From the NCBI GenBank assembly GCA_022841475.1, contig JALHRJ010000009.1, positions 45,462 through 109,461 of the forward strand: 64,000 bases of DNA, in the 5' to 3' direction. Both the position numbers and the translations under genes were made by a program. The notes below the pieces were generated by a model. The model was not told where the DNA came from, did not search any database, and saw only the letters and a list, made by a program, of their open reading frames with translations. This document shows positions 1-64,000 of this stretch, piece after piece. Within the stretch, counting starts at the first letter, position 1; the number at the start of each line of letters is the position of its first letter. The stretch comes from Cyclobacteriaceae bacterium (GTDB lineage: Bacteria; Bacteroidota; Bacteroidia; Cytophagales; Cyclobacteriaceae).

Positions 1-1014
1 CGAATTTCGGATGGCTGGAAAATTGGCGATCCGGAAAGTAGTAGGTTTTAATGAACCATATCCTTCGCCCAATAACAAACCAGCATCTTTTGCCAGCGTC
101 TTGATTTCTGTAATCCGTTCGGGATGGCCGGTAAGCGTAAGTACCGTTAGCGAGCGCACACCCTGATTTTTAATATGAAGTTTCAAATTTTTAGCGCCTC
201 TGAAAAACTTTTGCCAGCCTAAAGCACGGGCAATTGATTTCTGATGAATGTGTTCCATCGGCTTTCTCTTTCTTAAAACCCGCATCAGCAAATAAATGCC
301 GAGCACATTAGGTGTACAATTCGTTTGCCATTTATTCATCATTTCATCAATATACGCAAGACTGTTGTAGTGTTTCTTTTCGTTAATGGACTTCATGTAT
401 TGAATGGCCTGTGGTGAACACACCATCACGGCCAGGCCAGCGGGTAACCCAAAACATTTTTGAACAGAGGCGAACCATACATCGGCTGATTTAAAATTTA
501 GTTCAATACCTGCCATCGAGGACGTAGCATCCACAACTACTAAAGCCCGTGAATTTTTTCGCTTGACCGTGGCAATCAACTTGTTGTTCACTTCCGTGCC
601 ATTGCTGGTTTCGTTTTGTGTGATACAAATAACCTCTTGATTTTTTAAGGGCAACTTCCTGATATCCAGTTTTGATTCAGGATCAAACCGAAACGACTGG
701 GCACCGGGCACAAGGCGGTGGGTATAGTCAAACCATTTTTCGCCAAAGGCTCCGTTAAAAATATGAAGACTACTTTCAGAGATCAGCGATTGTGCTATTA
801 TTTCCCAACATTCTGTTGCTGACGTAGCAAAAAAGACACTATAACTTTCCGGAATGTTTAGTTTTTCCTTGAGTAAGGATACCGTCTTTTTGCTGATCGC
901 CACAAACTCTTCGCTGCGGTGATTCATACTCAGGATGCCCTTCTTATGTGCATCCTTTACATAAGTGGGAATTTCATCATACACACGCGAAGGACCAGGG
1001 TAGAAGGAGATCAT
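1..1014 (-). CDS. Class V aminotransferase (phosphoserine aminotransferase-like), truncated at the left window edge
   Basis: Minus-strand frame from ATG at 1014 reads MISFYPGPSRVYDEIPTYVKDAHKKGILSMNHRSEEF...ATSATECWEI...; PGPS start, NHRS and ATSATE are typical of SerC-like class V aminotransferases. Absent from the ORF track because it runs off the window. Confidence 0.85.
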   Translation of the reverse strand, partial: MISFYPGPSRVYDEIPTYVKDAHKKGILSMNHRSEEFVAISKKTVSLLKEKLNIPESYSVFFATSATECWEIIAQSLISESSLHIFNGAFGEKWFDYTHRLVPGAQSFRFDPESKLDIRKLPLKNQEVICITQNETSNGTEVNNKLIATVKRKNSRALVVVDATSSMAGIELNFKSADVWFASVQKCFGLPAGLAVMVCSPQAIQYMKSINEKKHYNSLAYIDEMMNKWQTNCTPNVLGIYLLMRVLRKRKPMEHIHQKSIARALGWQKFFRGAKNLKLHIKNQGVRSLTVLTLTGHPERITEIKTLAKDAGLLLGEGYGSLKPTTFRIANFPAIRNS

Positions 1015-1047
1015 GGATGCAACTAAGTAGTAACCAATGTTGAAAAT

Positions 1048-1473
1048 TTAGATTTTGGAATTCTGAATGAATTGAATCCCCATGGCATAACCTTCCATGC
1101 CAAACCCGGTAATCAACCCTACACACCTTGAGGTGATCAAACTTTTGTGTCGGAATTCTTCGCGGGCGTAAACGTTGGAAATATGAACTTCTACTACCGG
1201 AGTTTTAATTGCTGCTATGGCATCGTGAATGGCTACTGAAGTGTGGGTGTAGGCTCCTGCATTAAGAATGATACCTTCAAAAGAAAAACCCACTTCATGA
1301 AGCTTGTTAATCAACTCACCTTCTACATTGGACTGATAGTAGTGAAGTTCAACAGCCGGAAAGCGTGTTTTTAACAGAGCAAAATAGTCTTCAAAAGATT
1401 GTTTGCCGTAGGTCTCGGGTTCACGTTTACCTAGCAAATTGAGGTTCGGTCCGTTGATGATTTGTATCTTCAT
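1048..1473 (-). CDS. aroQ: 3-dehydroquinate dehydratase, type II
   Basis: 141 aa; INGPNLNLLGKREPETYG, NAGAYTHTSVAIHDA and VEVHISN motifs. Confidence 0.96.
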   Translation of the reverse strand: MKIQIINGPNLNLLGKREPETYGKQSFEDYFALLKTRFPAVELHYYQSNVEGELINKLHEVGFSFEGIILNAGAYTHTSVAIHDAIAAIKTPVVEVHISNVYAREEFRHKSLITSRCVGLITGFGMEGYAMGIQFIQNSKI

Positions 1474-1490
1474 GCCACAAGATAAATAAT

Positions 1491-2408
1491 TTGCACATTT
1501 GTGCAGTGAAGAATTGGGAAAGTCATATCAAACACTTTGGAAGCTACCTCAAGCTTGAGCGATCACTTTCTGGTAATTCTATTCAAGCCTATGTGCGCGA
1601 TGTCGAAAAACTAGCTCAATTCATTGAGATGAAATTTGCAGGTATTAGTCCGCTGGCCATATCCGCAAAACACTTGCAAGCTTTTCTGCAATACATCAAT
1701 GAGTTGGGGATGAGTGCTTTCAGTCAGGCCCGGATTCTTTCAGGCATTAAGGCATTTTATAAATATCTTCTGTTTGAGGAAATGCTTGAGAAAGACCCTA
1801 CCGCACTTATTGAAGGTCCGAAGTTGGGAAGAAAGTTACCCGACACCCTCGATTATGATGAGATTGTAAAAATGCTGGAGGCAATCGACCTCTCCAAACC
1901 TGAAGGCGGGCGCAACCGGGCTATGCTTGAAGTTCTTTATTGCTCCGGCTTGCGCGTGTCTGAGCTGGTGGATCTCAAAATTGGTAATGTTTATTTTGAT
2001 GTTGGATTTCTGCGGGTGATCGGAAAAGGAAATAAGGAACGATTGGTGCCAGTTGGCAAAGACGCACTCAAGTTTATGAAGATTTATCTCGAAGAAATTA
2101 GGGTGCATGTGTCGGTGCAAAAAGGTTCGGAGAGTCACGTTTTTTTAAATCGGAGGGGAAAAAGGTTATCACGGGTAATGGTATTTATGATTATTAAGGA
2201 TCTGGCAATTCGAATTGGATTAAAAAAGACAATCAGCCCCCATACTTTTAGGCATTCGTTTGCCACCCATTTAATTGAAGGCGGGGCCGATTTGCGGGCC
2301 GTGCAGGAAATGCTGGGCCATGAATCGATTACTACAACAGAAATTTATACGCACCTCGATCGGGATTACCTACGGCAAGTAATTCAGGAGTTTCATCCTC
2401 GGAGTTAG
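1491..2408 (+). CDS. xerD: Site-specific tyrosine recombinase XerD-like
   Basis: 305 aa; SAM-like N-terminal domain plus catalytic motifs LYCSGLRVSEL, HTFRHSFATHLIEGGADLRAVQEMLGH, YTH. Confidence 0.92.
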   Translation: MHICAVKNWESHIKHFGSYLKLERSLSGNSIQAYVRDVEKLAQFIEMKFAGISPLAISAKHLQAFLQYINELGMSAFSQARILSGIKAFYKYLLFEEMLEKDPTALIEGPKLGRKLPDTLDYDEIVKMLEAIDLSKPEGGRNRAMLEVLYCSGLRVSELVDLKIGNVYFDVGFLRVIGKGNKERLVPVGKDALKFMKIYLEEIRVHVSVQKGSESHVFLNRRGKRLSRVMVFMIIKDLAIRIGLKKTISPHTFRHSFATHLIEGGADLRAVQEMLGHESITTTEIYTHLDRDYLRQVIQEFHPRS

Positions 2409-2448
2409 GGAGGGTGAAATACCCAACGAGTTTCATTACCTTTACTGT

Positions 2449-2976
2449 ATGATTAAGCTATTTGTTTTATCTGCCATAGTATTCAGCGGAAGCATGGCTT
2501 TGGGCCAGGAGTTTAAAGTTGAGTACGATAAAAACCGCGACTATTCCCAATACAAAACATTTAGATTTGGGGAGGGTGAATTGACAACACCGAAGGACCA
2601 ACGACAGGTAACAGCCGAGCAAGTGGATAAATGGATAAAGGATGCTGTAACCAAGGAGTTAGAAATGAAAGGATTAAAGCGGGTTGATTCCGCAGCTGAC
2701 CTGGTGGTATCTTACCTGGCAGGATCCATCGCAAAAAGTGATGCCAGCAACGTAGGCCCCATGGGCTTAACACCCGGCTCCATGGAAAGAAATTTTTCAC
2801 GCGAATATCAAGTGGGAAATCTGGTAATTGATTTGAATGATAGAAAAGGCCAGAAGGTGTGGCGTGTTAATGCAACTATCGAAATGCTTAGCACTAATGC
2901 CCCAACGGTAATTGACGGTGTAGTACAAAAGGGTTTCAAAAAATATCCCAAACCTGCCAAGAAGAAAAAGAAGTAG
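2449..2976 (+). CDS. DUF4136 domain-containing protein
   Basis: 175 aa with signal peptide; [15 protein letters not shown] and basic C-terminus typical of the family. Confidence 0.8.
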
Positions 2977-2980
2977 TTCC

Positions 2981-4006
2981 ATGTATCAGTTCTTAATCCG
3001 GCCACTCCTCTTTCTTTTTCCTCCGGAGTTTATACATCATTTTACGTTTAAGATTTTAAAAGTAGCTGGTTATTTACCAGGCTTGTCTTTCGTATTCCGA
3101 AATCTGTTCTCTGTGCAAGATCCCAAACTTGAGCGCACCTTATTTGGAATTACGTTTCCTAATCCGGTAGGATTGGCTGCTGGGTTTGATAAGGATGCCC
3201 TACTCATTGATGAGTTAGCTTCATTTGGTTTTGGCTTTATTGAGATTGGAACGCTCACGCCAAAACCACAACCCGGTAATGATAAACCACGTTTGTTTCG
3301 GCTGCCGAAAGATCAGGCACTGATAAACCGCATGGGGTTTAATAATCGCGGGGTTGATGCAGCTGTTTTGAAACTCAGAAAACGAAAATCAAAAGTGATT
3401 GTGGGTGGAAATATTGGGAAGAACAAAATTACACCGAACGATAAAGCAGGGGAAGATTATGCATACTGTTTTGAAGCACTCTATCCGTATGTCGATTATT
3501 TTGTAGTGAATGTGAGCTCACCCAATACACCGGGCCTTCGCGAATTGCAGGAAAAGGAGCCGCTAAAAAAATTATTAAATGAAGTGAAAGCACTCAACGG
3601 GAAAAAAGAAAAAGCTAAACCTGTCTTATTAAAAATTGCGCCTGACCTGAATGAGGCCCAGCTAAATGATGTAGTTGAGATTTTACAGGAAACAAAAACG
3701 GATGGTGTGATTGCCACGAATACTACCATTTCCCGTGAAGGATTAACGACCGATAAAGAAACGGTTGCATCTATCGGTAATGGTGGACTAAGCGGAAAGC
3801 CCTTAGCAATGCGATCAACGGAAGTAATTTCTTTTTTACGAAATAAACTTGGTAAGAATTATCCCATCATCGGTGTAGGTGGCATTATGTCTCCGCAAGA
3901 TGCAAGTGATAAATTAAAAGCCGGTGCTGATCTGGTTCAGATCTACACTGGCTTTATTTATGAAGGGCCGGGGTTGGTAAAGCGGATTAATGAAGAGATT
4001 TTGTGA
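2981..4006 (+). CDS. pyrD: Dihydroorotate dehydrogenase (quinone)
   Basis: 341 aa; [41 protein letters not shown] motifs. Confidence 0.96.
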
Positions 4007-4009
4007 ATA

Positions 4010-4969
4010 TTATTTAAGGACGAGCTCAAGGATTTTACCCGTCTGGGTATAGGCGATAATCCTTTCTTTGAAAGTAACGACTGAATTTATCTGGCTGGTA
4101 GCTTCAAGTTCTCTCCACATATCGTTTTCCAAGGAATAACTGACTGAAGATACTAAATCGGATCCATTCAAGATCATAACAAATGTATCATGAAAGGCAA
4201 TAATCCTGGGAGTTGTATTATAATTGAATTCGGTATTTATCGTGTTTCCAACTTTTTCCTCAGTTCCATTTTTACTTTTATAAGCCGAAATTAGTTGCTT
4301 GTAACCATCCGCTTTGTAGATATATTTTTCATCATCAACGAAACTGAAATATCCATTAAACAAGATTGGGGAAATATCATTCCCACTTAGTTCAAATCCA
4401 GGAAACCCTTGAAAATAAAGTCTATCTTTGGTTTTAAAGATATTTCCAATTATAAATTCAGAAGATATTGGAGTGAAACTTATCCCGTCAAAGGAAAGAA
4501 TCGAATACTTATTCTCATTAAGAAAAATATCTTCTCCGCTAATAAATAGTTTGTCGTTATAAAATTCAATATCTAAAATAAACTTGCTGATTAAAATTTC
4601 TACAAGTTTATTATCAATGATTTTGTATAGTTTATTAAATGACATAAAATAGGGTACCCCCTTGAAGAAACTGAAATCATAAGAATTAGATAGCGGATAA
4701 TTCCCATCTTCCAATGAGGCAAGTTTTTGCCATTGTTCTTCGTACCTATAGATACTTATCAAGCCATGATCATCGGATCCTAGAGCATACAGCGTTTCAT
4801 CTAAAACTTCTAATTGCATTATAGTGATCGCATTAAGTGGTGGGATATTACTCTCTACCCACTTTAATGAACTTATAGGGTCATCTTTGGGGACAGGTAT
4901 TTGGTCTTCCCCACATGCGCCAAGGATTAGGATTACGATGGGCAAAATACTATGTAGGCAAAACCTCAT
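4010..4969 (-). CDS. Hypothetical lipoprotein
   Basis: 319 aa; lipobox-like ILGACGEDQ at the N-terminus; no confident family. Confidence 0.6.
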   Translation of the reverse strand: MRFCLHSILPIVILILGACGEDQIPVPKDDPISSLKWVESNIPPLNAITIMQLEVLDETLYALGSDDHGLISIYRYEEQWQKLASLEDGNYPLSNSYDFSFFKGVPYFMSFNKLYKIIDNKLVEILISKFILDIEFYNDKLFISGEDIFLNENKYSILSFDGISFTPISSEFIIGNIFKTKDRLYFQGFPGFELSGNDISPILFNGYFSFVDDEKYIYKADGYKQLISAYKSKNGTEEKVGNTINTEFNYNTTPRIIAFHDTFVMILNGSDLVSSVSYSLENDMWRELEATSQINSVVTFKERIIAYTQTGKILELVLK

Positions 4970-4975
4970 TACTAC

Positions 4976-7129
4976 TTACTCTTTAATCCCCGCCAGATCT
5001 AACATAAATGCAAACTCCTGCGCAATTTCTTCATACACTTTAAACCGGCCTGTGGTTCCGCCATGGCCCGTTTCCATGTTTGTTCTTAATAATAATGTGT
5101 TGTTATCAGTTTTTAACTCGCGAAGTTTGGCTACCCATTTAGCTGGCTCCCAATATTGTACCTGACTATCATGAAAGCCTGTTGTCACCAGCATGTTTGG
5201 ATAGTTCTGTGGAACTACCTGATCGTAGGGTGAATACTCCAACATATACATGTATGATTCAGGATTTTTTGGATTACCCCATTCGTCAAACTCACCTGTT
5301 GTTAAAGGGATTGATTCATCCTCCATCGTAGTCACGACATCCACAAACGGAACTTTGGCAATCACGCCTTTGTATAAATCGGGCCGTATATTTACTACGG
5401 CACCCATCAACAATCCTCCGGCACTGCCACCGGAAGCAAACAGTTTTTCGGGGGATGTAAACTTTTCTTCAATTAGAAATTCGGAACAGTCAATGAAGTC
5501 CGTGAAGGTATTTTTCTTCTTAAACATTTTTCCGTCCTCATACCACTGGCGGCCCATTTCCTGGCCACCGCGAATATGAGCAATGGCATAAACAAAACCA
5601 CGATCCAACAAGCTAAGTCGGGTAATGGAAAACGTGGGATCCATGCTGGCACCATACGATCCATATCCATAGATTAAAGTAGGATTGCTGCCATCTTTTT
5701 TTATTCCTTTTTTATAGACAACGGACATGGGAATTTGGGTGCCGTCATCGGCTGTGGCCCAAAGTCGTTCGGTTTGATACTCTTCAGGGTTGTACCCACC
5801 TACAACTTCTGTTTGCTTAAGGAGTTTTCTTTCCTTCGTTTTCATGTTGTAGTCATAGGTCGAATTCGGTGTTGTAAGGGAAGTGTATCCATAGCGCAGT
5901 AAGTCCGTATCAAAATCAATGTTGATAGAAGGATAAATGGTGTAAGCAGGCTCGCCAAAATTTAAATAGTGTTTGTTATTGGTTTTTTGTTCGATGATAC
6001 GCATTAGCGTGTTGCCACGGGCGCGTTCACTTAACACTAAATAGTCTTTGAAAATCTCAATCCCTTGCAACAATGTGTCCTTGCGATGCGCAATTTTTTC
6101 TTTCCAGTTAGTTTTAGCGGTTTTTGAATCGGGTGTTTCCATCAGACGGAAATTTTGTGCCTCGAGATTGGTGACAACGTAAAATTTATCGCCATAATGA
6201 TCTATGGAATATTCAAGACCACGTTCACGTGGAGTAAACTCTTTGAACTTGCCATCAGGAGAATTAGCATCGAGTATCTGGTAATGATTGGTAAGCGTGC
6301 TACCCGCCCAGATTACCAAAAATTTCTTGGATTTGGTTTTGTAGATGCCTGTGTAAAACGTTTCATCTTTTTCTTCTGATACAATCGGATCGTTCTTATA
6401 GGACGAACCCACCTTGTGTTTGATAATCCAACGTGAGCGCAGTGTAGTAGAATCTTTTTTGGTATAGAAATAAGTCTTGTTATCGTTGGCCCAGGTTACC
6501 TGGCCTTCGGTATTAGGCACGGGTTCCTCCACTAACTTTCCGGTTCTTAAATCTTTTACATAGACAGTGTATCGTCTTCTGCTTACGGAATCTTCCGCGT
6601 AGGCGAGCAGGTTATTGTCTTCACTTACACTTAGTCCGGTAATTGAATAATAGTCGTGACCTTTGGCCATGTCGTTTACATTCAATAAAATTTCTTCGGC
6701 CCCTTCTAGGGTTCCTTGCTTGCGACAATAGATTGGATATTCCTGACCTTGCTCATAACGGGTATAATACCAATAGCCATTGTCTTTGTAAGGCACCGAT
6801 TCATCGGTTTGTTTTATACGGCCTATGATCTCATCATACACTTTCTTTTGCAATCCTTCGGTGTGTTTGAGTTTCGTTTTGAGATAGTCATTCTCGGCAT
6901 TCAGATAGTCGACTACCTTTTGAGTCTGTTCATCTCTCTGCTCTGCGTTCTTTTGTTCGTCAGAAAGTTTCATCCAATAATAATTGTCGATGCGGTTACC
7001 TGTTAATTCTTTAGCAACTTTTTCAGGTGTGGGAGCTTTTACGTCTTCAGGAGTTTCTTTTTTTTCTGTCGAACAAGAGAGGATAAACACCAGTCCGATC
7101 AAAAGCACAAGTAATGCAGGTAGTTTCAT
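4976..7129 (-). CDS. S9 family peptidase (oligopeptidase B-like), predicted lipoprotein
   Basis: 717 aa; lipobox LSCSTEKK, GGSAGGLLMGAVVN nucleophile elbow, GFHDSQVQYWEP Asp region, GHGG His region. Confidence 0.92.
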   Translation of the reverse strand: MKLPALLVLLIGLVFILSCSTEKKETPEDVKAPTPEKVAKELTGNRIDNYYWMKLSDEQKNAEQRDEQTQKVVDYLNAENDYLKTKLKHTEGLQKKVYDEIIGRIKQTDESVPYKDNGYWYYTRYEQGQEYPIYCRKQGTLEGAEEILLNVNDMAKGHDYYSITGLSVSEDNNLLAYAEDSVSRRRYTVYVKDLRTGKLVEEPVPNTEGQVTWANDNKTYFYTKKDSTTLRSRWIIKHKVGSSYKNDPIVSEEKDETFYTGIYKTKSKKFLVIWAGSTLTNHYQILDANSPDGKFKEFTPRERGLEYSIDHYGDKFYVVTNLEAQNFRLMETPDSKTAKTNWKEKIAHRKDTLLQGIEIFKDYLVLSERARGNTLMRIIEQKTNNKHYLNFGEPAYTIYPSINIDFDTDLLRYGYTSLTTPNSTYDYNMKTKERKLLKQTEVVGGYNPEEYQTERLWATADDGTQIPMSVVYKKGIKKDGSNPTLIYGYGSYGASMDPTFSITRLSLLDRGFVYAIAHIRGGQEMGRQWYEDGKMFKKKNTFTDFIDCSEFLIEEKFTSPEKLFASGGSAGGLLMGAVVNIRPDLYKGVIAKVPFVDVVTTMEDESIPLTTGEFDEWGNPKNPESYMYMLEYSPYDQVVPQNYPNMLVTTGFHDSQVQYWEPAKWVAKLRELKTDNNTLLLRTNMETGHGGTTGRFKVYEEIAQEFAFMLDLAGIKE

Positions 7130-7253
7130 AGGTTAATATTTCAACGGTGAATAGTTTTTGAGGTCACGAATATAGCTTGTTTTTATCTATGCTGAAACGA
7201 CCCGGGCTCATGAGTGGCAGGATCTTTTATTTTACCACTGAATGTAAATGATT

Positions 7254-10200
7254 CTATTTTTTAATGGTAATGTATCCGGTTAATGGAGGGTTAGTACTAT
7301 CAAGAAATTCTATCTTATAGAAATATATGCCACTGGGCACCGCCTCACCTTTATCGGAAAGACCAATAAATACACGGTCCTGATTATTATATTGGGTCAT
7401 TTCAAAAATCAGATTTCCCCAACGATTGAAGAGACTCACCTTATTATTCTGTGCTTCCGGGAGGGATTCAATGTTTTTTATGATCCACTTTTCATTTTTA
7501 TTATCGCCATTGGGAGACATGCCATTATAAACATTTACATTACCTTCTACCCTAATGATAATCTCTTGTTGGATACAACTACCCAGCAGATCACATACTT
7601 CAATAATTAGTTTATCAATTCCTGCGAAAATTAATCCTTTATAATCAATGACTAAAAATCCATCCTCAATGAAAGCGGAAGCACCACTGGAAGGAGGTGA
7701 AATAATTTTAATGGATGCCGGATCAATATTATTGTCAGGATCAGACACCAAGGCGAGTACATCAATCCTAACGGTACCACCGGGTTCTGTAATTTCTGTT
7801 TTGGGACTAATGGAAGGCGCTGAGTTACAGATATTGTTATCAACAACTACCTGAATGGCGACCATCGGACTTTCGCATTCACCAATAAACACAGCTACAT
7901 AAAAAATTGTAGTTGTTGTGATTATCCCGACATTCAGTTCATTGTTGGTCTGAGCTGGAATAAGGTTTTGTGTTGCATCATACCATCTATACTGACCGTT
8001 TTGCGCTCCCGAAGCCTTCAATAAAGTAGTTGTGGTTCCGCAGACAACTACATCACTAGCGACTGGTGATGTTGGAATTGGGTTGATAGTAGCCACGACT
8101 GCCGTTCGAGCACTTTCACAGGCACCAAAACTTATGGATACGAAGTATTGTGTATTAGCATTTAGTATCGGAGTTGAATAGGTGCTATTTACTTGACCAG
8201 CAAGCGCAGTACCTCCTGTATTGGTGGTATACCAACGATACTGACCATTGATTGCTCCTGCAGCATTCAGCGTAACTGAACCGGAACCACATCGGGATCC
8301 TCCGGTAGTAGTAGGAGCATTGGGAGTGGAATTTATTTCCGCGAGCACTACTGATCTGGGTCCTTCGCAACTTCCATTGTTTAACGCAACATAGTAGTTC
8401 GTGGAGACGCTTAATACAGGAGTTGTGAAAGTGCCATTGGTTTCTCCGCTGATGGCAACTCCCCCGGTGGGTGAGGTATACCAACGATATTCACCATTGG
8501 AACCTCCCGTAGCAGTTAGTAATAGAGAAGCTGACACGCAGGAAGAATTGCCTGTAGTAATCGGTGCTAACGGAACAGCATTAATGGTTGCTGTAACAAC
8601 CGTGCGATTACTTTCGCACGTTCCATTGTTGATGGCTACATAATAGTTTGTGGTTCCAGTTAAAGTTGGTGTTGTGTAGGCAGCATTGGTTTGTCCTGCA
8701 ATAGCAGTCCCGCCCGTTGCAACAGTATACCATCGATATTGTCCCGCCACACCACCTGAAGCATTGAGTGTCACCGTACCGCTTCCGCAAATGCTGGAAC
8801 TTGTTGTAGTTGGAGCTGTTGGTATTGGATTGATCGTAGCAGTAACAATCGTACGATTACTTTCGCACGTTCCATTGTTGATGGCAACATAATAGTTTGT
8901 TGTTCCTGTTAATGTGGGTGTTGTATAGGTAGCATTTGTTTGCCCTGCAATAGCAGTGCCTCCGGTTGCTACTGTGTACCAGCGATATTGTCCGGCACTT
9001 CCACCTGAAGCATTGAGTGTCACCGTACCGCTTCCGCAACTACTGGCACCAGTTGTTGAGGGTGCCGTTGGTATTGGATTGATGGTAACGGTAACAATCG
9101 TACGATTACTTTCACACGTTCCATTGTTGATGGCTACATAATAGTTTGTTGTTCCGGTTAATGTGGGTGTTGTATAGGCAGCATTGGTTTGTCCTGCAAT
9201 AGCAGTACCTCCAGTTGCTACTGTGTACCAGCGATATTGTCCGGCAGTTCCACCTGAAGCATTGAGAGTTACCGTGCCACTTCCGCAGATGCTTGCCCCT
9301 GTTGTTGATGGCGCAGTTGGAGGAGTATTAATGGTAGCCGTGACAATTGTGCGATTACTTTCACAGGTTCCGTTATTGATGGCTACGTAATAATTTGTTG
9401 TTCCAGTCAAAGTCGGTGTTGTATAAGCAGCATTGGTTTGTCCTGCAATAGCAGTCCCTCCGGTTGCTACGGTATACCAACGATATTGTCCCGCCACACC
9501 ACCTGAAGCATTGAGTGTCACAGTTCCGCTTCCGCAAATGCTGGCACTTGTTGTAGTTGGAGCTGTTGGTATTGGATTGATCGTAGCGGTAACAATCGTG
9601 CGATTACTTTCACACGTTCCATTGTTGATGGCCACATAATAATTTGTTGTTCCTGTAAGTGTAGGCGTTGTGTAAGCGGCATTGGTTTGACCTGCGATCG
9701 CAGTGCCCCCTGTTGCTACGGTGTACCATCGATATTGTCCCGCCACACCACCTGAAGCATTGAGTGTCACAGTTCCGCTTCCGCAACTACTGGCACCAGT
9801 TGTTGATGGTGCCGTTGGTATTGGATTGATGGTAGCGGTAACAATCGTGCGATTACTTTCGCACGTTCCATTGTTGATGGCCACATAATAGTTTGTGGTA
9901 CCGGTAAGCGTAGGTGTTGTATAGGCAGCATTGGTTTGCCCAGCGATCGAAGTGCCCCCTGTTGCTACCGTGTACCAACGATACTGTCCGGCAACACCTC
10001 CTGCAGCATTGAGGGTCACCGCGCCACTGCCACAATTACTGGCACTTGTTGTTGTTGGTGCAGTTGGCGGAGTATTAATGGTAGCAATAACGATTGTGCG
10101 ATTACTTTCACACGTTCCATTGTTGATGGCCACGTAATAGTTTGTGGTTCCCGTGAGTGTTGGCGTTGTATAGGTAGCATTTGTTTGCCCTGCAATAGCA

Positions 10201-12212
10201 GTGCCTCCGGTTGCTACGGTATACCAACGATATTGTCCCGCCACACCACCTGAAGCATTGAGTGTCACAGTTCCGCTTCCGCAACTACTGGCACCAGTTG
10301 TTGATGGTGCCGTTGGTATTGGATTGATGGTAGCGGTAACAATCGTACGATTACTTTCGCACGTTCCATTGTTGATGGCCACATAATAGTTTGTGGTACC
10401 GGTAAGCGTAGGTGTTGTATAGGCAGCATTGGTTTGCCCAGCGATCGAAGTGCCTCCTGTTGCTACCGTGTACCAACGATACTGTCCGGCAACACCTCCT
10501 GCAGCATTGAGGGTCACCGCGCCACTTCCACAATTACTGGCACTTGTTGTTGTTGGTGCAGTTGGCGGAGTATTAATGGTAGCAGTAACGATTGTGCGAT
10601 TACTTTCACACGTTCCATTGTTGATGGCCACGTAATAGTTTGTGGTACCGGTAAGGGTAGGTGTTGTATAGGCAGCATTGGTTTGCCCTGCGATCGAAGT
10701 GCCCCCTGTTGCTACCGTGTACCAACGATACTGTCCGGCAACACCTCCTGCAGCATTGAGGGTCACCGCGCCACTTCCACAATTACTGGCACCGGTTGTT
10801 GATGGTGCAGTTGGCGGAGTATTAATGGTAGCGGTAACGATTGTGCGATTACTTTCGCAGGTTCCATTGTTGATGGCTACATAATAATTTGTTGTTCCGG
10901 TGAGTGTTGGTGTTGTGTAGGCAGCATTGGTTTGCCCTGCGATAGCAGTGCCTCCTGTAGCTACTGTGTACCAGCGATATTGTCCGGCAACACCTCCGGC
11001 AGCATTGAGGGTCACCGCGCCACTGCCACAATTACTCGACCCTGTTGTAGTTGGCGCTGTTGGTATTGGATTGATGGTAGCGGTAACGATGGTGCGGTTA
11101 CTTTCGCAGGTTCCATTGTTGATGGCAACATAATAGTTTGTTGTTCCAGTGAGTGTTGGTGTTGTATAGGCAGCATTGGTTTGCCCTGCGATAGCAGTTC
11201 CACCTGAAGCTACCGTGTACCATCGATATTGACCGGCAGCGGCACCTGCAGCATTGAGTGTTATGGCAGAAGAACCACACGCTGCATTACCTGTTGCGGT
11301 TGGTGCTGTCGGCAAGGGATTGACAGTAATTCCTGCTGTATTAGAAAAAGCATCAACTACTGCAGTGCCTGAAATCCGGCATCGATAATTACCAGCACCA
11401 AAATTGCCGGTTGTATTTACCGAGAGTGTTGCAGTTGTTACATTACTATACCCACCTCCGTTATTAAGATCTGTCCAAACACCAGGACTGCTTTCAAATT
11501 GCCAGCGGTAGGTTATGGCTGGGTTTCCCGTTGCCGCAGTTGTTAGTGTTGTGGTAACTCCACTACATATTGCGATAGAAACGGGCTGGGTAGTAACAAC
11601 TATGGGTGGCGAGAAACTCACATTGTCTAATCGGGCATTTACGTTAGCCTCCCGGTAAAGCCCTCGAATCTCTAACGTGTCTAATGCGCTTAATACATTT
11701 TGAATTTGCAATTCTGAAGCAGTTGATCCGCTTGGGTTATTCGTAGTTTTCCAAAAACCTGTTGTATTGTTGAAAACTACAGAATAGGTTGACCAGGCAG
11801 GCGCTGCTGCCGGTTGATTAGGTGAAGCTGGAAAGTAATATAAATTCTGGCCACCCGTATTTCTAATCCTAACCTCTGCATATTGATTAGGCGCACCTGT
11901 AGTACTTTGTTGAATATCATATCGCAAGGTGCCATTGTAGTAAGTGCTGCGGTTGCCGTAGTAAGCAACGGGTGCAACAAAATAAAAGGGGAAGTAAACT
12001 GTACCTGCACCAAAGTTGAAGAAGAATGGATTGCCGGAGACATAACCACCAGGGTTACCACCACTAGCGCTATAAACAATTCCAGGATTAGCTATTGGCG
12101 CGGTCCAGCCTTGCGCATTGGCGTTAAAGGTGCTGGTTATTTGTGCATTCAGGCTGATGCCGGCCAGCATTAAAGTGACAACCAGTAAATACTTACTTGA
12201 CGTTGACCCCAT
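7254..12212 (-). CDS. Giant repeat surface protein: laminin-B-like N-terminus, about 14 Ig_7/CHU_C-associated Ig-like repeats, CHU_C type B T9SS sorting domain
   Basis: 1652 aa; signal peptide; repeated CGSGTVTLNASGGVAGQYRWYTVATGGTAIAGQTNAAYTTPTLTGTTNYYVAINNGTCESNRTIV; C-terminus YNGMSPNGDNKNEKWIIKNIE...IYFYKIEFLD. Confidence 0.93.
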   Translation of the reverse strand: MGSTSSKYLLVVTLMLAGISLNAQITSTFNANAQGWTAPIANPGIVYSASGGNPGGYVSGNPFFFNFGAGTVYFPFYFVAPVAYYGNRSTYYNGTLRYDIQQSTTGAPNQYAEVRIRNTGGQNLYYFPASPNQPAAAPAWSTYSVVFNNTTGFWKTTNNPSGSTASELQIQNVLSALDTLEIRGLYREANVNARLDNVSFSPPIVVTTQPVSIAICSGVTTTLTTAATGNPAITYRWQFESSPGVWTDLNNGGGYSNVTTATLSVNTTGNFGAGNYRCRISGTAVVDAFSNTAGITVNPLPTAPTATGNAACGSSAITLNAAGAAAGQYRWYTVASGGTAIAGQTNAAYTTPTLTGTTNYYVAINNGTCESNRTIVTATINPIPTAPTTTGSSNCGSGAVTLNAAGGVAGQYRWYTVATGGTAIAGQTNAAYTTPTLTGTTNYYVAINNGTCESNRTIVTATINTPPTAPSTTGASNCGSGAVTLNAAGGVAGQYRWYTVATGGTSIAGQTNAAYTTPTLTGTTNYYVAINNGTCESNRTIVTATINTPPTAPTTTSASNCGSGAVTLNAAGGVAGQYRWYTVATGGTSIAGQTNAAYTTPTLTGTTNYYVAINNGTCESNRTIVTATINPIPTAPSTTGASSCGSGTVTLNASGGVAGQYRWYTVATGGTAIAGQTNATYTTPTLTGTTNYYVAINNGTCESNRTIVIATINTPPTAPTTTSASNCGSGAVTLNAAGGVAGQYRWYTVATGGTSIAGQTNAAYTTPTLTGTTNYYVAINNGTCESNRTIVTATINPIPTAPSTTGASSCGSGTVTLNASGGVAGQYRWYTVATGGTAIAGQTNAAYTTPTLTGTTNYYVAINNGTCESNRTIVTATINPIPTAPTTTSASICGSGTVTLNASGGVAGQYRWYTVATGGTAIAGQTNAAYTTPTLTGTTNYYVAINNGTCESNRTIVTATINTPPTAPSTTGASICGSGTVTLNASGGTAGQYRWYTVATGGTAIAGQTNAAYTTPTLTGTTNYYVAINNGTCESNRTIVTVTINPIPTAPSTTGASSCGSGTVTLNASGGSAGQYRWYTVATGGTAIAGQTNATYTTPTLTGTTNYYVAINNGTCESNRTIVTATINPIPTAPTTTSSSICGSGTVTLNASGGVAGQYRWYTVATGGTAIAGQTNAAYTTPTLTGTTNYYVAINNGTCESNRTVVTATINAVPLAPITTGNSSCVSASLLLTATGGSNGEYRWYTSPTGGVAISGETNGTFTTPVLSVSTNYYVALNNGSCEGPRSVVLAEINSTPNAPTTTGGSRCGSGSVTLNAAGAINGQYRWYTTNTGGTALAGQVNSTYSTPILNANTQYFVSISFGACESARTAVVATINPIPTSPVASDVVVCGTTTTLLKASGAQNGQYRWYDATQNLIPAQTNNELNVGIITTTTIFYVAVFIGECESPMVAIQVVVDNNICNSAPSISPKTEITEPGGTVRIDVLALVSDPDNNIDPASIKIISPPSSGASAFIEDGFLVIDYKGLIFAGIDKLIIEVCDLLGSCIQQEIIIRVEGNVNVYNGMSPNGDNKNEKWIIKNIESLPEAQNNKVSLFNRWGNLIFEMTQYNNQDRVFIGLSDKGEAVPSGIYFYKIEFLDSTNPPLTGYITIKK
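8551..11290 (-). repeat. About 11 tandem near-identical 249-bp (83-codon) units, followed by 3 diverged units toward the C-terminus
   Basis: Opposite-strand ORFs recur at exact 249-bp steps (9184, 9433, ..., 9931, ..., 10429, 10678, 10927); unit sequence repeats in the translation. Boundaries approximate. Confidence 0.92.
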
Positions 12213-12335
12213 GACTAATAATTTGAAAGTTCGTAAACTTACTGACTTTCCTGTTAATTCGCTGGCTTCAATTTTGTAACCTTAATTAACTCTAAATTCA
12301 ACAAATAGCAGGTATTCCATGCCAGATGATTGAAT

Positions 12336-15300
12336 TTATCTTTTTAGTGTCAGATATCCACTTTCACCTTTCCGGCCACTACTGAATTCAATCTTATAAA
12401 AGTAAGTTCCTGAAGGAAGTTCTTTTCCACTGTCAGTTTCACCAATGAATTTCACTTGAACATTATCGTAGTTTGTTGCTTCCCACACCTTACTTCCCCA
12501 TCGATTATAAATAGTGACTGTATTCTTTTCTGTTTCAGGGTTGGAAGAAATATTTTCAATGATCCACTTATCGTTCTTTAAATCTCCATTAGGCGAGATG
12601 CCTGTATAGATAATAATATCAGCGGGGATGCAGGTGTTTACGGTTGTCACTACTGGTTGTGAAATTGCTGAGCATCCATTAAGATCAGTGATAGTCACAG
12701 AGAAAGTATCGGCTGTGGTTACAATTATTTCTTGAGTTGTTTCACCCGAGGACCAACCATAGGTAAAGCCAGCAGGCGCTCGTAGTGTAATTGATTGCCC
12801 CAAACAAATTGCGAGACCACCCACTACCGAAATTTGTGGAGTAACGGGCGGTTGATTGATCGTTACTGTAACCGGATCAGAATTTTCACTTTCGCATCCA
12901 CCTGCATCACGAACCAATACGGTATAATCATCAGCAGTTGTTACTGTAATGCTTTGGGTAGTTTCTCCGGTGGACCATTTGTAACTGGTAAATCCTGCAG
13001 GAGCGTTAAGCACCGTGCTTCCGCCATCACAGAAAGCAGGAGATCCCGTAGTTGTGATGGTTGGTTTTGTAACCGTTGTTACGGTTGCAACCACTTCCGA
13101 TCGTGGGCCTTCACATCCGGAAGCAGAAAGGATACTTACATAATAACTGGTGGTTTGGGTAAGAGCAGTAGCAGTAAACGAGGCAAACGTTTCTCCGGCA
13201 ATAGGCGTACCTCCCGTGATGGTAGTATACCATACATAACTTTCTGTTGCAGATGCTCCACTCGCAAGAAGTAGAATATTGGTAAGCTGACAACCCGATG
13301 CGCTTTGCGTGGTGGGTGCTATGGGTAATTCAGCAACCTGGATCTGTGTGAATTCCGTGTACGAGCAAAGCGAAACAGGATCCACATAGGTATACTCAAT
13401 TATGTGCTGACCAATGCCTGCCAAAGCTGCATCAAAAATTCCATTTATAACACCAGGACCCGCGAAGGTGCCACCGGTGGGTTGGGTTAATGGATTAAGA
13501 TCAAGTACTTCCGTATCGCAGAGCAATGAATCAAATAGAAAATCAAACACAGGTTTTTGACTGATGGTAAGCGTTGTGGATGCAGATAACAATTGGCAGC
13601 CACCCGAAGCGCCTGCAATGCGAACCTGGTAGTCGCCTGTTTCAGTAGCATTATGGGAGGAGGTGGTAGCACCCGCGATAGGTGTTGAATTTCTAAACCA
13701 TTGTAAATTATAATTGGGTTGTGAGGTCGTTAACTGAATGGGCGTGCCACAACTGCTTACTTGACCGCCCACAATCGTAAAGGTGGGTTGCACAGAAGTT
13801 ACAATTTGAAGATCAGCCCCATTGTCTGTACTCAGCGAAGTTGGGTTAGTAGATTGAACCCGAAGCCGATACCCTAATCCTTCGGGTAAACTTGCTGGTA
13901 AAATGGAAGTAACAAAACCGGAAACATTGGTTGTACTTTGAATTCCAAGTAAAGTTGGAGAAGCAAAACTTCCTGTGATGTCAGAGAGTTCTACAGAAAT
14001 CTGATTACCCGCTGCAAGCAAACCTGTAAATAGGTAGGGTACATCCACTTGTTGTGAAGGACAGAAAGTAATAGCATCAAATCCGCCTATGGCAATTCCG
14101 CTGGTAGGTAGTGTGGTAAAAAAGCCGGTGAGTGGAATGTAGTTATAGACCGGTTGCCCAGTTCCGTTATACTCAAAAAACGCTAAATGATAAGTTGTTC
14201 CTGGCAACAGGTTAGTAATTGTAACAGTGGTTGCGGTACCCCGGTAAATGTGTTTATGTCCTAAAGGCAGGTTATTGGTTCCGCTTGCAAAGTTGGCCGA
14301 ACTGCTTCCGTGAGAATTCAACACCGTTGGTTGAAATGTTACCGGTTGAGAAGGGAGTAGCACGACCATTCGACCGGCTCCATTTCCATTGGTCCAGCTT
14401 AAGTTTACGGAAGTGCTGCCAATAGAATTGAATAGAAGTGAACTGGTAGGTATTGTAGGTGCAGATGCTGTGCTTACCAATTGGTTGATGTACTGACTTA
14501 CCAAATAGCGTTGATTGCCATTCGAGCCATCCACCTCAAATACAGCAACACCATACTGCGTGTCAGGCTCTAATCCAGCTACTACAAAAGTTGAAGTAAG
14601 CGCACCAAATGCAACCACGTAATTTTCATTGCCCAAATCCGTGCCTACACCAAAATTACCTCCGGTATAGGTAGTGAGATTTATTGGGAGTTCATTCACC
14701 AATCCACCTTTGCGCAAAACAACCAGTCGCCTGGTACCATTGCCCTCGGTGAACGATAAAGTAAAGCGATCACCGTTCACAGAAGAAACATTTAAATTTT
14801 TTGCAGCCACGGAGGGCCCGGGAGCTGTTGTAAAAGAAGCACGACCCACATTATCAGTCAGGTATACTTTACCGCTTCCGGCACCATTAAACTCAAACGA
14901 GGCAAAGTGATAGTTAGCATCTGGTTCTAAATTTGAGATCGTGAAATTATCCCCACCACCATCATACATCGCAAAATTTCCATTGCCCAGATTCGTGCCA
15001 GAACCGAAAATGCTGATTGTATTTGGGTTAGTTAAATTTGCAGGAATCACATCGACCGGTGAGCCGGCCTTTGCGACAATCAACCGACCTGTACCATTAC
15101 CGCGAGTCCAGGTAACCTGCATTCTGTTGCCGGTAATATTGTTTGCAAAAAAGTTTGATGTATTTACAGTGGGAGCAGTCAATGTGGAATTACTGGTCTT
15201 TGCAACAATAGCAGGAAGCTGATAAAATGCACTAGCTCCGCTTCCGTTAAATTCAACAATGGCAAAGTGGTATAACGTACCAGGTTGAAGATTCGATATG

Positions 15301-18300
15301 ATAAAATCATCACCAATACCCGAACCGACTACAAAATTGCCACCCCCTAAATCCGATCCGCTACCGAAATTATTGTTGGCTGTATACCCGGTAAAATCTA
15401 CAGGCCATGCATCAACCGGGCTGCCTTGTTTAGCTATTATCATTCGTGAAATACCATCACCCTGAGTTAAAGTTAGTCGCATGGAATTTCCCTGAACATT
15501 AATAAAAGAAAGATTCGTTGCCGGTACAATTGGTTTATCTCCAACGTTCACACTTCCTATTAATGGATCAGGGGTTCTGTAAACCGGGCCTGAGCTACCA
15601 TTGTATTCCACCACGGCAAAGTGATATTCCCCCGGGGGAATGTTAATGATGTTTACGGAATTACCAGTATTATCATACACAACTTTAGAAGTGCCTAACG
15701 CTGGACTGGAAGGATAGCTTGGATTTGCTATATAGTTAGATAAATTAACCGGAAGGCTTTGTACAGCTTGTCCTTGACGGATGAGAACAATCCGGGCATT
15801 TCCGTTTCCATTAATCCAGCTTACTGTAAGCGTATTTGAAGTTATGTTTGAGAACGTAAGATTGGTTGCCTGTTGGGTTGGGGGAGATAAAGTGCTACTG
15901 CTTCCGGTAAGTGCTTCTGCACTGGTCATATATATTCGATTTGTTCCGGTGCCATTGTATTCGATAATAGCAAAGTGATAGGTTTGCTCAACACTTAAAC
16001 CAGTAACTGACGTAATTGAATTTCCTCCGATATCAGGATCATTTTCCAATACATAGTTACCGCCACCTAAATGTGCTGCTGCGTTACCGAACGCGGTACT
16101 GGCTGTATACGATGTCAGATCAGTGGGAAAAATATCTACCGGTGATCCTTGCTTTCCGATTACAATCCGGCCGAAGCCATTTCCGGTGGTATAGTTCAGC
16201 GTCATTCGGTTACCTTCAATATTTGAAAACGTAAGTGAAGTAGGTGATACCGTTGGTTTTCCAAGGGTAGTGAATGAGCCTATACCGGGATCGGCCTGTT
16301 TATACACCGGCCCCGAAGATCCATTGTATTCAAAAACAGCAAAGTGATAGGTGGTATTTGGTTGCAACGATTGAAGGGTGAACGACAGGCTGCTGCCATC
16401 GGCTACAATTTTAGAACTGCCCAATGCAGGGGCTGTTGAAAAGTTAGGATTCCCCGTGTAATTCACCAGACTTACTGGTATATCGGTAACGGGTGAACCG
16501 GCACGGGCCAAAACAATTCGGTTGTTTCCATTACCCGCTGTGTAGGTTACCGTTGCGTTGTAGCCAGTGATGTTTGTAAAACTGAAATTACCTGCCGACA
16601 CACTTGGTGGTGAGAGCGTAGTTTCCTGACCTGTTAAAACCTGGGCCGGAGTTGTTAAATAAAATGTATTGGAAGCGCTACCATTAAATTCGAAGATCGC
16701 AAAATGGTATGTGGTAGCTGGCGTAAGGCCGGTAATGGATAAGGTGCTGTTAGTTATTTTACCGACTGCAAATGTATTATTACCTAAGTTATCACCCGAG
16801 CCAAAAACTGAACTCACATTGTATTCTACTCCATCAGTGGGTGTCCAGATTACGGGATTATCCTGACGCGCCACCACCAAACGTTCCGTCCCATTACCAG
16901 CTGAAAACGAAATGGAGAAACGATTTCCCTGAATGTTAGAAGTAGTAAGTGTCGTACTGCCAATAGTGGGCGCTCCAACAGTAGTGAATGATCCGACCAA
17001 CGCATTAGCCAAATCAAATACAGGACTGCTTGGTCCATTGGCCTCTACCACCTTATAGAAATATTGCGTGTTGGGTTGCAGATTAGTAACATTAACCAGG
17101 TTACTCGAGTTAAAATAGATTACCCGGCCTGCTCCAACCGCTGAACCTGTACCAAAATTAGCACTGCCAGAATAGTTTGTGTATTGGACAGGATCGCTTG
17201 CAGCTGATCCTGCTTGCAAAATAACCAGGGAGCGGGTTCCATTACCTCGTGTCCAGGTTAAGGAAGCTGTGTTGCCGGTAGGGGTTGCAATTAAATTCGT
17301 AGAACCCACTGTGGGCGGAAACAACGTGGAGCCAGTTCCAGAAAGTACATCTGTCGTATTGAAAACAGTATTAAAATTAATCCCATTGAATTCAAAAATT
17401 CTAAAGTGATAGCTGGTACTATTCACCATGCCGGTGATCGTAACATTTGTAGCGGTGCCTCTGTATACAACAAAGTTGCCAGCCCCTATTTGATCGCCCG
17501 AACCAAACGTGGCGTTCGCTACGTAATCAGTACCGTTGGCCGGCATTCCGGTACCATTAAATGTTGGGCTCAAACTAGCTAACACCAACACATTGCTACC
17601 ATTGCCGCGCGTCCAGTTTACCCGAAGGCCATTGCCAACAATGTTGGTAACTGAAAAATTATTGGCACCCGTTGTAGGAGCGCCCCCTGTTGTGAATGAG
17701 CCAACCAGTGCGTTTGCGATGTCAAATACTGGACTGCTGGGTCCATTTGCCTCAACTACTTTATAGAAATATTGGGTGTTAGGAGCAAGGTTAGTGACGT
17801 TAACTACATTGGTTGAGTTTAAAAATACAACGCGACCCGCTCCGATTGCAGTGCCAGATCCAAAGTTTGCATTGGCTGTATAATTTGTGTACTGAGTTGG
17901 ATCATTAGGCGCAGACCCTACCTGCAAAATAATGAGTGATCGGGTTCCATCTCCGCGGGTCCATGTTAACGAAGCTGAGTTACCAGTCGGTGTGACAATC
18001 ATGTTGGTAGACCCAAGGGTAGGTGGAAACAATGTAGTGCCATCTCCCGAGAGAACATTGATGGTATTATATTGAGTGCCCGAACCCGTTCCATTAAATT
18101 CATAAATTCTGAAATAGTAAATAGTGCTATTGGTTAATCCGGTCGTGGTCACACTTGCGCCTGTGCCTTTGTAGACTACAAAGTTGTTAACTCCAATTTG
18201 ATTGCCTGATCCAAATGTAGCATTGGCTGTATAGTCTGTTCCATCAGCCGGGACGCCTGTGCCTCCGAACGTAGGACTTATACTGGCAACTACTAAAACC

Positions 18301-18482
18301 CTGCTACCATTACCGCGGGTCCAGTTTGCACGCATGCCATTGCCTACAATGTTATTCACTGAAAAATTCGATGCGCCTGTGGTGGGTGCTTGTGCCAATA
18401 GATTATGGGAGACAAGCATGAACAGAAGAACATAAAATGCTTTACATGTAAATCTATAAGATGAAAAATCCAGATAGTTCAT
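12336..18482 (-). CDS. Giant FN3-like repeat surface protein with CHU_C type B T9SS sorting domain
   Basis: 2048 aa; about 100-aa repeats (NWTRGNGS...NFGSGxxLGxGNFVV...LxPxTxYHFAxFEFNGS), Ig-like repeats, C-terminus YTGISPNGDLKNDKWIIENIS...TYFYKIEF. Confidence 0.92.
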   Translation of the reverse strand: MNYLDFSSYRFTCKAFYVLLFMLVSHNLLAQAPTTGASNFSVNNIVGNGMRANWTRGNGSRVLVVASISPTFGGTGVPADGTDYTANATFGSGNQIGVNNFVVYKGTGASVTTTGLTNSTIYYFRIYEFNGTGSGTQYNTINVLSGDGTTLFPPTLGSTNMIVTPTGNSASLTWTRGDGTRSLIILQVGSAPNDPTQYTNYTANANFGSGTAIGAGRVVFLNSTNVVNVTNLAPNTQYFYKVVEANGPSSPVFDIANALVGSFTTGGAPTTGANNFSVTNIVGNGLRVNWTRGNGSNVLVLASLSPTFNGTGMPANGTDYVANATFGSGDQIGAGNFVVYRGTATNVTITGMVNSTSYHFRIFEFNGINFNTVFNTTDVLSGTGSTLFPPTVGSTNLIATPTGNTASLTWTRGNGTRSLVILQAGSAASDPVQYTNYSGSANFGTGSAVGAGRVIYFNSSNLVNVTNLQPNTQYFYKVVEANGPSSPVFDLANALVGSFTTVGAPTIGSTTLTTSNIQGNRFSISFSAGNGTERLVVARQDNPVIWTPTDGVEYNVSSVFGSGDNLGNNTFAVGKITNSTLSITGLTPATTYHFAIFEFNGSASNTFYLTTPAQVLTGQETTLSPPSVSAGNFSFTNITGYNATVTYTAGNGNNRIVLARAGSPVTDIPVSLVNYTGNPNFSTAPALGSSKIVADGSSLSFTLQSLQPNTTYHFAVFEYNGSSGPVYKQADPGIGSFTTLGKPTVSPTSLTFSNIEGNRMTLNYTTGNGFGRIVIGKQGSPVDIFPTDLTSYTASTAFGNAAAHLGGGNYVLENDPDIGGNSITSVTGLSVEQTYHFAIIEYNGTGTNRIYMTSAEALTGSSSTLSPPTQQATNLTFSNITSNTLTVSWINGNGNARIVLIRQGQAVQSLPVNLSNYIANPSYPSSPALGTSKVVYDNTGNSVNIINIPPGEYHFAVVEYNGSSGPVYRTPDPLIGSVNVGDKPIVPATNLSFINVQGNSMRLTLTQGDGISRMIIAKQGSPVDAWPVDFTGYTANNNFGSGSDLGGGNFVVGSGIGDDFIISNLQPGTLYHFAIVEFNGSGASAFYQLPAIVAKTSNSTLTAPTVNTSNFFANNITGNRMQVTWTRGNGTGRLIVAKAGSPVDVIPANLTNPNTISIFGSGTNLGNGNFAMYDGGGDNFTISNLEPDANYHFASFEFNGAGSGKVYLTDNVGRASFTTAPGPSVAAKNLNVSSVNGDRFTLSFTEGNGTRRLVVLRKGGLVNELPINLTTYTGGNFGVGTDLGNENYVVAFGALTSTFVVAGLEPDTQYGVAVFEVDGSNGNQRYLVSQYINQLVSTASAPTIPTSSLLFNSIGSTSVNLSWTNGNGAGRMVVLLPSQPVTFQPTVLNSHGSSSANFASGTNNLPLGHKHIYRGTATTVTITNLLPGTTYHLAFFEYNGTGQPVYNYIPLTGFFTTLPTSGIAIGGFDAITFCPSQQVDVPYLFTGLLAAGNQISVELSDITGSFASPTLLGIQSTTNVSGFVTSILPASLPEGLGYRLRVQSTNPTSLSTDNGADLQIVTSVQPTFTIVGGQVSSCGTPIQLTTSQPNYNLQWFRNSTPIAGATTSSHNATETGDYQVRIAGASGGCQLLSASTTLTISQKPVFDFLFDSLLCDTEVLDLNPLTQPTGGTFAGPGVINGIFDAALAGIGQHIIEYTYVDPVSLCSYTEFTQIQVAELPIAPTTQSASGCQLTNILLLASGASATESYVWYTTITGGTPIAGETFASFTATALTQTTSYYVSILSASGCEGPRSEVVATVTTVTKPTITTTGSPAFCDGGSTVLNAPAGFTSYKWSTGETTQSITVTTADDYTVLVRDAGGCESENSDPVTVTINQPPVTPQISVVGGLAICLGQSITLRAPAGFTYGWSSGETTQEIIVTTADTFSVTITDLNGCSAISQPVVTTVNTCIPADIIIYTGISPNGDLKNDKWIIENISSNPETEKNTVTIYNRWGSKVWEATNYDNVQVKFIGETDSGKELPSGTYFYKIEFSSGRKGESGYLTLKR

Positions 18483-18608
18483 GGTTAATGCACTTTTCTG
18501 TTGAATACCGAAATTTTGAATGGAGGAGGAATAAATATACTAAAATTCTCAGGCTCAGGCCAGATCATTTGTAGATATAGTGTCATGGCGTACAAATACG
18601 GCTAAATT

Positions 18609-19511
18609 TTAAAAATTACTTATGGTGCGTTCATGAAAACTAAATGCGGACAATAGAACACCCAATGTTATTTCATGCGTTAAGAATTGTGTGCCTACTG
18701 ATTTACCTGTTGGAATTTCGAATATATAACCAAACCTGTATTGTTCTTTTAACAAAGTTTGTAGTAGAAAGCCATAGGTATTGAAGTTGCGGGTGAATAT
18801 ACCTGCTGTGTGTATCGCATTGAAATTCACATTAAAAGCAACATCGACTGTAGCGGGTGCGCCTTTTACTCCGCGCAAAAGTACCGATGGCTTCAACCGA
18901 ATGTATTCATTCAGATAATGTACATACGCAATGGCCAGATAAAAATGCTGATTATACAATTCAAATTGCTGACCACCATTTTCAAAAGTGGATGGAAGAA
19001 GCCGTGGTACAGAAAGTCCGAGAAAGAATTTTTCACTTTTTAACACGGCACCTGCACCCATATTAATCCGGGTGCCACGCTCTCCGCCAGTAAAGGCAAA
19101 ATCGCCCTGATCGAATACATTTATAGCTGAGTAGTCGGTACGATAATTTTGAAAGCCGGCTTGCATGCCAAAGCTAAAGGTGGTTTCATTCAGGTTGAGT
19201 TTGTAAGCAAACGTCATGTTGGTTTCGGTATTGGTTATGTTTCCAATCTTATCGTTCATGAAGACAATGCCAAGTCCTACTTTGTTATTCACAAGTGAAG
19301 TATGCGCAGTGGCGTTGATGGTTTGCGGATGGCCGTCAAAGCCCGTCCATTGAGTTCGATAACCTGCCATGATAGTAAGATTGTTATTCAAACCTGAATA
19401 AGCAGGATTGATAACCAATGGATTGAGCATGTACTGCGAATACAGAGGATCTTGTTGTGCGAAAACTGAAACAGAAGCAAGCAGGAAGAGGAGGGTGTAA
19501 AGTTTTTTCAT
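18609..19511 (-). CDS. PorP/SprF family type IX secretion-associated membrane protein
   Basis: 300 aa; QQDPLYSQYMLNPLVINPAYSG N-terminus and C-terminal GTQFLTHEITLGVLL typical of the family. Confidence 0.92.
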   Translation of the reverse strand: MKKLYTLLFLLASVSVFAQQDPLYSQYMLNPLVINPAYSGLNNNLTIMAGYRTQWTGFDGHPQTINATAHTSLVNNKVGLGIVFMNDKIGNITNTETNMTFAYKLNLNETTFSFGMQAGFQNYRTDYSAINVFDQGDFAFTGGERGTRINMGAGAVLKSEKFFLGLSVPRLLPSTFENGGQQFELYNQHFYLAIAYVHYLNEYIRLKPSVLLRGVKGAPATVDVAFNVNFNAIHTAGIFTRNFNTYGFLLQTLLKEQYRFGYIFEIPTGKSVGTQFLTHEITLGVLLSAFSFHERTISNF

Positions 19512-19546
19512 ACACCAAATCTGATCAAAATCAGTTCATAAAGGTA

Positions 19547-19562
19547 TCACATGATGATGTGA
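19547..19562. promoter_or_regulatory. Dyad motif TCACATGATGATGTGA, copy 1
   Basis: Inverted arms TCACAT/ATGTGA around GATG; 35 nt from the PorP/SprF start at 19511. Confidence 0.7.
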
Positions 19563-19649
19563 GGTTGGTAATGTATAAGAAACTGCTTACCGTCCTGTTA
19601 GTGTTAATTATCTTTTTCAGACTCTTTATCAAGATTATAAAATTGAATC

Positions 19650-21008
19650 TTATAGTGAAGGGCTAACCGGACCTTTGTTGTTGGCTATGCGGATAATAAA
19701 ATAACCGATCACGCTGGCTATAATAGACGCAGCAAGCACGCCCAGCTTGGCTTGCACTGCATATTCTTCCTGTCGAAATGCCAATCCTGAAATAAAGAGA
19801 GACATGGTGAACCCGATGGCTGCCAAAAACCCTGCTCCCCACATGTGCCACATGTTAACTCCTTGTGGAAGCACGGCCCATTTAAAGAATAGTATCAGAT
19901 ACACCACCCCCACTACCCCGATAACTTTGCCCACCAGTAACCCGAAGAAAATTCCCATCGATACCGGACTTTGAATTTGTGTAGGGAAATCGCCAGATAA
20001 TTCTACTCCAGCATTACTTAACGCAAATATGGGCATGATCAAAAACGCTACAAACGGATGCATGCTATGCTCCAGACGTTGCAAAGGAGTAAGTGCCTGC
20101 TCTGAAAAATTTTCAATTTTAGATAAAATTTTGAATTGCTCTTTTGATACAGTGGGTAGGGTATTGACTTCCGCGGATTTAAATTGAACAAGAAGTCCTT
20201 CTAGTTTTTGACTATAATAATCAGCTGAAACTTTAACTCTAGCAGGTATGGTAAAAGCAGCCAATACCCCGGCAATGGTGGCATGTACGCCCGACATGAT
20301 AAATGCCAGCCATAAACCGGCTATGCCTACGATGCCATAGAATATAGTACTCCTTACGCCCATTAAATTCGCCACGATGAGCACCACCATAAAACCAGCT
20401 CCCGTTACTAAACTAACAACGTTGATGTCGGATGTATAGAAAAGTGCAATGACGAGCACAGCGCCAAGATCATCGACAATAGCCAGTACGGTGAGAAATA
20501 TTTTGAGTGAAAGCGGAACTTTATCACCTAATAAATAAAGTACGCCCAAAGCAAAAGCAATATCCGTGGCCATGGGAATGCCCCAACCATCTACGGTGTC
20601 GCCTGAATGATTAAAAATGAGATAGACTAGCGCAGGCACCAACATGCCGCCCATAGCAGCCGCGATGGGAAGCACCGCTTTTTTCGGATCACTCAATTCC
20701 CCGGCAATTATTTCTCGTTTCAACTCAAGACCTACAACGAAAAAGAATAAAGACATAAGTCCATCATTGATCCAATGATGTAAATCCTTGCTGATGATGT
20801 ACTCATCGTATCCAATGCTTACCTGATGTTTCCATAGTTGCTGAAATTCTTCGGACCAGGGTGAATTGGAAAGTAGTAATGCTAGTGCAGCAGACGAAAA
20901 CAACACAATGCCACTTGTAGTGCTGTTGTTGATAAACCGACTTAACGGATCAATAATCCATCGGTCAACCGGATAAGTTCTTTTATTATCATCCTTCATC
21001 TTCATCAA
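19650..21008 (-). CDS. nhaA: Na+/H+ antiporter NhaA
   Basis: 452 aa; FFFVVGLELKREIIAGEL, MGGMLVPALVY, GWGIPMATDIAFALG, LAIVDDLGAV. Confidence 0.96.
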   Translation of the reverse strand: MMKMKDDNKRTYPVDRWIIDPLSRFINNSTTSGIVLFSSAALALLLSNSPWSEEFQQLWKHQVSIGYDEYIISKDLHHWINDGLMSLFFFVVGLELKREIIAGELSDPKKAVLPIAAAMGGMLVPALVYLIFNHSGDTVDGWGIPMATDIAFALGVLYLLGDKVPLSLKIFLTVLAIVDDLGAVLVIALFYTSDINVVSLVTGAGFMVVLIVANLMGVRSTIFYGIVGIAGLWLAFIMSGVHATIAGVLAAFTIPARVKVSADYYSQKLEGLLVQFKSAEVNTLPTVSKEQFKILSKIENFSEQALTPLQRLEHSMHPFVAFLIMPIFALSNAGVELSGDFPTQIQSPVSMGIFFGLLVGKVIGVVGVVYLILFFKWAVLPQGVNMWHMWGAGFLAAIGFTMSLFISGLAFRQEEYAVQAKLGVLAASIIASVIGYFIIRIANNKGPVSPSL

Positions 21009-21147
21009 ACTAGCAGATAATGAGAACTTTCAAAGTCTTTTGCAATTAATAATACGCATGCTGTTGATTACCGCATCAAGCCATGGAAATTAGAGGTGAT
21101 GAAGTCAGACTTCTAATAGCAAATTTTCTGCCACGAGATAAAATATC

Positions 21148-23670
21148 TTATTTCTTTAAAATCAGGTACCCGGTCTTTGTTTCTCGTGTGGATTTGAGAA
21201 AGATTTTGTAGAAATATGTTCCCGTAGGGAGTTCGTTTCCATTTTGATTGAGACCTTGGAATGCATTGACCTCGGAGTAATTTTCAGTTTCAAAGACTTT
21301 GCTACCCCAACGGTTGTATATAGTGACTGTGTTATTAGGTTCCAACAGTTCAATATTTAGAATCTTGAAGAAATCATTTTTACCATCGTTGTTGTGCGAG
21401 ACTGCATTAAAGATTTCAATTTCACCGATAACATTTATCTGAAGTTGTTGTGTGGTACATTCTCCAAACACATCGCACGCACGAATAGTAATTACATCGG
21501 TTCCTGTAAAGGAATTGCCAGCATAATTAATCTGTAGGGTCGTTCCATTCAGCGAAGCCTGAGCACCACTGGTTGGCTGTTGCACAATATTTAATGAACT
21601 CAATACAAGATTATTGTCGTCATCTGAAATTAGTGTTGATAAATCGATCGATACAGTATTGCCGATGGTAGTACTTAAAGTTGCAGCATTAATAACGGGA
21701 GCCGAGTTGGTGCAAGGTGAAGGCACAACGGTTATGGTAATAGCATCCGAAGCCGGACTGATGCATCCATTGGTATTAGTTACAGTCACTGAATAGGTAC
21801 CCGAAGTTGTAACTGTAATTTGTTGTGTTGTTTCTGCATTCGACCAGGTGTAAGCAGCAAATCCATTGGGTGCGTTAAGGGTAAGGATGTCAGTACTACA
21901 TACACTCAAAGTATTTCCTGGTAGGGGAGTAGTGGAAGCTAAGATGATTGGTTGATGTGGTAGTGGTTGAATGGTAGCAACAACCGGAGTTCGCTCGCTT
22001 TCGCAGACACTGTTGTTAATGGAAACATAATAGGTAGTAGTGGCAGATAGCGGTGGTGTGTTGAAAGTTTCATTGATTGCCCCTGTCAATGCAGTACCTC
22101 CTGATGCCACATCATACCAGCGGTATTGACAGTTATTACCGCCCGATGCTGTAAGTGTAATGATTGCATCAACCCCACAGGCTTCATTATCAATAGTCGT
22201 TGGAACGGCAGGCACCGGATTGATAAAGGCTGTAACCTGCACCCGGTCGCTTTCGCAGGTTCCGTTTTGAATGGTAACAAAATATGCGGTAGTGTCTGTG
22301 AGAATTGGTGTTTGAAAAGTATTTTCCGTTATTCCGTCAATGGCATTCACATCGGTGAGCGATGTATACCATTGATAGCTTTGCGTAGCAATCGCACCCG
22401 ATGCGGAAAGCAATACACTGCCATTTCCACAACTGGCCGCATCTATTACAGCAGGTGGAGAGATTGGATCGCAGATTACTGCGGGCGTAGCAAAGGCATG
22501 CACCGCTTGTTTGCTGCGCTTGTTTGCATTATCAATTGCCGTAACACGAATTTCATAATTCGTATCGGGTAAAAGACCATCCAGTACAGCATTAAAATCG
22601 AGTGTCAGGTTTGCGGCTGGAGGAAAGTTTGAAACCGTGCGCAGTTCGGATGGTGTTTGGGTTGCAATATCTTTATAGAAATACTCCACAGCAACAATCT
22701 CACTACCTTCATTTGCATTATAAAAAGGTCGTGCCAACGGCTGACTCCAGCGCCCATTTACATCTTGCGTGCGTAGATACAGGGTATGAGAACCATCGGG
22801 TACACTGGCAAGATTAATCACAAAGCTTTCGGTAACGTTTGAAGTTGAAAGTGCAACCTGTTCGGCATTGCCAAGGCCCGGATCGGTATCGATAAAATAC
22901 TCCAGGCGTATTAAGGCAGGTGTGGAAGCCGATTGCGCATTGCGCTGCACAAACACCGGGTGAATAACCGGTATGCTCCACAACCCGTTGCTGTCTTTCG
23001 CGCGAATGTATAATGAGTTAAACCCTTCGGGGATGGTGCTTAACGGAATGGTAAAATCACGTGTAATGTTGATGGCAGCTGTGATAGGTATCTCGATTCC
23101 ATTTCCGATACCTGGATCAGTGTTAAAAAAATATTCAATACGTGTAAGTGGAGTTATACTGGCGCTTTGAGCAGATAGCTGTACATATACAGGATGAATA
23201 ACTGGAATACTCCATAAGCCATTATTGTCTTTGGCGCGGATGTAAAGCGAATGAAAACCTTCGCTTACGGTGCCAAGCGGTACAGTAAAACCCTGCGTGA
23301 TGTTGACTGCGTTGGCGATGGGAATTACAGTGCCGTTACCAAAGCCGGGGTCTATATCAAAAAAATATTCTACCCGCGTAAGCGGAGTTACACTGGCGCT
23401 TTGCGCAGACAGTTGTACATAAACAGGATGAATAACCGGAATACTCCACAATCCATTATTGTCTTTGACGCGGATGTAGAGAGTATGAAAACCTTCAGTT
23501 ACGGTGCCAAGGGGTACTGTAAAACCTTGCGTGATGTTGACTGAACTGGTGATGGGGATAGAAGTAGCATTGCTAAAACCCGGATCGGTATCGAAGAAGT
23601 ATTCCGCGCGCGTAATATTTTGCGCATATAGCGAAGCACTAATGACTAAGAAAAGAAGTATTAGACGCAA
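21148..23670 (-). CDS. EYFFDTDPG-repeat protein with Ig-like domains and CHU_C type B T9SS sorting domain; probable TTG start
   Basis: Four (R)xEYFFDTDPGxGNG repeats; C-terminus FNAVSHNNDGKNDFFKILNIE...TYFYKIF. ORF-track start (23808) overlaps the upstream gene; TTG at 23670 gives MRLILLFLVISASLYAQ, matching paralog MRLFLLLFFCSSGLFAQ at 55724. Confidence 0.88.
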   Translation of the reverse strand: MRLILLFLVISASLYAQNITRAEYFFDTDPGFSNATSIPITSSVNITQGFTVPLGTVTEGFHTLYIRVKDNNGLWSIPVIHPVYVQLSAQSASVTPLTRVEYFFDIDPGFGNGTVIPIANAVNITQGFTVPLGTVSEGFHSLYIRAKDNNGLWSIPVIHPVYVQLSAQSASITPLTRIEYFFNTDPGIGNGIEIPITAAINITRDFTIPLSTIPEGFNSLYIRAKDSNGLWSIPVIHPVFVQRNAQSASTPALIRLEYFIDTDPGLGNAEQVALSTSNVTESFVINLASVPDGSHTLYLRTQDVNGRWSQPLARPFYNANEGSEIVAVEYFYKDIATQTPSELRTVSNFPPAANLTLDFNAVLDGLLPDTNYEIRVTAIDNANKRSKQAVHAFATPAVICDPISPPAVIDAASCGNGSVLLSASGAIATQSYQWYTSLTDVNAIDGITENTFQTPILTDTTAYFVTIQNGTCESDRVQVTAFINPVPAVPTTIDNEACGVDAIITLTASGGNNCQYRWYDVASGGTALTGAINETFNTPPLSATTTYYVSINNSVCESERTPVVATIQPLPHQPIILASTTPLPGNTLSVCSTDILTLNAPNGFAAYTWSNAETTQQITVTTSGTYSVTVTNTNGCISPASDAITITVVPSPCTNSAPVINAATLSTTIGNTVSIDLSTLISDDDNNLVLSSLNIVQQPTSGAQASLNGTTLQINYAGNSFTGTDVITIRACDVFGECTTQQLQINVIGEIEIFNAVSHNNDGKNDFFKILNIELLEPNNTVTIYNRWGSKVFETENYSEVNAFQGLNQNGNELPTGTYFYKIFLKSTRETKTGYLILKK

Positions 23671-23677
23671 AATTCTT

Positions 23678-24721
23678 TCAGTTATTCGACTTGGCTTTAA
23701 TCGTAATAGGCAATCCGGTATTTTTTTCACCTGTTGTGGGTGCATTAAGTTGGTAAATGGTAGGTATGGGCGGTATACCCGAGAGTACATACGGTTCATC
23801 ACCACCAAACATGCCTATGTCTACGCCCTCATAACCTGCACCTATAGCAGGGGAGCCCTCTTTGAGTTTCCAGTAGCTATCGGTAGATCCAGTACCGTCA
23901 ACTATAGTGCTAAGCGGTACATTGACAAGGTTGCCATTGGTTGCAGCAAATGGGACACTATTGATTGCAATATTATTGCGGACAACAGAACCTGTTGCAA
24001 TAAGTGCATTAGTAGGCGCGAAAAATAGATTGTTCTGAATAAGCGCATTTGTAACATTCAATGAACCCTGAATTGTGTTGTTTGAAATTTCAAGCCCTGA
24101 ACCCGATGAGATGACAGAATATGTACTAGAAGAAAAAGTGTAGAGAAAATTATTTCTTATGCGGATATTCGAAAATCCAGGGTCAACCAGAACACTTGAG
24201 CCCAAAGTTGATTCAGGTGGTTGCATATAGTTTTGAACGATATTAATGAACGAGCCTTGAACCCTGATATAAGCTTCGCTTGCGGTTCCACATAATCTCC
24301 ATCGAAAAGTATTTCTCTTGATAAGAATATTGCTCGTAGAAATTCTTATCCGGCCAATCATCCTAACACCCATAAGAACACTTCCCTCAGAGCCGGCCGC
24401 AAAAACCAATCCCTCTTCACATGGATTGGATAAAGATTTATCCAATGTTGCCGATAAAAACGAAACTTGTGTCTCCGGATTATTCAAAAAATACCCAGGC
24501 CCAATAATGATGAGTCGTTTGTTGATGGTAACTTTTGTTGTGATGTAACTCACTCCCGAGCCAATCAGGTACAACGTATCTCCCGCATTGGCGCCATCAT
24601 GGGCTTCTTGTAAATTCGCAAAATCCTTTGAAGCGCTACCTGGGTCACTGTCTACAATCCAGATTTTAGCGGAGACAGTGAGGGGTAGTAACAGTAAGGC
24701 GATTAGGTATAGTGGCTTCAT
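23678..24721 (-). CDS. Right-handed beta-helix-like secreted protein (paralog family A)
   Basis: 347 aa; AKIWIVDSDPGSASKDFANLQEAHDGANAGDTLYLIGS...ISNNTIQGSLNVTNALIQNNLF...GEKNTGLPITIKAKSNN. Confidence 0.82.
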   Translation of the reverse strand: MKPLYLIALLLLPLTVSAKIWIVDSDPGSASKDFANLQEAHDGANAGDTLYLIGSGVSYITTKVTINKRLIIIGPGYFLNNPETQVSFLSATLDKSLSNPCEEGLVFAAGSEGSVLMGVRMIGRIRISTSNILIKRNTFRWRLCGTASEAYIRVQGSFINIVQNYMQPPESTLGSSVLVDPGFSNIRIRNNFLYTFSSSTYSVISSGSGLEISNNTIQGSLNVTNALIQNNLFFAPTNALIATGSVVRNNIAINSVPFAATNGNLVNVPLSTIVDGTGSTDSYWKLKEGSPAIGAGYEGVDIGMFGGDEPYVLSGIPPIPTIYQLNAPTTGEKNTGLPITIKAKSNN

Positions 24722-24877
24722 ACGTATATTGTTAGAATATTTTAATAGGGATTATAAATCAGCAATAATTAAAGCCTACAATCAATAGGTATTTATCCCT
24801 AATTTTCTGCAGAGCATAGGTAATAGGTTTTAGTTTTCACTTCACTGTAAGTTGATAGGAAATGTAAATAGATTCAA

Positions 24878-24893
24878 TACATGAATTCAGGTA
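24878..24893. promoter_or_regulatory. Palindromic operator-like site TACATGAATTCAGGTA (distal half of a pair)
   Basis: One mismatch from perfect palindrome TACCTGAATTCAGGTA located 34 bp away. Confidence 0.6.
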
Positions 24894-24911
24894 ATTCTTG
24901 TCTTACACATT

Positions 24912-24927
24912 TACCTGAATTCAGGTA
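24912..24927. promoter_or_regulatory. Perfect 16-bp palindrome TACCTGAATTCAGGTA
   Basis: Sequence equals its reverse complement; lies in the divergent intergenic region between the beta-helix gene (start 24721) and the LuxR-type regulator (start 25093). Confidence 0.7.
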
Positions 24928-25092
24928 GTGTTTAGAAATATTAAAGGGTTCAGCGATCGAGAAGCTCTATCTGCCAAACAAGTTATATTTTTGACACAGC
25001 TATAAATGATCGTTAGATAAGTAGTAACAAATTCGTAAGTCAAAATGTTAGATCAATGAACATACAGTAATAGCGGTAAACTCGTTACGCAG

Positions 25093-25890
25093 ATGAAGAA
25101 TACCTATCTCAAAAAAATTAGTCCCAGTGAATTTCAGCAGGAAAAAATGGGCACGCACGAATCGCTGGACAGTAGTTCGGTGCTCTCTTATTTTACTCCT
25201 GCCTTGCAGCAGATTGATACGTTTGCCATTGGCAGGTATTTTTGGTTTATCGGAGATGTCACTACTTTTCAAAATCTGTATGCTGGAGGCATGCTGGAAG
25301 AAATGATTCCGGTTACGATGGAGGAGTTTATTGGAGGGCCAGCAGATTTACTATTCGCAAATTGCTTTCCGGAAGATCTGGATAAAATGTTATCCTTCTC
25401 GCAATATTATGGAAAGTATTGCAGTCAGCTATCCGTAAGTGAGCGTAAACATATCCGCACAACTATTTTTATAAGACTTAAAAATCCTCAAGGGTATTAC
25501 TATTGGGCCATGGCGCAGTTCCTGGATGCCATTTTTAATAGCGAAGGGAGATTGCTTTATGTGCTTACGCTCCATACTGATGTATCGCATTTAAAGAAAG
25601 ATGGCGTGGCCACCATGACGATCATGGACTCACGCAATAAACAAAGCCAGTTATTTCTATGTGTGGATGGTTTAGCACCAGAACTACAACAGACAATTCC
25701 CAAAATATCGAAACGGGAATTGGAGGTCCTCAGTTGGATTGTCAAAGGCCAAAGCAGCAAACAAATTGCAGAAGCACTTCATCTTTCCAAAAAAACGATT
25801 GATAATCACCGACAGAATTTATTGCGTAAAACCCAAACAAAAACTACGGGTGGGCTGGTAGCTTTTGCCATGGATCATGGGTTGTTGTAA
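25093..25890 (+). CDS. PAS-like sensor / LuxR-type HTH transcriptional regulator
   Basis: 265 aa; C-terminal ISKRELEVLSWIVKGQSSKQIAEALHLSKKTIDNHRQNLLRKTQTKTTGGLVAFA. Confidence 0.88.
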   Translation: MKNTYLKKISPSEFQQEKMGTHESLDSSSVLSYFTPALQQIDTFAIGRYFWFIGDVTTFQNLYAGGMLEEMIPVTMEEFIGGPADLLFANCFPEDLDKMLSFSQYYGKYCSQLSVSERKHIRTTIFIRLKNPQGYYYWAMAQFLDAIFNSEGRLLYVLTLHTDVSHLKKDGVATMTIMDSRNKQSQLFLCVDGLAPELQQTIPKISKRELEVLSWIVKGQSSKQIAEALHLSKKTIDNHRQNLLRKTQTKTTGGLVAFAMDHGLL

Positions 25891-25949
25891 CTCAATGCAG
25901 CAATGCTAAGAGAATAGCGATAGCAATAGGAGGGTATGCGGGAATAAAT

Positions 25950-28900
25950 TCACCGCTTTAAAACCAGGAAGCCTGTTTTCGTTTCTTGAGAAGATTTCAG
26001 GACGATTTTGTAGAAATATGTTCCCGAAGGTAGTTCGTTACTATTTTGATTGAGACCCCGAAAGGCATTGTCAGGATTATAGTTATCTACTTCAAAAACT
26101 TTGCTACCCCAACGGTTGTAAATAGTCACTGTGTTTTCAGGATCCAAAAATTCAATGTTTTGAATCTTGAAAAAATCATTTTTGCCATCATTGTTGTGCG
26201 ATACCCCGTTAAAGATTTCAATTTCACCGATAACATTTATCTGAAGTTGCTGCGTAGTACATTCCCCAAATACATCGCACACACGAATAGTAATTGCATC
26301 AGTTCCTGTAAAGGAAATACCAGCGTAGTTAATCTGAAGTGTCGTTCCATTCAGTGAAGCCTGTGCGCCACTGGTTGGCTGTTGTAGTATAGTCAAAGAA
26401 CTTAATAAAAGATTATTGTCGGCATCCGAGATTAATGCGGATAAATCAATCGATACAGTATTGCCGATGGTCGTACTCAGGGTGGTGTTGTTAATAACCG
26501 GTGCCGAGTTGTTGCACGGAGCGGGAACAACCGTAACGGTAATAGCATCCGAAGCAGGACTTGAACAACCAGCGCCATCGGTAACGATTACTGAGTAGGT
26601 GCCGCTGGCAGTCACAATTAATTGAGAAGTAGTTGCACCGCTTGACCAACTGTAAGAAGAAAATCCATTGGGTGCCGAAAGCGTGAGTGAGGTAGTACTG
26701 CAAATGGTTACTGCGTTTCCAAGTAGAGTAATGTTACTTGTTATGGTTGGAATTGCAGGAAGAGGATTAACAGTTGCCGTAGCTTGTGTGCGGAGACTTT
26801 CACATAGGCCATTGTTTATAGAAACAAAGTACGGAGTAGTAGCTGTAATCGCTGGAGTAATATAACTATTATTTACTTCTCCTGCGATTGCAGTTCCTCC
26901 GGTAGCTACGGTATACCATCTGTATTCGCCATTAGCCCCACCAGAAGCATTAAGTGTAACACTGCCAGTCCCGCAACTTGAGCCATTGGTAACAGTTGGT
27001 GCTGCAGGAAGGGCATTGATAGTAAGTTGGGCGGCATCAGTGAAAACAGGAGATGCCAGATCACCGGTAATTCTACAGCGATAAAAGCCAGCACCAAAGT
27101 TTGATGTAGTGTTTACGGAAATTGAAGCGGTACCTGCATTGCTAAAGCCTCCACCGTTATTAATATCGGTATATGTTCCGGCAAATGTGGTAGAAAATTG
27201 CCATTGATAGGTGATGTTGGTAGTGCCGGTGGCCGCTGTGGTAAATGACGTAGTAACTCCATCACACACTGCTAGTGATGCGGGATGAGGACTTATTGTA
27301 ATAACAGGCCCTACGGTTACGGTAAAATCATCTGCGCTAATCACACTCACACAATTTACACTTACTGTTATTTTCCCAGTAGTGGCTCCTGCTGGTACTA
27401 AGACAGTAATACTTGTTTCAGTGCTTGCTGTTACCGTTGCTGGTACTGCGTTGAAAAAGTTTACAACATTATCGGTGAGTAGTGTGCTGAAATTTGTTCC
27501 GGTAATGGTAACCGTGGTTCCTACCGGACCATTTGAAGGTGTGAAGAAAGCTATCGTTGGAGTTGGTAAGATGGTTGTCTGCCTCAGTTTTTGGATAAAA
27601 ATATCGTTCGAACCTGCGCTTACAAGATTATACGTACACGCTCCTGGATCAAAATCAACGGTGCCCTGAAACCATCCCGTCAGGTATACGTTGTTGGCGG
27701 CATCTAAAACAACGCAAACACTTCGATCATCACCCGTTCCGCTCATTGATCTGGCCCATTCGAAATTACCATCCGAATCAAGCTTGCAAATAAAAATATC
27801 ATTACTGCCTGCTGATGTTAAGTTAAAGACGCCTGCACCTGGATCAAAATCAACTGTCTGCACAAAGGTGCCCGATATATATACATCTCCTGATGCATCA
27901 AGCGCAACACCCAGTCCTTCATCATACCCGCTCCCACCCATGGATTTTGCCCACACAAAATCACCATCATTGGTAAGTTTGGAAACATAAATATCAAAAC
28001 CACCAAGAGAGGTAAGGTTGAAGACGCCAGCACCCGGGTCGAAATCTACAGTGCCATTGAATCTACTTGTTGTGTATACATTACCTGCAGCGTCCAGTGC
28101 AATCTTGCTGCCGTAAATTCCATCCGTATAATAGGTAGGATTACTATTTACCATTGCTTTTGCCCAAACAAAATCACCATCTTTTGTGAGCTTGGAAATA
28201 AAGACATCCCAATCTCCTGAGGCTGTCAAATTAAAAGTACTTGGACCTGGGTCAAAGTCAGCGGTGCTCTCAAAGTATCCGGTGGTAAAAATATTTCCGG
28301 CCGCATCCAATGCAATGCTATAGCCACGATCTTCATCAACGCCCCCCAGAGTTTTTACCCAAACAAAGTTTCCATTCGTATCGAGTTTCAAAATAAAAGC
28401 ATCTTCATGGCCAATGGTGACGAAGAAGGTACCCGGACCGGGATCGAAGTCTCTTGCTCCGCCCTGAAAGTAGACGCGACCCACCACCACCACATTTCCA
28501 CTGGCATCCACAACAATCTTAAGACCGTTGTCCCACCAGGTACCTCCGAGTACTCCCTTTGCCCAAACAAAATCTCCATTAGCATCTAACTTTGCAATAA
28601 AGATGTCAGTTTGTCCTGTTGTGGCTGCGGTCATATTAAAGGTACCTGGGCCTGGATCAAAATCAGAAGTGCCAGAAAAACCTCCTGTTATATAGACGTT
28701 TCCAGAGGCATCAACTGCAATACCTGCACCTCCATCAATGGCAGTTCCTCCAATTGATTTTGCCCATATTAAATTTCCGTTGGCATCCAGTTTGGTTATG
28801 AATGTATCGCTGCCACCTTTTGAGGTCATATTAAAAACAGCTGTACCCGGATCGAAATCAGCCGTGCCAGAATAAAATCCTGTGGTGTAGATATTGCCAG

Positions 28901-29069
28901 CTGCATCCAGAACTATATTCTGACAACCGTCATTTCCTGTTCCGCCCATTCGCCTGGCCCACTCTAATACCGCGGTTTGCTGAGCATACGAAGTATTTGC
29001 TATGGAAAGTATCGATATTACAATAATTTTAATATGTTGAAGTGAATTATTGGGACCGATGTTTTTCAT
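25950..29069 (-). CDS. SBBP (beta-propeller)-repeat, IPT/TIG and Ig-like surface protein with CHU_C type B T9SS sorting domain
   Basis: Repeats AKSxGGTxxDxGxxIAxDAxGNVYxTGxFxGTxDFDPGxGxFNLT; ITSFTPSNGPVGTTVTITGTNF-type IPT; C-terminus FNGVSHNNDGKNDFFKIQNIEFLD. Start MKNIGPNNSLQHIKIIVISIL at 29069 preferred over 29138. Confidence 0.9.
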   Translation of the reverse strand: MKNIGPNNSLQHIKIIVISILSIANTSYAQQTAVLEWARRMGGTGNDGCQNIVLDAAGNIYTTGFYSGTADFDPGTAVFNMTSKGGSDTFITKLDANGNLIWAKSIGGTAIDGGAGIAVDASGNVYITGGFSGTSDFDPGPGTFNMTAATTGQTDIFIAKLDANGDFVWAKGVLGGTWWDNGLKIVVDASGNVVVVGRVYFQGGARDFDPGPGTFFVTIGHEDAFILKLDTNGNFVWVKTLGGVDEDRGYSIALDAAGNIFTTGYFESTADFDPGPSTFNLTASGDWDVFISKLTKDGDFVWAKAMVNSNPTYYTDGIYGSKIALDAAGNVYTTSRFNGTVDFDPGAGVFNLTSLGGFDIYVSKLTNDGDFVWAKSMGGSGYDEGLGVALDASGDVYISGTFVQTVDFDPGAGVFNLTSAGSNDIFICKLDSDGNFEWARSMSGTGDDRSVCVVLDAANNVYLTGWFQGTVDFDPGACTYNLVSAGSNDIFIQKLRQTTILPTPTIAFFTPSNGPVGTTVTITGTNFSTLLTDNVVNFFNAVPATVTASTETSITVLVPAGATTGKITVSVNCVSVISADDFTVTVGPVITISPHPASLAVCDGVTTSFTTAATGTTNITYQWQFSTTFAGTYTDINNGGGFSNAGTASISVNTTSNFGAGFYRCRITGDLASPVFTDAAQLTINALPAAPTVTNGSSCGTGSVTLNASGGANGEYRWYTVATGGTAIAGEVNNSYITPAITATTPYFVSINNGLCESLRTQATATVNPLPAIPTITSNITLLGNAVTICSTTSLTLSAPNGFSSYSWSSGATTSQLIVTASGTYSVIVTDGAGCSSPASDAITVTVVPAPCNNSAPVINNTTLSTTIGNTVSIDLSALISDADNNLLLSSLTILQQPTSGAQASLNGTTLQINYAGISFTGTDAITIRVCDVFGECTTQQLQINVIGEIEIFNGVSHNNDGKNDFFKIQNIEFLDPENTVTIYNRWGSKVFEVDNYNPDNAFRGLNQNSNELPSGTYFYKIVLKSSQETKTGFLVLKR

Positions 29070-29103
29070 ACTATCAAAGCTCATCAGGTTTGAGTCAAAA
29101 AAA

Positions 29104-29119
29104 TCACATGATGATGTGA
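29104..29119. promoter_or_regulatory. Dyad motif TCACATGATGATGTGA, copy 2
   Basis: 34 nt from the start at 29069. Confidence 0.7.
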
Positions 29120-29154
29120 GTAGGCTTAACCTTGCCAAGTTAAAAAAATCTTTG

Positions 29155-32100
29155 TTATCTTTTTAATACCAGATACCCGTTCTCCGTCTTTCCAGAAGAT
29201 TTGAGAAAGATTTTATAGAAGTATGTTCCTGATGGAAGTTCGTTTCCATTTTTATTGAAACCACGAAAAGCGTTTTGCTCATTGTAGTTTTCTACTTCGA
29301 AAACCTTACTGCCCCAGCGATTGTAAATGGTAACGATGTTTTCAGGTTCTAACAAATCAATGTTAGCGATTTTAAAGAAATCATTTTTGCCATCATTGTT
29401 GTTCGATACCCCGTTAAAGATTTCAATTTCACCGATGACATTTATTTGCAACTGCTGTGTAGAACATTCCCCGAACTCATCGCATACACGAATAGTAATT
29501 ACATCGGTTCCTGTAAAGGAAATACCAGAATAATTAATCTGTAGTGTCGTTCCATTCAGTGAAGCCTGAGCACCACTCGTTGGTTGTTGCAGAATAGTCA
29601 AAGAACTTAATACAAGATTATTGTCGGCATCCGAGATTAATGTGGATAAATCAATCGACACGGTATTACCGATGGTCGTACTCAGGGTAATGTTATTAAT
29701 TACCGGTGCCGAGTTGTTGCACGGAGCCGGCACAACCGTTACGGTGATAACATCCGAAGCCGGACTTGAACAGCCTGAGCCATCGGTAACGATTACTGAA
29801 TAACTTCCACTTGTACTTACGTTAATTTGTGAAGAAGTTGTTCCGTTGGACCAACTGTAAGAAGCAAATCCATTGGGTGCAGAAAGTGTAAGAGTGGTCG
29901 TACTGCAAATCGTTATAGCATTAGCAGTAAGCGTAATGCTGGATGTGATAGTGGGTATAGCTGGAGGAGTATTGACGGTAGCGGTTACAGGTGTTCGAAG
30001 ACTTTCGCATCCATTGTTTATTGAAACAAAGTAAGTGGTTGTTGTTGTGAGGGAAGGCGTAACATAAATACTATTTACCTCCCCAGCAATTGCAACACCA
30101 CCGGTTGCTGTCGTGTACCACCGATACTGACCATCAACTCCACCGGAAGCAACAAGCGTAACAATGCCCGCGCTACAACTGGCACCATTAGTAATAGTTG
30201 GCGCAGCCGGAATAGCATTGATAGTAAGTTCAACGGCATTACTGAATATCGAAGCAGCCAGATCACCAGAAATTCTGCAGCGATAGAAACCGGCACCAAA
30301 ATTTCCAGTCGTGTTTACAGAAAGTGATGCCGTATTTACATTTGTATAACCTCCTCCATTATTGATATCAGTATATGGTCCCGCAAGCGTGGTAGAAAAC
30401 TGCCATTGATAGGCGATGTTGGTGGTTCCTGTGGCTGCAGTGGTAAACGAAGTTGTGACTCCATCGCAGACTGTAGATGATGAGGGTTGAGTGATTATGC
30501 TAATAACCGGTGCTGTGGTCACCGTAAAATTACTTGAACTGGTAGCCGTGTTTCCAGCAATTGTGACAGTGATCGTTCCGGTGGTTGCTCCATTTGGAAC
30601 AGATGTAGTAATAGAAGTAGCGGTGCTTGCTGTAACAACCGCAGTTGTTCCATTAAACGCAACCGTGTTGTTGGCCGGTGTTGGATTGAAGTTAGTTCCA
30701 GTAATGGTTACAGTTGTACCAATTACTCCAGAAGTAGGTGTGAATGAAGTAATTGTTGGAACCGGAGCGACACCAATGATAAAGTTGGTTGCCGATTGCA
30801 CAGTCATACAATTTACGGTAACCGAAATTTTTCCTGTTGTGGAAGAAGCTGGAACGTTTGTAGTAATACTGGTAGGTGTACTGGCTGTTACGATGGCTGT
30901 TCTGTTATTGAAGAATATAACCCCGTTGTTAGTTGGTATTGAACTGAAATTTGTCCCAAGTAAAGTAACCGTTGTCCCGATGGGCCCGATGTCAGGTGTA
31001 AAAGATGTTATCAAAGGCGGTGGTATTGCCGTACCAAGAGTAATCTTTTCAACAAAACTATCATTGCCTGGTAAGTTCAAAACGCAAGGTCCAAAATCAA
31101 AGTCAACTGAAGGGCTGCCTGAGTAAAACCCGCCAACATAAATAGCGCCTGATGGATCGATGCAGATGGCGTTACCTCTGTCGCGATTGATTCCTCCGGT
31201 GTTAACCGCCCAAACAAAATTGCCATCGCTATCTAGTTTGGAAATGAAGAAATCGTCATTTACTCCGCCAAGAGCAGTTAAATTAAAAATCCCTGCCCCA
31301 GGATCAAAGTCTACCGTACGATAAAAAAAACCAGTGGTGTAAACATTTCCAAGAGCATCAGTCGCAATCGCCCTTCCATGATCAACCCCAGTACTGCCTA
31401 TTCCCTTTCCCCACACAAAGTTTCCATTGATATCTAATTTCGATATATATATATCGCCACTGTTAGCTACAGAAGTTATAGTAGAAACACCTGCCCCCGG
31501 ATCAACATCAAGGGTATTTACAAAGACACCCGTTGTCAACACATTGCCGGATAGATCGACAGAAATTCCGTACGCTTCAACGGTAAGAGTTCCACCGAGA
31601 GACTTCGCCCACACCAGATCACCATCATTATTCAGTTTTGTTACAAAGGCGTTGGGAAAACCTGTTCCTCCTGTACCGGTTATGGTGAACGTACCAATGC
31701 CGGGATCGAAATCTACTGTGCCACTAAATCTTCCGGTAACGTGAACATTATTGGCAGCATCAACACACATTGCATTTACTTGTGAACTACTACCAGCAGT
31801 TGTGCCGCCTAATGCTTTGGCCCAAATCAGATTTCCATTGCTATTGAGTTTCACGATGTAGGCGTTAACATTACTCCCTGATGCAGTTAAATTAGATATA
31901 CCAAGCCCCGGGTCAAAGTCAACAACACTCCCAAACAATCCTGCTGCATACACGTTGCCGACAGCATCAGTTGCGATACTATTTCCATATTCAAGGAACG
32001 AATTACCAAAACGAACAGCCCAGACAAAATTGCCATCTGCGTCTAGTTTTAATATGAAACTATCGTCATTGCCAGCTGCTACCAGATTAAAAACACCTGG

Positions 32101-32544
32101 CCCCGGATCAAAATCCGCAGTAAGAGTAAAATCCCCGGATATGTAAACATCCCCAGTACTCGTTACCGCAATAGACTTACCCACTGACCGGCTTGACGCA
32201 GGTCGTTCAATCGCTTTTGCCCATAAAAAATTGCCGTTGGCATCTAGCTTAGATATAAATGCAGCGGGTCCGCCAGCTCCTCCAGGTGAAAGGGTGAAAA
32301 CGGATGGTCCAGGATCAAAGTCTGTTGCTTCGGAAAACGATCCGGTTGTGTACACATTGCCAGCCCCATCAACAGCAACACCCAGTGTGGTATTATTGGC
32401 ACCGGGCCCTTCCGTTGCCTTTGCCCACTCAAGAACAGGGACTTCCTGTGCAGATACCTTTATAGTGGATACTGAAAGTGAAAAAATAGCTACAACAACC
32501 AATCTGAAGTATTGAAAAGGAGTAGAAGAGATTATTCTTTGCAT
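29155..32544 (-). CDS. SBBP-repeat, IPT/TIG and Ig-like surface protein with CHU_C type B T9SS sorting domain (paralog of 25950..29069)
   Basis: Same repeat types and near-identical C-terminal region; start MQRIISSTPFQYFRLVVVAIFSLSVSTIKVSAQ at 32544 puts the dyad motif at the same 35-nt distance as in the other copies. Confidence 0.9.
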   Translation of the reverse strand: MQRIISSTPFQYFRLVVVAIFSLSVSTIKVSAQEVPVLEWAKATEGPGANNTTLGVAVDGAGNVYTTGSFSEATDFDPGPSVFTLSPGGAGGPAAFISKLDANGNFLWAKAIERPASSRSVGKSIAVTSTGDVYISGDFTLTADFDPGPGVFNLVAAGNDDSFILKLDADGNFVWAVRFGNSFLEYGNSIATDAVGNVYAAGLFGSVVDFDPGLGISNLTASGSNVNAYIVKLNSNGNLIWAKALGGTTAGSSSQVNAMCVDAANNVHVTGRFSGTVDFDPGIGTFTITGTGGTGFPNAFVTKLNNDGDLVWAKSLGGTLTVEAYGISVDLSGNVLTTGVFVNTLDVDPGAGVSTITSVANSGDIYISKLDINGNFVWGKGIGSTGVDHGRAIATDALGNVYTTGFFYRTVDFDPGAGIFNLTALGGVNDDFFISKLDSDGNFVWAVNTGGINRDRGNAICIDPSGAIYVGGFYSGSPSVDFDFGPCVLNLPGNDSFVEKITLGTAIPPPLITSFTPDIGPIGTTVTLLGTNFSSIPTNNGVIFFNNRTAIVTASTPTSITTNVPASSTTGKISVTVNCMTVQSATNFIIGVAPVPTITSFTPTSGVIGTTVTITGTNFNPTPANNTVAFNGTTAVVTASTATSITTSVPNGATTGTITVTIAGNTATSSSNFTVTTAPVISIITQPSSSTVCDGVTTSFTTAATGTTNIAYQWQFSTTLAGPYTDINNGGGYTNVNTASLSVNTTGNFGAGFYRCRISGDLAASIFSNAVELTINAIPAAPTITNGASCSAGIVTLVASGGVDGQYRWYTTATGGVAIAGEVNSIYVTPSLTTTTTYFVSINNGCESLRTPVTATVNTPPAIPTITSSITLTANAITICSTTTLTLSAPNGFASYSWSNGTTSSQINVSTSGSYSVIVTDGSGCSSPASDVITVTVVPAPCNNSAPVINNITLSTTIGNTVSIDLSTLISDADNNLVLSSLTILQQPTSGAQASLNGTTLQINYSGISFTGTDVITIRVCDEFGECSTQQLQINVIGEIEIFNGVSNNNDGKNDFFKIANIDLLEPENIVTIYNRWGSKVFEVENYNEQNAFRGFNKNGNELPSGTYFYKIFLKSSGKTENGYLVLKR

Positions 32545-32579
32545 ACTCCAAATCTCCAAAGATTAGAAGTAACAGAAAA

Positions 32580-32595
32580 TCACATGATGATGTGA
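32580..32595. promoter_or_regulatory. Dyad motif TCACATGATGATGTGA, copy 3
   Basis: 35 nt from the start at 32544. Confidence 0.7.
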
Positions 32596-32687
32596 GGGGA
32601 TTGAAAACAGTATTACATTAATTTAAGAGCTAAACTGCAAACTTATTTTGTCACAGGTTTTAATTTTTTAAGGTACCACACATTCAA

Positions 32688-33305
32688 TTAGGTAAGAAGA
32701 GCGAATGCCCATACCACATAAAACCAGAGGTACCCTATTAAACTGATGGGATGTATTCTCTGTAGTGTTATCCAATCGTGCCGAAACATGGAGATGAACA
32801 ATAGATTCCACACAATAGAATTGAAAAGAATCACATCAAGTTCCAGCTTGCCCGCAACACGGTCTAAAATGGGTCCGAGCATATAAATTGTTGCCAGGTA
32901 AATGTAACGCTTGTGTTTTGTGCCTTCGGCTTTGTTGATAAATGCAAGCACAATAAGAATGGCATATCCAGCCATAAAGAACCGATTGGCCTTGGCCACA
33001 AACCAGGTCTCCTCCCAGCTTTCAAAAATGACAACAAAGACATATACTGTACTAATAAAAACTCCGGCTGCAATCCATCCGCCCACCGTACCTACTCTTT
33101 TGTGTGTTGCATAATCACCTTTTCTGATATAGAATGTTTGGAATACCAGAACGGAGAACCAGGCAAAACAAAATAGACCATGAATGATAAACTTAGGATC
33201 CGAATTACTTTTTTGACCAACATCGGTAATAAGATTATCGGAGAATGCAAAAAATGATAATGCAAGCAGGATGACACTAACAATGAAAAAGTAATGCTTT
33301 TTCAT
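32688..33305 (-). CDS. Multi-pass membrane protein of unknown function
   Basis: Several hydrophobic segments (FFIVSVILLALSFFAF, IAAGVFISTVYVFVVIF, FMAGYAILIVLAFI); start MKKHYFFI at 33305 abuts the stop of the upstream gene (33307). Confidence 0.65.
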   Translation of the reverse strand: MKKHYFFIVSVILLALSFFAFSDNLITDVGQKSNSDPKFIIHGLFCFAWFSVLVFQTFYIRKGDYATHKRVGTVGGWIAAGVFISTVYVFVVIFESWEETWFVAKANRFFMAGYAILIVLAFINKAEGTKHKRYIYLATIYMLGPILDRVAGKLELDVILFNSIVWNLLFISMFRHDWITLQRIHPISLIGYLWFYVVWAFALLT

Positions 33306-33306
33306 A

Positions 33307-35043
33307 TTACTCGACCTTATCAAACCGATGATGCATTAATCTGCTATGATGCACATCAAAATGAGTGGGAATACTGGAATCACTAAAATAAAACTGGACC
33401 CAAAAAGTAGACTCATAATCGGTTTCATAAAACTCTGTAGGAAGTTTAAACTCATTAAGCGTATGAGGTTCCAGAATTTTGTCGGAGATGGTGGGGCGTT
33501 TCACAACCAACTTGATGTCTTCGTTCAATATAATAGTCAAGTAGAAATCAAGATGTTTGCTGTAGTATTTACCAGCAAACTTTTGAAGGTATTCTTTTGA
33601 AAGGACTGGTGGTGCAGTAGTATCTTTTTTCCAGGTCGCAATCTTGGGTGAGCTATCTTGTATGTGAGCTTCTATGCGCATGACTGAATCGGGATGTGGC
33701 TGAAAGAAGCGAATCCAGACCGCATAATCTGGATCTTTGAAAACTCCATCGCCCACATGCTGCATCGGAACATTTTCTGTGGATGAATATTGCCAATATA
33801 AGGTGTCGCCTTTTGCTATCATGTTATAATAGGTCCTGCCTTTCACGGCACTTTGAAAGCTTTGTGTCAATTCTAGGTAACGCCCTGCATATTTTTGTAA
33901 ATCTTTCTCTTTAATAGGCACTGGTGTGGAAGAAAATATTTGTAACGCTGCTGTTGGCTCGTCATTTATTTGTAAAATGGCGGTTGCAATTGCACTCACT
34001 TTATCATCGTAGGCAGTTAGATTATTGGTGGTGCAAATAATAGCAACTCCAACACTGGGTATCCTTGCGAGATAAGAGAATCCGGTTACGCCCTCGTGCA
34101 AAATGATTTCGTAAGTACCGATCTTTTTTAATTTATATCCATGCGCATAATTCATTCCTTTCAGAACCGGGATGGGCCTGGCATTCTTTTTTAATCGTTC
34201 TGATGCTTCTGTGATAAAAGAATTTTTATCAGCAAAAGCGGCAGCCCATTTTTCCAAATCGTTTGCAGAAGTAAGGATGGTATAATTACCTCCGGGTGAA
34301 GTTTTATCGCGCAGCCAAACGTTGTAAACACCAGGCTCATCTTCAAAATACGAAAAGGCATGGTTGGCAATCATGGCTTCTTTATTTGTTCGCAGGGTGG
34401 TTGCCGACATCTGCAAGGGTTTGAATAATCTGCGCTCCATGTAGTCAGGTAATTTTTCGCCTGATGCCCTTTCTAAAATCAGCCGTAGCAATCCAAAATC
34501 AGAATTACTGTACATGTAGCCTTTCCCCGGTTCTACTTGCGGATCGGGTTGATTGTACAAGAAATTTAAAAACTGAGAAATATCCAGGCGGTTGTTCATG
34601 CTGGCTTGGGTAAGCACCAGCGTTGCCCATTCATCACAAAAACCACTGCTGTGGTTGAGCAAATCTTGCAGTGTTACGGGTTCGCTCCACGTTGGCAGCT
34701 TCGGAAAATATTTTCTGACTTTATCTTCCAGCCTCAGCTTTCCATCCAGCTCCAACAAAGCTGTAGCGATGGAGATAAACTCCCGGCCTTCGGAATAGGG
34801 GATGGTTACGACAGTATTATGATTGAAAGGCACTTTATGTTCAAGACTTGCCAGTCCATAATCTTTTTTCGTAATCACTTTTCCGTTTTGAAGTATGGTG
34901 ATGGCGTAGCCGGGAGATGAGGCGTTGTTGAAATCTTTGAATAGCGAATCTAATCTTTTGTTTAGATGAGATTTGTTAATCGAAATAATTTGTGCCGAGG
35001 TGGCAACCGTAACGAAAGAAAACAAAAGGGCTATTTTTTTCAT
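33307..35043 (-). CDS. Beta-lactamase/DD-peptidase-like serine hydrolase paralog with SEGR in place of SxxK
   Basis: 578 aa; LRLEDKVRKYFPKLP, LLNHSSGF, YSNSDFGLL (YxN) and HEG motifs; first motif reads YSEGREF. Confidence 0.85.
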   Translation of the reverse strand: MKKIALLFSFVTVATSAQIISINKSHLNKRLDSLFKDFNNASSPGYAITILQNGKVITKKDYGLASLEHKVPFNHNTVVTIPYSEGREFISIATALLELDGKLRLEDKVRKYFPKLPTWSEPVTLQDLLNHSSGFCDEWATLVLTQASMNNRLDISQFLNFLYNQPDPQVEPGKGYMYSNSDFGLLRLILERASGEKLPDYMERRLFKPLQMSATTLRTNKEAMIANHAFSYFEDEPGVYNVWLRDKTSPGGNYTILTSANDLEKWAAAFADKNSFITEASERLKKNARPIPVLKGMNYAHGYKLKKIGTYEIILHEGVTGFSYLARIPSVGVAIICTTNNLTAYDDKVSAIATAILQINDEPTAALQIFSSTPVPIKEKDLQKYAGRYLELTQSFQSAVKGRTYYNMIAKGDTLYWQYSSTENVPMQHVGDGVFKDPDYAVWIRFFQPHPDSVMRIEAHIQDSSPKIATWKKDTTAPPVLSKEYLQKFAGKYYSKHLDFYLTIILNEDIKLVVKRPTISDKILEPHTLNEFKLPTEFYETDYESTFWVQFYFSDSSIPTHFDVHHSRLMHHRFDKVE

Positions 35044-35077
35044 AGCCCAATCTCAATAGATAAAAGATAGCAGAAAA

Positions 35078-35093
35078 TCACACGATGATGTGA
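35078..35093. promoter_or_regulatory. Dyad motif variant TCACACGATGATGTGA, copy 4
   Basis: 34 nt from the start at 35043. Confidence 0.68.
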
Positions 35094-35102
35094 TAAGATG
35101 CC

Positions 35103-36830
35103 CTACTCTATCTTATCAAACTGGTGATGCATTAACCGAGTGTGCCAAACCGTGAAATGAGTTATGTCGCCTTTATCATTTTTATGAAACAGCAGGTAAG
35201 CAGGGAAACTACTGCCGGGGGAACGGGAAATTGGTATTAAAAACTGATTAAGCTCATGCGGATCAATGGCGGTATCTGCAATGGTTGGTCGTTTAATGAT
35301 AAGTCTTCCATCATCATCAGTTATAATTGTCCAGTAATAATCAAGGTGCTTACTGTAATACCTACCGGTAAATTTTTTTAACTCTTCTTTTGAAGGATTC
35401 CACGGCAGCCTATGTTCTCTAATCATACTTAAGCGAAATCCATTGGAGGCAAAAATTTCTACCTTCATCGGCACACCACTGGCGTCATCATAAAATTTGG
35501 TTTGTACTTTTTCTCCATGCTGTTCACAATAAAACAGATTATTACCCACTGGAATAAGGCTGACTGGCTCCTGTTCTTTATCATATCGAAACTGTAAAAC
35601 TGAGTCAGCAAGATTAAACTCACTAAATACCTCCATGTCTACATTGCTCCGCCAATTTTCCATCCCAACATGTTTCCACCTGCCTGTGTATTTTTTATAT
35701 GCCTCCGTAGGAAGATTGATTTTGCTGGAAACAAAAACTGGTTTGGGAGGTGGTGAAACTTTTAACAAATAATTCAATACCGATCTCGTATTTCGATAAT
35801 CATTTCCGACACAAATTATTGCCAGGTTCTTTGATGGAACCCTTATTAAATAACTCTGTTTGGCATTTCCCTGATGGGTGATTACTTGATGACCCTGCAG
35901 CGTTTCGACCGCATACCCAATAGCGTAATGGTTACTTAAACCGTGTAATTCTCTCGAACCGGATAAAACTCGTTGCGCTGCTTTTGCAATGGGAGATGAA
36001 TCAGTGGAGTGGGCAAGCAACCATTTTTCTAAATCTTGCGCACTGGTGTAAACAAAGTAATTGGCTCCCGGTGAAGTTTTTACTACAGGCGTATAGTAGG
36101 ATGTAGCTAAATTCTTGACAACCGGGTAAGGTTCATCTCTCATAAAGGTGGCATGCATTTCCAAAGGAGTAAACACATTCTCTTTCATCCACTTAGAGAG
36201 ATTTTGCCCTGTAGCTTTTTCTAGTATCAGCCTTAATAAACCAAAATCTGAATTGGAATATAGGTAACCTTTACCAGGCTCAATTTCAGGAGTTGGTTGC
36301 CGATAAAGTAGATTTAAAAATTCTGAGACTTCCACCTGATTCAAAAAGCTTTGTTGTACTAAGGAAAACGCTGACCATTCGTCTATAAAACCGCTTGAAT
36401 GATTGAGTAGATCCCAAATGGTTACAGGCTCTGCCCATAGCGGCAGCTTGGGAAAATAGCTTCTTACCTTATCTTCCAATTTTATAATTCCCTTCTGATC
36501 CATCAAGGCAGCTGCAATTGAAATAAATTCTCTTCCCTCAGAATAATAAAGTTGCTTTACGGACTGATGACTAAACGGAATGTTGTATTCCAGACTGGCC
36601 ATTCCATAGGCTTTTTTGGCTATAACTTTTCCATTCTCGAGTATCGTAATGGCAATACCAGGTGTATTTTCATCGTAGGAGGAAAAGAGACTGTCAAGTT
36701 TTGCCTGCAGCGCTTTATCTGTACTGACTTGTACCGTGGAGGATTTTCCTACAGGAGTATTTTTCTTTTGCGCGATGGTAAGAGAAGAATAGATGGATAA
36801 GAAAAGAAATGGAATAATTTTATTATTCAT
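35103..36830 (-). CDS. Beta-lactamase/DD-peptidase-like serine hydrolase paralog with SEGR in place of SxxK
   Basis: 575 aa; adjacent paralog of 33307..35043; YSEGREF, YSNSDFGLL, HQG, shared C-terminus HTRLMHHQFDKIE / HHSRLMHHRFDKVE. Confidence 0.85.
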   Translation of the reverse strand: MNNKIIPFLFLSIYSSLTIAQKKNTPVGKSSTVQVSTDKALQAKLDSLFSSYDENTPGIAITILENGKVIAKKAYGMASLEYNIPFSHQSVKQLYYSEGREFISIAAALMDQKGIIKLEDKVRSYFPKLPLWAEPVTIWDLLNHSSGFIDEWSAFSLVQQSFLNQVEVSEFLNLLYRQPTPEIEPGKGYLYSNSDFGLLRLILEKATGQNLSKWMKENVFTPLEMHATFMRDEPYPVVKNLATSYYTPVVKTSPGANYFVYTSAQDLEKWLLAHSTDSSPIAKAAQRVLSGSRELHGLSNHYAIGYAVETLQGHQVITHQGNAKQSYLIRVPSKNLAIICVGNDYRNTRSVLNYLLKVSPPPKPVFVSSKINLPTEAYKKYTGRWKHVGMENWRSNVDMEVFSEFNLADSVLQFRYDKEQEPVSLIPVGNNLFYCEQHGEKVQTKFYDDASGVPMKVEIFASNGFRLSMIREHRLPWNPSKEELKKFTGRYYSKHLDYYWTIITDDDGRLIIKRPTIADTAIDPHELNQFLIPISRSPGSSFPAYLLFHKNDKGDITHFTVWHTRLMHHQFDKIE

Positions 36831-36858
36831 ATAATATAGAGTGAGTTTAACTTTTAAT

Positions 36859-39021
36859 TTATTTCACCTGCTGAAACTCGGGATGCCCAGATTGCCAAAG
36901 CATAAACTTAAGGGTTCCGATAATCTCATCTATGCCGCTACCCTGATGCCCGCCCTCCCAGTTCACCATTAACAATTGCGGTTTCGATCCTTTCTGTTTT
37001 GCCTGCAAGGATGCTATATATCGTGAGGGTGCAGTAAGATCAATGATGTAATCCGTGGCACCATGCACAACCAGCATAGCCGGTAAGTTTGAATTTGTAG
37101 GAATGTGATACAATGCGCTAAGACTGAATAATGATTGAAAGCCTTCTCTCGTTGCGATATCGCCTACGCTCCCTCGCTCTCTGGCATACGCAGCATCGCG
37201 GTAGGTTACCAGGTCGGGCAATCCCGCTTGAAAAATTCCACCCGCAAACAAATCAGGTCGTTGATTGATACTATTACCCACTAAAAAACTTCCGGCACTT
37301 CCACCCATTACAAATTGCTTATCTGGCGAAGTGTAATTGTTCTTTATAAAATACTCAGCCACATCGACCACATCATTGATCGAGTTCATTTTATGCGGAA
37401 ACTGTCCATCGTCAATCCATTCAAGTCCCAACTCTCCACCCCCGCGCACATGCGCGTAGGCATAAATGCCATGGCGGTTTATCCACGGCATCTGGTGCGG
37501 GTCATGTCCTACATCCCGAACGGCACCACTATTGCCGTAAGCTTCTATCAACAGTGCATTTTTCCCTTTGATGTTTAAATCTTTTTTGTACACCAGCGTA
37601 ACGGGAATCTTTTTGCCATCGCGTGAGGGTATTTCAATTACTTCCGTAACGACATCATCACTTAAATCCAGACTCAGTTTTGAAAAGGGTAGAGGTGCAA
37701 CAGTGTCCTGATCATAGTCATAAAGCATGTATTGCATGGATCGAATAGCATTGAATTGGGCAAAAACCAAGTCATTGTCACCTCTAAATTTCAGTTCCGC
37801 GATTGATCCTTTTCCATTGACATTAATTTTGGATACCTGCTTTGATGTATAAGGAATTTTATAAATGCCCATATCACCAACTTTTCGGTATAAAACATAT
37901 AAAGCGTCTTTGCCGGCAACAATCCCAGAGGAATGCTCTGCATCTACGTAGGACAGCACTTCATCTTGCGCTGGCATAAACGCAACGGGCTTATCGCCTG
38001 TCGACATATCTATTTGCACAATAGTATAACGCGGATGATCTTTTGTGGCTGCATACAAATAGGCACCTTATGCATCAAAGCCATCGCCAAGATTTACATA
38101 GTTGTTGAGCCGCTTCCAGGGTGTGTTGGCTCCATTTAAATCTTTATAATGAACTGCGAAAGCATAATTATCATCCGCACCATTTCGGATGCGTGCCACT
38201 AAATATTCTGAAGATTTGAAACTGTAGATGTAGGGTGTTTCAAAATCCTTTAGTTGTATCGCGCCATTTAACCCAATACCGAATAGTGCCTCATCTTGTG
38301 TAACAGCGTTTCCAATCTTATGAAGTTTAATCTTTCCATTATAGTACTTTTCACTTTCAATGGTTGATGGAGGTGCCTGCGAATAAAGTAAACCACTATC
38401 GTCCGGAAGCCACGTCATGGAGACACCACGAGAATCATTGAACATGATCGGAGCAATGCTATCAGTCAGAAATATTTTTTTATCGAGGTCGTAAACACGA
38501 ATGTGCGGGTTCGCCTCGCCTCGTTGCACCAACATCATAGCTACCCATGGTTTTTGGTGGGCATACACTTCTTTGCGACTTCGGTATTTTTGGCCTTTGA
38601 TGGTGATGCCACCCTGAAAAACAATTTCTTCCTCTGCATCTATGCTCTTTCTCCTACACAAGGCGGGACCTATCTCAGGGACATCACGATTGTAGTAAAA
38701 AAAATCATTCACAACCTCAATATCCCAAATCTCATCCTGCATCTTTATGTAGCCATCTTCAATTTCGGCCATCAATCGATCTCCATTCGGAATGCTGTCT
38801 AAGATGCTCTGCGTTAGTTTACCTTGCGCGTTTACCCAATCCATCAATTCATTTTCATTGGACTTGCGTGACATCCAAAAATAGGGATCGAAGATTTTGG
38901 TATCATAGATGGTGGTGTCGAATGGCTCGGTTCGGGTGATCGGGTATTCGAATTTGGTTTTCTGTGAACAACTAATGACAAAAATAGCGGAGAATGCTAA
39001 CAAAGAATTTTTTATACTCAT
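36859..39021 (-). pseudogene. Prolyl oligopeptidase (S9A-like) interrupted by one in-frame TAA; ORFs 38068..39021 (N-terminal propeller part) and 36859..38058 (catalytic part)
   Basis: Both ORFs are in the same frame; reading through gives ...YVNLGDGFDA*GAYLYAATKDHPRY...; catalytic GGSAGSFLVG, HGATDYIID and GGHQGSG are intact downstream. Confidence 0.8.
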
Positions 39022-39644
39022 ACCAATTTTTCATTAATGGCTTTGCTTACGGCTTCAGTCTGTGAGTGTACCTGCAGTTTCTCATAAATCTTTTTGATAT
39101 GGGTGCGTACGGTATCCAAACTAATTTCGGATTGAGCAGCAATAATTTTATAGCTATTGCCCTGGCTCAGGAGAGTAAGAATTTCTTTTTCTCGCGGAGT
39201 GAGTTGATACGGATTGGCAATCGATTTTTGCATCGAAGCAATAACCATCCGTGCAATACTAGGGCTCATCGGTGCACCCCCTGAAAGTACATCATCAATG
39301 GAATCAAAAAGTTTAGTAGACAAGTATTTCTTCAAAAGATACCCTGAAGCTCCTGCCCGAATAGCGTCCAACACGTGGAGGTTATCATCAAACACAGTGA
39401 GCATGATGATGGGTACAGTATGGTTGAAGACGCGGATTTGTTTTACCGCTTCGATGCCCGTCATGCCGGGCATATCAATGTCCATGAGAATAAGGTCCGG
39501 CTTAAGTTCAGTAACATGTTTTTTTGCAGAGAGTACATTTTCGAAAGCACCCGCAAGGCGAAGGTCTTCTTTCAGCGAAATCAAGCTACTGATGCTGTCC
39601 CGTAACAGGGGGTTGTCTTCAAAAATTAAAACAGAAAGTGCCAT
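39018..39644 (-). CDS. NarL/FixJ family response regulator
   Basis: 208 aa; receiver LILMDIDMPGMTGIEAVKQI, LTVFDD, GYLLKK; HTH LTPREKEILTLLSQGNSYKIIAAQSEISLDTVRTHIKKIYEKL; ATGA overlap with the next gene. Confidence 0.94.
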   Translation of the reverse strand: MALSVLIFEDNPLLRDSISSLISLKEDLRLAGAFENVLSAKKHVTELKPDLILMDIDMPGMTGIEAVKQIRVFNHTVPIIMLTVFDDNLHVLDAIRAGASGYLLKKYLSTKLFDSIDDVLSGGAPMSPSIARMVIASMQKSIANPYQLTPREKEILTLLSQGNSYKIIAAQSEISLDTVRTHIKKIYEKLQVHSQTEAVSKAINEKLV

Positions 39645-39697
39645 GTTGAATAGTAGAACAAATTACTTTTAAAATATTGCTACAATAAATACCCCAA

Positions 39698-41725
39698 TCA
39701 TGTGATGGGCAATTCAAGTTGAATTTCTGTGCCCTTTCCCGGTTCGGTAATTTGGGTCATCGTCCCTTGCATAGCAACGGCTCTTTCTTTCATATTTTTT
39801 AGTCCGTTGCCTGTGGAGCTCAAGGCAGGATTAAATCCTTTTCCATTATCGCGGATAGAAAGATGTAGTTGCTGGTGCTGTACCGATAAGGTGACTGTCA
39901 ATTTGCTTCCTTCGCTATATTTCGCAGCATTGTTAACAGCTTCCTTAAAAATTAGAAAGATATTTTTTCTTTTCTCGGCATCGAGTTTTAATTCGTAGAT
40001 GGTGTCTTCGATGTGGAATGTATAGTCAAGGTTTTTGGGCTCTAGGATTTCAGCGGCAAATTCCTTCATTTTGATCACTACCTGTTCGAGCGAATCGTTT
40101 TTTGGGTTGATCGACCAGACGATGTCACTCATTTTTTCCATCATACTAGCCGAATGAGTAGCAATTTTTTTCAGGTGTATGTTCGTGTTTTCATGCCCGT
40201 TTGACAAACGGGCATTTTCCTGCAAAGCCAACTGACTCATTATGTTGATACTCGAAAGCGTTGACCCTAAATCATCGTGTAAGTCGCGGGCGATGTGATT
40301 GCGCACGTGTTGCAGTTCAATCTCACGTTTGGCGCGGTTCATAATGCGATACCGGTTTACCAATAAGATACTAATCACGATGACAGAAAATAAAGCAATG
40401 GCGATAAGAATAACATTGGTGCGCTCGCGACTTAATGCGAGCGTTTGCAATTCCTGATCTTTTTTCAATAAAGCAATTTCATTTTCTTTTTTTGCAGTAT
40501 TATATTCCTCTTCCAGTTTTTTTAATTGTAAGATTACCTCTGTGCTTTTTATCGAATCGAGAAGCTGTTGACCTTGTTTTAAGTTTTCGTAGGCGTTGTC
40601 AAATTGCTTGCGCGAAGCGTACCACTCCGCTAGCATTAAATGCGCCTCGGCTGTGTTATCAAGTGTCCCAGCTTCCGATGAGATTTGGATATTCTGCAAA
40701 AGTGTTTGCTCTTCTTTTCTTTCTGCTCGCGAATCATTTTGCAACGCTATCAGGTAGGTTTTAATTCTTGAAACCATAGCACTGTCTCCCACTTGCCGGG
40801 CCAGTGGAAGTGCTTCCAAAAATTTATGTGTTGCATCATCTATTTTCTTTGTTTGCTTTAACAGGGATCCCATGTTGAAAAGTGACCGGGCTTCTTCCAG
40901 GACCAATGTGAGCTCACGGGCCTGCACATAGGCTTTATTAAAATAATACATCGAAAGCTCCGGTTTATTAGTTTGTTGATACACAATCCCCAGGTTCATC
41001 CACGAGCTAAGCACCCCTCTTTTATCTCCTAACTCTTCTTTTAATTTTTCAGATTGTAAAAGATATTTTTCCGCAACAGCATATTGTTGTAGGTCCATAT
41101 AATCATTGCCAAGGCTATTGAGACTAAATGATTGACCGCGTTTATTTTTTACCTCCTCAAACAAGGCGAGACTTTTAAGATGGTAGTTAGCAGCATTTTT
41201 TATTTCGCCTATAATGTAATAGGCATTACCAACATTAAGCATTTGGCCAGCGCGTGCAGTTTTGTCTCCGTTCTCTAACAGGCGAAGGGCATCCAACAAA
41301 TAGGGTAATGCCTCTTTAATTTTACCCTGATTTTTATAGAAGAGACCGGCTGAGTTAGCAAAGTTGATGGCTGCTTTTTTATTCGCTGGATTTTGTGCGA
41401 AGATTTCCAATTGATCCAGATAATATTTTGCACTATCGATTCGTCCGGTAGTTTGATGGAGTGCAACTAACCCGGAGTAAGCTGCGGCTAATCCAATATC
41501 AGTTTTCAGTTCCTTCGCTAATGCAATTTGTTGATAGATGTACGATTTAGCTTGGTCCATGTCCTTACGCATAAACTCACCTGCAAGACGGTCAAGCGCC
41601 CGGATCTTATTTGTGTCACGCGGATGGACAGCTACAATACGTAGCAAGCTGTCAATAAGTGGAGTTTGCGCAGAAATCGATTCTGCACTGACTAGCAATA
41701 AAGTTATTTGTAACCACCTTTTCAG
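39698..41725 (-). CDS. TPR-containing sensor histidine kinase (HisKA_3 type); possible CTG start at 41725
   Basis: TPR-rich N-terminus, TM segment VILIAIALFSVIVISILLV, HisKA_3 ARDLHDDLGSTLSSI, HATPase NNAAKYSEGS...DNGKGF. ORF track starts at TTG 41698; CTG at 41725 gives the fuller signal peptide MKRWLQITLLLVSAESISAQ. Confidence 0.88.
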   Translation of the reverse strand: MKRWLQITLLLVSAESISAQTPLIDSLLRIVAVHPRDTNKIRALDRLAGEFMRKDMDQAKSYIYQQIALAKELKTDIGLAAAYSGLVALHQTTGRIDSAKYYLDQLEIFAQNPANKKAAINFANSAGLFYKNQGKIKEALPYLLDALRLLENGDKTARAGQMLNVGNAYYIIGEIKNAANYHLKSLALFEEVKNKRGQSFSLNSLGNDYMDLQQYAVAEKYLLQSEKLKEELGDKRGVLSSWMNLGIVYQQTNKPELSMYYFNKAYVQARELTLVLEEARSLFNMGSLLKQTKKIDDATHKFLEALPLARQVGDSAMVSRIKTYLIALQNDSRAERKEEQTLLQNIQISSEAGTLDNTAEAHLMLAEWYASRKQFDNAYENLKQGQQLLDSIKSTEVILQLKKLEEEYNTAKKENEIALLKKDQELQTLALSRERTNVILIAIALFSVIVISILLVNRYRIMNRAKREIELQHVRNHIARDLHDDLGSTLSSINIMSQLALQENARLSNGHENTNIHLKKIATHSASMMEKMSDIVWSINPKNDSLEQVVIKMKEFAAEILEPKNLDYTFHIEDTIYELKLDAEKRKNIFLIFKEAVNNAAKYSEGSKLTVTLSVQHQQLHLSIRDNGKGFNPALSSTGNGLKNMKERAVAMQGTMTQITEPGKGTEIQLELPIT

Positions 41726-41817
41726 ATTAAGAAGTTTGGATCAAGTTAATGAATAAAACAGTAAATTTTAGCGGTGTTTTAAATAAAGGTGGCTGCTTCG
41801 TTTTCTTTCTCAATTAT

Positions 41818-42681
41818 TCATTTTTGTGTAGAAATAGGTACGCATTCGAGATACATGGAGGGTGTAAATTCTGAATGATTGAGTTGAATAGGCTCCTCCG
41901 ATGTTTGTCGTTGATAATGATAGCCGGAACTTTTGTCCAACGAGATAGTAAAAACATAACTTCCGCCTTCTTCCATACTTCGTGGTTTAGCCCAGGCATC
42001 CAGCCATTCAATAGCTACAATCGCTTTTGTATTGTCAAGAATAATATCGTCCAGAATTCGCACTTCAACCCACCCTTTTTTCTGCTTGATGGTGTGAAAG
42101 ATATTCTTTCGCTGACTTGCTAAAGGAATTAGTTGCTCCCCATCCTTTGAGAAGAAATTAATCCTGACCAGAACGCTATCGAACTCGCAGGCATTCAGGT
42201 GAAAAAATAAACTGTTTACTCGAACAGGAATCTTATAAGCGGGTATCAGTATTCCGATTGCCCGGCCACGAGAACTGGTAAAATCCCCCCAACCAGTATG
42301 ACGAGAAGATTTTCCTTTATTCCCCAATACAATAAGATCTTTTTTGCTACGAACCACTACTTCATTCAAAAGTTGTGCTGAAGGAGTAAGTTCAACGATG
42401 TGTTGTTTGTTTAAATCAATTTTTGAAACCTGAAACTCTTTGCTTGTATAGCCCACATAACTAATCACGAGAATATCCTCCGGTTTGGCATTGGCCAGAT
42501 CTACTGTAAAAATGCCTTGCTGGTCGCTAATACTTCCTATTTGTTTGCCCCGTATACCAATATTCGCGTATGGCATAACTTCTTGCGTTTTACTATCCCG
42601 AACAATCCCATGAAAGTTTTGACAATAACCCATCAGGGAGATAAAAAGTAGTACAAGCACAGCAAAATTCTTAATGCTCAT
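41818..42681 (-). CDS. Carboxypeptidase-regulatory-like domain protein
   Basis: 287 aa; GIVRDSKTQEVMPYANIGIRGKQIGSISDQQGIFTVDLANAKPEDILVISYVGY. Confidence 0.82.
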   Translation of the reverse strand: MSIKNFAVLVLLFISLMGYCQNFHGIVRDSKTQEVMPYANIGIRGKQIGSISDQQGIFTVDLANAKPEDILVISYVGYTSKEFQVSKIDLNKQHIVELTPSAQLLNEVVVRSKKDLIVLGNKGKSSRHTGWGDFTSSRGRAIGILIPAYKIPVRVNSLFFHLNACEFDSVLVRINFFSKDGEQLIPLASQRKNIFHTIKQKKGWVEVRILDDIILDNTKAIVAIEWLDAWAKPRSMEEGGSYVFTISLDKSSGYHYQRQTSEEPIQLNHSEFTPSMYLECVPISTQK

Positions 42682-42692
42682 CCGTGGTTTAT

Positions 42693-43556
42693 TCAGCGCT
42701 TTAATGAAAGAAATCCTGTTTGCATGGGGAATTTATTGCCAGCAAATTCAATTTTATAAAAATAAGTACCAGTAGTTAGTTCCTTTCCTTCGTTAGTTAA
42801 GCCCTTAAAGACCCGATCGGAATTATTATAGTCAGTTATTTCAAACACTACATCGCCCCATCGATTTAGTATCGTGACTTTATTTTTCTGTGTATCTGCT
42901 CGAAGTTCAATGTTGAGAATCAGGAAAGAATCATTTTTACCATCTCCGTTAGGGGAAAGCCCATTGAAAATTTCTAACTCGCCAGGACTACTGCTTTCCA
43001 AAACAACATTGTCTAATCCACCACCATCCGCAGCGGCAGTGTTATACTCACCGTTAATAGCAAGTCCTGTTAGCGATGTTAAGACAGTTCGGATTTGTGC
43101 TTCTGTAGCTACCGGACCTGTTGAGCTGCCAACCCGCCAGTTTTCAGTTATGTCCAGTCGTAAGGAATAGGAAGTCCAGTTAGGAGCCACGGCAGGCAAT
43201 ACGGGTAGCAACTTTATCAGCGTAATTCCGCCACCCATTAAACGGGCACCCGCTGTGTTGCTATTCGGAGTAATGCTTACTTGTAAATCAAATCGCAGGA
43301 AGGCTCCATACGAGGAGGACTTGTCACCAAGAAATTTAGTAGGTGCATTATAAAAAGTAGCGGTACCAGCAACCCCATCAACAACCTGGATAAACCCACC
43401 CGGATTACCTCCAGTTGATTGAAAGGTTGGGTTAGCCCCTGTTTGACTGTCGATAGCCGACCAACCATCGCGGTCTGTATCAAAAGTACTTACAATTTGA
43501 CCCCAAACGGAATTTGCGATGAGTACAACAACGACACTACAAATAAATTTATGCAT
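42693..43556 (-). CDS. Small laminin-B-like protein with CHU_C type B T9SS sorting domain
   Basis: 287 aa; STFDTDRDGWSAI...GGNPGGFIQVVDGV N-terminus (as in 7254..12212); C-terminus FNGLSPNGDGKNDSFLILNIE...TYFYKIEFAG. Confidence 0.85.
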   Translation of the reverse strand: MHKFICSVVVVLIANSVWGQIVSTFDTDRDGWSAIDSQTGANPTFQSTGGNPGGFIQVVDGVAGTATFYNAPTKFLGDKSSSYGAFLRFDLQVSITPNSNTAGARLMGGGITLIKLLPVLPAVAPNWTSYSLRLDITENWRVGSSTGPVATEAQIRTVLTSLTGLAINGEYNTAAADGGGLDNVVLESSSPGELEIFNGLSPNGDGKNDSFLILNIELRADTQKNKVTILNRWGDVVFEITDYNNSDRVFKGLTNEGKELTTGTYFYKIEFAGNKFPMQTGFLSLKR

Positions 43557-43587
43557 AGTTAAAAATCTGGAGATGACTTCGTGGGCT

Positions 43588-44103
43588 TCAAGGCTTTTTT
43601 AAAGTTAGGTAGCCATGTTCGTTTTTCCGGCCATTGGCGAATTCAATTTTGTAAAAATAGGTACCCGATGTAAGCTCATTACCATTGTTATTCAGTCCTC
43701 GGAATATATTGGTTGTATTGTTATAATTACTCACTTCAAACACTTTGCTCCCCCAACGATTATATATATATACTTTATTTTGTTGAGTATCGGGCAACAG
43801 ATCGATGTATTGGATTATGAAATTATCATTTACACCATCATTGTTTGGAGAAATTCCATTATACACCACAATGTCACTAATTTCAAGAATGAAGCCATTC
43901 ACCGTAGTGTTGCCGCCCTTTTGCGTTGCATTTCCAACTACCTCTAGGGAACTAGGGTCAAGATTACCATCCTGATCCAAAATAAGCAGGGTCAGGTCAA
44001 TCGTAACTTTTCCACCGATGAAAGTTTGAATAGTGGTGGTGTTTATGTTTGGCGGACTGTTAAAACAGGTAGTATTATTGATCACTTGAATTATATCAGA
44101 CAA
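43588..44103 (-). pseudogene. 5'-truncated, internally deleted remnant of a CHU_C/T9SS type B protein (partial duplicate of 49337..53059)
   Basis: 171 aa starting mid-domain: MSDIIQVINNTTCFNSPPNINTTTIQTFIGGKVTIDLTLLILDQDGNLDPSSLEVVGNATQKGGNTTVNGFILEI matches the interior of 49337..53059; no signal peptide. Confidence 0.75.
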
Positions 44104-44140
44104 ATTTTTTTTATTTGATGAAATATCCTCAGGGTATTAC

Positions 44141-44458
44141 CACTTCTTCAAATATAAATAACCCGCGATATTTTTCCTGATGTGCATAAAATTCTAATAA
44201 AATTTGGTTTCGGCACCTGATTTAGGTCGTATCGGTAAGAACACATGTATTTGTTGAAGGTAAGGCTTCCCGCGTAATTCACCTCGGTCGCCATTGGTTG
44301 ATCAGACTGTATAATAGGTTACAGCTTTATGCGTTATTTATTTGATGTTTCAGGATTTGGGTGAAATCATTTGACTGATGTCCGTACCTTTAAACATGCG
44401 CACAAAAAAAATTTACTGAGAGTTGAGTAACTTGATTAAGTTATCGACCAGGTTAATG
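44141..44458. repeat. Duplicated intergenic region, copy A
   Basis: Collinear similarity to 53110..53432 (shared aaatataaataacc, aaaatttggtttcggcacctgattt, gcttcccgcg, cacctcggt, tactgagagttgagtaactt). Confidence 0.75.
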
Positions 44459-47400
44459 TTATCTTTTAATAGTTAGGTACCCGGTTATTGGCTCGCGATC
44501 TAGATTGTCAAATTCAATTTTGTAAAAGTAGGTGCCGGATGGTAATTCATTCCCATTGTCATTCAACCCGCGAAAGACTTTTGTTGTATTGTTGTAATCA
44601 TCAATCTCAAATACTTTACTTCCCCACCGGTTATAGATAATAACCTTATTCTCCTGTGTATCCGGAAGTAATTCAATGTATTGGATCAGGAAGATATCAT
44701 TCGATCCATCATTGTTAGGAGACAGACCATTATAAATTTCAATATCACCGATTACATCAATTTCTAAAATTTGTTGTGTGCATTCATTAAATACATCACA
44801 TGCCTGAATAGTTAAGTGATCCCGACCTGCGAAGTTTATTCCATCATAATTAATTTCAAGAATTCCATTAGAAATGGTAGCGGCAGCCCCGCTGCTAGGT
44901 TGTTGAACTACAATGAGTGAAGAGGCAACAAGATTATTATCTGCATCTGAAATTAAGTCCAGCAGGTTGATGGTCGTCTTTCCTCCGATTACAGTTGTTG
45001 CAATGGTGCTGTTAATAATGGGTGGTTGATTGTTGCAAGGTGCAGGTATTACGGTAACGATGATAAAATCAGAAGCCGGACTGGTGCAACCGGCAGCGCT
45101 GCTAACGGTAACCGAATAGGTGCCGCTGCTTGTTACTACGATTTGTTGCGTAGTTGACCCATCAGACCATAAATAAGAATTAAATCCGTTCGGTGCGTTC
45201 AGGGTAAGCACCGAGCTGCTGCAAATGGTAATTGTATTTCCGACCAGCGAAATGCTACTGACAATTGCAGGCTTGCTCACGGCTGGATTAATGAAGAGAC
45301 CTTCATCATTGGAAATAACTTCGACAGAAAAATCGCCATTAATCCGACAACGGTAGCGACCTTCTCCAAAAGCACCTGAAGTATTTACCAACAAGGTTGT
45401 GGTTGTGGCACCGGAATAGTTTGTGTTATTGATAATATCGGTAAATGTATTTCCATCCGGACTAAACTGCCACTGATAGGTAATGTTTGTCGTACCCGTT
45501 GCGGCTGTGGTAAAAGTTGCGATTTCTCCCACGCAAGCGAAGGTATCAGACGGCTGGGTTGTGATTGTAATCGTGGCAGGTGTACCAACTATAAAATTAC
45601 TAGCACTTACTACTGTATTACACCCGATGGTTACCGAAAGAGGTCCGGTAGTCGCACCAACCGGCACACCTACAGTAATGGTACCTGAAGTAGTATCAAT
45701 GAGAGGAGCGTTGACTCCGTTGAATTCCACAGTGACTCCAAACGGAGTGCTGAAGTTGTTTCCATTGATTGTAACCGTTGTTCCTTCCGGTCCTATTAAA
45801 GGTGAGAAGGATGTAATATCCGGTGCATCAATAGTGCCGATCAGGTTTTTAAGAATTTGAATAGTGGCGCTAGTGGTTATAATATCGTTTCGCCCATCAC
45901 CATCAACATCGCCAAGCAGGATGGAGCGGGAAGGCAACTTTGGAAAAGTTATGGGTGTACTAAACGTTGATGCATTTATAATGCCAGGTGTTGCTTGATT
46001 CTTATACACCAAATTACCAGTGCTACTAAAGTCAGCCACCAGGTCAATTTTGCCATCACCATCGAGGTCACTCAGAACTGGTTTGTTTAGAGGTTCGCCT
46101 ACAGAAAGATCAACCTGGGGATCGAATGATAAAGTTCCCGTGGTACTGGTGTTGCGGAAGAGTGAGATTGTATTGATCGTATTGGTGGTTACTACCAAAT
46201 CTAATTTTCCATCTTCATCGATATCGCCCAAAGTAGTAAAAAATGAACCGGCACCGGGAACTGGTGAACCTGTAGTGATGGGAAGCAGTACTTGCGGTGC
46301 AAAGGAAATTGTCCCAGGTGTACTTGTATTGCGCAACAACGAGACAGAAAAAGCATTGGCATTGGGTATTGCCGCATCCAGTTTTCCATCACCATCGATA
46401 TCGCCCAACGCAAAAGGATTGGGGTTGGGTCCGGTTGCAAAGGTAATGCCGGGAGCAAATGATGAAGCATTAATGACGCCAGTAGTTGTGGTGTTTCTTA
46501 GTACAGTCATTCCTGTCAGGGATGTAGTAATAGTAAGGTCCTGTTTGCCATCACCATCTACATCCGCAATCCATACATCGTGGCCAAAATCAGGAATGGT
46601 AAAATCAACTTTAGGAGCAAGGATTATGTTGCCGGGCGTACTCACATTTTTGTAGATTGATAGTTGCCCACCGCGGTAGTTGATTACGGCAATATCTGGT
46701 TTGCCGTCACCATCCAGATCACCCGTTGCAATACCAAAAGGAGTATCACCTGTAATGAAATCTATTTTCGGTTCAAATGAAGTTGCAGCTATTGAGCCAA
46801 TTGTACTTATATTTCTAAAAATCCCGAATACATCATCATCGCTGTATGGGATAAGCAAGTCCGGTTTACCATCGCCATCAATATCAGCAAAAGCAGAACG
46901 CGTAAAGCCCGCAGTTATGCCAAGTGAAATGGCGGGTGCAAATGAACAATCATCAAAAGTGCCCCCACCGGCAAACGTTGCGATAAAGAGCAGGTGAGAT
47001 TGTGCGGTTAAGCCATTTACCGAAACGGTAATTGGTTCATAAGTTGAACCTGGTGGAACTATAACTGATAGTTGTGTGGTAGTTGCAGCCGTAACAGTTG
47101 CTCTTGTTGCCCCGAAGTAAACGATGTTGTTTGCTGGGGTTACATCAAAGTTCGTTCCCATTATAGTGACACTCGTACCAATCGGTCCGGAGGCAGGATT
47201 GAAGGATGTAATGGATGGAGGCAGCGCAGCAGTTACACTAAAGCTGAAAGATTCAGGTAGACTCCAGAAATTATTCTGTCCCGCAACGCGCACATGTAGG
47301 TTATGGCTTCCGATAGGCAATGCACTACTGGTCATATTATAAACCTCGTCAAGAGCATCCGTTGCAGGATTTACCGCGATGGCTGTCCCATTGCCGCTTC

Positions 47401-47941
47401 CGGGATCTGTATCAAAAAAATATTCCAGTTTGGTAATGGTACGACTTTGGTCAATGTAAAACGGTGTGTAAGCGGGCATGCCCCAATCGCCATTTGCATC
47501 GCGCATTCGCACCGCCAATATATGCATGCCTACACCAAGGGCTGCGGAGTTGGCCGCGAACGCAACATCAATCGTTGCGCCTGCCGTTATGGATATAGGT
47601 ATTGCATTGCCAAAGCCAGGATCGGTATCGAAAAAATACTCTGCCCCAGTAAGCAAAGGATTATCGGCAAGCACGTAAACGGGTATAAATAAAGGAATGC
47701 TCCAAAGAGTAGCGTTGTCCTGAACGCGGATTCCTAAAATGTGCATACCTTCTGAAAGTCCGGATGAGGCTGCCAAAAATGTAACATCCAGATTAGAGTT
47801 GGCAGTGAAAGCAGGCAAGGCTGTACCTGCACCAATTCCCGGATCAGTATCAAAAAAATATTCAGCTGCAACAATATCACTGAGTTGTGCATAACTCAAT
47901 AGCGGAAACGAAATCAGTAGTATGGCAAAGTATGACTTCAC
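44459..47941 (-). CDS. EYFFDTDPG-repeat, IPT/TIG and FG-GAP/VCBS-repeat surface protein with CHU_C type B T9SS sorting domain (GTG start)
   Basis: 1160 aa; GAEYFFDTDPGFGNA repeats, DIDGDGKPDLLI FG-GAP repeats, C-terminus YNGLSPNNDGSNDIFLIQYIELLPDTQENKVIIYNRWGSKVFE; start codon reads GTG. Confidence 0.9.
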   Translation of the reverse strand: MKSYFAILLISFPLLSYAQLSDIVAAEYFFDTDPGIGAGTALPAFTANSNLDVTFLAASSGLSEGMHILGIRVQDNATLWSIPLFIPVYVLADNPLLTGAEYFFDTDPGFGNAIPISITAGATIDVAFAANSAALGVGMHILAVRMRDANGDWGMPAYTPFYIDQSRTITKLEYFFDTDPGSGNGTAIAVNPATDALDEVYNMTSSALPIGSHNLHVRVAGQNNFWSLPESFSFSVTAALPPSITSFNPASGPIGTSVTIMGTNFDVTPANNIVYFGATRATVTAATTTQLSVIVPPGSTYEPITVSVNGLTAQSHLLFIATFAGGGTFDDCSFAPAISLGITAGFTRSAFADIDGDGKPDLLIPYSDDDVFGIFRNISTIGSIAATSFEPKIDFITGDTPFGIATGDLDGDGKPDIAVINYRGGQLSIYKNVSTPGNIILAPKVDFTIPDFGHDVWIADVDGDGKQDLTITTSLTGMTVLRNTTTTGVINASSFAPGITFATGPNPNPFALGDIDGDGKLDAAIPNANAFSVSLLRNTSTPGTISFAPQVLLPITTGSPVPGAGSFFTTLGDIDEDGKLDLVVTTNTINTISLFRNTSTTGTLSFDPQVDLSVGEPLNKPVLSDLDGDGKIDLVADFSSTGNLVYKNQATPGIINASTFSTPITFPKLPSRSILLGDVDGDGRNDIITTSATIQILKNLIGTIDAPDITSFSPLIGPEGTTVTINGNNFSTPFGVTVEFNGVNAPLIDTTSGTITVGVPVGATTGPLSVTIGCNTVVSASNFIVGTPATITITTQPSDTFACVGEIATFTTAATGTTNITYQWQFSPDGNTFTDIINNTNYSGATTTTLLVNTSGAFGEGRYRCRINGDFSVEVISNDEGLFINPAVSKPAIVSSISLVGNTITICSSSVLTLNAPNGFNSYLWSDGSTTQQIVVTSSGTYSVTVSSAAGCTSPASDFIIVTVIPAPCNNQPPIINSTIATTVIGGKTTINLLDLISDADNNLVASSLIVVQQPSSGAAATISNGILEINYDGINFAGRDHLTIQACDVFNECTQQILEIDVIGDIEIYNGLSPNNDGSNDIFLIQYIELLPDTQENKVIIYNRWGSKVFEIDDYNNTTKVFRGLNDNGNELPSGTYFYKIEFDNLDREPITGYLTIKR

Positions 47942-47947
47942 GATTTG

Positions 47948-49012
47948 TTAGTTTCCTTTCGCTTTAACCTGAACACTCATGTCAGTTCCTTGAATAACCG
48001 TGCCTGAGGTTGTGATTGTTTGCACGATTGGCAACGATGTTCCTAGCGGATCGAAGGGAGTAGGGCCGCTATAAATCCCCATATCAATGCCTCCTAACCC
48101 AGTAGCCTTTGCTGGAGATGCAGGTTGGAGATGTGCATCATAACTAAAATTGTAACTGGTAGAGTAGGGTAAATTGATAAATAATGGATTTTGTCCAATG
48201 ATATTATTAGCAGAGGTATTACCATTGATAGTAGAGAAGGTATTATCACTGCCATCATAGCTGATGTTATGCTGTTGAACGTTTCCAGTGAAAGTAGCAA
48301 CGGTAACATTGGTTCGCACACCATAGAATATGTTATTCTTGATATTACAGTTCGTAACATCGCGGAAAGCTGGAACACTTCCGCCACTGGCATTACCAAT
48401 AAGAATATTATTTTCAATGATTGCACCGTTAAGTCTATCGATTGCCGTCCCATTAACTGCATGTACGTAAATTATGTTATTCGATAGTCGAACACCCGAA
48501 CTGCCTACTCCAACATACACTGCGGCACCCCCGGATTGGCCGCTTTCGCCAATGATACAATTTTGGACAATTAAATTTCCTTTAGCCGACCCCCCACTCC
48601 CGTCACCAAGATTTCCCATCCTGCATTTATCAATCATTATGTTATTAAAGGGTCCCGGAATATTTATATCGCTGTTTATTACAAGACCTGATAGCCTTAC
48701 ATTGTTTGCGTTTACATAAATCGAACCGAGAGTTGACCGGACGGCACCTGGTTTGTCAGGATTAAAACCCCCTCCAAAAATGGAAAGCCCTTTTCCATTC
48801 AGCTGAGGTTGCGAATACACAACGCTACTGGGAACAACGTAGATGATATCTCCGTTAGCTGATGCCGCTATCGCCAGGTTAATAGCGTTAGCACCCGTAA
48901 ACGTATTCACGCCTGTGGCAGCACCGGGATTGCTGTTGGCAATTCGGATCGTTTGTGAAAAACATACTAGGGTAAAAAATAAAATTCCTGTTGTGGTCAA
49001 TGATTTTTTCAT
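47948..49012 (-). CDS. Right-handed beta-helix-like secreted protein (paralog family A)
   Basis: 354 aa; signal peptide, IRIANSNPGAATGVNTFTGANAINLAIAASANGDIIYVVPSSV, LSNNIIYVHAVNGTAIDRLNGAIIENNIL; C-terminus VQVKAKGN. Confidence 0.75.
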   Translation of the reverse strand: MKKSLTTTGILFFTLVCFSQTIRIANSNPGAATGVNTFTGANAINLAIAASANGDIIYVVPSSVVYSQPQLNGKGLSIFGGGFNPDKPGAVRSTLGSIYVNANNVRLSGLVINSDINIPGPFNNIMIDKCRMGNLGDGSGGSAKGNLIVQNCIIGESGQSGGAAVYVGVGSSGVRLSNNIIYVHAVNGTAIDRLNGAIIENNILIGNASGGSVPAFRDVTNCNIKNNIFYGVRTNVTVATFTGNVQQHNISYDGSDNTFSTINGNTSANNIIGQNPLFINLPYSTSYNFSYDAHLQPASPAKATGLGGIDMGIYSGPTPFDPLGTSLPIVQTITTSGTVIQGTDMSVQVKAKGN

Positions 49013-49336
49013 GGTATGAAAATTTTGATACTATGATTTTGGCTTGATGAGTAGACGATGATTCTCATTAGCAAAAGCTGATCGCTTTATTTAGAGAAAA
49101 TGAAAATAAGAATTTTATAAATCTGATTAAAACAAAAGTGCGATAAATTCCCTTGATGGGGTTTTTGCAGCCGATTTCAATGATTCTTTGTTGTGGGATG
49201 ATTAGGATTAGTAGCTAAGGAAGGATATTCTGTTTGAGCACTGGCCATAAAAACTGTCCGTCTCGCTTTCGATATTGCAGATACCGAAAGCGCAAAAGTT
49301 CAACTTACCAAAAGGTAGTTTCAAATTTGGAAGGTA

Positions 49337-52300
49337 CTACCGTTTCAATGAAAGATAACCAGTAATCATTTCCCGTTCACTATTAATAAATTCTATTTTG
49401 TAAAAATAGGTGCCGGTACTTAATTCATTGCCATTTTTATTGAGTCCGGTAAATACAACATCATCATTGTTATAAAAGCTGGCTTCCCACACAATGCTAC
49501 CCCAGCGATTGTAAATAGTCACGTGATTATTTTCTGTATCCGGAAAAAGTGTGATGTATTCAATTACCCATTTATCATTCTTTAAATCACCGTTGGGTGA
49601 GATACCATTATACACTACAATATCACCAATCACCTCAATTTCAAGATTCGTTTCAAAACATTCATTAAGCAAATCACACACACGAATAATCAGGAAATCC
49701 TGGCCAGAGAATTTAGCGGTGGCATAATCAATTTCAAGAATGAAGCCATTCACCGTAGTCTTGCCCCCTTTTTGCGTTGCATTGCCTACTACCTCCAAGG
49801 AAGTAGGGTCAAGATTACCATCCTGATCCGAAATAAGCAGGGTCAAGTCGATCGTAACTTTTCCACCGATGAAAGTTTGAACTGTAGTGGTGATTATGTT
49901 AGGTGGACTGTTAACACAGGTAGTATTATTGATCACTTGAATTATATCAGACATCGGACTGCTACATCCGTTTGCATCGGTTACTTCTACAGAATAATTC
50001 CCAGATAACTGGGTAATAATTTGTTGTGTAGTTTCTCCATTCGACCAGGCGTAGGTAGAAAAACCGGCAGGGGCCGAAAGTGTGATGGGCTGTAAACAGA
50101 TAGCTACTATACCAGCATTGATTGTTTCACTTGCTGTGATAATGGGTTTTGTTGGAATTGAAAATATGGAGGCTATTACCTCGGTGCGTGCACTTTCACA
50201 ACCATTATCATTGATTGACACATAATAGTTGGTAGACGTAGAAAGCGGTGGAGTGGCTAAAATGCTGTTAACTTCTCCGGCCAGGGCAGTGCCACCGCTG
50301 GCGACATCATACCAGCGGTATTGTCCGTTGGTTCCGCCAGAGGCTGTAAGGGTAACGGTGCCTGGTCCGCATCGTGGTTCTGCCGAAGCAGCCGGTGCAA
50401 TGGGGCCGGGTGTGATAGTAGCTGTTACGGGTGTACGCTCGCTTTCACAAAATGCGTTTGCCACGGCTACATAATAAGTAGTGGTTGCCGTTAATAAAGG
50501 TGTGGAATACGTACTATTTACTGCACCGGCAATGGCAGTGCCACCGATAGCTTGTGTATACCATCTGAAATTTCCATCACTTCCATTAGTCGCTGTTAGT
50601 ACCACAGAACCTGGTCCGCAACGGTCGGCATTCGTAGTGAAAGGTGGTTCAGGTGTTGAATTTATTGAGACTACGGCCGCACTACTTGTGGTGGAGCCAC
50701 AAAGATTACTGACCACACACGTATATGAACCTGCATCAAGTAAGTCAATGGCGGAGAATGAAAGCGTGGCGGTAGTAGCGCTTGGAATATTTATCAAATC
50801 TTTTCGCCATTGATAGCTCAGTGGTGCATTCCCTGTGGCAGCAACGGATAGGGTTATGCTTTGACCTTCACAGGAAGTTTGAGAAATGGGTTGTGTGGTA
50901 ATGACTGGGCAACCCACAGCAACAGTGTTATTTATTAATACAGCGAAGTAATCTTCATATATATTAAAAGATACAGAGATAAGATCATTTTTACCATCAC
51001 TGTTGAAATCACGGGCAAGTACTTTATGTCCACCAGACATTTGTTTATTTATCAACTGAGTGGTAGTAGGGCCGCTGGCGGAACCACTGAAAATCCTGAC
51101 AATACCCGGTTCTGAACTAATTGTAAATTGCGAGGAAAGTATTAAATCTTTAAACCCGTCTCCATTCATGTCTGCAAAGTCCTTTACGGTTCCTGTAAAA
51201 CCAGCGGTGTAGTTTGTGCCCGTAAATACTCCGGTTCCATCATTTATATAAAAATCATCATCAGTACCAATGGTAACGTTATAAGCATTAATATCCGGTC
51301 TTCCATCATTATTCAAATCCTGAACTTCAAAAAATCCTGAGTTCATGGGATACTGGCTCCCTTCTGTAAATGTTCCGTTTCCGTTACCAAAAAATACGAC
51401 TACCCGGTTGGGAGAACTATAAGCAACTGCAAGATCAAGGTTGCTATCGTTATTGAAGTCTGAAGTTCGTACTTCCAGTGCATTTTCACTAATCGGAATA
51501 GTTACAGCAGGACTAAACCCAGTTCCTGTTCCGGCAATAAAATAAAGCGATGCGACATTACCCCCAGTGGCGATAATATCCTGGTTTGTATCTTTGTTAA
51601 AATCACCGATAGTGATGCGCACATTGTTTCCGGTAAAACCGATGTTGGCCTGTGGGGTAAAACTTCCATCTCCTTGTCCGGTAAATGGAGTAATGGAGGG
51701 TGTAGAATTCGAATTGACTGATAACAGATCGGGAATACCATCTTTATTAAAATCGATGTTTTGGATACGGAAAGGATTGGTGCCGGTAGTATAGTTCGTT
51801 GCTGTTTTTGTGAACCTGCCATTTCCCGTTCCAAGATAAACGGCAAAGAAGTTGCCTGCGGTGTGTGAGATCGCTACATCGGTTATTCCATCCAGATTGA
51901 AATCGTCCAGCACCATATCGCGTGGGTCGGGTGCCGTTGGAAACTTCGCGATGGCATTGGAAAAGTAGCCTGTTCCATCACCCAATAATACATCTGCGCT
52001 GTGTGTGGTTCCATTAGTACCCACCCCCACTGCATCCAGTTTTCCATCATTATTAACATCCACCAGTTCTATGCTGCGGGGGTTTACATTCGTTTCAAAC
52101 TTGGCGAGAAGAGTGAATGTGCCCGTGCCATTACCTGCGAAAACCCTGACATTCTGGTAATTCTGTGTATTGTCCCTGGCGATGATGTCCATTTGTCCGT
52201 CACCGTTCAGATCACCGGGTGTCATGTAAGCTCCCGTTTGCGAAAATGCAATGGGCGCTGCAAAGACTCCGGAGCCGTTGTTCAGGGTATAAGCATTGCC

Positions 52301-53059
52301 GGTACTTAAATCGAGGTCTCCGTCACCGTCAAGGTCATGCGCGATAATATCTAATGCGGTGCTAAATCCAGTAACAGCTGTACCAGGTGTAAATGATGTG
52401 CCTGAACCATTACCAAACCAGGGTTGCACTACATCTGCAGTTACGGCAAAATCCAGATTGGAGTCACCGTTAAAATCACCCACAGCGACACCAAACAAGA
52501 TGGCAAAGTCAATAGTTGTAGGAGTTGAAAAGCCGCCATTTCCATTCCCCAGGAAAATGAAGACTTGTCGCGGTGCGGTGCTGTTTGAAACAATGACATC
52601 CGGGTTAGAGTCGTTATTAAAATCACCAACGGCTATTGCCCGGGGTGTTGGTCCTACAGGAAAATTAACCGGTGCAGCAAGGTTGCCATTGCCGGCTCCA
52701 AGCAGCAGGGAGAAATCACCATTGGACTGACTGCAGGTAACAACATCCAGGTTTCCATCCTTATTGAAATCGCCTACGGCAATATCGGATGGGTTAGTAG
52801 AGGACGCGAAATTTCTTTTGTTGGTGCCCGTGAAAGTGCCCGACCCCGTGTTTAGTAGCAATGTTACTTGTTGATTTGCGAATGAATTAAAATTGCAAAC
52901 TGCAACATCAATTAAACCATCATTATTAAAATCACCCTTAACAGATGCTTGTGGAGTACTTGGAAGGGAATTGATCGGAACATTATGAAAGGTTACCTGT
53001 GCGAACGAAGGAATAGAAAATAAAATAAAACCACTTAGTATAATTCTTACCAGACGCAT
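49337..53059 (-). CDS. FG-GAP/VCBS-repeat and Ig-like surface protein with CHU_C type B T9SS sorting domain
   Basis: 1240 aa; many DFNNDGxxDVA / DLNGDGQMDI repeats, Ig-like repeats, C-terminus YNGISPNGDLKNDKWVIEYITLFPDTENNHVTIYNRWGS. Confidence 0.92.
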   Translation of the reverse strand: MRLVRIILSGFILFSIPSFAQVTFHNVPINSLPSTPQASVKGDFNNDGLIDVAVCNFNSFANQQVTLLLNTGSGTFTGTNKRNFASSTNPSDIAVGDFNKDGNLDVVTCSQSNGDFSLLLGAGNGNLAAPVNFPVGPTPRAIAVGDFNNDSNPDVIVSNSTAPRQVFIFLGNGNGGFSTPTTIDFAILFGVAVGDFNGDSNLDFAVTADVVQPWFGNGSGTSFTPGTAVTGFSTALDIIAHDLDGDGDLDLSTGNAYTLNNGSGVFAAPIAFSQTGAYMTPGDLNGDGQMDIIARDNTQNYQNVRVFAGNGTGTFTLLAKFETNVNPRSIELVDVNNDGKLDAVGVGTNGTTHSADVLLGDGTGYFSNAIAKFPTAPDPRDMVLDDFNLDGITDVAISHTAGNFFAVYLGTGNGRFTKTATNYTTGTNPFRIQNIDFNKDGIPDLLSVNSNSTPSITPFTGQGDGSFTPQANIGFTGNNVRITIGDFNKDTNQDIIATGGNVASLYFIAGTGTGFSPAVTIPISENALEVRTSDFNNDSNLDLAVAYSSPNRVVVFFGNGNGTFTEGSQYPMNSGFFEVQDLNNDGRPDINAYNVTIGTDDDFYINDGTGVFTGTNYTAGFTGTVKDFADMNGDGFKDLILSSQFTISSEPGIVRIFSGSASGPTTTQLINKQMSGGHKVLARDFNSDGKNDLISVSFNIYEDYFAVLINNTVAVGCPVITTQPISQTSCEGQSITLSVAATGNAPLSYQWRKDLINIPSATTATLSFSAIDLLDAGSYTCVVSNLCGSTTSSAAVVSINSTPEPPFTTNADRCGPGSVVLTATNGSDGNFRWYTQAIGGTAIAGAVNSTYSTPLLTATTTYYVAVANAFCESERTPVTATITPGPIAPAASAEPRCGPGTVTLTASGGTNGQYRWYDVASGGTALAGEVNSILATPPLSTSTNYYVSINDNGCESARTEVIASIFSIPTKPIITASETINAGIVAICLQPITLSAPAGFSTYAWSNGETTQQIITQLSGNYSVEVTDANGCSSPMSDIIQVINNTTCVNSPPNIITTTVQTFIGGKVTIDLTLLISDQDGNLDPTSLEVVGNATQKGGKTTVNGFILEIDYATAKFSGQDFLIIRVCDLLNECFETNLEIEVIGDIVVYNGISPNGDLKNDKWVIEYITLFPDTENNHVTIYNRWGSIVWEASFYNNDDVVFTGLNKNGNELSTGTYFYKIEFINSEREMITGYLSLKR

Positions 53060-53109
53060 ATTTCAAAAGTTCAAATTCAAAACTGTTTAACACTTGTATT
53101 CGTTAATAA

Positions 53110-53432
53110 TTATCTTTTCAAATATAAATAACCTGTTATATTTTTTCTGACGCTCATAAAATTCTAATTATATAAAATTTGGTTTCGGCACCTGATTTCC
53201 TTCATACCGGTAAAGAACATATGTTTTTATCGAAGGTAAAGCTTCCCGCGCAAGTCACCTCGGTATCCAATGGGAGTTCCGGCCCTATAATAGGTGACAA
53301 TTTTAGGCGTTATTTATTGTCTCAGGATTTACGTGCCATCATTTAACTGATGCCCGTGCATTTAAACATGCACACATCCAAAATAATTACTGAGAGTTGA
53401 GTAACTTGGTTAATTCATCGACCGGGTTAATG
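53110..53432. repeat. Duplicated intergenic region, copy B
   Basis: Collinear similarity to 44141..44458. Confidence 0.75.
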
Positions 53433-55724
53433 TTATTTTTTAATAGTTAGATAACCGGTTATTGGCTCGCGATCTAGATTGTCAAATTCAATTTTATAAA
53501 AGTAAGTGCCCGAGGGTAATTCATTCCCATTGTCATTCAATCCGCGAAAGGCTTTTGTTGTATTATTGTAATCCTCAATTTCAAAGACTTTGCTCCCCCA
53601 GCGATTGTAAATAGTTACCCGATTGTCTTGTGTGTCTGGCAAGAGTTCAATGTATTGAATCAGAAAAATATCATTCTTGCCATCGCTTCCGGGGGAGAGA
53701 CCGTTATAAATTTCAATGTCACCGATCACATCAATTTCTAAAATTTGTTGCGTGCATTCATTAAATACATCACACACCTGAATGGTCAATTGATCTTTGC
53801 CGGTAAAATTGACCCCGGCATAATTGATTTGCAATACACCATTAATAAGTGTAGCAATTGCGCCACTTCCCGGTGGTTGTATTATCGTAAGAGAAGCAAG
53901 ATTAAGATTATCATCAGCGTCAGTTATAAGCGGAAGAAGGTTGACAGTAACTTGACCTTCAATGATGGTAGAAAGAGCTACTGCTGCGATTACCGGGGCC
54001 TGATTGTTGCAAGGTTCAGGCAGTATAGTTACCGATAGAGATTCTGATGCAGGGCTTATGCAACCTGATGTATTGGTAATAGTCACGGAGTAGAGACCAC
54101 CTACACTCACAGAAATGAAGGGCGAGGTTGAGCCATTCGACCATAGGTATCCGGCATACCCTGATGGAGCACTCAATGTTAACGTGGTACTGGCACAAAT
54201 GGTTAGCGTATTTCCAATCAATGAAATGTTGGAGGTTATGAATGGTTGCGGAGGAATAGGATTGATTGTGGCCATAACGGCAGTGCGGGAACTTTCGCAA
54301 CTACCGTTATTAAGTGATACATAATAAGTAGCTGTTGCAGTAAGCGGTGGTGTGACATATGAATCATTTACTTCTCCGGGCAATGCGGTGCCTCCAGTAG
54401 CCACCTCATACCAACGGTAGTCTCCATTGTTTCCACCCGTAGCTGTTAATGTTACCGTGGAATTGACTCCACAAGAACTGTTATTACTTGCCCCAGGAAC
54501 TGACGGAGTAGGTATGATAAATGCCGTTACCGGGATTCGCACACTTTCGCAGGTTCCATTTCGGATGGAAACAAAGTATGCGGTGGTATCAGTAAGGATG
54601 GGTGTTGTAAATGAATTTCCGGTGGTGCTCGTAATGGCATTCGGTTCAGTAGTGGATGTGTACCATTGGTAATCCTGCGTAGCGGTAGCACCGGATGCAA
54701 TAAGCGTCACGCTGCCGCTTCCACATAACGTTGCGTTTAACACACTCGGAGGAGTAATGGGATCGCAGATGACTGCAGGTGTTACGAATACATGAATGGC
54801 TTCTTTGCTCCGTTTGTTTTCATCATCAATGGCGGTGATTCGTATTTCATAGGATGTGCTCGGCAACAAACCCTCCAGGGCGGCAGCAAAATCAATGGTG
54901 AGGTTAGCGCCTGGCGTAAAATTAGTATAGGTCTTCGGTGTAGTTTGGGTGGCGCCATCAGTATGAAAATATTCTAAGGCTACAATCTCGGTACCTGAAT
55001 TAGCATTGAAAAATGGTTTTGCAAGCGGCAAACTCCAGCGGCCATTCACATCTTGTGAGCGTACATATAAAATATGAAACCCTTCGGCAACTCCACTCAG
55101 ATTAATTACAAACGATTCGTCAGCAACACTGGAAGCCAACGAAAGTTGTGTGCCATTGCCAACACCAGGGTCGGCATCAAGAAAGTATTCTATGTTTTTT
55201 AATTGCGGAGTTGCAGCCGATTGTGCATTCCGTTGAACAAAAACGGGATAGATAACCGGTATGCTCCAAAGCCCCTGACTATCTTTGGCGCGCACATACA
55301 GGGTATTAAATCCTTCGGCTATGGTAGTTAATGGAATTATAAAATCCCGGGTAATGTCTATGGCCGAAGTAATGGGTATCTCAATACCATTACCCGTGCC
55401 GGGATCGGTATTAAAAAAATATTCTATCCGATCAATAAAATTGAGGGTTGCACTTTGGGCTGTACGTTGAACATATACCGGTTTAATGACCGGGTGACTC
55501 CATAGACCGTTATTACTTTTAGCCCGGATAAAGAGAACATGAAATCCTTCATTCACTAGCCCTAAAGGAAGAGTAGCGTTTTGGGTAAGATCAGCCGCTG
55601 CGGTAATGGAAATTTCAATGCCATTGCCAAATCCAGGATCTGTATCAAAAAAATATTCTACCCGCGCAATAGTCTGCGCGAATAATCCGGAGCTACAAAA
55701 AAATAAAAGAAGAAATAAGCGCAT
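53433..55724 (-). CDS. EYFFDTDPG-repeat protein with Ig-like domains and CHU_C type B T9SS sorting domain
   Basis: 763 aa; MRLFLLLFFCSSGLFAQTIARVEYFFDTDPGFGNG; C-terminus YNGLSPGSDGKNDIFLIQYIELLPDTQDNRVTIYNRWGSKVFE. Confidence 0.92.
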   Translation of the reverse strand: MRLFLLLFFCSSGLFAQTIARVEYFFDTDPGFGNGIEISITAAADLTQNATLPLGLVNEGFHVLFIRAKSNNGLWSHPVIKPVYVQRTAQSATLNFIDRIEYFFNTDPGTGNGIEIPITSAIDITRDFIIPLTTIAEGFNTLYVRAKDSQGLWSIPVIYPVFVQRNAQSAATPQLKNIEYFLDADPGVGNGTQLSLASSVADESFVINLSGVAEGFHILYVRSQDVNGRWSLPLAKPFFNANSGTEIVALEYFHTDGATQTTPKTYTNFTPGANLTIDFAAALEGLLPSTSYEIRITAIDDENKRSKEAIHVFVTPAVICDPITPPSVLNATLCGSGSVTLIASGATATQDYQWYTSTTEPNAITSTTGNSFTTPILTDTTAYFVSIRNGTCESVRIPVTAFIIPTPSVPGASNNSSCGVNSTVTLTATGGNNGDYRWYEVATGGTALPGEVNDSYVTPPLTATATYYVSLNNGSCESSRTAVMATINPIPPQPFITSNISLIGNTLTICASTTLTLSAPSGYAGYLWSNGSTSPFISVSVGGLYSVTITNTSGCISPASESLSVTILPEPCNNQAPVIAAVALSTIIEGQVTVNLLPLITDADDNLNLASLTIIQPPGSGAIATLINGVLQINYAGVNFTGKDQLTIQVCDVFNECTQQILEIDVIGDIEIYNGLSPGSDGKNDIFLIQYIELLPDTQDNRVTIYNRWGSKVFEIEDYNNTTKAFRGLNDNGNELPSGTYFYKIEFDNLDREPITGYLTIKK

Positions 55725-55726
55725 TG

Positions 55727-56776
55727 TTAATTATTCGACTTCACTTTTATTTGTACGGGTAACCCTGTGTTTTTTTCACCTACATTAGGAGCAATCAGAG
55801 AATAAATGTTGGGGATAGGCGGGATGCCCGATAGCACATAGGGTTCAGCGCCACCAAAGATGCCACAATCGGTGCCCCCAAAGCCCGCACCCAATCCGGG
55901 TGATGTAGGTTTTAATTGCCAACGTCCATCGGTGCTGCCAGTGTCAACAAACCGTAAGCCAAGGGAACTGTTATTGATGTTTCCATTTCCTAAAGGCAAG
56001 TAGCCATTGGTGTGAATATTATTTCGGACCAGCGAAGCGGATGCGGTAAATGAGTTGTCGGTATTGAAAAAATTATTTTGGACAATGGCATTGGCAACAT
56101 TGATTCCACCTGCAAAAATATTATTTGATACTTCAAGAGATGAAGTAGGTGGGGATATTAGTGCTGCAACCCCACCACCACAACCTGTACAACTATGAAA
56201 TAAATAATTATTGGCAACCACAATTCCCGATTGTCCGGTCGTTACATTCACCACAGCAAAACTTGTATTGTTTAAATTGCCGTCAACATAGTTTTGAACG
56301 AAAAAGACATTCGAAGCATTGATACTTACCTGTGATAAGTTGCAGCCTGATTCCTGACGGATGAGGTTACGTTTGATTAAAATATTATTAGCACTCACCA
56401 CCAACCGCCCAATTATCTGAATCCCCATGAGTACCGAACCTTCCGAGCCAGCTGCAAATTCCAGTTCTTCGCAGACACCCGCTGCGGTGTTGTTTAAAAA
56501 AGCTGAGGCTACATTGGTTTGTGTATCGGGGTTTTCACTTAAAAAATAGCCCGGCCCAAGGATGGTCAACCTCTTGGTTACGGTAACTTTTGTTGTGATG
56601 TAATTTACCGGAGACCCAATAAGATATAAGGTATCCCCGGCATTGGCCCCATCATGCGCGGCTTGAAGATTGGTAAAATCTTTTGAGCTGCTACCCGCAT
56701 TGCTATCGACAATCCAGATTTTAGCAAAAACGTTGTTTGTAATTGACAACAAAATAATCATGTAGAAGAACTTCAT
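55727..56776 (-). CDS. Right-handed beta-helix-like secreted protein (paralog family A)
   Basis: 349 aa; AKIWIVDSNAGSSSKDFTNLQAAHDGANAGDTLYLIGS...GEKNTGLPVQIKVKSNN. Confidence 0.83.
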   Translation of the reverse strand: MKFFYMIILLSITNNVFAKIWIVDSNAGSSSKDFTNLQAAHDGANAGDTLYLIGSPVNYITTKVTVTKRLTILGPGYFLSENPDTQTNVASAFLNNTAAGVCEELEFAAGSEGSVLMGIQIIGRLVVSANNILIKRNLIRQESGCNLSQVSINASNVFFVQNYVDGNLNNTSFAVVNVTTGQSGIVVANNYLFHSCTGCGGGVAALISPPTSSLEVSNNIFAGGINVANAIVQNNFFNTDNSFTASASLVRNNIHTNGYLPLGNGNINNSSLGLRFVDTGSTDGRWQLKPTSPGLGAGFGGTDCGIFGGAEPYVLSGIPPIPNIYSLIAPNVGEKNTGLPVQIKVKSNN

Positions 56777-56903
56777 AACAAGTAAAGTTTTGTTGAACTT
56801 AAAAATAGCAGGATTGTGCTGATTATAAGTTTTACCCCCATGCTTATGTGGGTAGATATCCAGTTCATCACATAGAATTTCATCACGATCAAAATAGTTA
56901 TCA

Positions 56904-57947
56904 TTAATTGTTTGACTTCACCTTTATCTGTACCGGTAGTCCTGTATTTTTTTCTGCTGCGGCAGGAGCGGTTAACCCATAAATGGTAGGTATGGGTGGA
57001 ATTCCCGAGAGTATGTAAGGTTCGTCACCGCCATACATACCCATGTCAGTTCCATCAAACCCGGTGCCCAATGCTGGTGAACCTGTTTTTAGTTTCCATT
57101 GACCATCGGTGGTACCCGTGCCAATAAAAATTGTAGTGGGTAGTACATTATTGATATTGCCATTATCTGTGGGTAAGCCATTGGTATGGTGGATATTATT
57201 TCGGATAACTGAGGTGGTGGCTGATAATACACCACCAGCATAGAATATGTTATTTTGAACCAACGCATTTGTAACATTAAAATGACTATTAGATGTATTA
57301 TTTGATACTTCTAAACCAGACCCACTTGAACGTACATTTTCAAACCCCCCTCCATTATTAAACAGATAATTATTAATAATCCTGATGGTACTAAATCCGG
57401 GATTAATGCCAATACATTGTCCATAAGAACCGCCAACCACAGTAGCGGTAAAATAATTTTGTCCAATAATAATATTGGATGCCGCAACCGTTACAAGGGG
57501 CTTAGGACAACCCCCTGCAATGGGAGCAGACATTCTGTTCCTTCTGAGTAGAATATTATTGACTGAAAGAGTTATTGAACCAAATATGGTTAATCCACTT
57601 ACAACGGATCCTTCAGATCCACCAGCAAAGATGATCGCATCCGAGCCACATAAACCTGTTTCGAGAAGTAGGAAAGCGGATAGTAAGGAAACCTGAGTAT
57701 CCGGATTATTTAAAAAATAACCAGGCCCGAGTATTACCAGACGCTTCATGATTGTGACAGTGGTTGTGATATAACTCACTCCCGACCCAATCAGGTAAAG
57801 GCTATCCCCAACCGAAGCCCCATCATGCGCTGCCTGCAAATTGGTAAAATCTTTCGAGGCACTACCCGGGTTGCTGTCCACAATCCAGATTTTGGCCTGT
57901 AGGGTTAGGGGCAGTACCAACAAGGCAATCAGATAATAATGTTTCAT
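56904..57947 (-). CDS. Right-handed beta-helix-like secreted protein (paralog family A), not followed by an EYFFDTDPG-repeat gene
   Basis: AKIWIVDSNPGSASKDFTNLQAAHDGASVGDSLYLIGS...AEKNTGLPVQIKVKSNN; start MKHYYLIALLVLPLTLQAK at 57947 preferred. Confidence 0.83.
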   Translation of the reverse strand: MKHYYLIALLVLPLTLQAKIWIVDSNPGSASKDFTNLQAAHDGASVGDSLYLIGSGVSYITTTVTIMKRLVILGPGYFLNNPDTQVSLLSAFLLLETGLCGSDAIIFAGGSEGSVVSGLTIFGSITLSVNNILLRRNRMSAPIAGGCPKPLVTVAASNIIIGQNYFTATVVGGSYGQCIGINPGFSTIRIINNYLFNNGGGFENVRSSGSGLEVSNNTSNSHFNVTNALVQNNIFYAGGVLSATTSVIRNNIHHTNGLPTDNGNINNVLPTTIFIGTGTTDGQWKLKTGSPALGTGFDGTDMGMYGGDEPYILSGIPPIPTIYGLTAPAAAEKNTGLPVQIKVKSNN

Positions 57948-58072
57948 TTGGATTTGAGTTAATTTTATCTTGAAAAAAACCTGGTAATACCTGCTCATCT
58001 TGCTACAGATATGAGAGCAAGTGTATTTACTTATCAGATAGGTAAGATCTGTGAATAAAGCCCTTATCTCAA

Positions 58073-58088
58073 TACCTGTTTTCGAGTA
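58073..58088. promoter_or_regulatory. Degenerate operator-like site TACCTGTTTTCGAGTA
   Basis: Left arm TACCTG conserved, right arm CGAGTA vs CAGGTA; exactly 34 bp from the site at 58107. Confidence 0.5.
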
Positions 58089-58106
58089 ATTATTCGATCA
58101 AAAAAA

Positions 58107-58122
58107 TACCTGAAAGCAGGTA
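58107..58122. promoter_or_regulatory. Inverted repeat TACCTGAAAGCAGGTA
   Basis: Arms TACCTG/CAGGTA as in the palindrome at 24912..24927; upstream of the beta-helix gene starting at 57947. Confidence 0.65.
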
Positions 58123-58400
58123 CTTAAGAAAGTCATTGATCGTGTAACTGAAACCCAATGAATTATTTTAACTTGACGGTTATGATTGTTGATTTAATCC
58201 GAAAATTGCCATTAGGAATGACAATTTTGCCCGAAGGGTGACGAATGAGGACATAGAAGTCAGCATTGTCAGGATTAACCTCATGACACTTGCGGTCGGA
58301 GTCAGACATTTATCGTCTGACCTGACATTGAAAATAAAAGAAATATTTACATTAAAAGGAAAACTATACGCCTTTCATTTTCAATCATCAGCACAACGTG

Positions 58401-58424
58401 CAAAAAAGTCTAATGACTTTTTTG
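58401..58424. terminator. Terminator-like hairpin CAAAAAAGTC-TAAT-GACTTTTTTG
   Basis: 10-bp perfect inverted arms with a 4-nt loop, A/T-rich; function uncertain. Confidence 0.4.
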
Positions 58425-58540
58425 GGTTAATGGTTTAAGTAGAGTTAAGTCATGAGTATGGTTGCTTGCAGCCCTGCTCTCGATCTACTGGAATTTACGT
58501 TTCCAGTCATTTTTCTTAGCTTTGAGTACTTTTTAAACTG

Positions 58541-60991
58541 ATGGCTGAGAATACCTATAAATCCAACACCTTTAAAAAACCCGAAAAGGAAAAGAAAGTA
58601 AAGTCCCCCAAGTCCAAATCCAGATTCGGTTTTGATTTTTTCTCGGACCCACGCTTTACCCTCGCCTTTGGTTTTTTTCTTCTGATCACTGCGCTGTATT
58701 TATTCACTGCTTTCCTTTCCCACATTTTCACAGGCAAGGCTGACCAAAGTGTGGTGCAGGCGTTCTGGGCAACCAACTCAATTGAATCGGGCCGTGAGGC
58801 TGATAATTGGCTGGGTCTTTATGGAGCAATCACCTCACATTTTTTAATCTGGAAATGGCTGGGCATCTCTGCCTTTGCGATTCCACCACTCCTTTTTCTT
58901 GTAGGCTTTAAGTTTGTATTCAAGCGCGAATTGGTTTCAATATTTTCGGCCTTCATTCTTTCTGTGTTTGCCGGGCTTTGGTTAAGCTTGCTGCTGGGAT
59001 ATATCACCCACAACATGGCTGGTGTCACTGAGATAGGTTTTATCAGTGGTGGCTTAGGCTTTGAACTTGCAAAAATTTCAGATAGCTTATTTGGATGGGG
59101 TACCTTTTTGATTCTTGTACTCTCACTTTTTATTTTCATTATCTACTATTTCAATGTCACGGCCATCAATGCTTTTCAGGTGCGCGATCCTAAACCCATG
59201 GGTAACGATGCACTATCGCCTAACGATGATCTTTTCATCAAACCAACTTATACGGATGATCTTGACAACTGGCCGGTAAAAGAAGTGACACCCGAGCCCA
59301 TCAAGTTTGTTCCGCCTGTTGAAGAAATAGCGATTGTTAATCAGGTAAAACTTGATGTTGAACCCATCAAGCCAGTTAAACAGGAAAAAACGACTGAACC
59401 GATCTTTACCGTTGAGGAACCCAAAACGGATACCGAGGTAATGGCTGAACAGTTGGTGGAGGCTCAGGGTTTCTATGATCCTACACTGGATTTAAGCAGT
59501 TATAAATTTCCAACCCTGGAATTGCTGAACGAATACGAGGCGAGCAAAGTGCAGGTAACGCAGGAAGAACTGAATCAAAATAAAGATCGCATTTTAAGTA
59601 CGCTCACCAATTTTAAAATTGGTATCCAAAGTATCAAGGCAACCATTGGCCCAACCGTTACGCTTTATGAAATCGTACCCGAGGCGGGTATTAAAATCTC
59701 CCGAATCAAAAATCTGGAAGATGATATTGCGTTGAGTTTGGCCGCGTTGGGGATTCGAATTATTGCGCCTATTCCCGGCAAGGGCACTATCGGTATTGAG
59801 GTGCCGAACAAGAATCGTGAGATGGTGGGCATTCGGTCGGTGTTGAGCACAGAACGTTTTCAAAAGACGGACAAAGAACTTCCGATAGCCATTGGTAAAA
59901 CCATCTCCAACGAATTGATGGTGATTGATCTTACCAAGATGCCACACTTGCTCGTGGCAGGTGCAACGGGCCAAGGAAAGTCAGTAGGCCTTAATGTTAT
60001 TTTAACTTCTCTATTATATAAGAAACATCCCAGCCAGCTAAAGTTTGTGTTGGTTGATCCTAAGAAGGTTGAGATGTCACTCTTTAGTAAAATTGAGCGG
60101 CATTATTTAGCTAAACTTCCTAACAGCGAGGAGGCCATCATTACCGATACCAAAAAAGTTGTTTACACGCTCAATTCACTTTGTATCGAAATGGAAAACC
60201 GGTACGAAATCATGAAAGATGCTGGAGCGAAAAATATTAAGGAGTATAATGCCAAGTTTGTTTCGCGTAAGTTAAATCCCAAAGAAGGTCATCGATTTTT
60301 GCCTTACATCGTATTGGTGATAGACGAGTTGGCTGACTTGATGATGACGGCTGGCAAAGAAGTGGAAACGCCTATTGCCCGCCTTGCCCAATTGGCCCGC
60401 GCTATCGGCATTCATTTGGTTGTGGCCACGCAACGCCCTTCCGTTAATGTAATCACAGGCGTAATTAAAGCGAACTTCCCGGCCCGGTTGTCGTTTCGGG
60501 TTACTTCAAAAATTGACTCACGTACAATTCTTGATACCGGTGGTGCAGATCAATTGATTGGTCAGGGTGATATGTTGCTTTCCACAGGCTCTGAGATAGT
60601 ACGCTTACAAAGCCCGTTTGTTGACACACCCGAAATTGACAGAATTTGTGATTTTATAGGATCCCAGCGAGGTTATGATTCAGCTTATATGCTTCCTGAA
60701 TTCGAAGGAGAAGATGATGGTGGCGCATCTGCAGTTGACTTGTCGGATAGAGATGCACTTTTCGAAGAAGCTGCCCGCTTGATTGTTCAACATCAGCAAG
60801 GAAGTACTTCGTTGATCCAACGTAAACTAAAATTAGGATATAATCGGGCCGGACGTTTGATAGATCAGCTGGAAGCCGCTAAAATTGTGGGCCCATTTGA
60901 AGGCTCCAAGGCTCGGGAGGTGTTAATTAAAGACCCGATGAGTTTGGAACAATTATTGAATGAATTGAAGGAAAAACATACTCACTCCTAA
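58541..60991 (+). CDS. ftsK: DNA translocase FtsK
   Basis: 816 aa; N-terminal TM segments, Walker A VAGATGQGKSVGLN, LVIDELADLMM, VATQRPSVNVITGVIKANFPARLSFRV, gamma domain. Confidence 0.97.
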   Translation: MAENTYKSNTFKKPEKEKKVKSPKSKSRFGFDFFSDPRFTLAFGFFLLITALYLFTAFLSHIFTGKADQSVVQAFWATNSIESGREADNWLGLYGAITSHFLIWKWLGISAFAIPPLLFLVGFKFVFKRELVSIFSAFILSVFAGLWLSLLLGYITHNMAGVTEIGFISGGLGFELAKISDSLFGWGTFLILVLSLFIFIIYYFNVTAINAFQVRDPKPMGNDALSPNDDLFIKPTYTDDLDNWPVKEVTPEPIKFVPPVEEIAIVNQVKLDVEPIKPVKQEKTTEPIFTVEEPKTDTEVMAEQLVEAQGFYDPTLDLSSYKFPTLELLNEYEASKVQVTQEELNQNKDRILSTLTNFKIGIQSIKATIGPTVTLYEIVPEAGIKISRIKNLEDDIALSLAALGIRIIAPIPGKGTIGIEVPNKNREMVGIRSVLSTERFQKTDKELPIAIGKTISNELMVIDLTKMPHLLVAGATGQGKSVGLNVILTSLLYKKHPSQLKFVLVDPKKVEMSLFSKIERHYLAKLPNSEEAIITDTKKVVYTLNSLCIEMENRYEIMKDAGAKNIKEYNAKFVSRKLNPKEGHRFLPYIVLVIDELADLMMTAGKEVETPIARLAQLARAIGIHLVVATQRPSVNVITGVIKANFPARLSFRVTSKIDSRTILDTGGADQLIGQGDMLLSTGSEIVRLQSPFVDTPEIDRICDFIGSQRGYDSAYMLPEFEGEDDGGASAVDLSDRDALFEEAARLIVQHQQGSTSLIQRKLKLGYNRAGRLIDQLEAAKIVGPFEGSKAREVLIKDPMSLEQLLNELKEKHTHS

Positions 60992-60998
60992 TCTATAT

Positions 60999-61640
60999 AT
61001 GAAAAAGCTCCTTTTTGCGATCCTTTTAACGTTTGCCGGTACCATTTCCTATGCACAGTACGACCCCAAGGCGCTCGAAATCCTGGAGGCCATGAGTAAA
61101 AAATATAAGTCAATAACAGCTTTTGAAGCCAATCTCACGTCAGGAATGACCAACGATTCGGAGGGGATAAAGGAAGAATTTAAAGGAAAAATTACTGTGA
61201 AGGGAGATATGTTTCGCCTTTTACTCGATGACCAGGAGATTATCAATAATGGAACTACCGTCTGGACTTATTTGCCTTCTGCAAAGGAGGTGAATGTAGA
61301 CAACTTCGATCCGGGTTCGGATGAAGTGAATCCCACAAAAATATTTGACATGTATAAGAAGGGATTTAAGTATCTCTACCTGGCCGATAAAACAGAAGGC
61401 GGTGTGGTGTGCGAAGAGGTAGATTTAGTGCCTGAAAAAAAGGATGCCCAATATTTCAAGATCAAAATGATGATTGTGAAGAAGGATAAAAGCATTCAAA
61501 GTTGGACCATGTTTGACAAATCAGGAAACCGGTATAAATACACCATTACCAAGTTTGTACCCAATGTAAAAGTTGATGATGACTTCTTTACGTTCGATCC
61601 CAAGAAGTATCCGGGCATTGAAGTAATCGACTTGCGCTAA
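60999..61640 (+). CDS. lolA: Outer membrane lipoprotein carrier protein LolA-like
   Basis: 213 aa; signal peptide, FEANLTSGMTNDSEGIKEEFKGKITVKGDMFRLLLDDQEIINNGTTVWTYLPSAKEV. Confidence 0.88.
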   Translation: MKKLLFAILLTFAGTISYAQYDPKALEILEAMSKKYKSITAFEANLTSGMTNDSEGIKEEFKGKITVKGDMFRLLLDDQEIINNGTTVWTYLPSAKEVNVDNFDPGSDEVNPTKIFDMYKKGFKYLYLADKTEGGVVCEEVDLVPEKKDAQYFKIKMMIVKKDKSIQSWTMFDKSGNRYKYTITKFVPNVKVDDDFFTFDPKKYPGIEVIDLR

Positions 61641-61652
61641 ATCGCCAACTTC

Positions 61653-62006
61653 TTATTGCTTTTTTCGTATTCGTATAACTTTTGGCTGAATTACAGTAAA
61701 AGCATCTGAAAATTCAGATTGATGCTTTTGAATAATGGTTCCAACCATTTCAGCTCGTTGCACAGTTGAATAACCCTCCAGTCTTATCAGAATAATTCCC
61801 GCATGTGGTTGGTTAAGTCTATAAACAAGCTCGCCAAAATCTTTATCACGTGTAATCAAAATTCGACTTTCCCTATTTGCCAGATGCAGGAGTTCATCAT
61901 CGGTAATTGATCGAATTCCTTCAATTACATAATAAACATCGAAATTAAATTTTCTTAGAGTTTCTACGATTGAGCGATCAACGCCCTCATCGGCAAGAAA
62001 CTTCAT
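61653..62006 (-). CDS. DUF5615 family PIN-like protein (putative toxin)
   Basis: 117 aa; MKFLADEGVDRSIVETLRK...ILITRDKDFGELVYR...GIILIRLEGYS. Confidence 0.85.
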   Translation of the reverse strand: MKFLADEGVDRSIVETLRKFNFDVYYVIEGIRSITDDELLHLANRESRILITRDKDFGELVYRLNQPHAGIILIRLEGYSTVQRAEMVGTIIQKHQSEFSDAFTVIQPKVIRIRKKQ

Positions 62007-62233
62007 ACCGCTATTGGATAAATTTTTTCTCCTTTTAGCGAGTCGGCAGCGAAAGCAAGTGCGTCATTGACAGCTTCTCTCGTTAGTCGAGGCCAGGCTG
62101 CTAATAGATTTTCTAAAGTTTCGCCTGCTCCCAATGATTCTAAAATAAGTTCAACTGTAATTCTAGTTCCTTTAATAACAGGTTTTCCCATCATCACTTT
62201 TGGATTAACCTCGATATAGGGGTGATCATTCAT
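62003..62233 (-). CDS. DUF433 domain-containing protein (putative antitoxin)
   Basis: YIEVNPKVMMGKPVIKGTRITVELILESLGAGETLENLLAAWPRLTREAVNDALAFA; 4-nt overlap with the DUF5615 gene; start 62233 preferred over 62263. Confidence 0.85.
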   Translation of the reverse strand: MNDHPYIEVNPKVMMGKPVIKGTRITVELILESLGAGETLENLLAAWPRLTREAVNDALAFAADSLKGEKIYPIAV

Positions 62234-62342
62234 ATAGGTAGCTCCCTTTTTAAGAGAGAACAAAGTTACAAAAAAAGGATTACTTGATAGGGACTGATTT
62301 TAACTATCAAATTATGCCACATAAACTATTATCTTGCGATTT

Positions 62343-63158
62343 ATGAACCGTCAAGAACTATTTGAACAAATAAAAAAAAAGAATTCTTATCTCTGCGTAG
62401 GTCTTGATACCGATATTGAGAAACTTCCGAAACATTTGCTTTCGTTACCAGATCCCATTTTCGAGTTCAATAAGCAAATCATTGATTCAACAAAAGAATT
62501 CGCAGTAGCCTACAAACCCAATATTGCTTTCTACGAGGCATTGGGTCCTGCCGGGTGGGAGAGCTTACGCAAAACGCTTGATTATATACCCAAGGAGTGC
62601 TTTACGATTGCAGATGCAAAGCGTGGAGATATCGGCAACACTTCTGCATTGTATGCACGCACGTATTTTCAGCAGATGAATTTTGATTCCATTACAGTTG
62701 CTCCGTACATGGGTGAGGATTCCGTAAAACCATTTCTCGATTTTCCTGGTAAGTGGGTGATTCTTTTAGTGCATACCTCCAACCCTGGCAGTATTGATTT
62801 TCAACAAATCGAAACCCGCGATGGTCGTTTTGTATATGAGGAAGTAATTTTTGCTTCACAGCGTTGGACATCGGCCGACCGCATGATGTATGTGGTGGGG
62901 GCAACAAAAGCCGATAAAATCGGAACCATTCGGGCCCTCGCCCCCGATCACTTCTTTCTTGTACCCGGGGTGGGCGCGCAAGGGGGTGACCTTGAAGCGG
63001 TATCCAAAGCAGGGATGAACGCTGAGTGCGGTTTACTTGTCAATGCATCGCGATCTATAATTTTCGCTTCTTCAAAAGAAGATTTTGCTGAGGCTGCACG
63101 CAAAGAAGCCATGAAACTGAAAACTGAAATGTCCCAGTTACTGCATCATTATTCCTGA
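62343..63158 (+). CDS. pyrF: Orotidine 5'-phosphate decarboxylase
   Basis: SYLCVGLDTDIEKLP, TIADAKRGDIGNTSALYA, LVPGVGAQGGDLEAV; ORF-track start 62334 is TTG, ATG at 62343 preferred. Confidence 0.95.
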   Translation: MNRQELFEQIKKKNSYLCVGLDTDIEKLPKHLLSLPDPIFEFNKQIIDSTKEFAVAYKPNIAFYEALGPAGWESLRKTLDYIPKECFTIADAKRGDIGNTSALYARTYFQQMNFDSITVAPYMGEDSVKPFLDFPGKWVILLVHTSNPGSIDFQQIETRDGRFVYEEVIFASQRWTSADRMMYVVGATKADKIGTIRALAPDHFFLVPGVGAQGGDLEAVSKAGMNAECGLLVNASRSIIFASSKEDFAEAARKEAMKLKTEMSQLLHHYS

Positions 63159-63164
63159 TGTGTC

Positions 63165-64000
63165 GTGAACGAATCATTCATACATTACCTATGGCAGTTT
63201 CAATACTTCGATAAGAAGGACCTGAAGACTACCGCGGGTGAACGACTCACGATTCTGAAACCCGGTATTTTAAATTCAAATGCTGGCCCTGATTTTTCGG
63301 ATGTAAAAATTAAAGCAGGCGAAATTGATTGGGCAGGGTGCGTGGAAATCCATATTCAATCCTCTGGCTGGTACGAACATAAACACAATCATGATAGAGC
63401 CTATGAGAATGTAGTGTTGCATGTGGTGTGGGAAGAAAACAAACCTGTGTATCGGGAGGATGGTACGCGCATTCCAACCTTGCAACTAAAAGAAAGGGTA
63501 GACCCTGACTTGATTAAATCATATCAGAAGTTAATCAGCAATCGTTCCTCTATTCCATGCGAGAAATCATTCAGTCAGGTTGAAGAAATAGTAAAACACT
63601 CTATGATTGATAAGGCGCTGATGCGCAGACTGGAAGCAAAATCAAAACAAATCAATTCAATCCTTGAGCAGAACACCGGTGACTGGGAGGAAACTACCTA
63701 TCAATTACTGGCATCAAGCTTTGGATTTAAAATTAATAAAGAGCCTTTCGCGCAACTCGCCAAATCGTTGCCTTATAAAGTAATCCAAAAGCATCGCGAT
63801 AAGTTAATTCAGGTGGAGGCTTTGCTTTTTGGTCAGGCTGGTTTTCTGGTTGCCAAATCGAAAGACGAATATCTCACGAGTCTTTTTAATGAATACCAGT
63901 TTCTTGGTAAAAAGTATGACTTGATTGACTTTCAATTGCATCCAACCCAGTGGAAATTTCTTCGCTTGCGACCTGCTAATTTTCCTACCATCCGGATCGC
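63165..64000 (+). CDS. DUF2851 family protein, truncated at the right window edge
   Basis: GTG start; VNESFIHYLWQFQYFDKKDLKTTAGERLTILKPGILNSNAGPDFSDVKIKAGEIDWAGCVEIHIQSSGWYEHKH. Confidence 0.85.
   Translation, partial: MNESFIHYLWQFQYFDKKDLKTTAGERLTILKPGILNSNAGPDFSDVKIKAGEIDWAGCVEIHIQSSGWYEHKHNHDRAYENVVLHVVWEENKPVYREDGTRIPTLQLKERVDPDLIKSYQKLISNRSSIPCEKSFSQVEEIVKHSMIDKALMRRLEAKSKQINSILEQNTGDWEETTYQLLASSFGFKINKEPFAQLAKSLPYKVIQKHRDKLIQVEALLFGQAGFLVAKSKDEYLTSLFNEYQFLGKKYDLIDFQLHPTQWKFLRLRPANFPTIRI

Follow-up and report, generated by a model that had tools for sequence, protein, structure and literature searches.

Several described systems come close to the one presented here. In E. coli, a NarL 7-2-7 site just upstream of the core promoter is sufficient for activation at ogt, where it lies at -44.5, and at yeaR-yoaG (PMC7419079). 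The locus analysed here, which lies in a 64,000-nucleotide stretch of a Cyclobacteriaceae genome (the window), is similar to NarX/NarL at these promoters in that it combines a NarL-family regulator, a HisKA_3-type kinase and a 7-2-7 repeat just upstream of the core promoter, but it differs in the half-site (TCACATN, compared with the TACYNMT type), in the Bacteroidota -7 box and in its surface-protein targets. Another kinase-regulator pair of the Bacteroidota, FimS/FimR of P. gingivalis, activates surface structures; however, transcription of mfa1 starts 434 bp upstream of its start codon, and a palindromic FimR site is not described in that report (PMC1974823). Two-component control is also linked to type IX secretion (T9SS) in the PorX/PorY/SigP system, although PorX acts through an ECF sigma factor or binds PorL (PMC4800418, PMC5005315). 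Unlike in that system, the targets here are cargo and PorP-like genes. PorX is not known to be a NarL/GerE protein. In P. gingivalis and F. johnsoniae, PorP-like proteins form complexes with type-B cargo (PorP-PG1035 and SprF-SprB; PMC9143113). These two partners correspond to the two target classes found most often here, although that work concerns anchoring and not gene control. In F. psychrophilum, remFG-sprCDBF is driven by sigma-54 and SM5-type promoters (PMC9723704). In the open-licence literature on the motif halves and on NarL with T9SS, no description of the operator was found.

Dyads upstream of surface-protein genes

An earlier note on this DNA had reported four copies of a dyad, one of them a variant, 34-35 nt upstream of the start codons of four minus-strand genes and at a variable distance from the preceding stop. 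All four were located at exactly the reported positions (Table 1), and on the forward strand dyads 1-3 read TCACATGATGATGTGA and dyad 4 reads TCACACGATGATGTGA. On the coding strand, the gap between dyad and ATG is 35, 34, 35 and 34 nt for dyads 1-4, as had been described, and the gap from the upstream stop, taken from the ORF coordinates, is indeed variable (87, 35, 92 and 9 nt, thus 9 to 92 nt). The identities given for the downstream genes (PorP/SprF, two SBBP/CHU_C proteins and a serine hydrolase) were likewise confirmed by PF11751, type-B sorting domains and PF00144. In the window dyads, the outer six bases of each arm pair and the 7th is unpaired; a perfect 7-2-7 palindrome, TCACATG-AT-CATGTGA, is found in three congeners (G009, G046 and G057).

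Table 1. Positions of the dyads, -7-like boxes and genes in the window.
Feature	Position	Strand	Remarks
Dyad 1	19547..19562	-	TCACATCATCATGTGA on coding strand; precedes PorP/SprF gene
Dyad 2	29104..29119	-	Precedes SBBP/CHU_C gene
Dyad 3	32580..32595	-	Precedes SBBP/CHU_C gene
Dyad 4	35078..35093	-	Variant TCACATCATCGTGTGA; precedes serine hydrolase gene
Fifth, half-degenerate dyad TCACATGATTGGGGTA	39690..39705	-	Overlaps kinase stop, before NarL regulator gene; full dyad there in relatives
-7-like box CAGATTTG	19516..19523	-	TTTG at offset 27 after dyad 1
-7-like box GAGCTTTG	29075..29082	-	TTTG at offset 25 after dyad 2
-7-like box GAGATTTG	32549..32556	-	TTTG at offset 27 after dyad 3
-7-like box GAGATTGG	35047..35054	-	Non-consensus, TTGG; after dyad 4
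-7-like box GTAATTTG	39659..39666	-	TTTG at offset 27 after degenerate fifth dyad
PorP/SprF family outer-membrane protein	18609..19511	-	Target gene; PF11751 1e-64; TIGR03519 above cut-off
SBBP-repeat protein with type-B T9SS sorting domain	25950..29069	-	Target gene; PF13585, PF06739; TIGR04131 above cut-off
SBBP-repeat protein with type-B T9SS sorting domain	29155..32544	-	Target gene; PF13585, PF06739; TIGR04131 above cut-off
Beta-lactamase/esterase-fold serine hydrolase	33307..35043	-	Target gene; PF00144 1.4e-39
NarL-family response regulator	39018..39644	-	Proposed dyad binder; PF00072 4e-26, PF00196 6e-17
TPR/HisKA_3 histidine kinase	39698..41698	-	Presumed sensor; PF13424, PF07730, PF02518; adjoins regulator gene

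The occurrence of the dyad exceeds chance. When the 5.7 Mb genome was examined by pattern search, on which all genome-wide dyad counts are based, the four window dyads were the only matches with at most one mismatch, and the reversed-pattern control gave no match at one mismatch and one at two mismatches. Five more places appeared in the genome at two mismatches, all without the promoter context. A shuffle test restricted to the window at three mismatches gave a weak result (9 matches vs 4.3 expected), mostly because this tolerance is loose. Random placement relative to start codons had been named as a finding that would speak against the proposed regulon or leader element, and the genome-wide scan showed that the copies are not placed randomly. 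Other TCACA-N6-TGTGA dyads, present at six further places in the genome, were rejected, having neither an ATG at 34/35 nor a TTTG at offset 26/27.

The dyad is also conserved outside this genome. A copy with at most one mismatch is held by 30 of the 63 genus genomes, compared with no control matches, and in the first genus regions 25 of 33 sites (at most two mismatches, 20-59 nt before a long ORF, the four of the window included) lie 34 or 35 nt before the ORF. Conservation in the leaders of other genomes, on which the earlier claim had also been staked, was therefore observed, and at the same distance from the start codon. In the wider family, the exact composite of dyad, 27 nt and TTTG occurs in 19 of 296 genomes and in none of the controls. 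In the genus, most targets are either PorP/SprF genes, whose products have the mature start QQDPLYSQY, or genes of large CHU_C proteins carrying Laminin_B, SBBP or FG-GAP repeats; among 39 target proteins, 19 match CHU_C and 14 match PorP_SprF. Taken together, conservation and target classes indicate an element that is conserved and tied to a functional class, and the coordinated control of surface-protein genes suggested in the note is supported as a reading of the local regulon.

Several further observations were made in these sequences. In other genera of the family (L272, L273 and L293), the composite promoter is also found ahead of the gene for a membrane protein roughly 447 aa long (IRGVALLGILILNIPYFSMEEYF), which indicates a regulon that extends beyond T9SS genes. 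Sites of another type (TCACATAAACATGTGA/G and then TTTT) were seen at distant loci (L187:1557, L196:6783, L198:5708, L201:5701 and L219:5684) about 50-60 nt before another gene group, several of them having TTTG near offset 42 and not 27. At L026:1485-1530 (G030:C2:20010), the dyad match sits in the middle of a far longer perfect palindrome (TTAGTGATTAACTCACATGATCATGTGAGTTAATCACTAA) with other genes on either side, and is probably unrelated. Single matches in G002, G048 and G049, where promoter context or regulator is missing, were set aside as they look like chance. In alignment A3, weak matches to PF12256 (best 1e-8) occur in 8 of the 39 target proteins in addition to the FG-GAP repeats; they probably reflect a shared repeat fold and not a toxin function. 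The window also encodes, among the CHU_C genes, three similar secreted proteins (23678-24721, 55727-56776 and 56904-57998, minus strand; AKIWIVDS...LQ.AHDGA..GD.LYLIGS), a repeated family in the cluster; the one at 23678, the sole one of the three tested, has no Pfam match.

The -7 box and promoter geometry

A shared (C/G)AGATTTGG-like stretch before the ATG, also pointed out earlier, is exact at the dyads at 19547 (CAGATTTGG) and 32580 (GAGATTTGG) and altered at the remaining two (GAGCTTTGA and GAGATTGGG). The stretch is best read as a -7 box. A role as general start-codon context was rejected: of 18 AGATTTGG matches before ATG in the genome, the two at dyad sites lead into full-length signal-peptide genes, while no other has a dyad and most of the others lead into very short frames.

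The spacing between dyad and TTTG is highly constrained. In the genus regions, TTTG starts 27 nt past the dyad in 31 of 114 oriented flanks, compared with about 1 at other offsets (P~1e-36), and at the distant loci this is so in 35 of 149 flanks, again compared with about 1 (P~1e-41). The offset holds at 26/27 even where the ATG is 59, 65, 99, 115 or 122 nt from the dyad. Because it stays constant when the ATG is distant, what is fixed is the spacing of dyad and TTTG, and the 34/35 nt before the ATG are a consequence of it. Thus, of the proposed anchoring to the downstream gene, the fixed distance holds, but the anchor is the -7 box and not the start codon itself. This geometry argues that the dyad is one half of a composite promoter, the -7 box being the other.

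In F. johnsoniae, TTTG occupies -8 to -5 (PMC6847099). If the same position applies here, +1 would coincide with the ATG or adjoin it, and the dyad would extend from about -51 to -36, with its centre near -43.5; the sites of class II-type activators border the core promoter, at about -41 to -45, with a fixed spacing. The genus -7 box retains the TTTG core and A at -11, its T at -12 is mostly replaced, and G is common at -10, where it is virtually absent from F. johnsoniae promoters (PMC6847099). Many distant sites have a TAnnTTTG-like box, and the -7 box of the primary sigma factor, sigma-ABfr, is TAnnTTTG. At the dyad promoters no -33 box is evident, and the poor -7 box together with this fits a promoter that needs an activator. 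Leaderless or near-leaderless mRNA is predicted at many targets; in F. psychrophilum, leaderless mRNAs account for 5.5% (PMC9723704). Genes without the dyad show only a small excess of TTTG at -8 relative to the ATG (17 vs about 7).

The NarL-family regulator and its pairing with the dyad

Two regulators had been named as candidates for binding the dyad. Among the 62 other genus genomes, a single one has a close relative of the LuxR-type regulator at 25093; this regulator is thus almost missing from the genomes that carry the dyad, and it was rejected on this distribution. The NarL regulator at 39018 is supported as a candidate binder by co-occurrence and by dyads at the regulator promoters of relatives. 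It belongs to the NarL/FixJ (LuxR/GerE-type) class, with a receiver and a C-terminal GerE helix-turn-helix, and its PDB neighbours are VraR and NarL, full length. It scores 147 bits against the NCBIfam NarL equivalog, below the cut-off of 250, and the best reading by analogy is that it works like NarL, yet is not NarL by the curated cut-off. The best NCBIfam match of the kinase is FimS, at 93.9 bits and below the cut-off of 600.

Orthologs of the regulator with at least 60% identity were found in 34 of the 63 genus genomes (one, in G016, as a fragment), with a clear gap to paralogs at 48% or less. An ortholog is present in 27 of the 30 dyad genomes of the genus (Fisher P=3e-8), often within about 25 kb of the dyads, and in the family all 19 composite-bearing genomes are among the 117 of 296 genomes with a regulator relative (P=8e-9); both P values overstate the association, because genomes of shared ancestry are treated as independent. 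For seven regulator genomes with no one-mismatch dyad, a relaxed scan found promoter-context sites in four (G015, G023, G035 and G059). G046 has dyad and PorP with no regulator found, and in G001, G002, G020 and G043 the regulator is present with no site found nearby, two of these contigs being short. In five genomes (G025, G027, G036, G037 and G038), two NarL regulator copies lie about 8-30 kb apart in the same cluster (L055, L057, L062-L064, L150 and neighbouring stretches). Next to the regulator gene in the window, a prolyl-oligopeptidase-like protein (36859-39021, minus strand) is seemingly split into two separate ORFs 9 nt apart, one for the N-terminal propeller (38068-39021) and one for the catalytic domain (36859-38058); a frameshift, an error in the assembly or a genuine split could account for this.

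The dyad is also found at the promoter of the regulator itself. In the window, the fifth dyad keeps its left half and TTTG at offset 27 while its right half has decayed; since the left half also encodes the kinase end, its survival alone is weak evidence. Seven congeners (G006, G009, G010, G013, G017, G047 and G060) have a dyad between kinase and regulator start that is followed by TTTA at offset 27. Among 79 Bacteroidota regulator loci, including Hymenobacter, Chitinophaga, Sediminibacterium, Flavihumibacter, Segetibacter, Larkinella and Maribellus, 34 have a dyad in the 200 bp that precede the regulator gene, compared with 0-3 at ten control offsets, so that the pairing of dyad and regulator subfamily is much wider than the genus. 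We read this arrangement as autoregulation in relatives. In addition, base 3 of the dyad varies with the recognition-helix class of the regulator: the SHIRK helix occurs with a TCGCAT half-site in 18 of 37 cases and other helices in 4 of 68 (P=6e-7). The two changed helix residues align with NarL V189 and K192, which we take to contact DNA in the NarL-DNA complex. This covariation ties the helix to the half-site in a suggestive way only, as it probably represents one evolutionary event.

Proposed circuit and alternative readings

We consider it quite likely that the dyad is the operator of the NarL-family regulator at 39018-39644, with class II-type activation at a weak -7 box. In this circuit, the kinase at 39698-41698 would be the sensor, and regulator dimers would bind the 7-2-7 inverted repeat (consensus TCACAT-N4-ATGTGA) at about -43.5. 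The bound regulator would stand in for a -33 element and bring RNA polymerase containing the primary sigma factor to the weak -7 box (nAnnTTTG, with TTTG 27 nt past the dyad), and transcription would start on or next to the ATG at many targets, giving leaderless or near-leaderless mRNA. The predicted targets are PorP/SprF genes, CHU_C type-B T9SS cargo and the serine hydrolase, joined in relatives by the gene of the regulator, and the outcome would be joint expression of a PorP/SprF-type partner and type-B cargo. Sequence statistics show that the element is composite, that its spacing is fixed, that it is tied to the regulator subfamily and that it is present at the regulator promoter of relatives, and from these we infer physical binding, dependence on phosphorylation, activation over repression, the start site and any signal.

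Only the geometry points to activation, and the same operator and regulator could serve repression or mere relief of silencing by nucleoid proteins, as sites near -43 can also block polymerase and NarL is an anti-silencer at some promoters (PMC7419079). We regard this as unlikely, because the poor -7 box with no evident -33 box is what would be expected if an activator is needed, and the rigid 27-nt spacing suggests contact with polymerase. It is more improbable still that another protein inherited with the cluster binds the dyad and that the NarL regulator is merely a neighbour. Co-occurrence within a single genus can arise from linkage, but distant Bacteroidota keep the dyad at the regulator's own promoter, the recognition helix covaries with the half-site, and the remaining local candidate, LuxR 25093, is not conserved.

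The fixed spacing would also suit a promoter of an alternative sigma factor with the dyad as its -35 element, and such factors are used for T9SS and gliding genes elsewhere in the Bacteroidota (PMC9723704, PMC4800418). However, a palindrome of 16 bp is what a dimeric regulator typically recognises and is not typical of a -35 box, and the -7 core matches the TTTG of the primary sigma factor, which leaves this reading very little probability. The earlier note had left the choice between a DNA operator and a 5'-UTR hairpin; a DNA operator of a local regulon is supported, whereas an RNA hairpin or terminator-like element acting in the transcript was rejected and is barely conceivable. The dyad is able to form a stem of 6 bp with a loop of 4 nt, and T frequently follows it. 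In an RNA stem, one-sided changes should favour G-U, but changes at stem pair 3 give A-C 19 times and G-U twice. Fold z-scores are unremarkable (-0.2 to -1.5), a search of positions 18000-42000 of the window against Rfam 15 at gathering score gave no match to cis-regulatory RNA families, and the -7 box and predicted start lie downstream of the dyad.

With the operator of the NarL-family regulator as the preferred reading, we also propose, at slightly under an even chance, that undescribed autoregulated NarL-type systems across the phylum may share one operator code (TCACAT-N4-ATGTGA, 27 nt before TTTG, with no evident -33), and that in Cytophagales this code drives leaderless transcription of type-B cargo genes and their matching PorP/SprF partners. 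If this is true, the display proteins of Cytophagales and their anchor would be switched on together. Many NarL-type two-component systems of Bacteroidota have no known target, and with a defined operator and fixed geometry, their targets could be read from sequence. The circuit also points to a way in which type IX cargo may be expressed together with its PorP-like partner, and it would supply predicted near-leaderless promoters in a phylum in which few mRNAs are leaderless.
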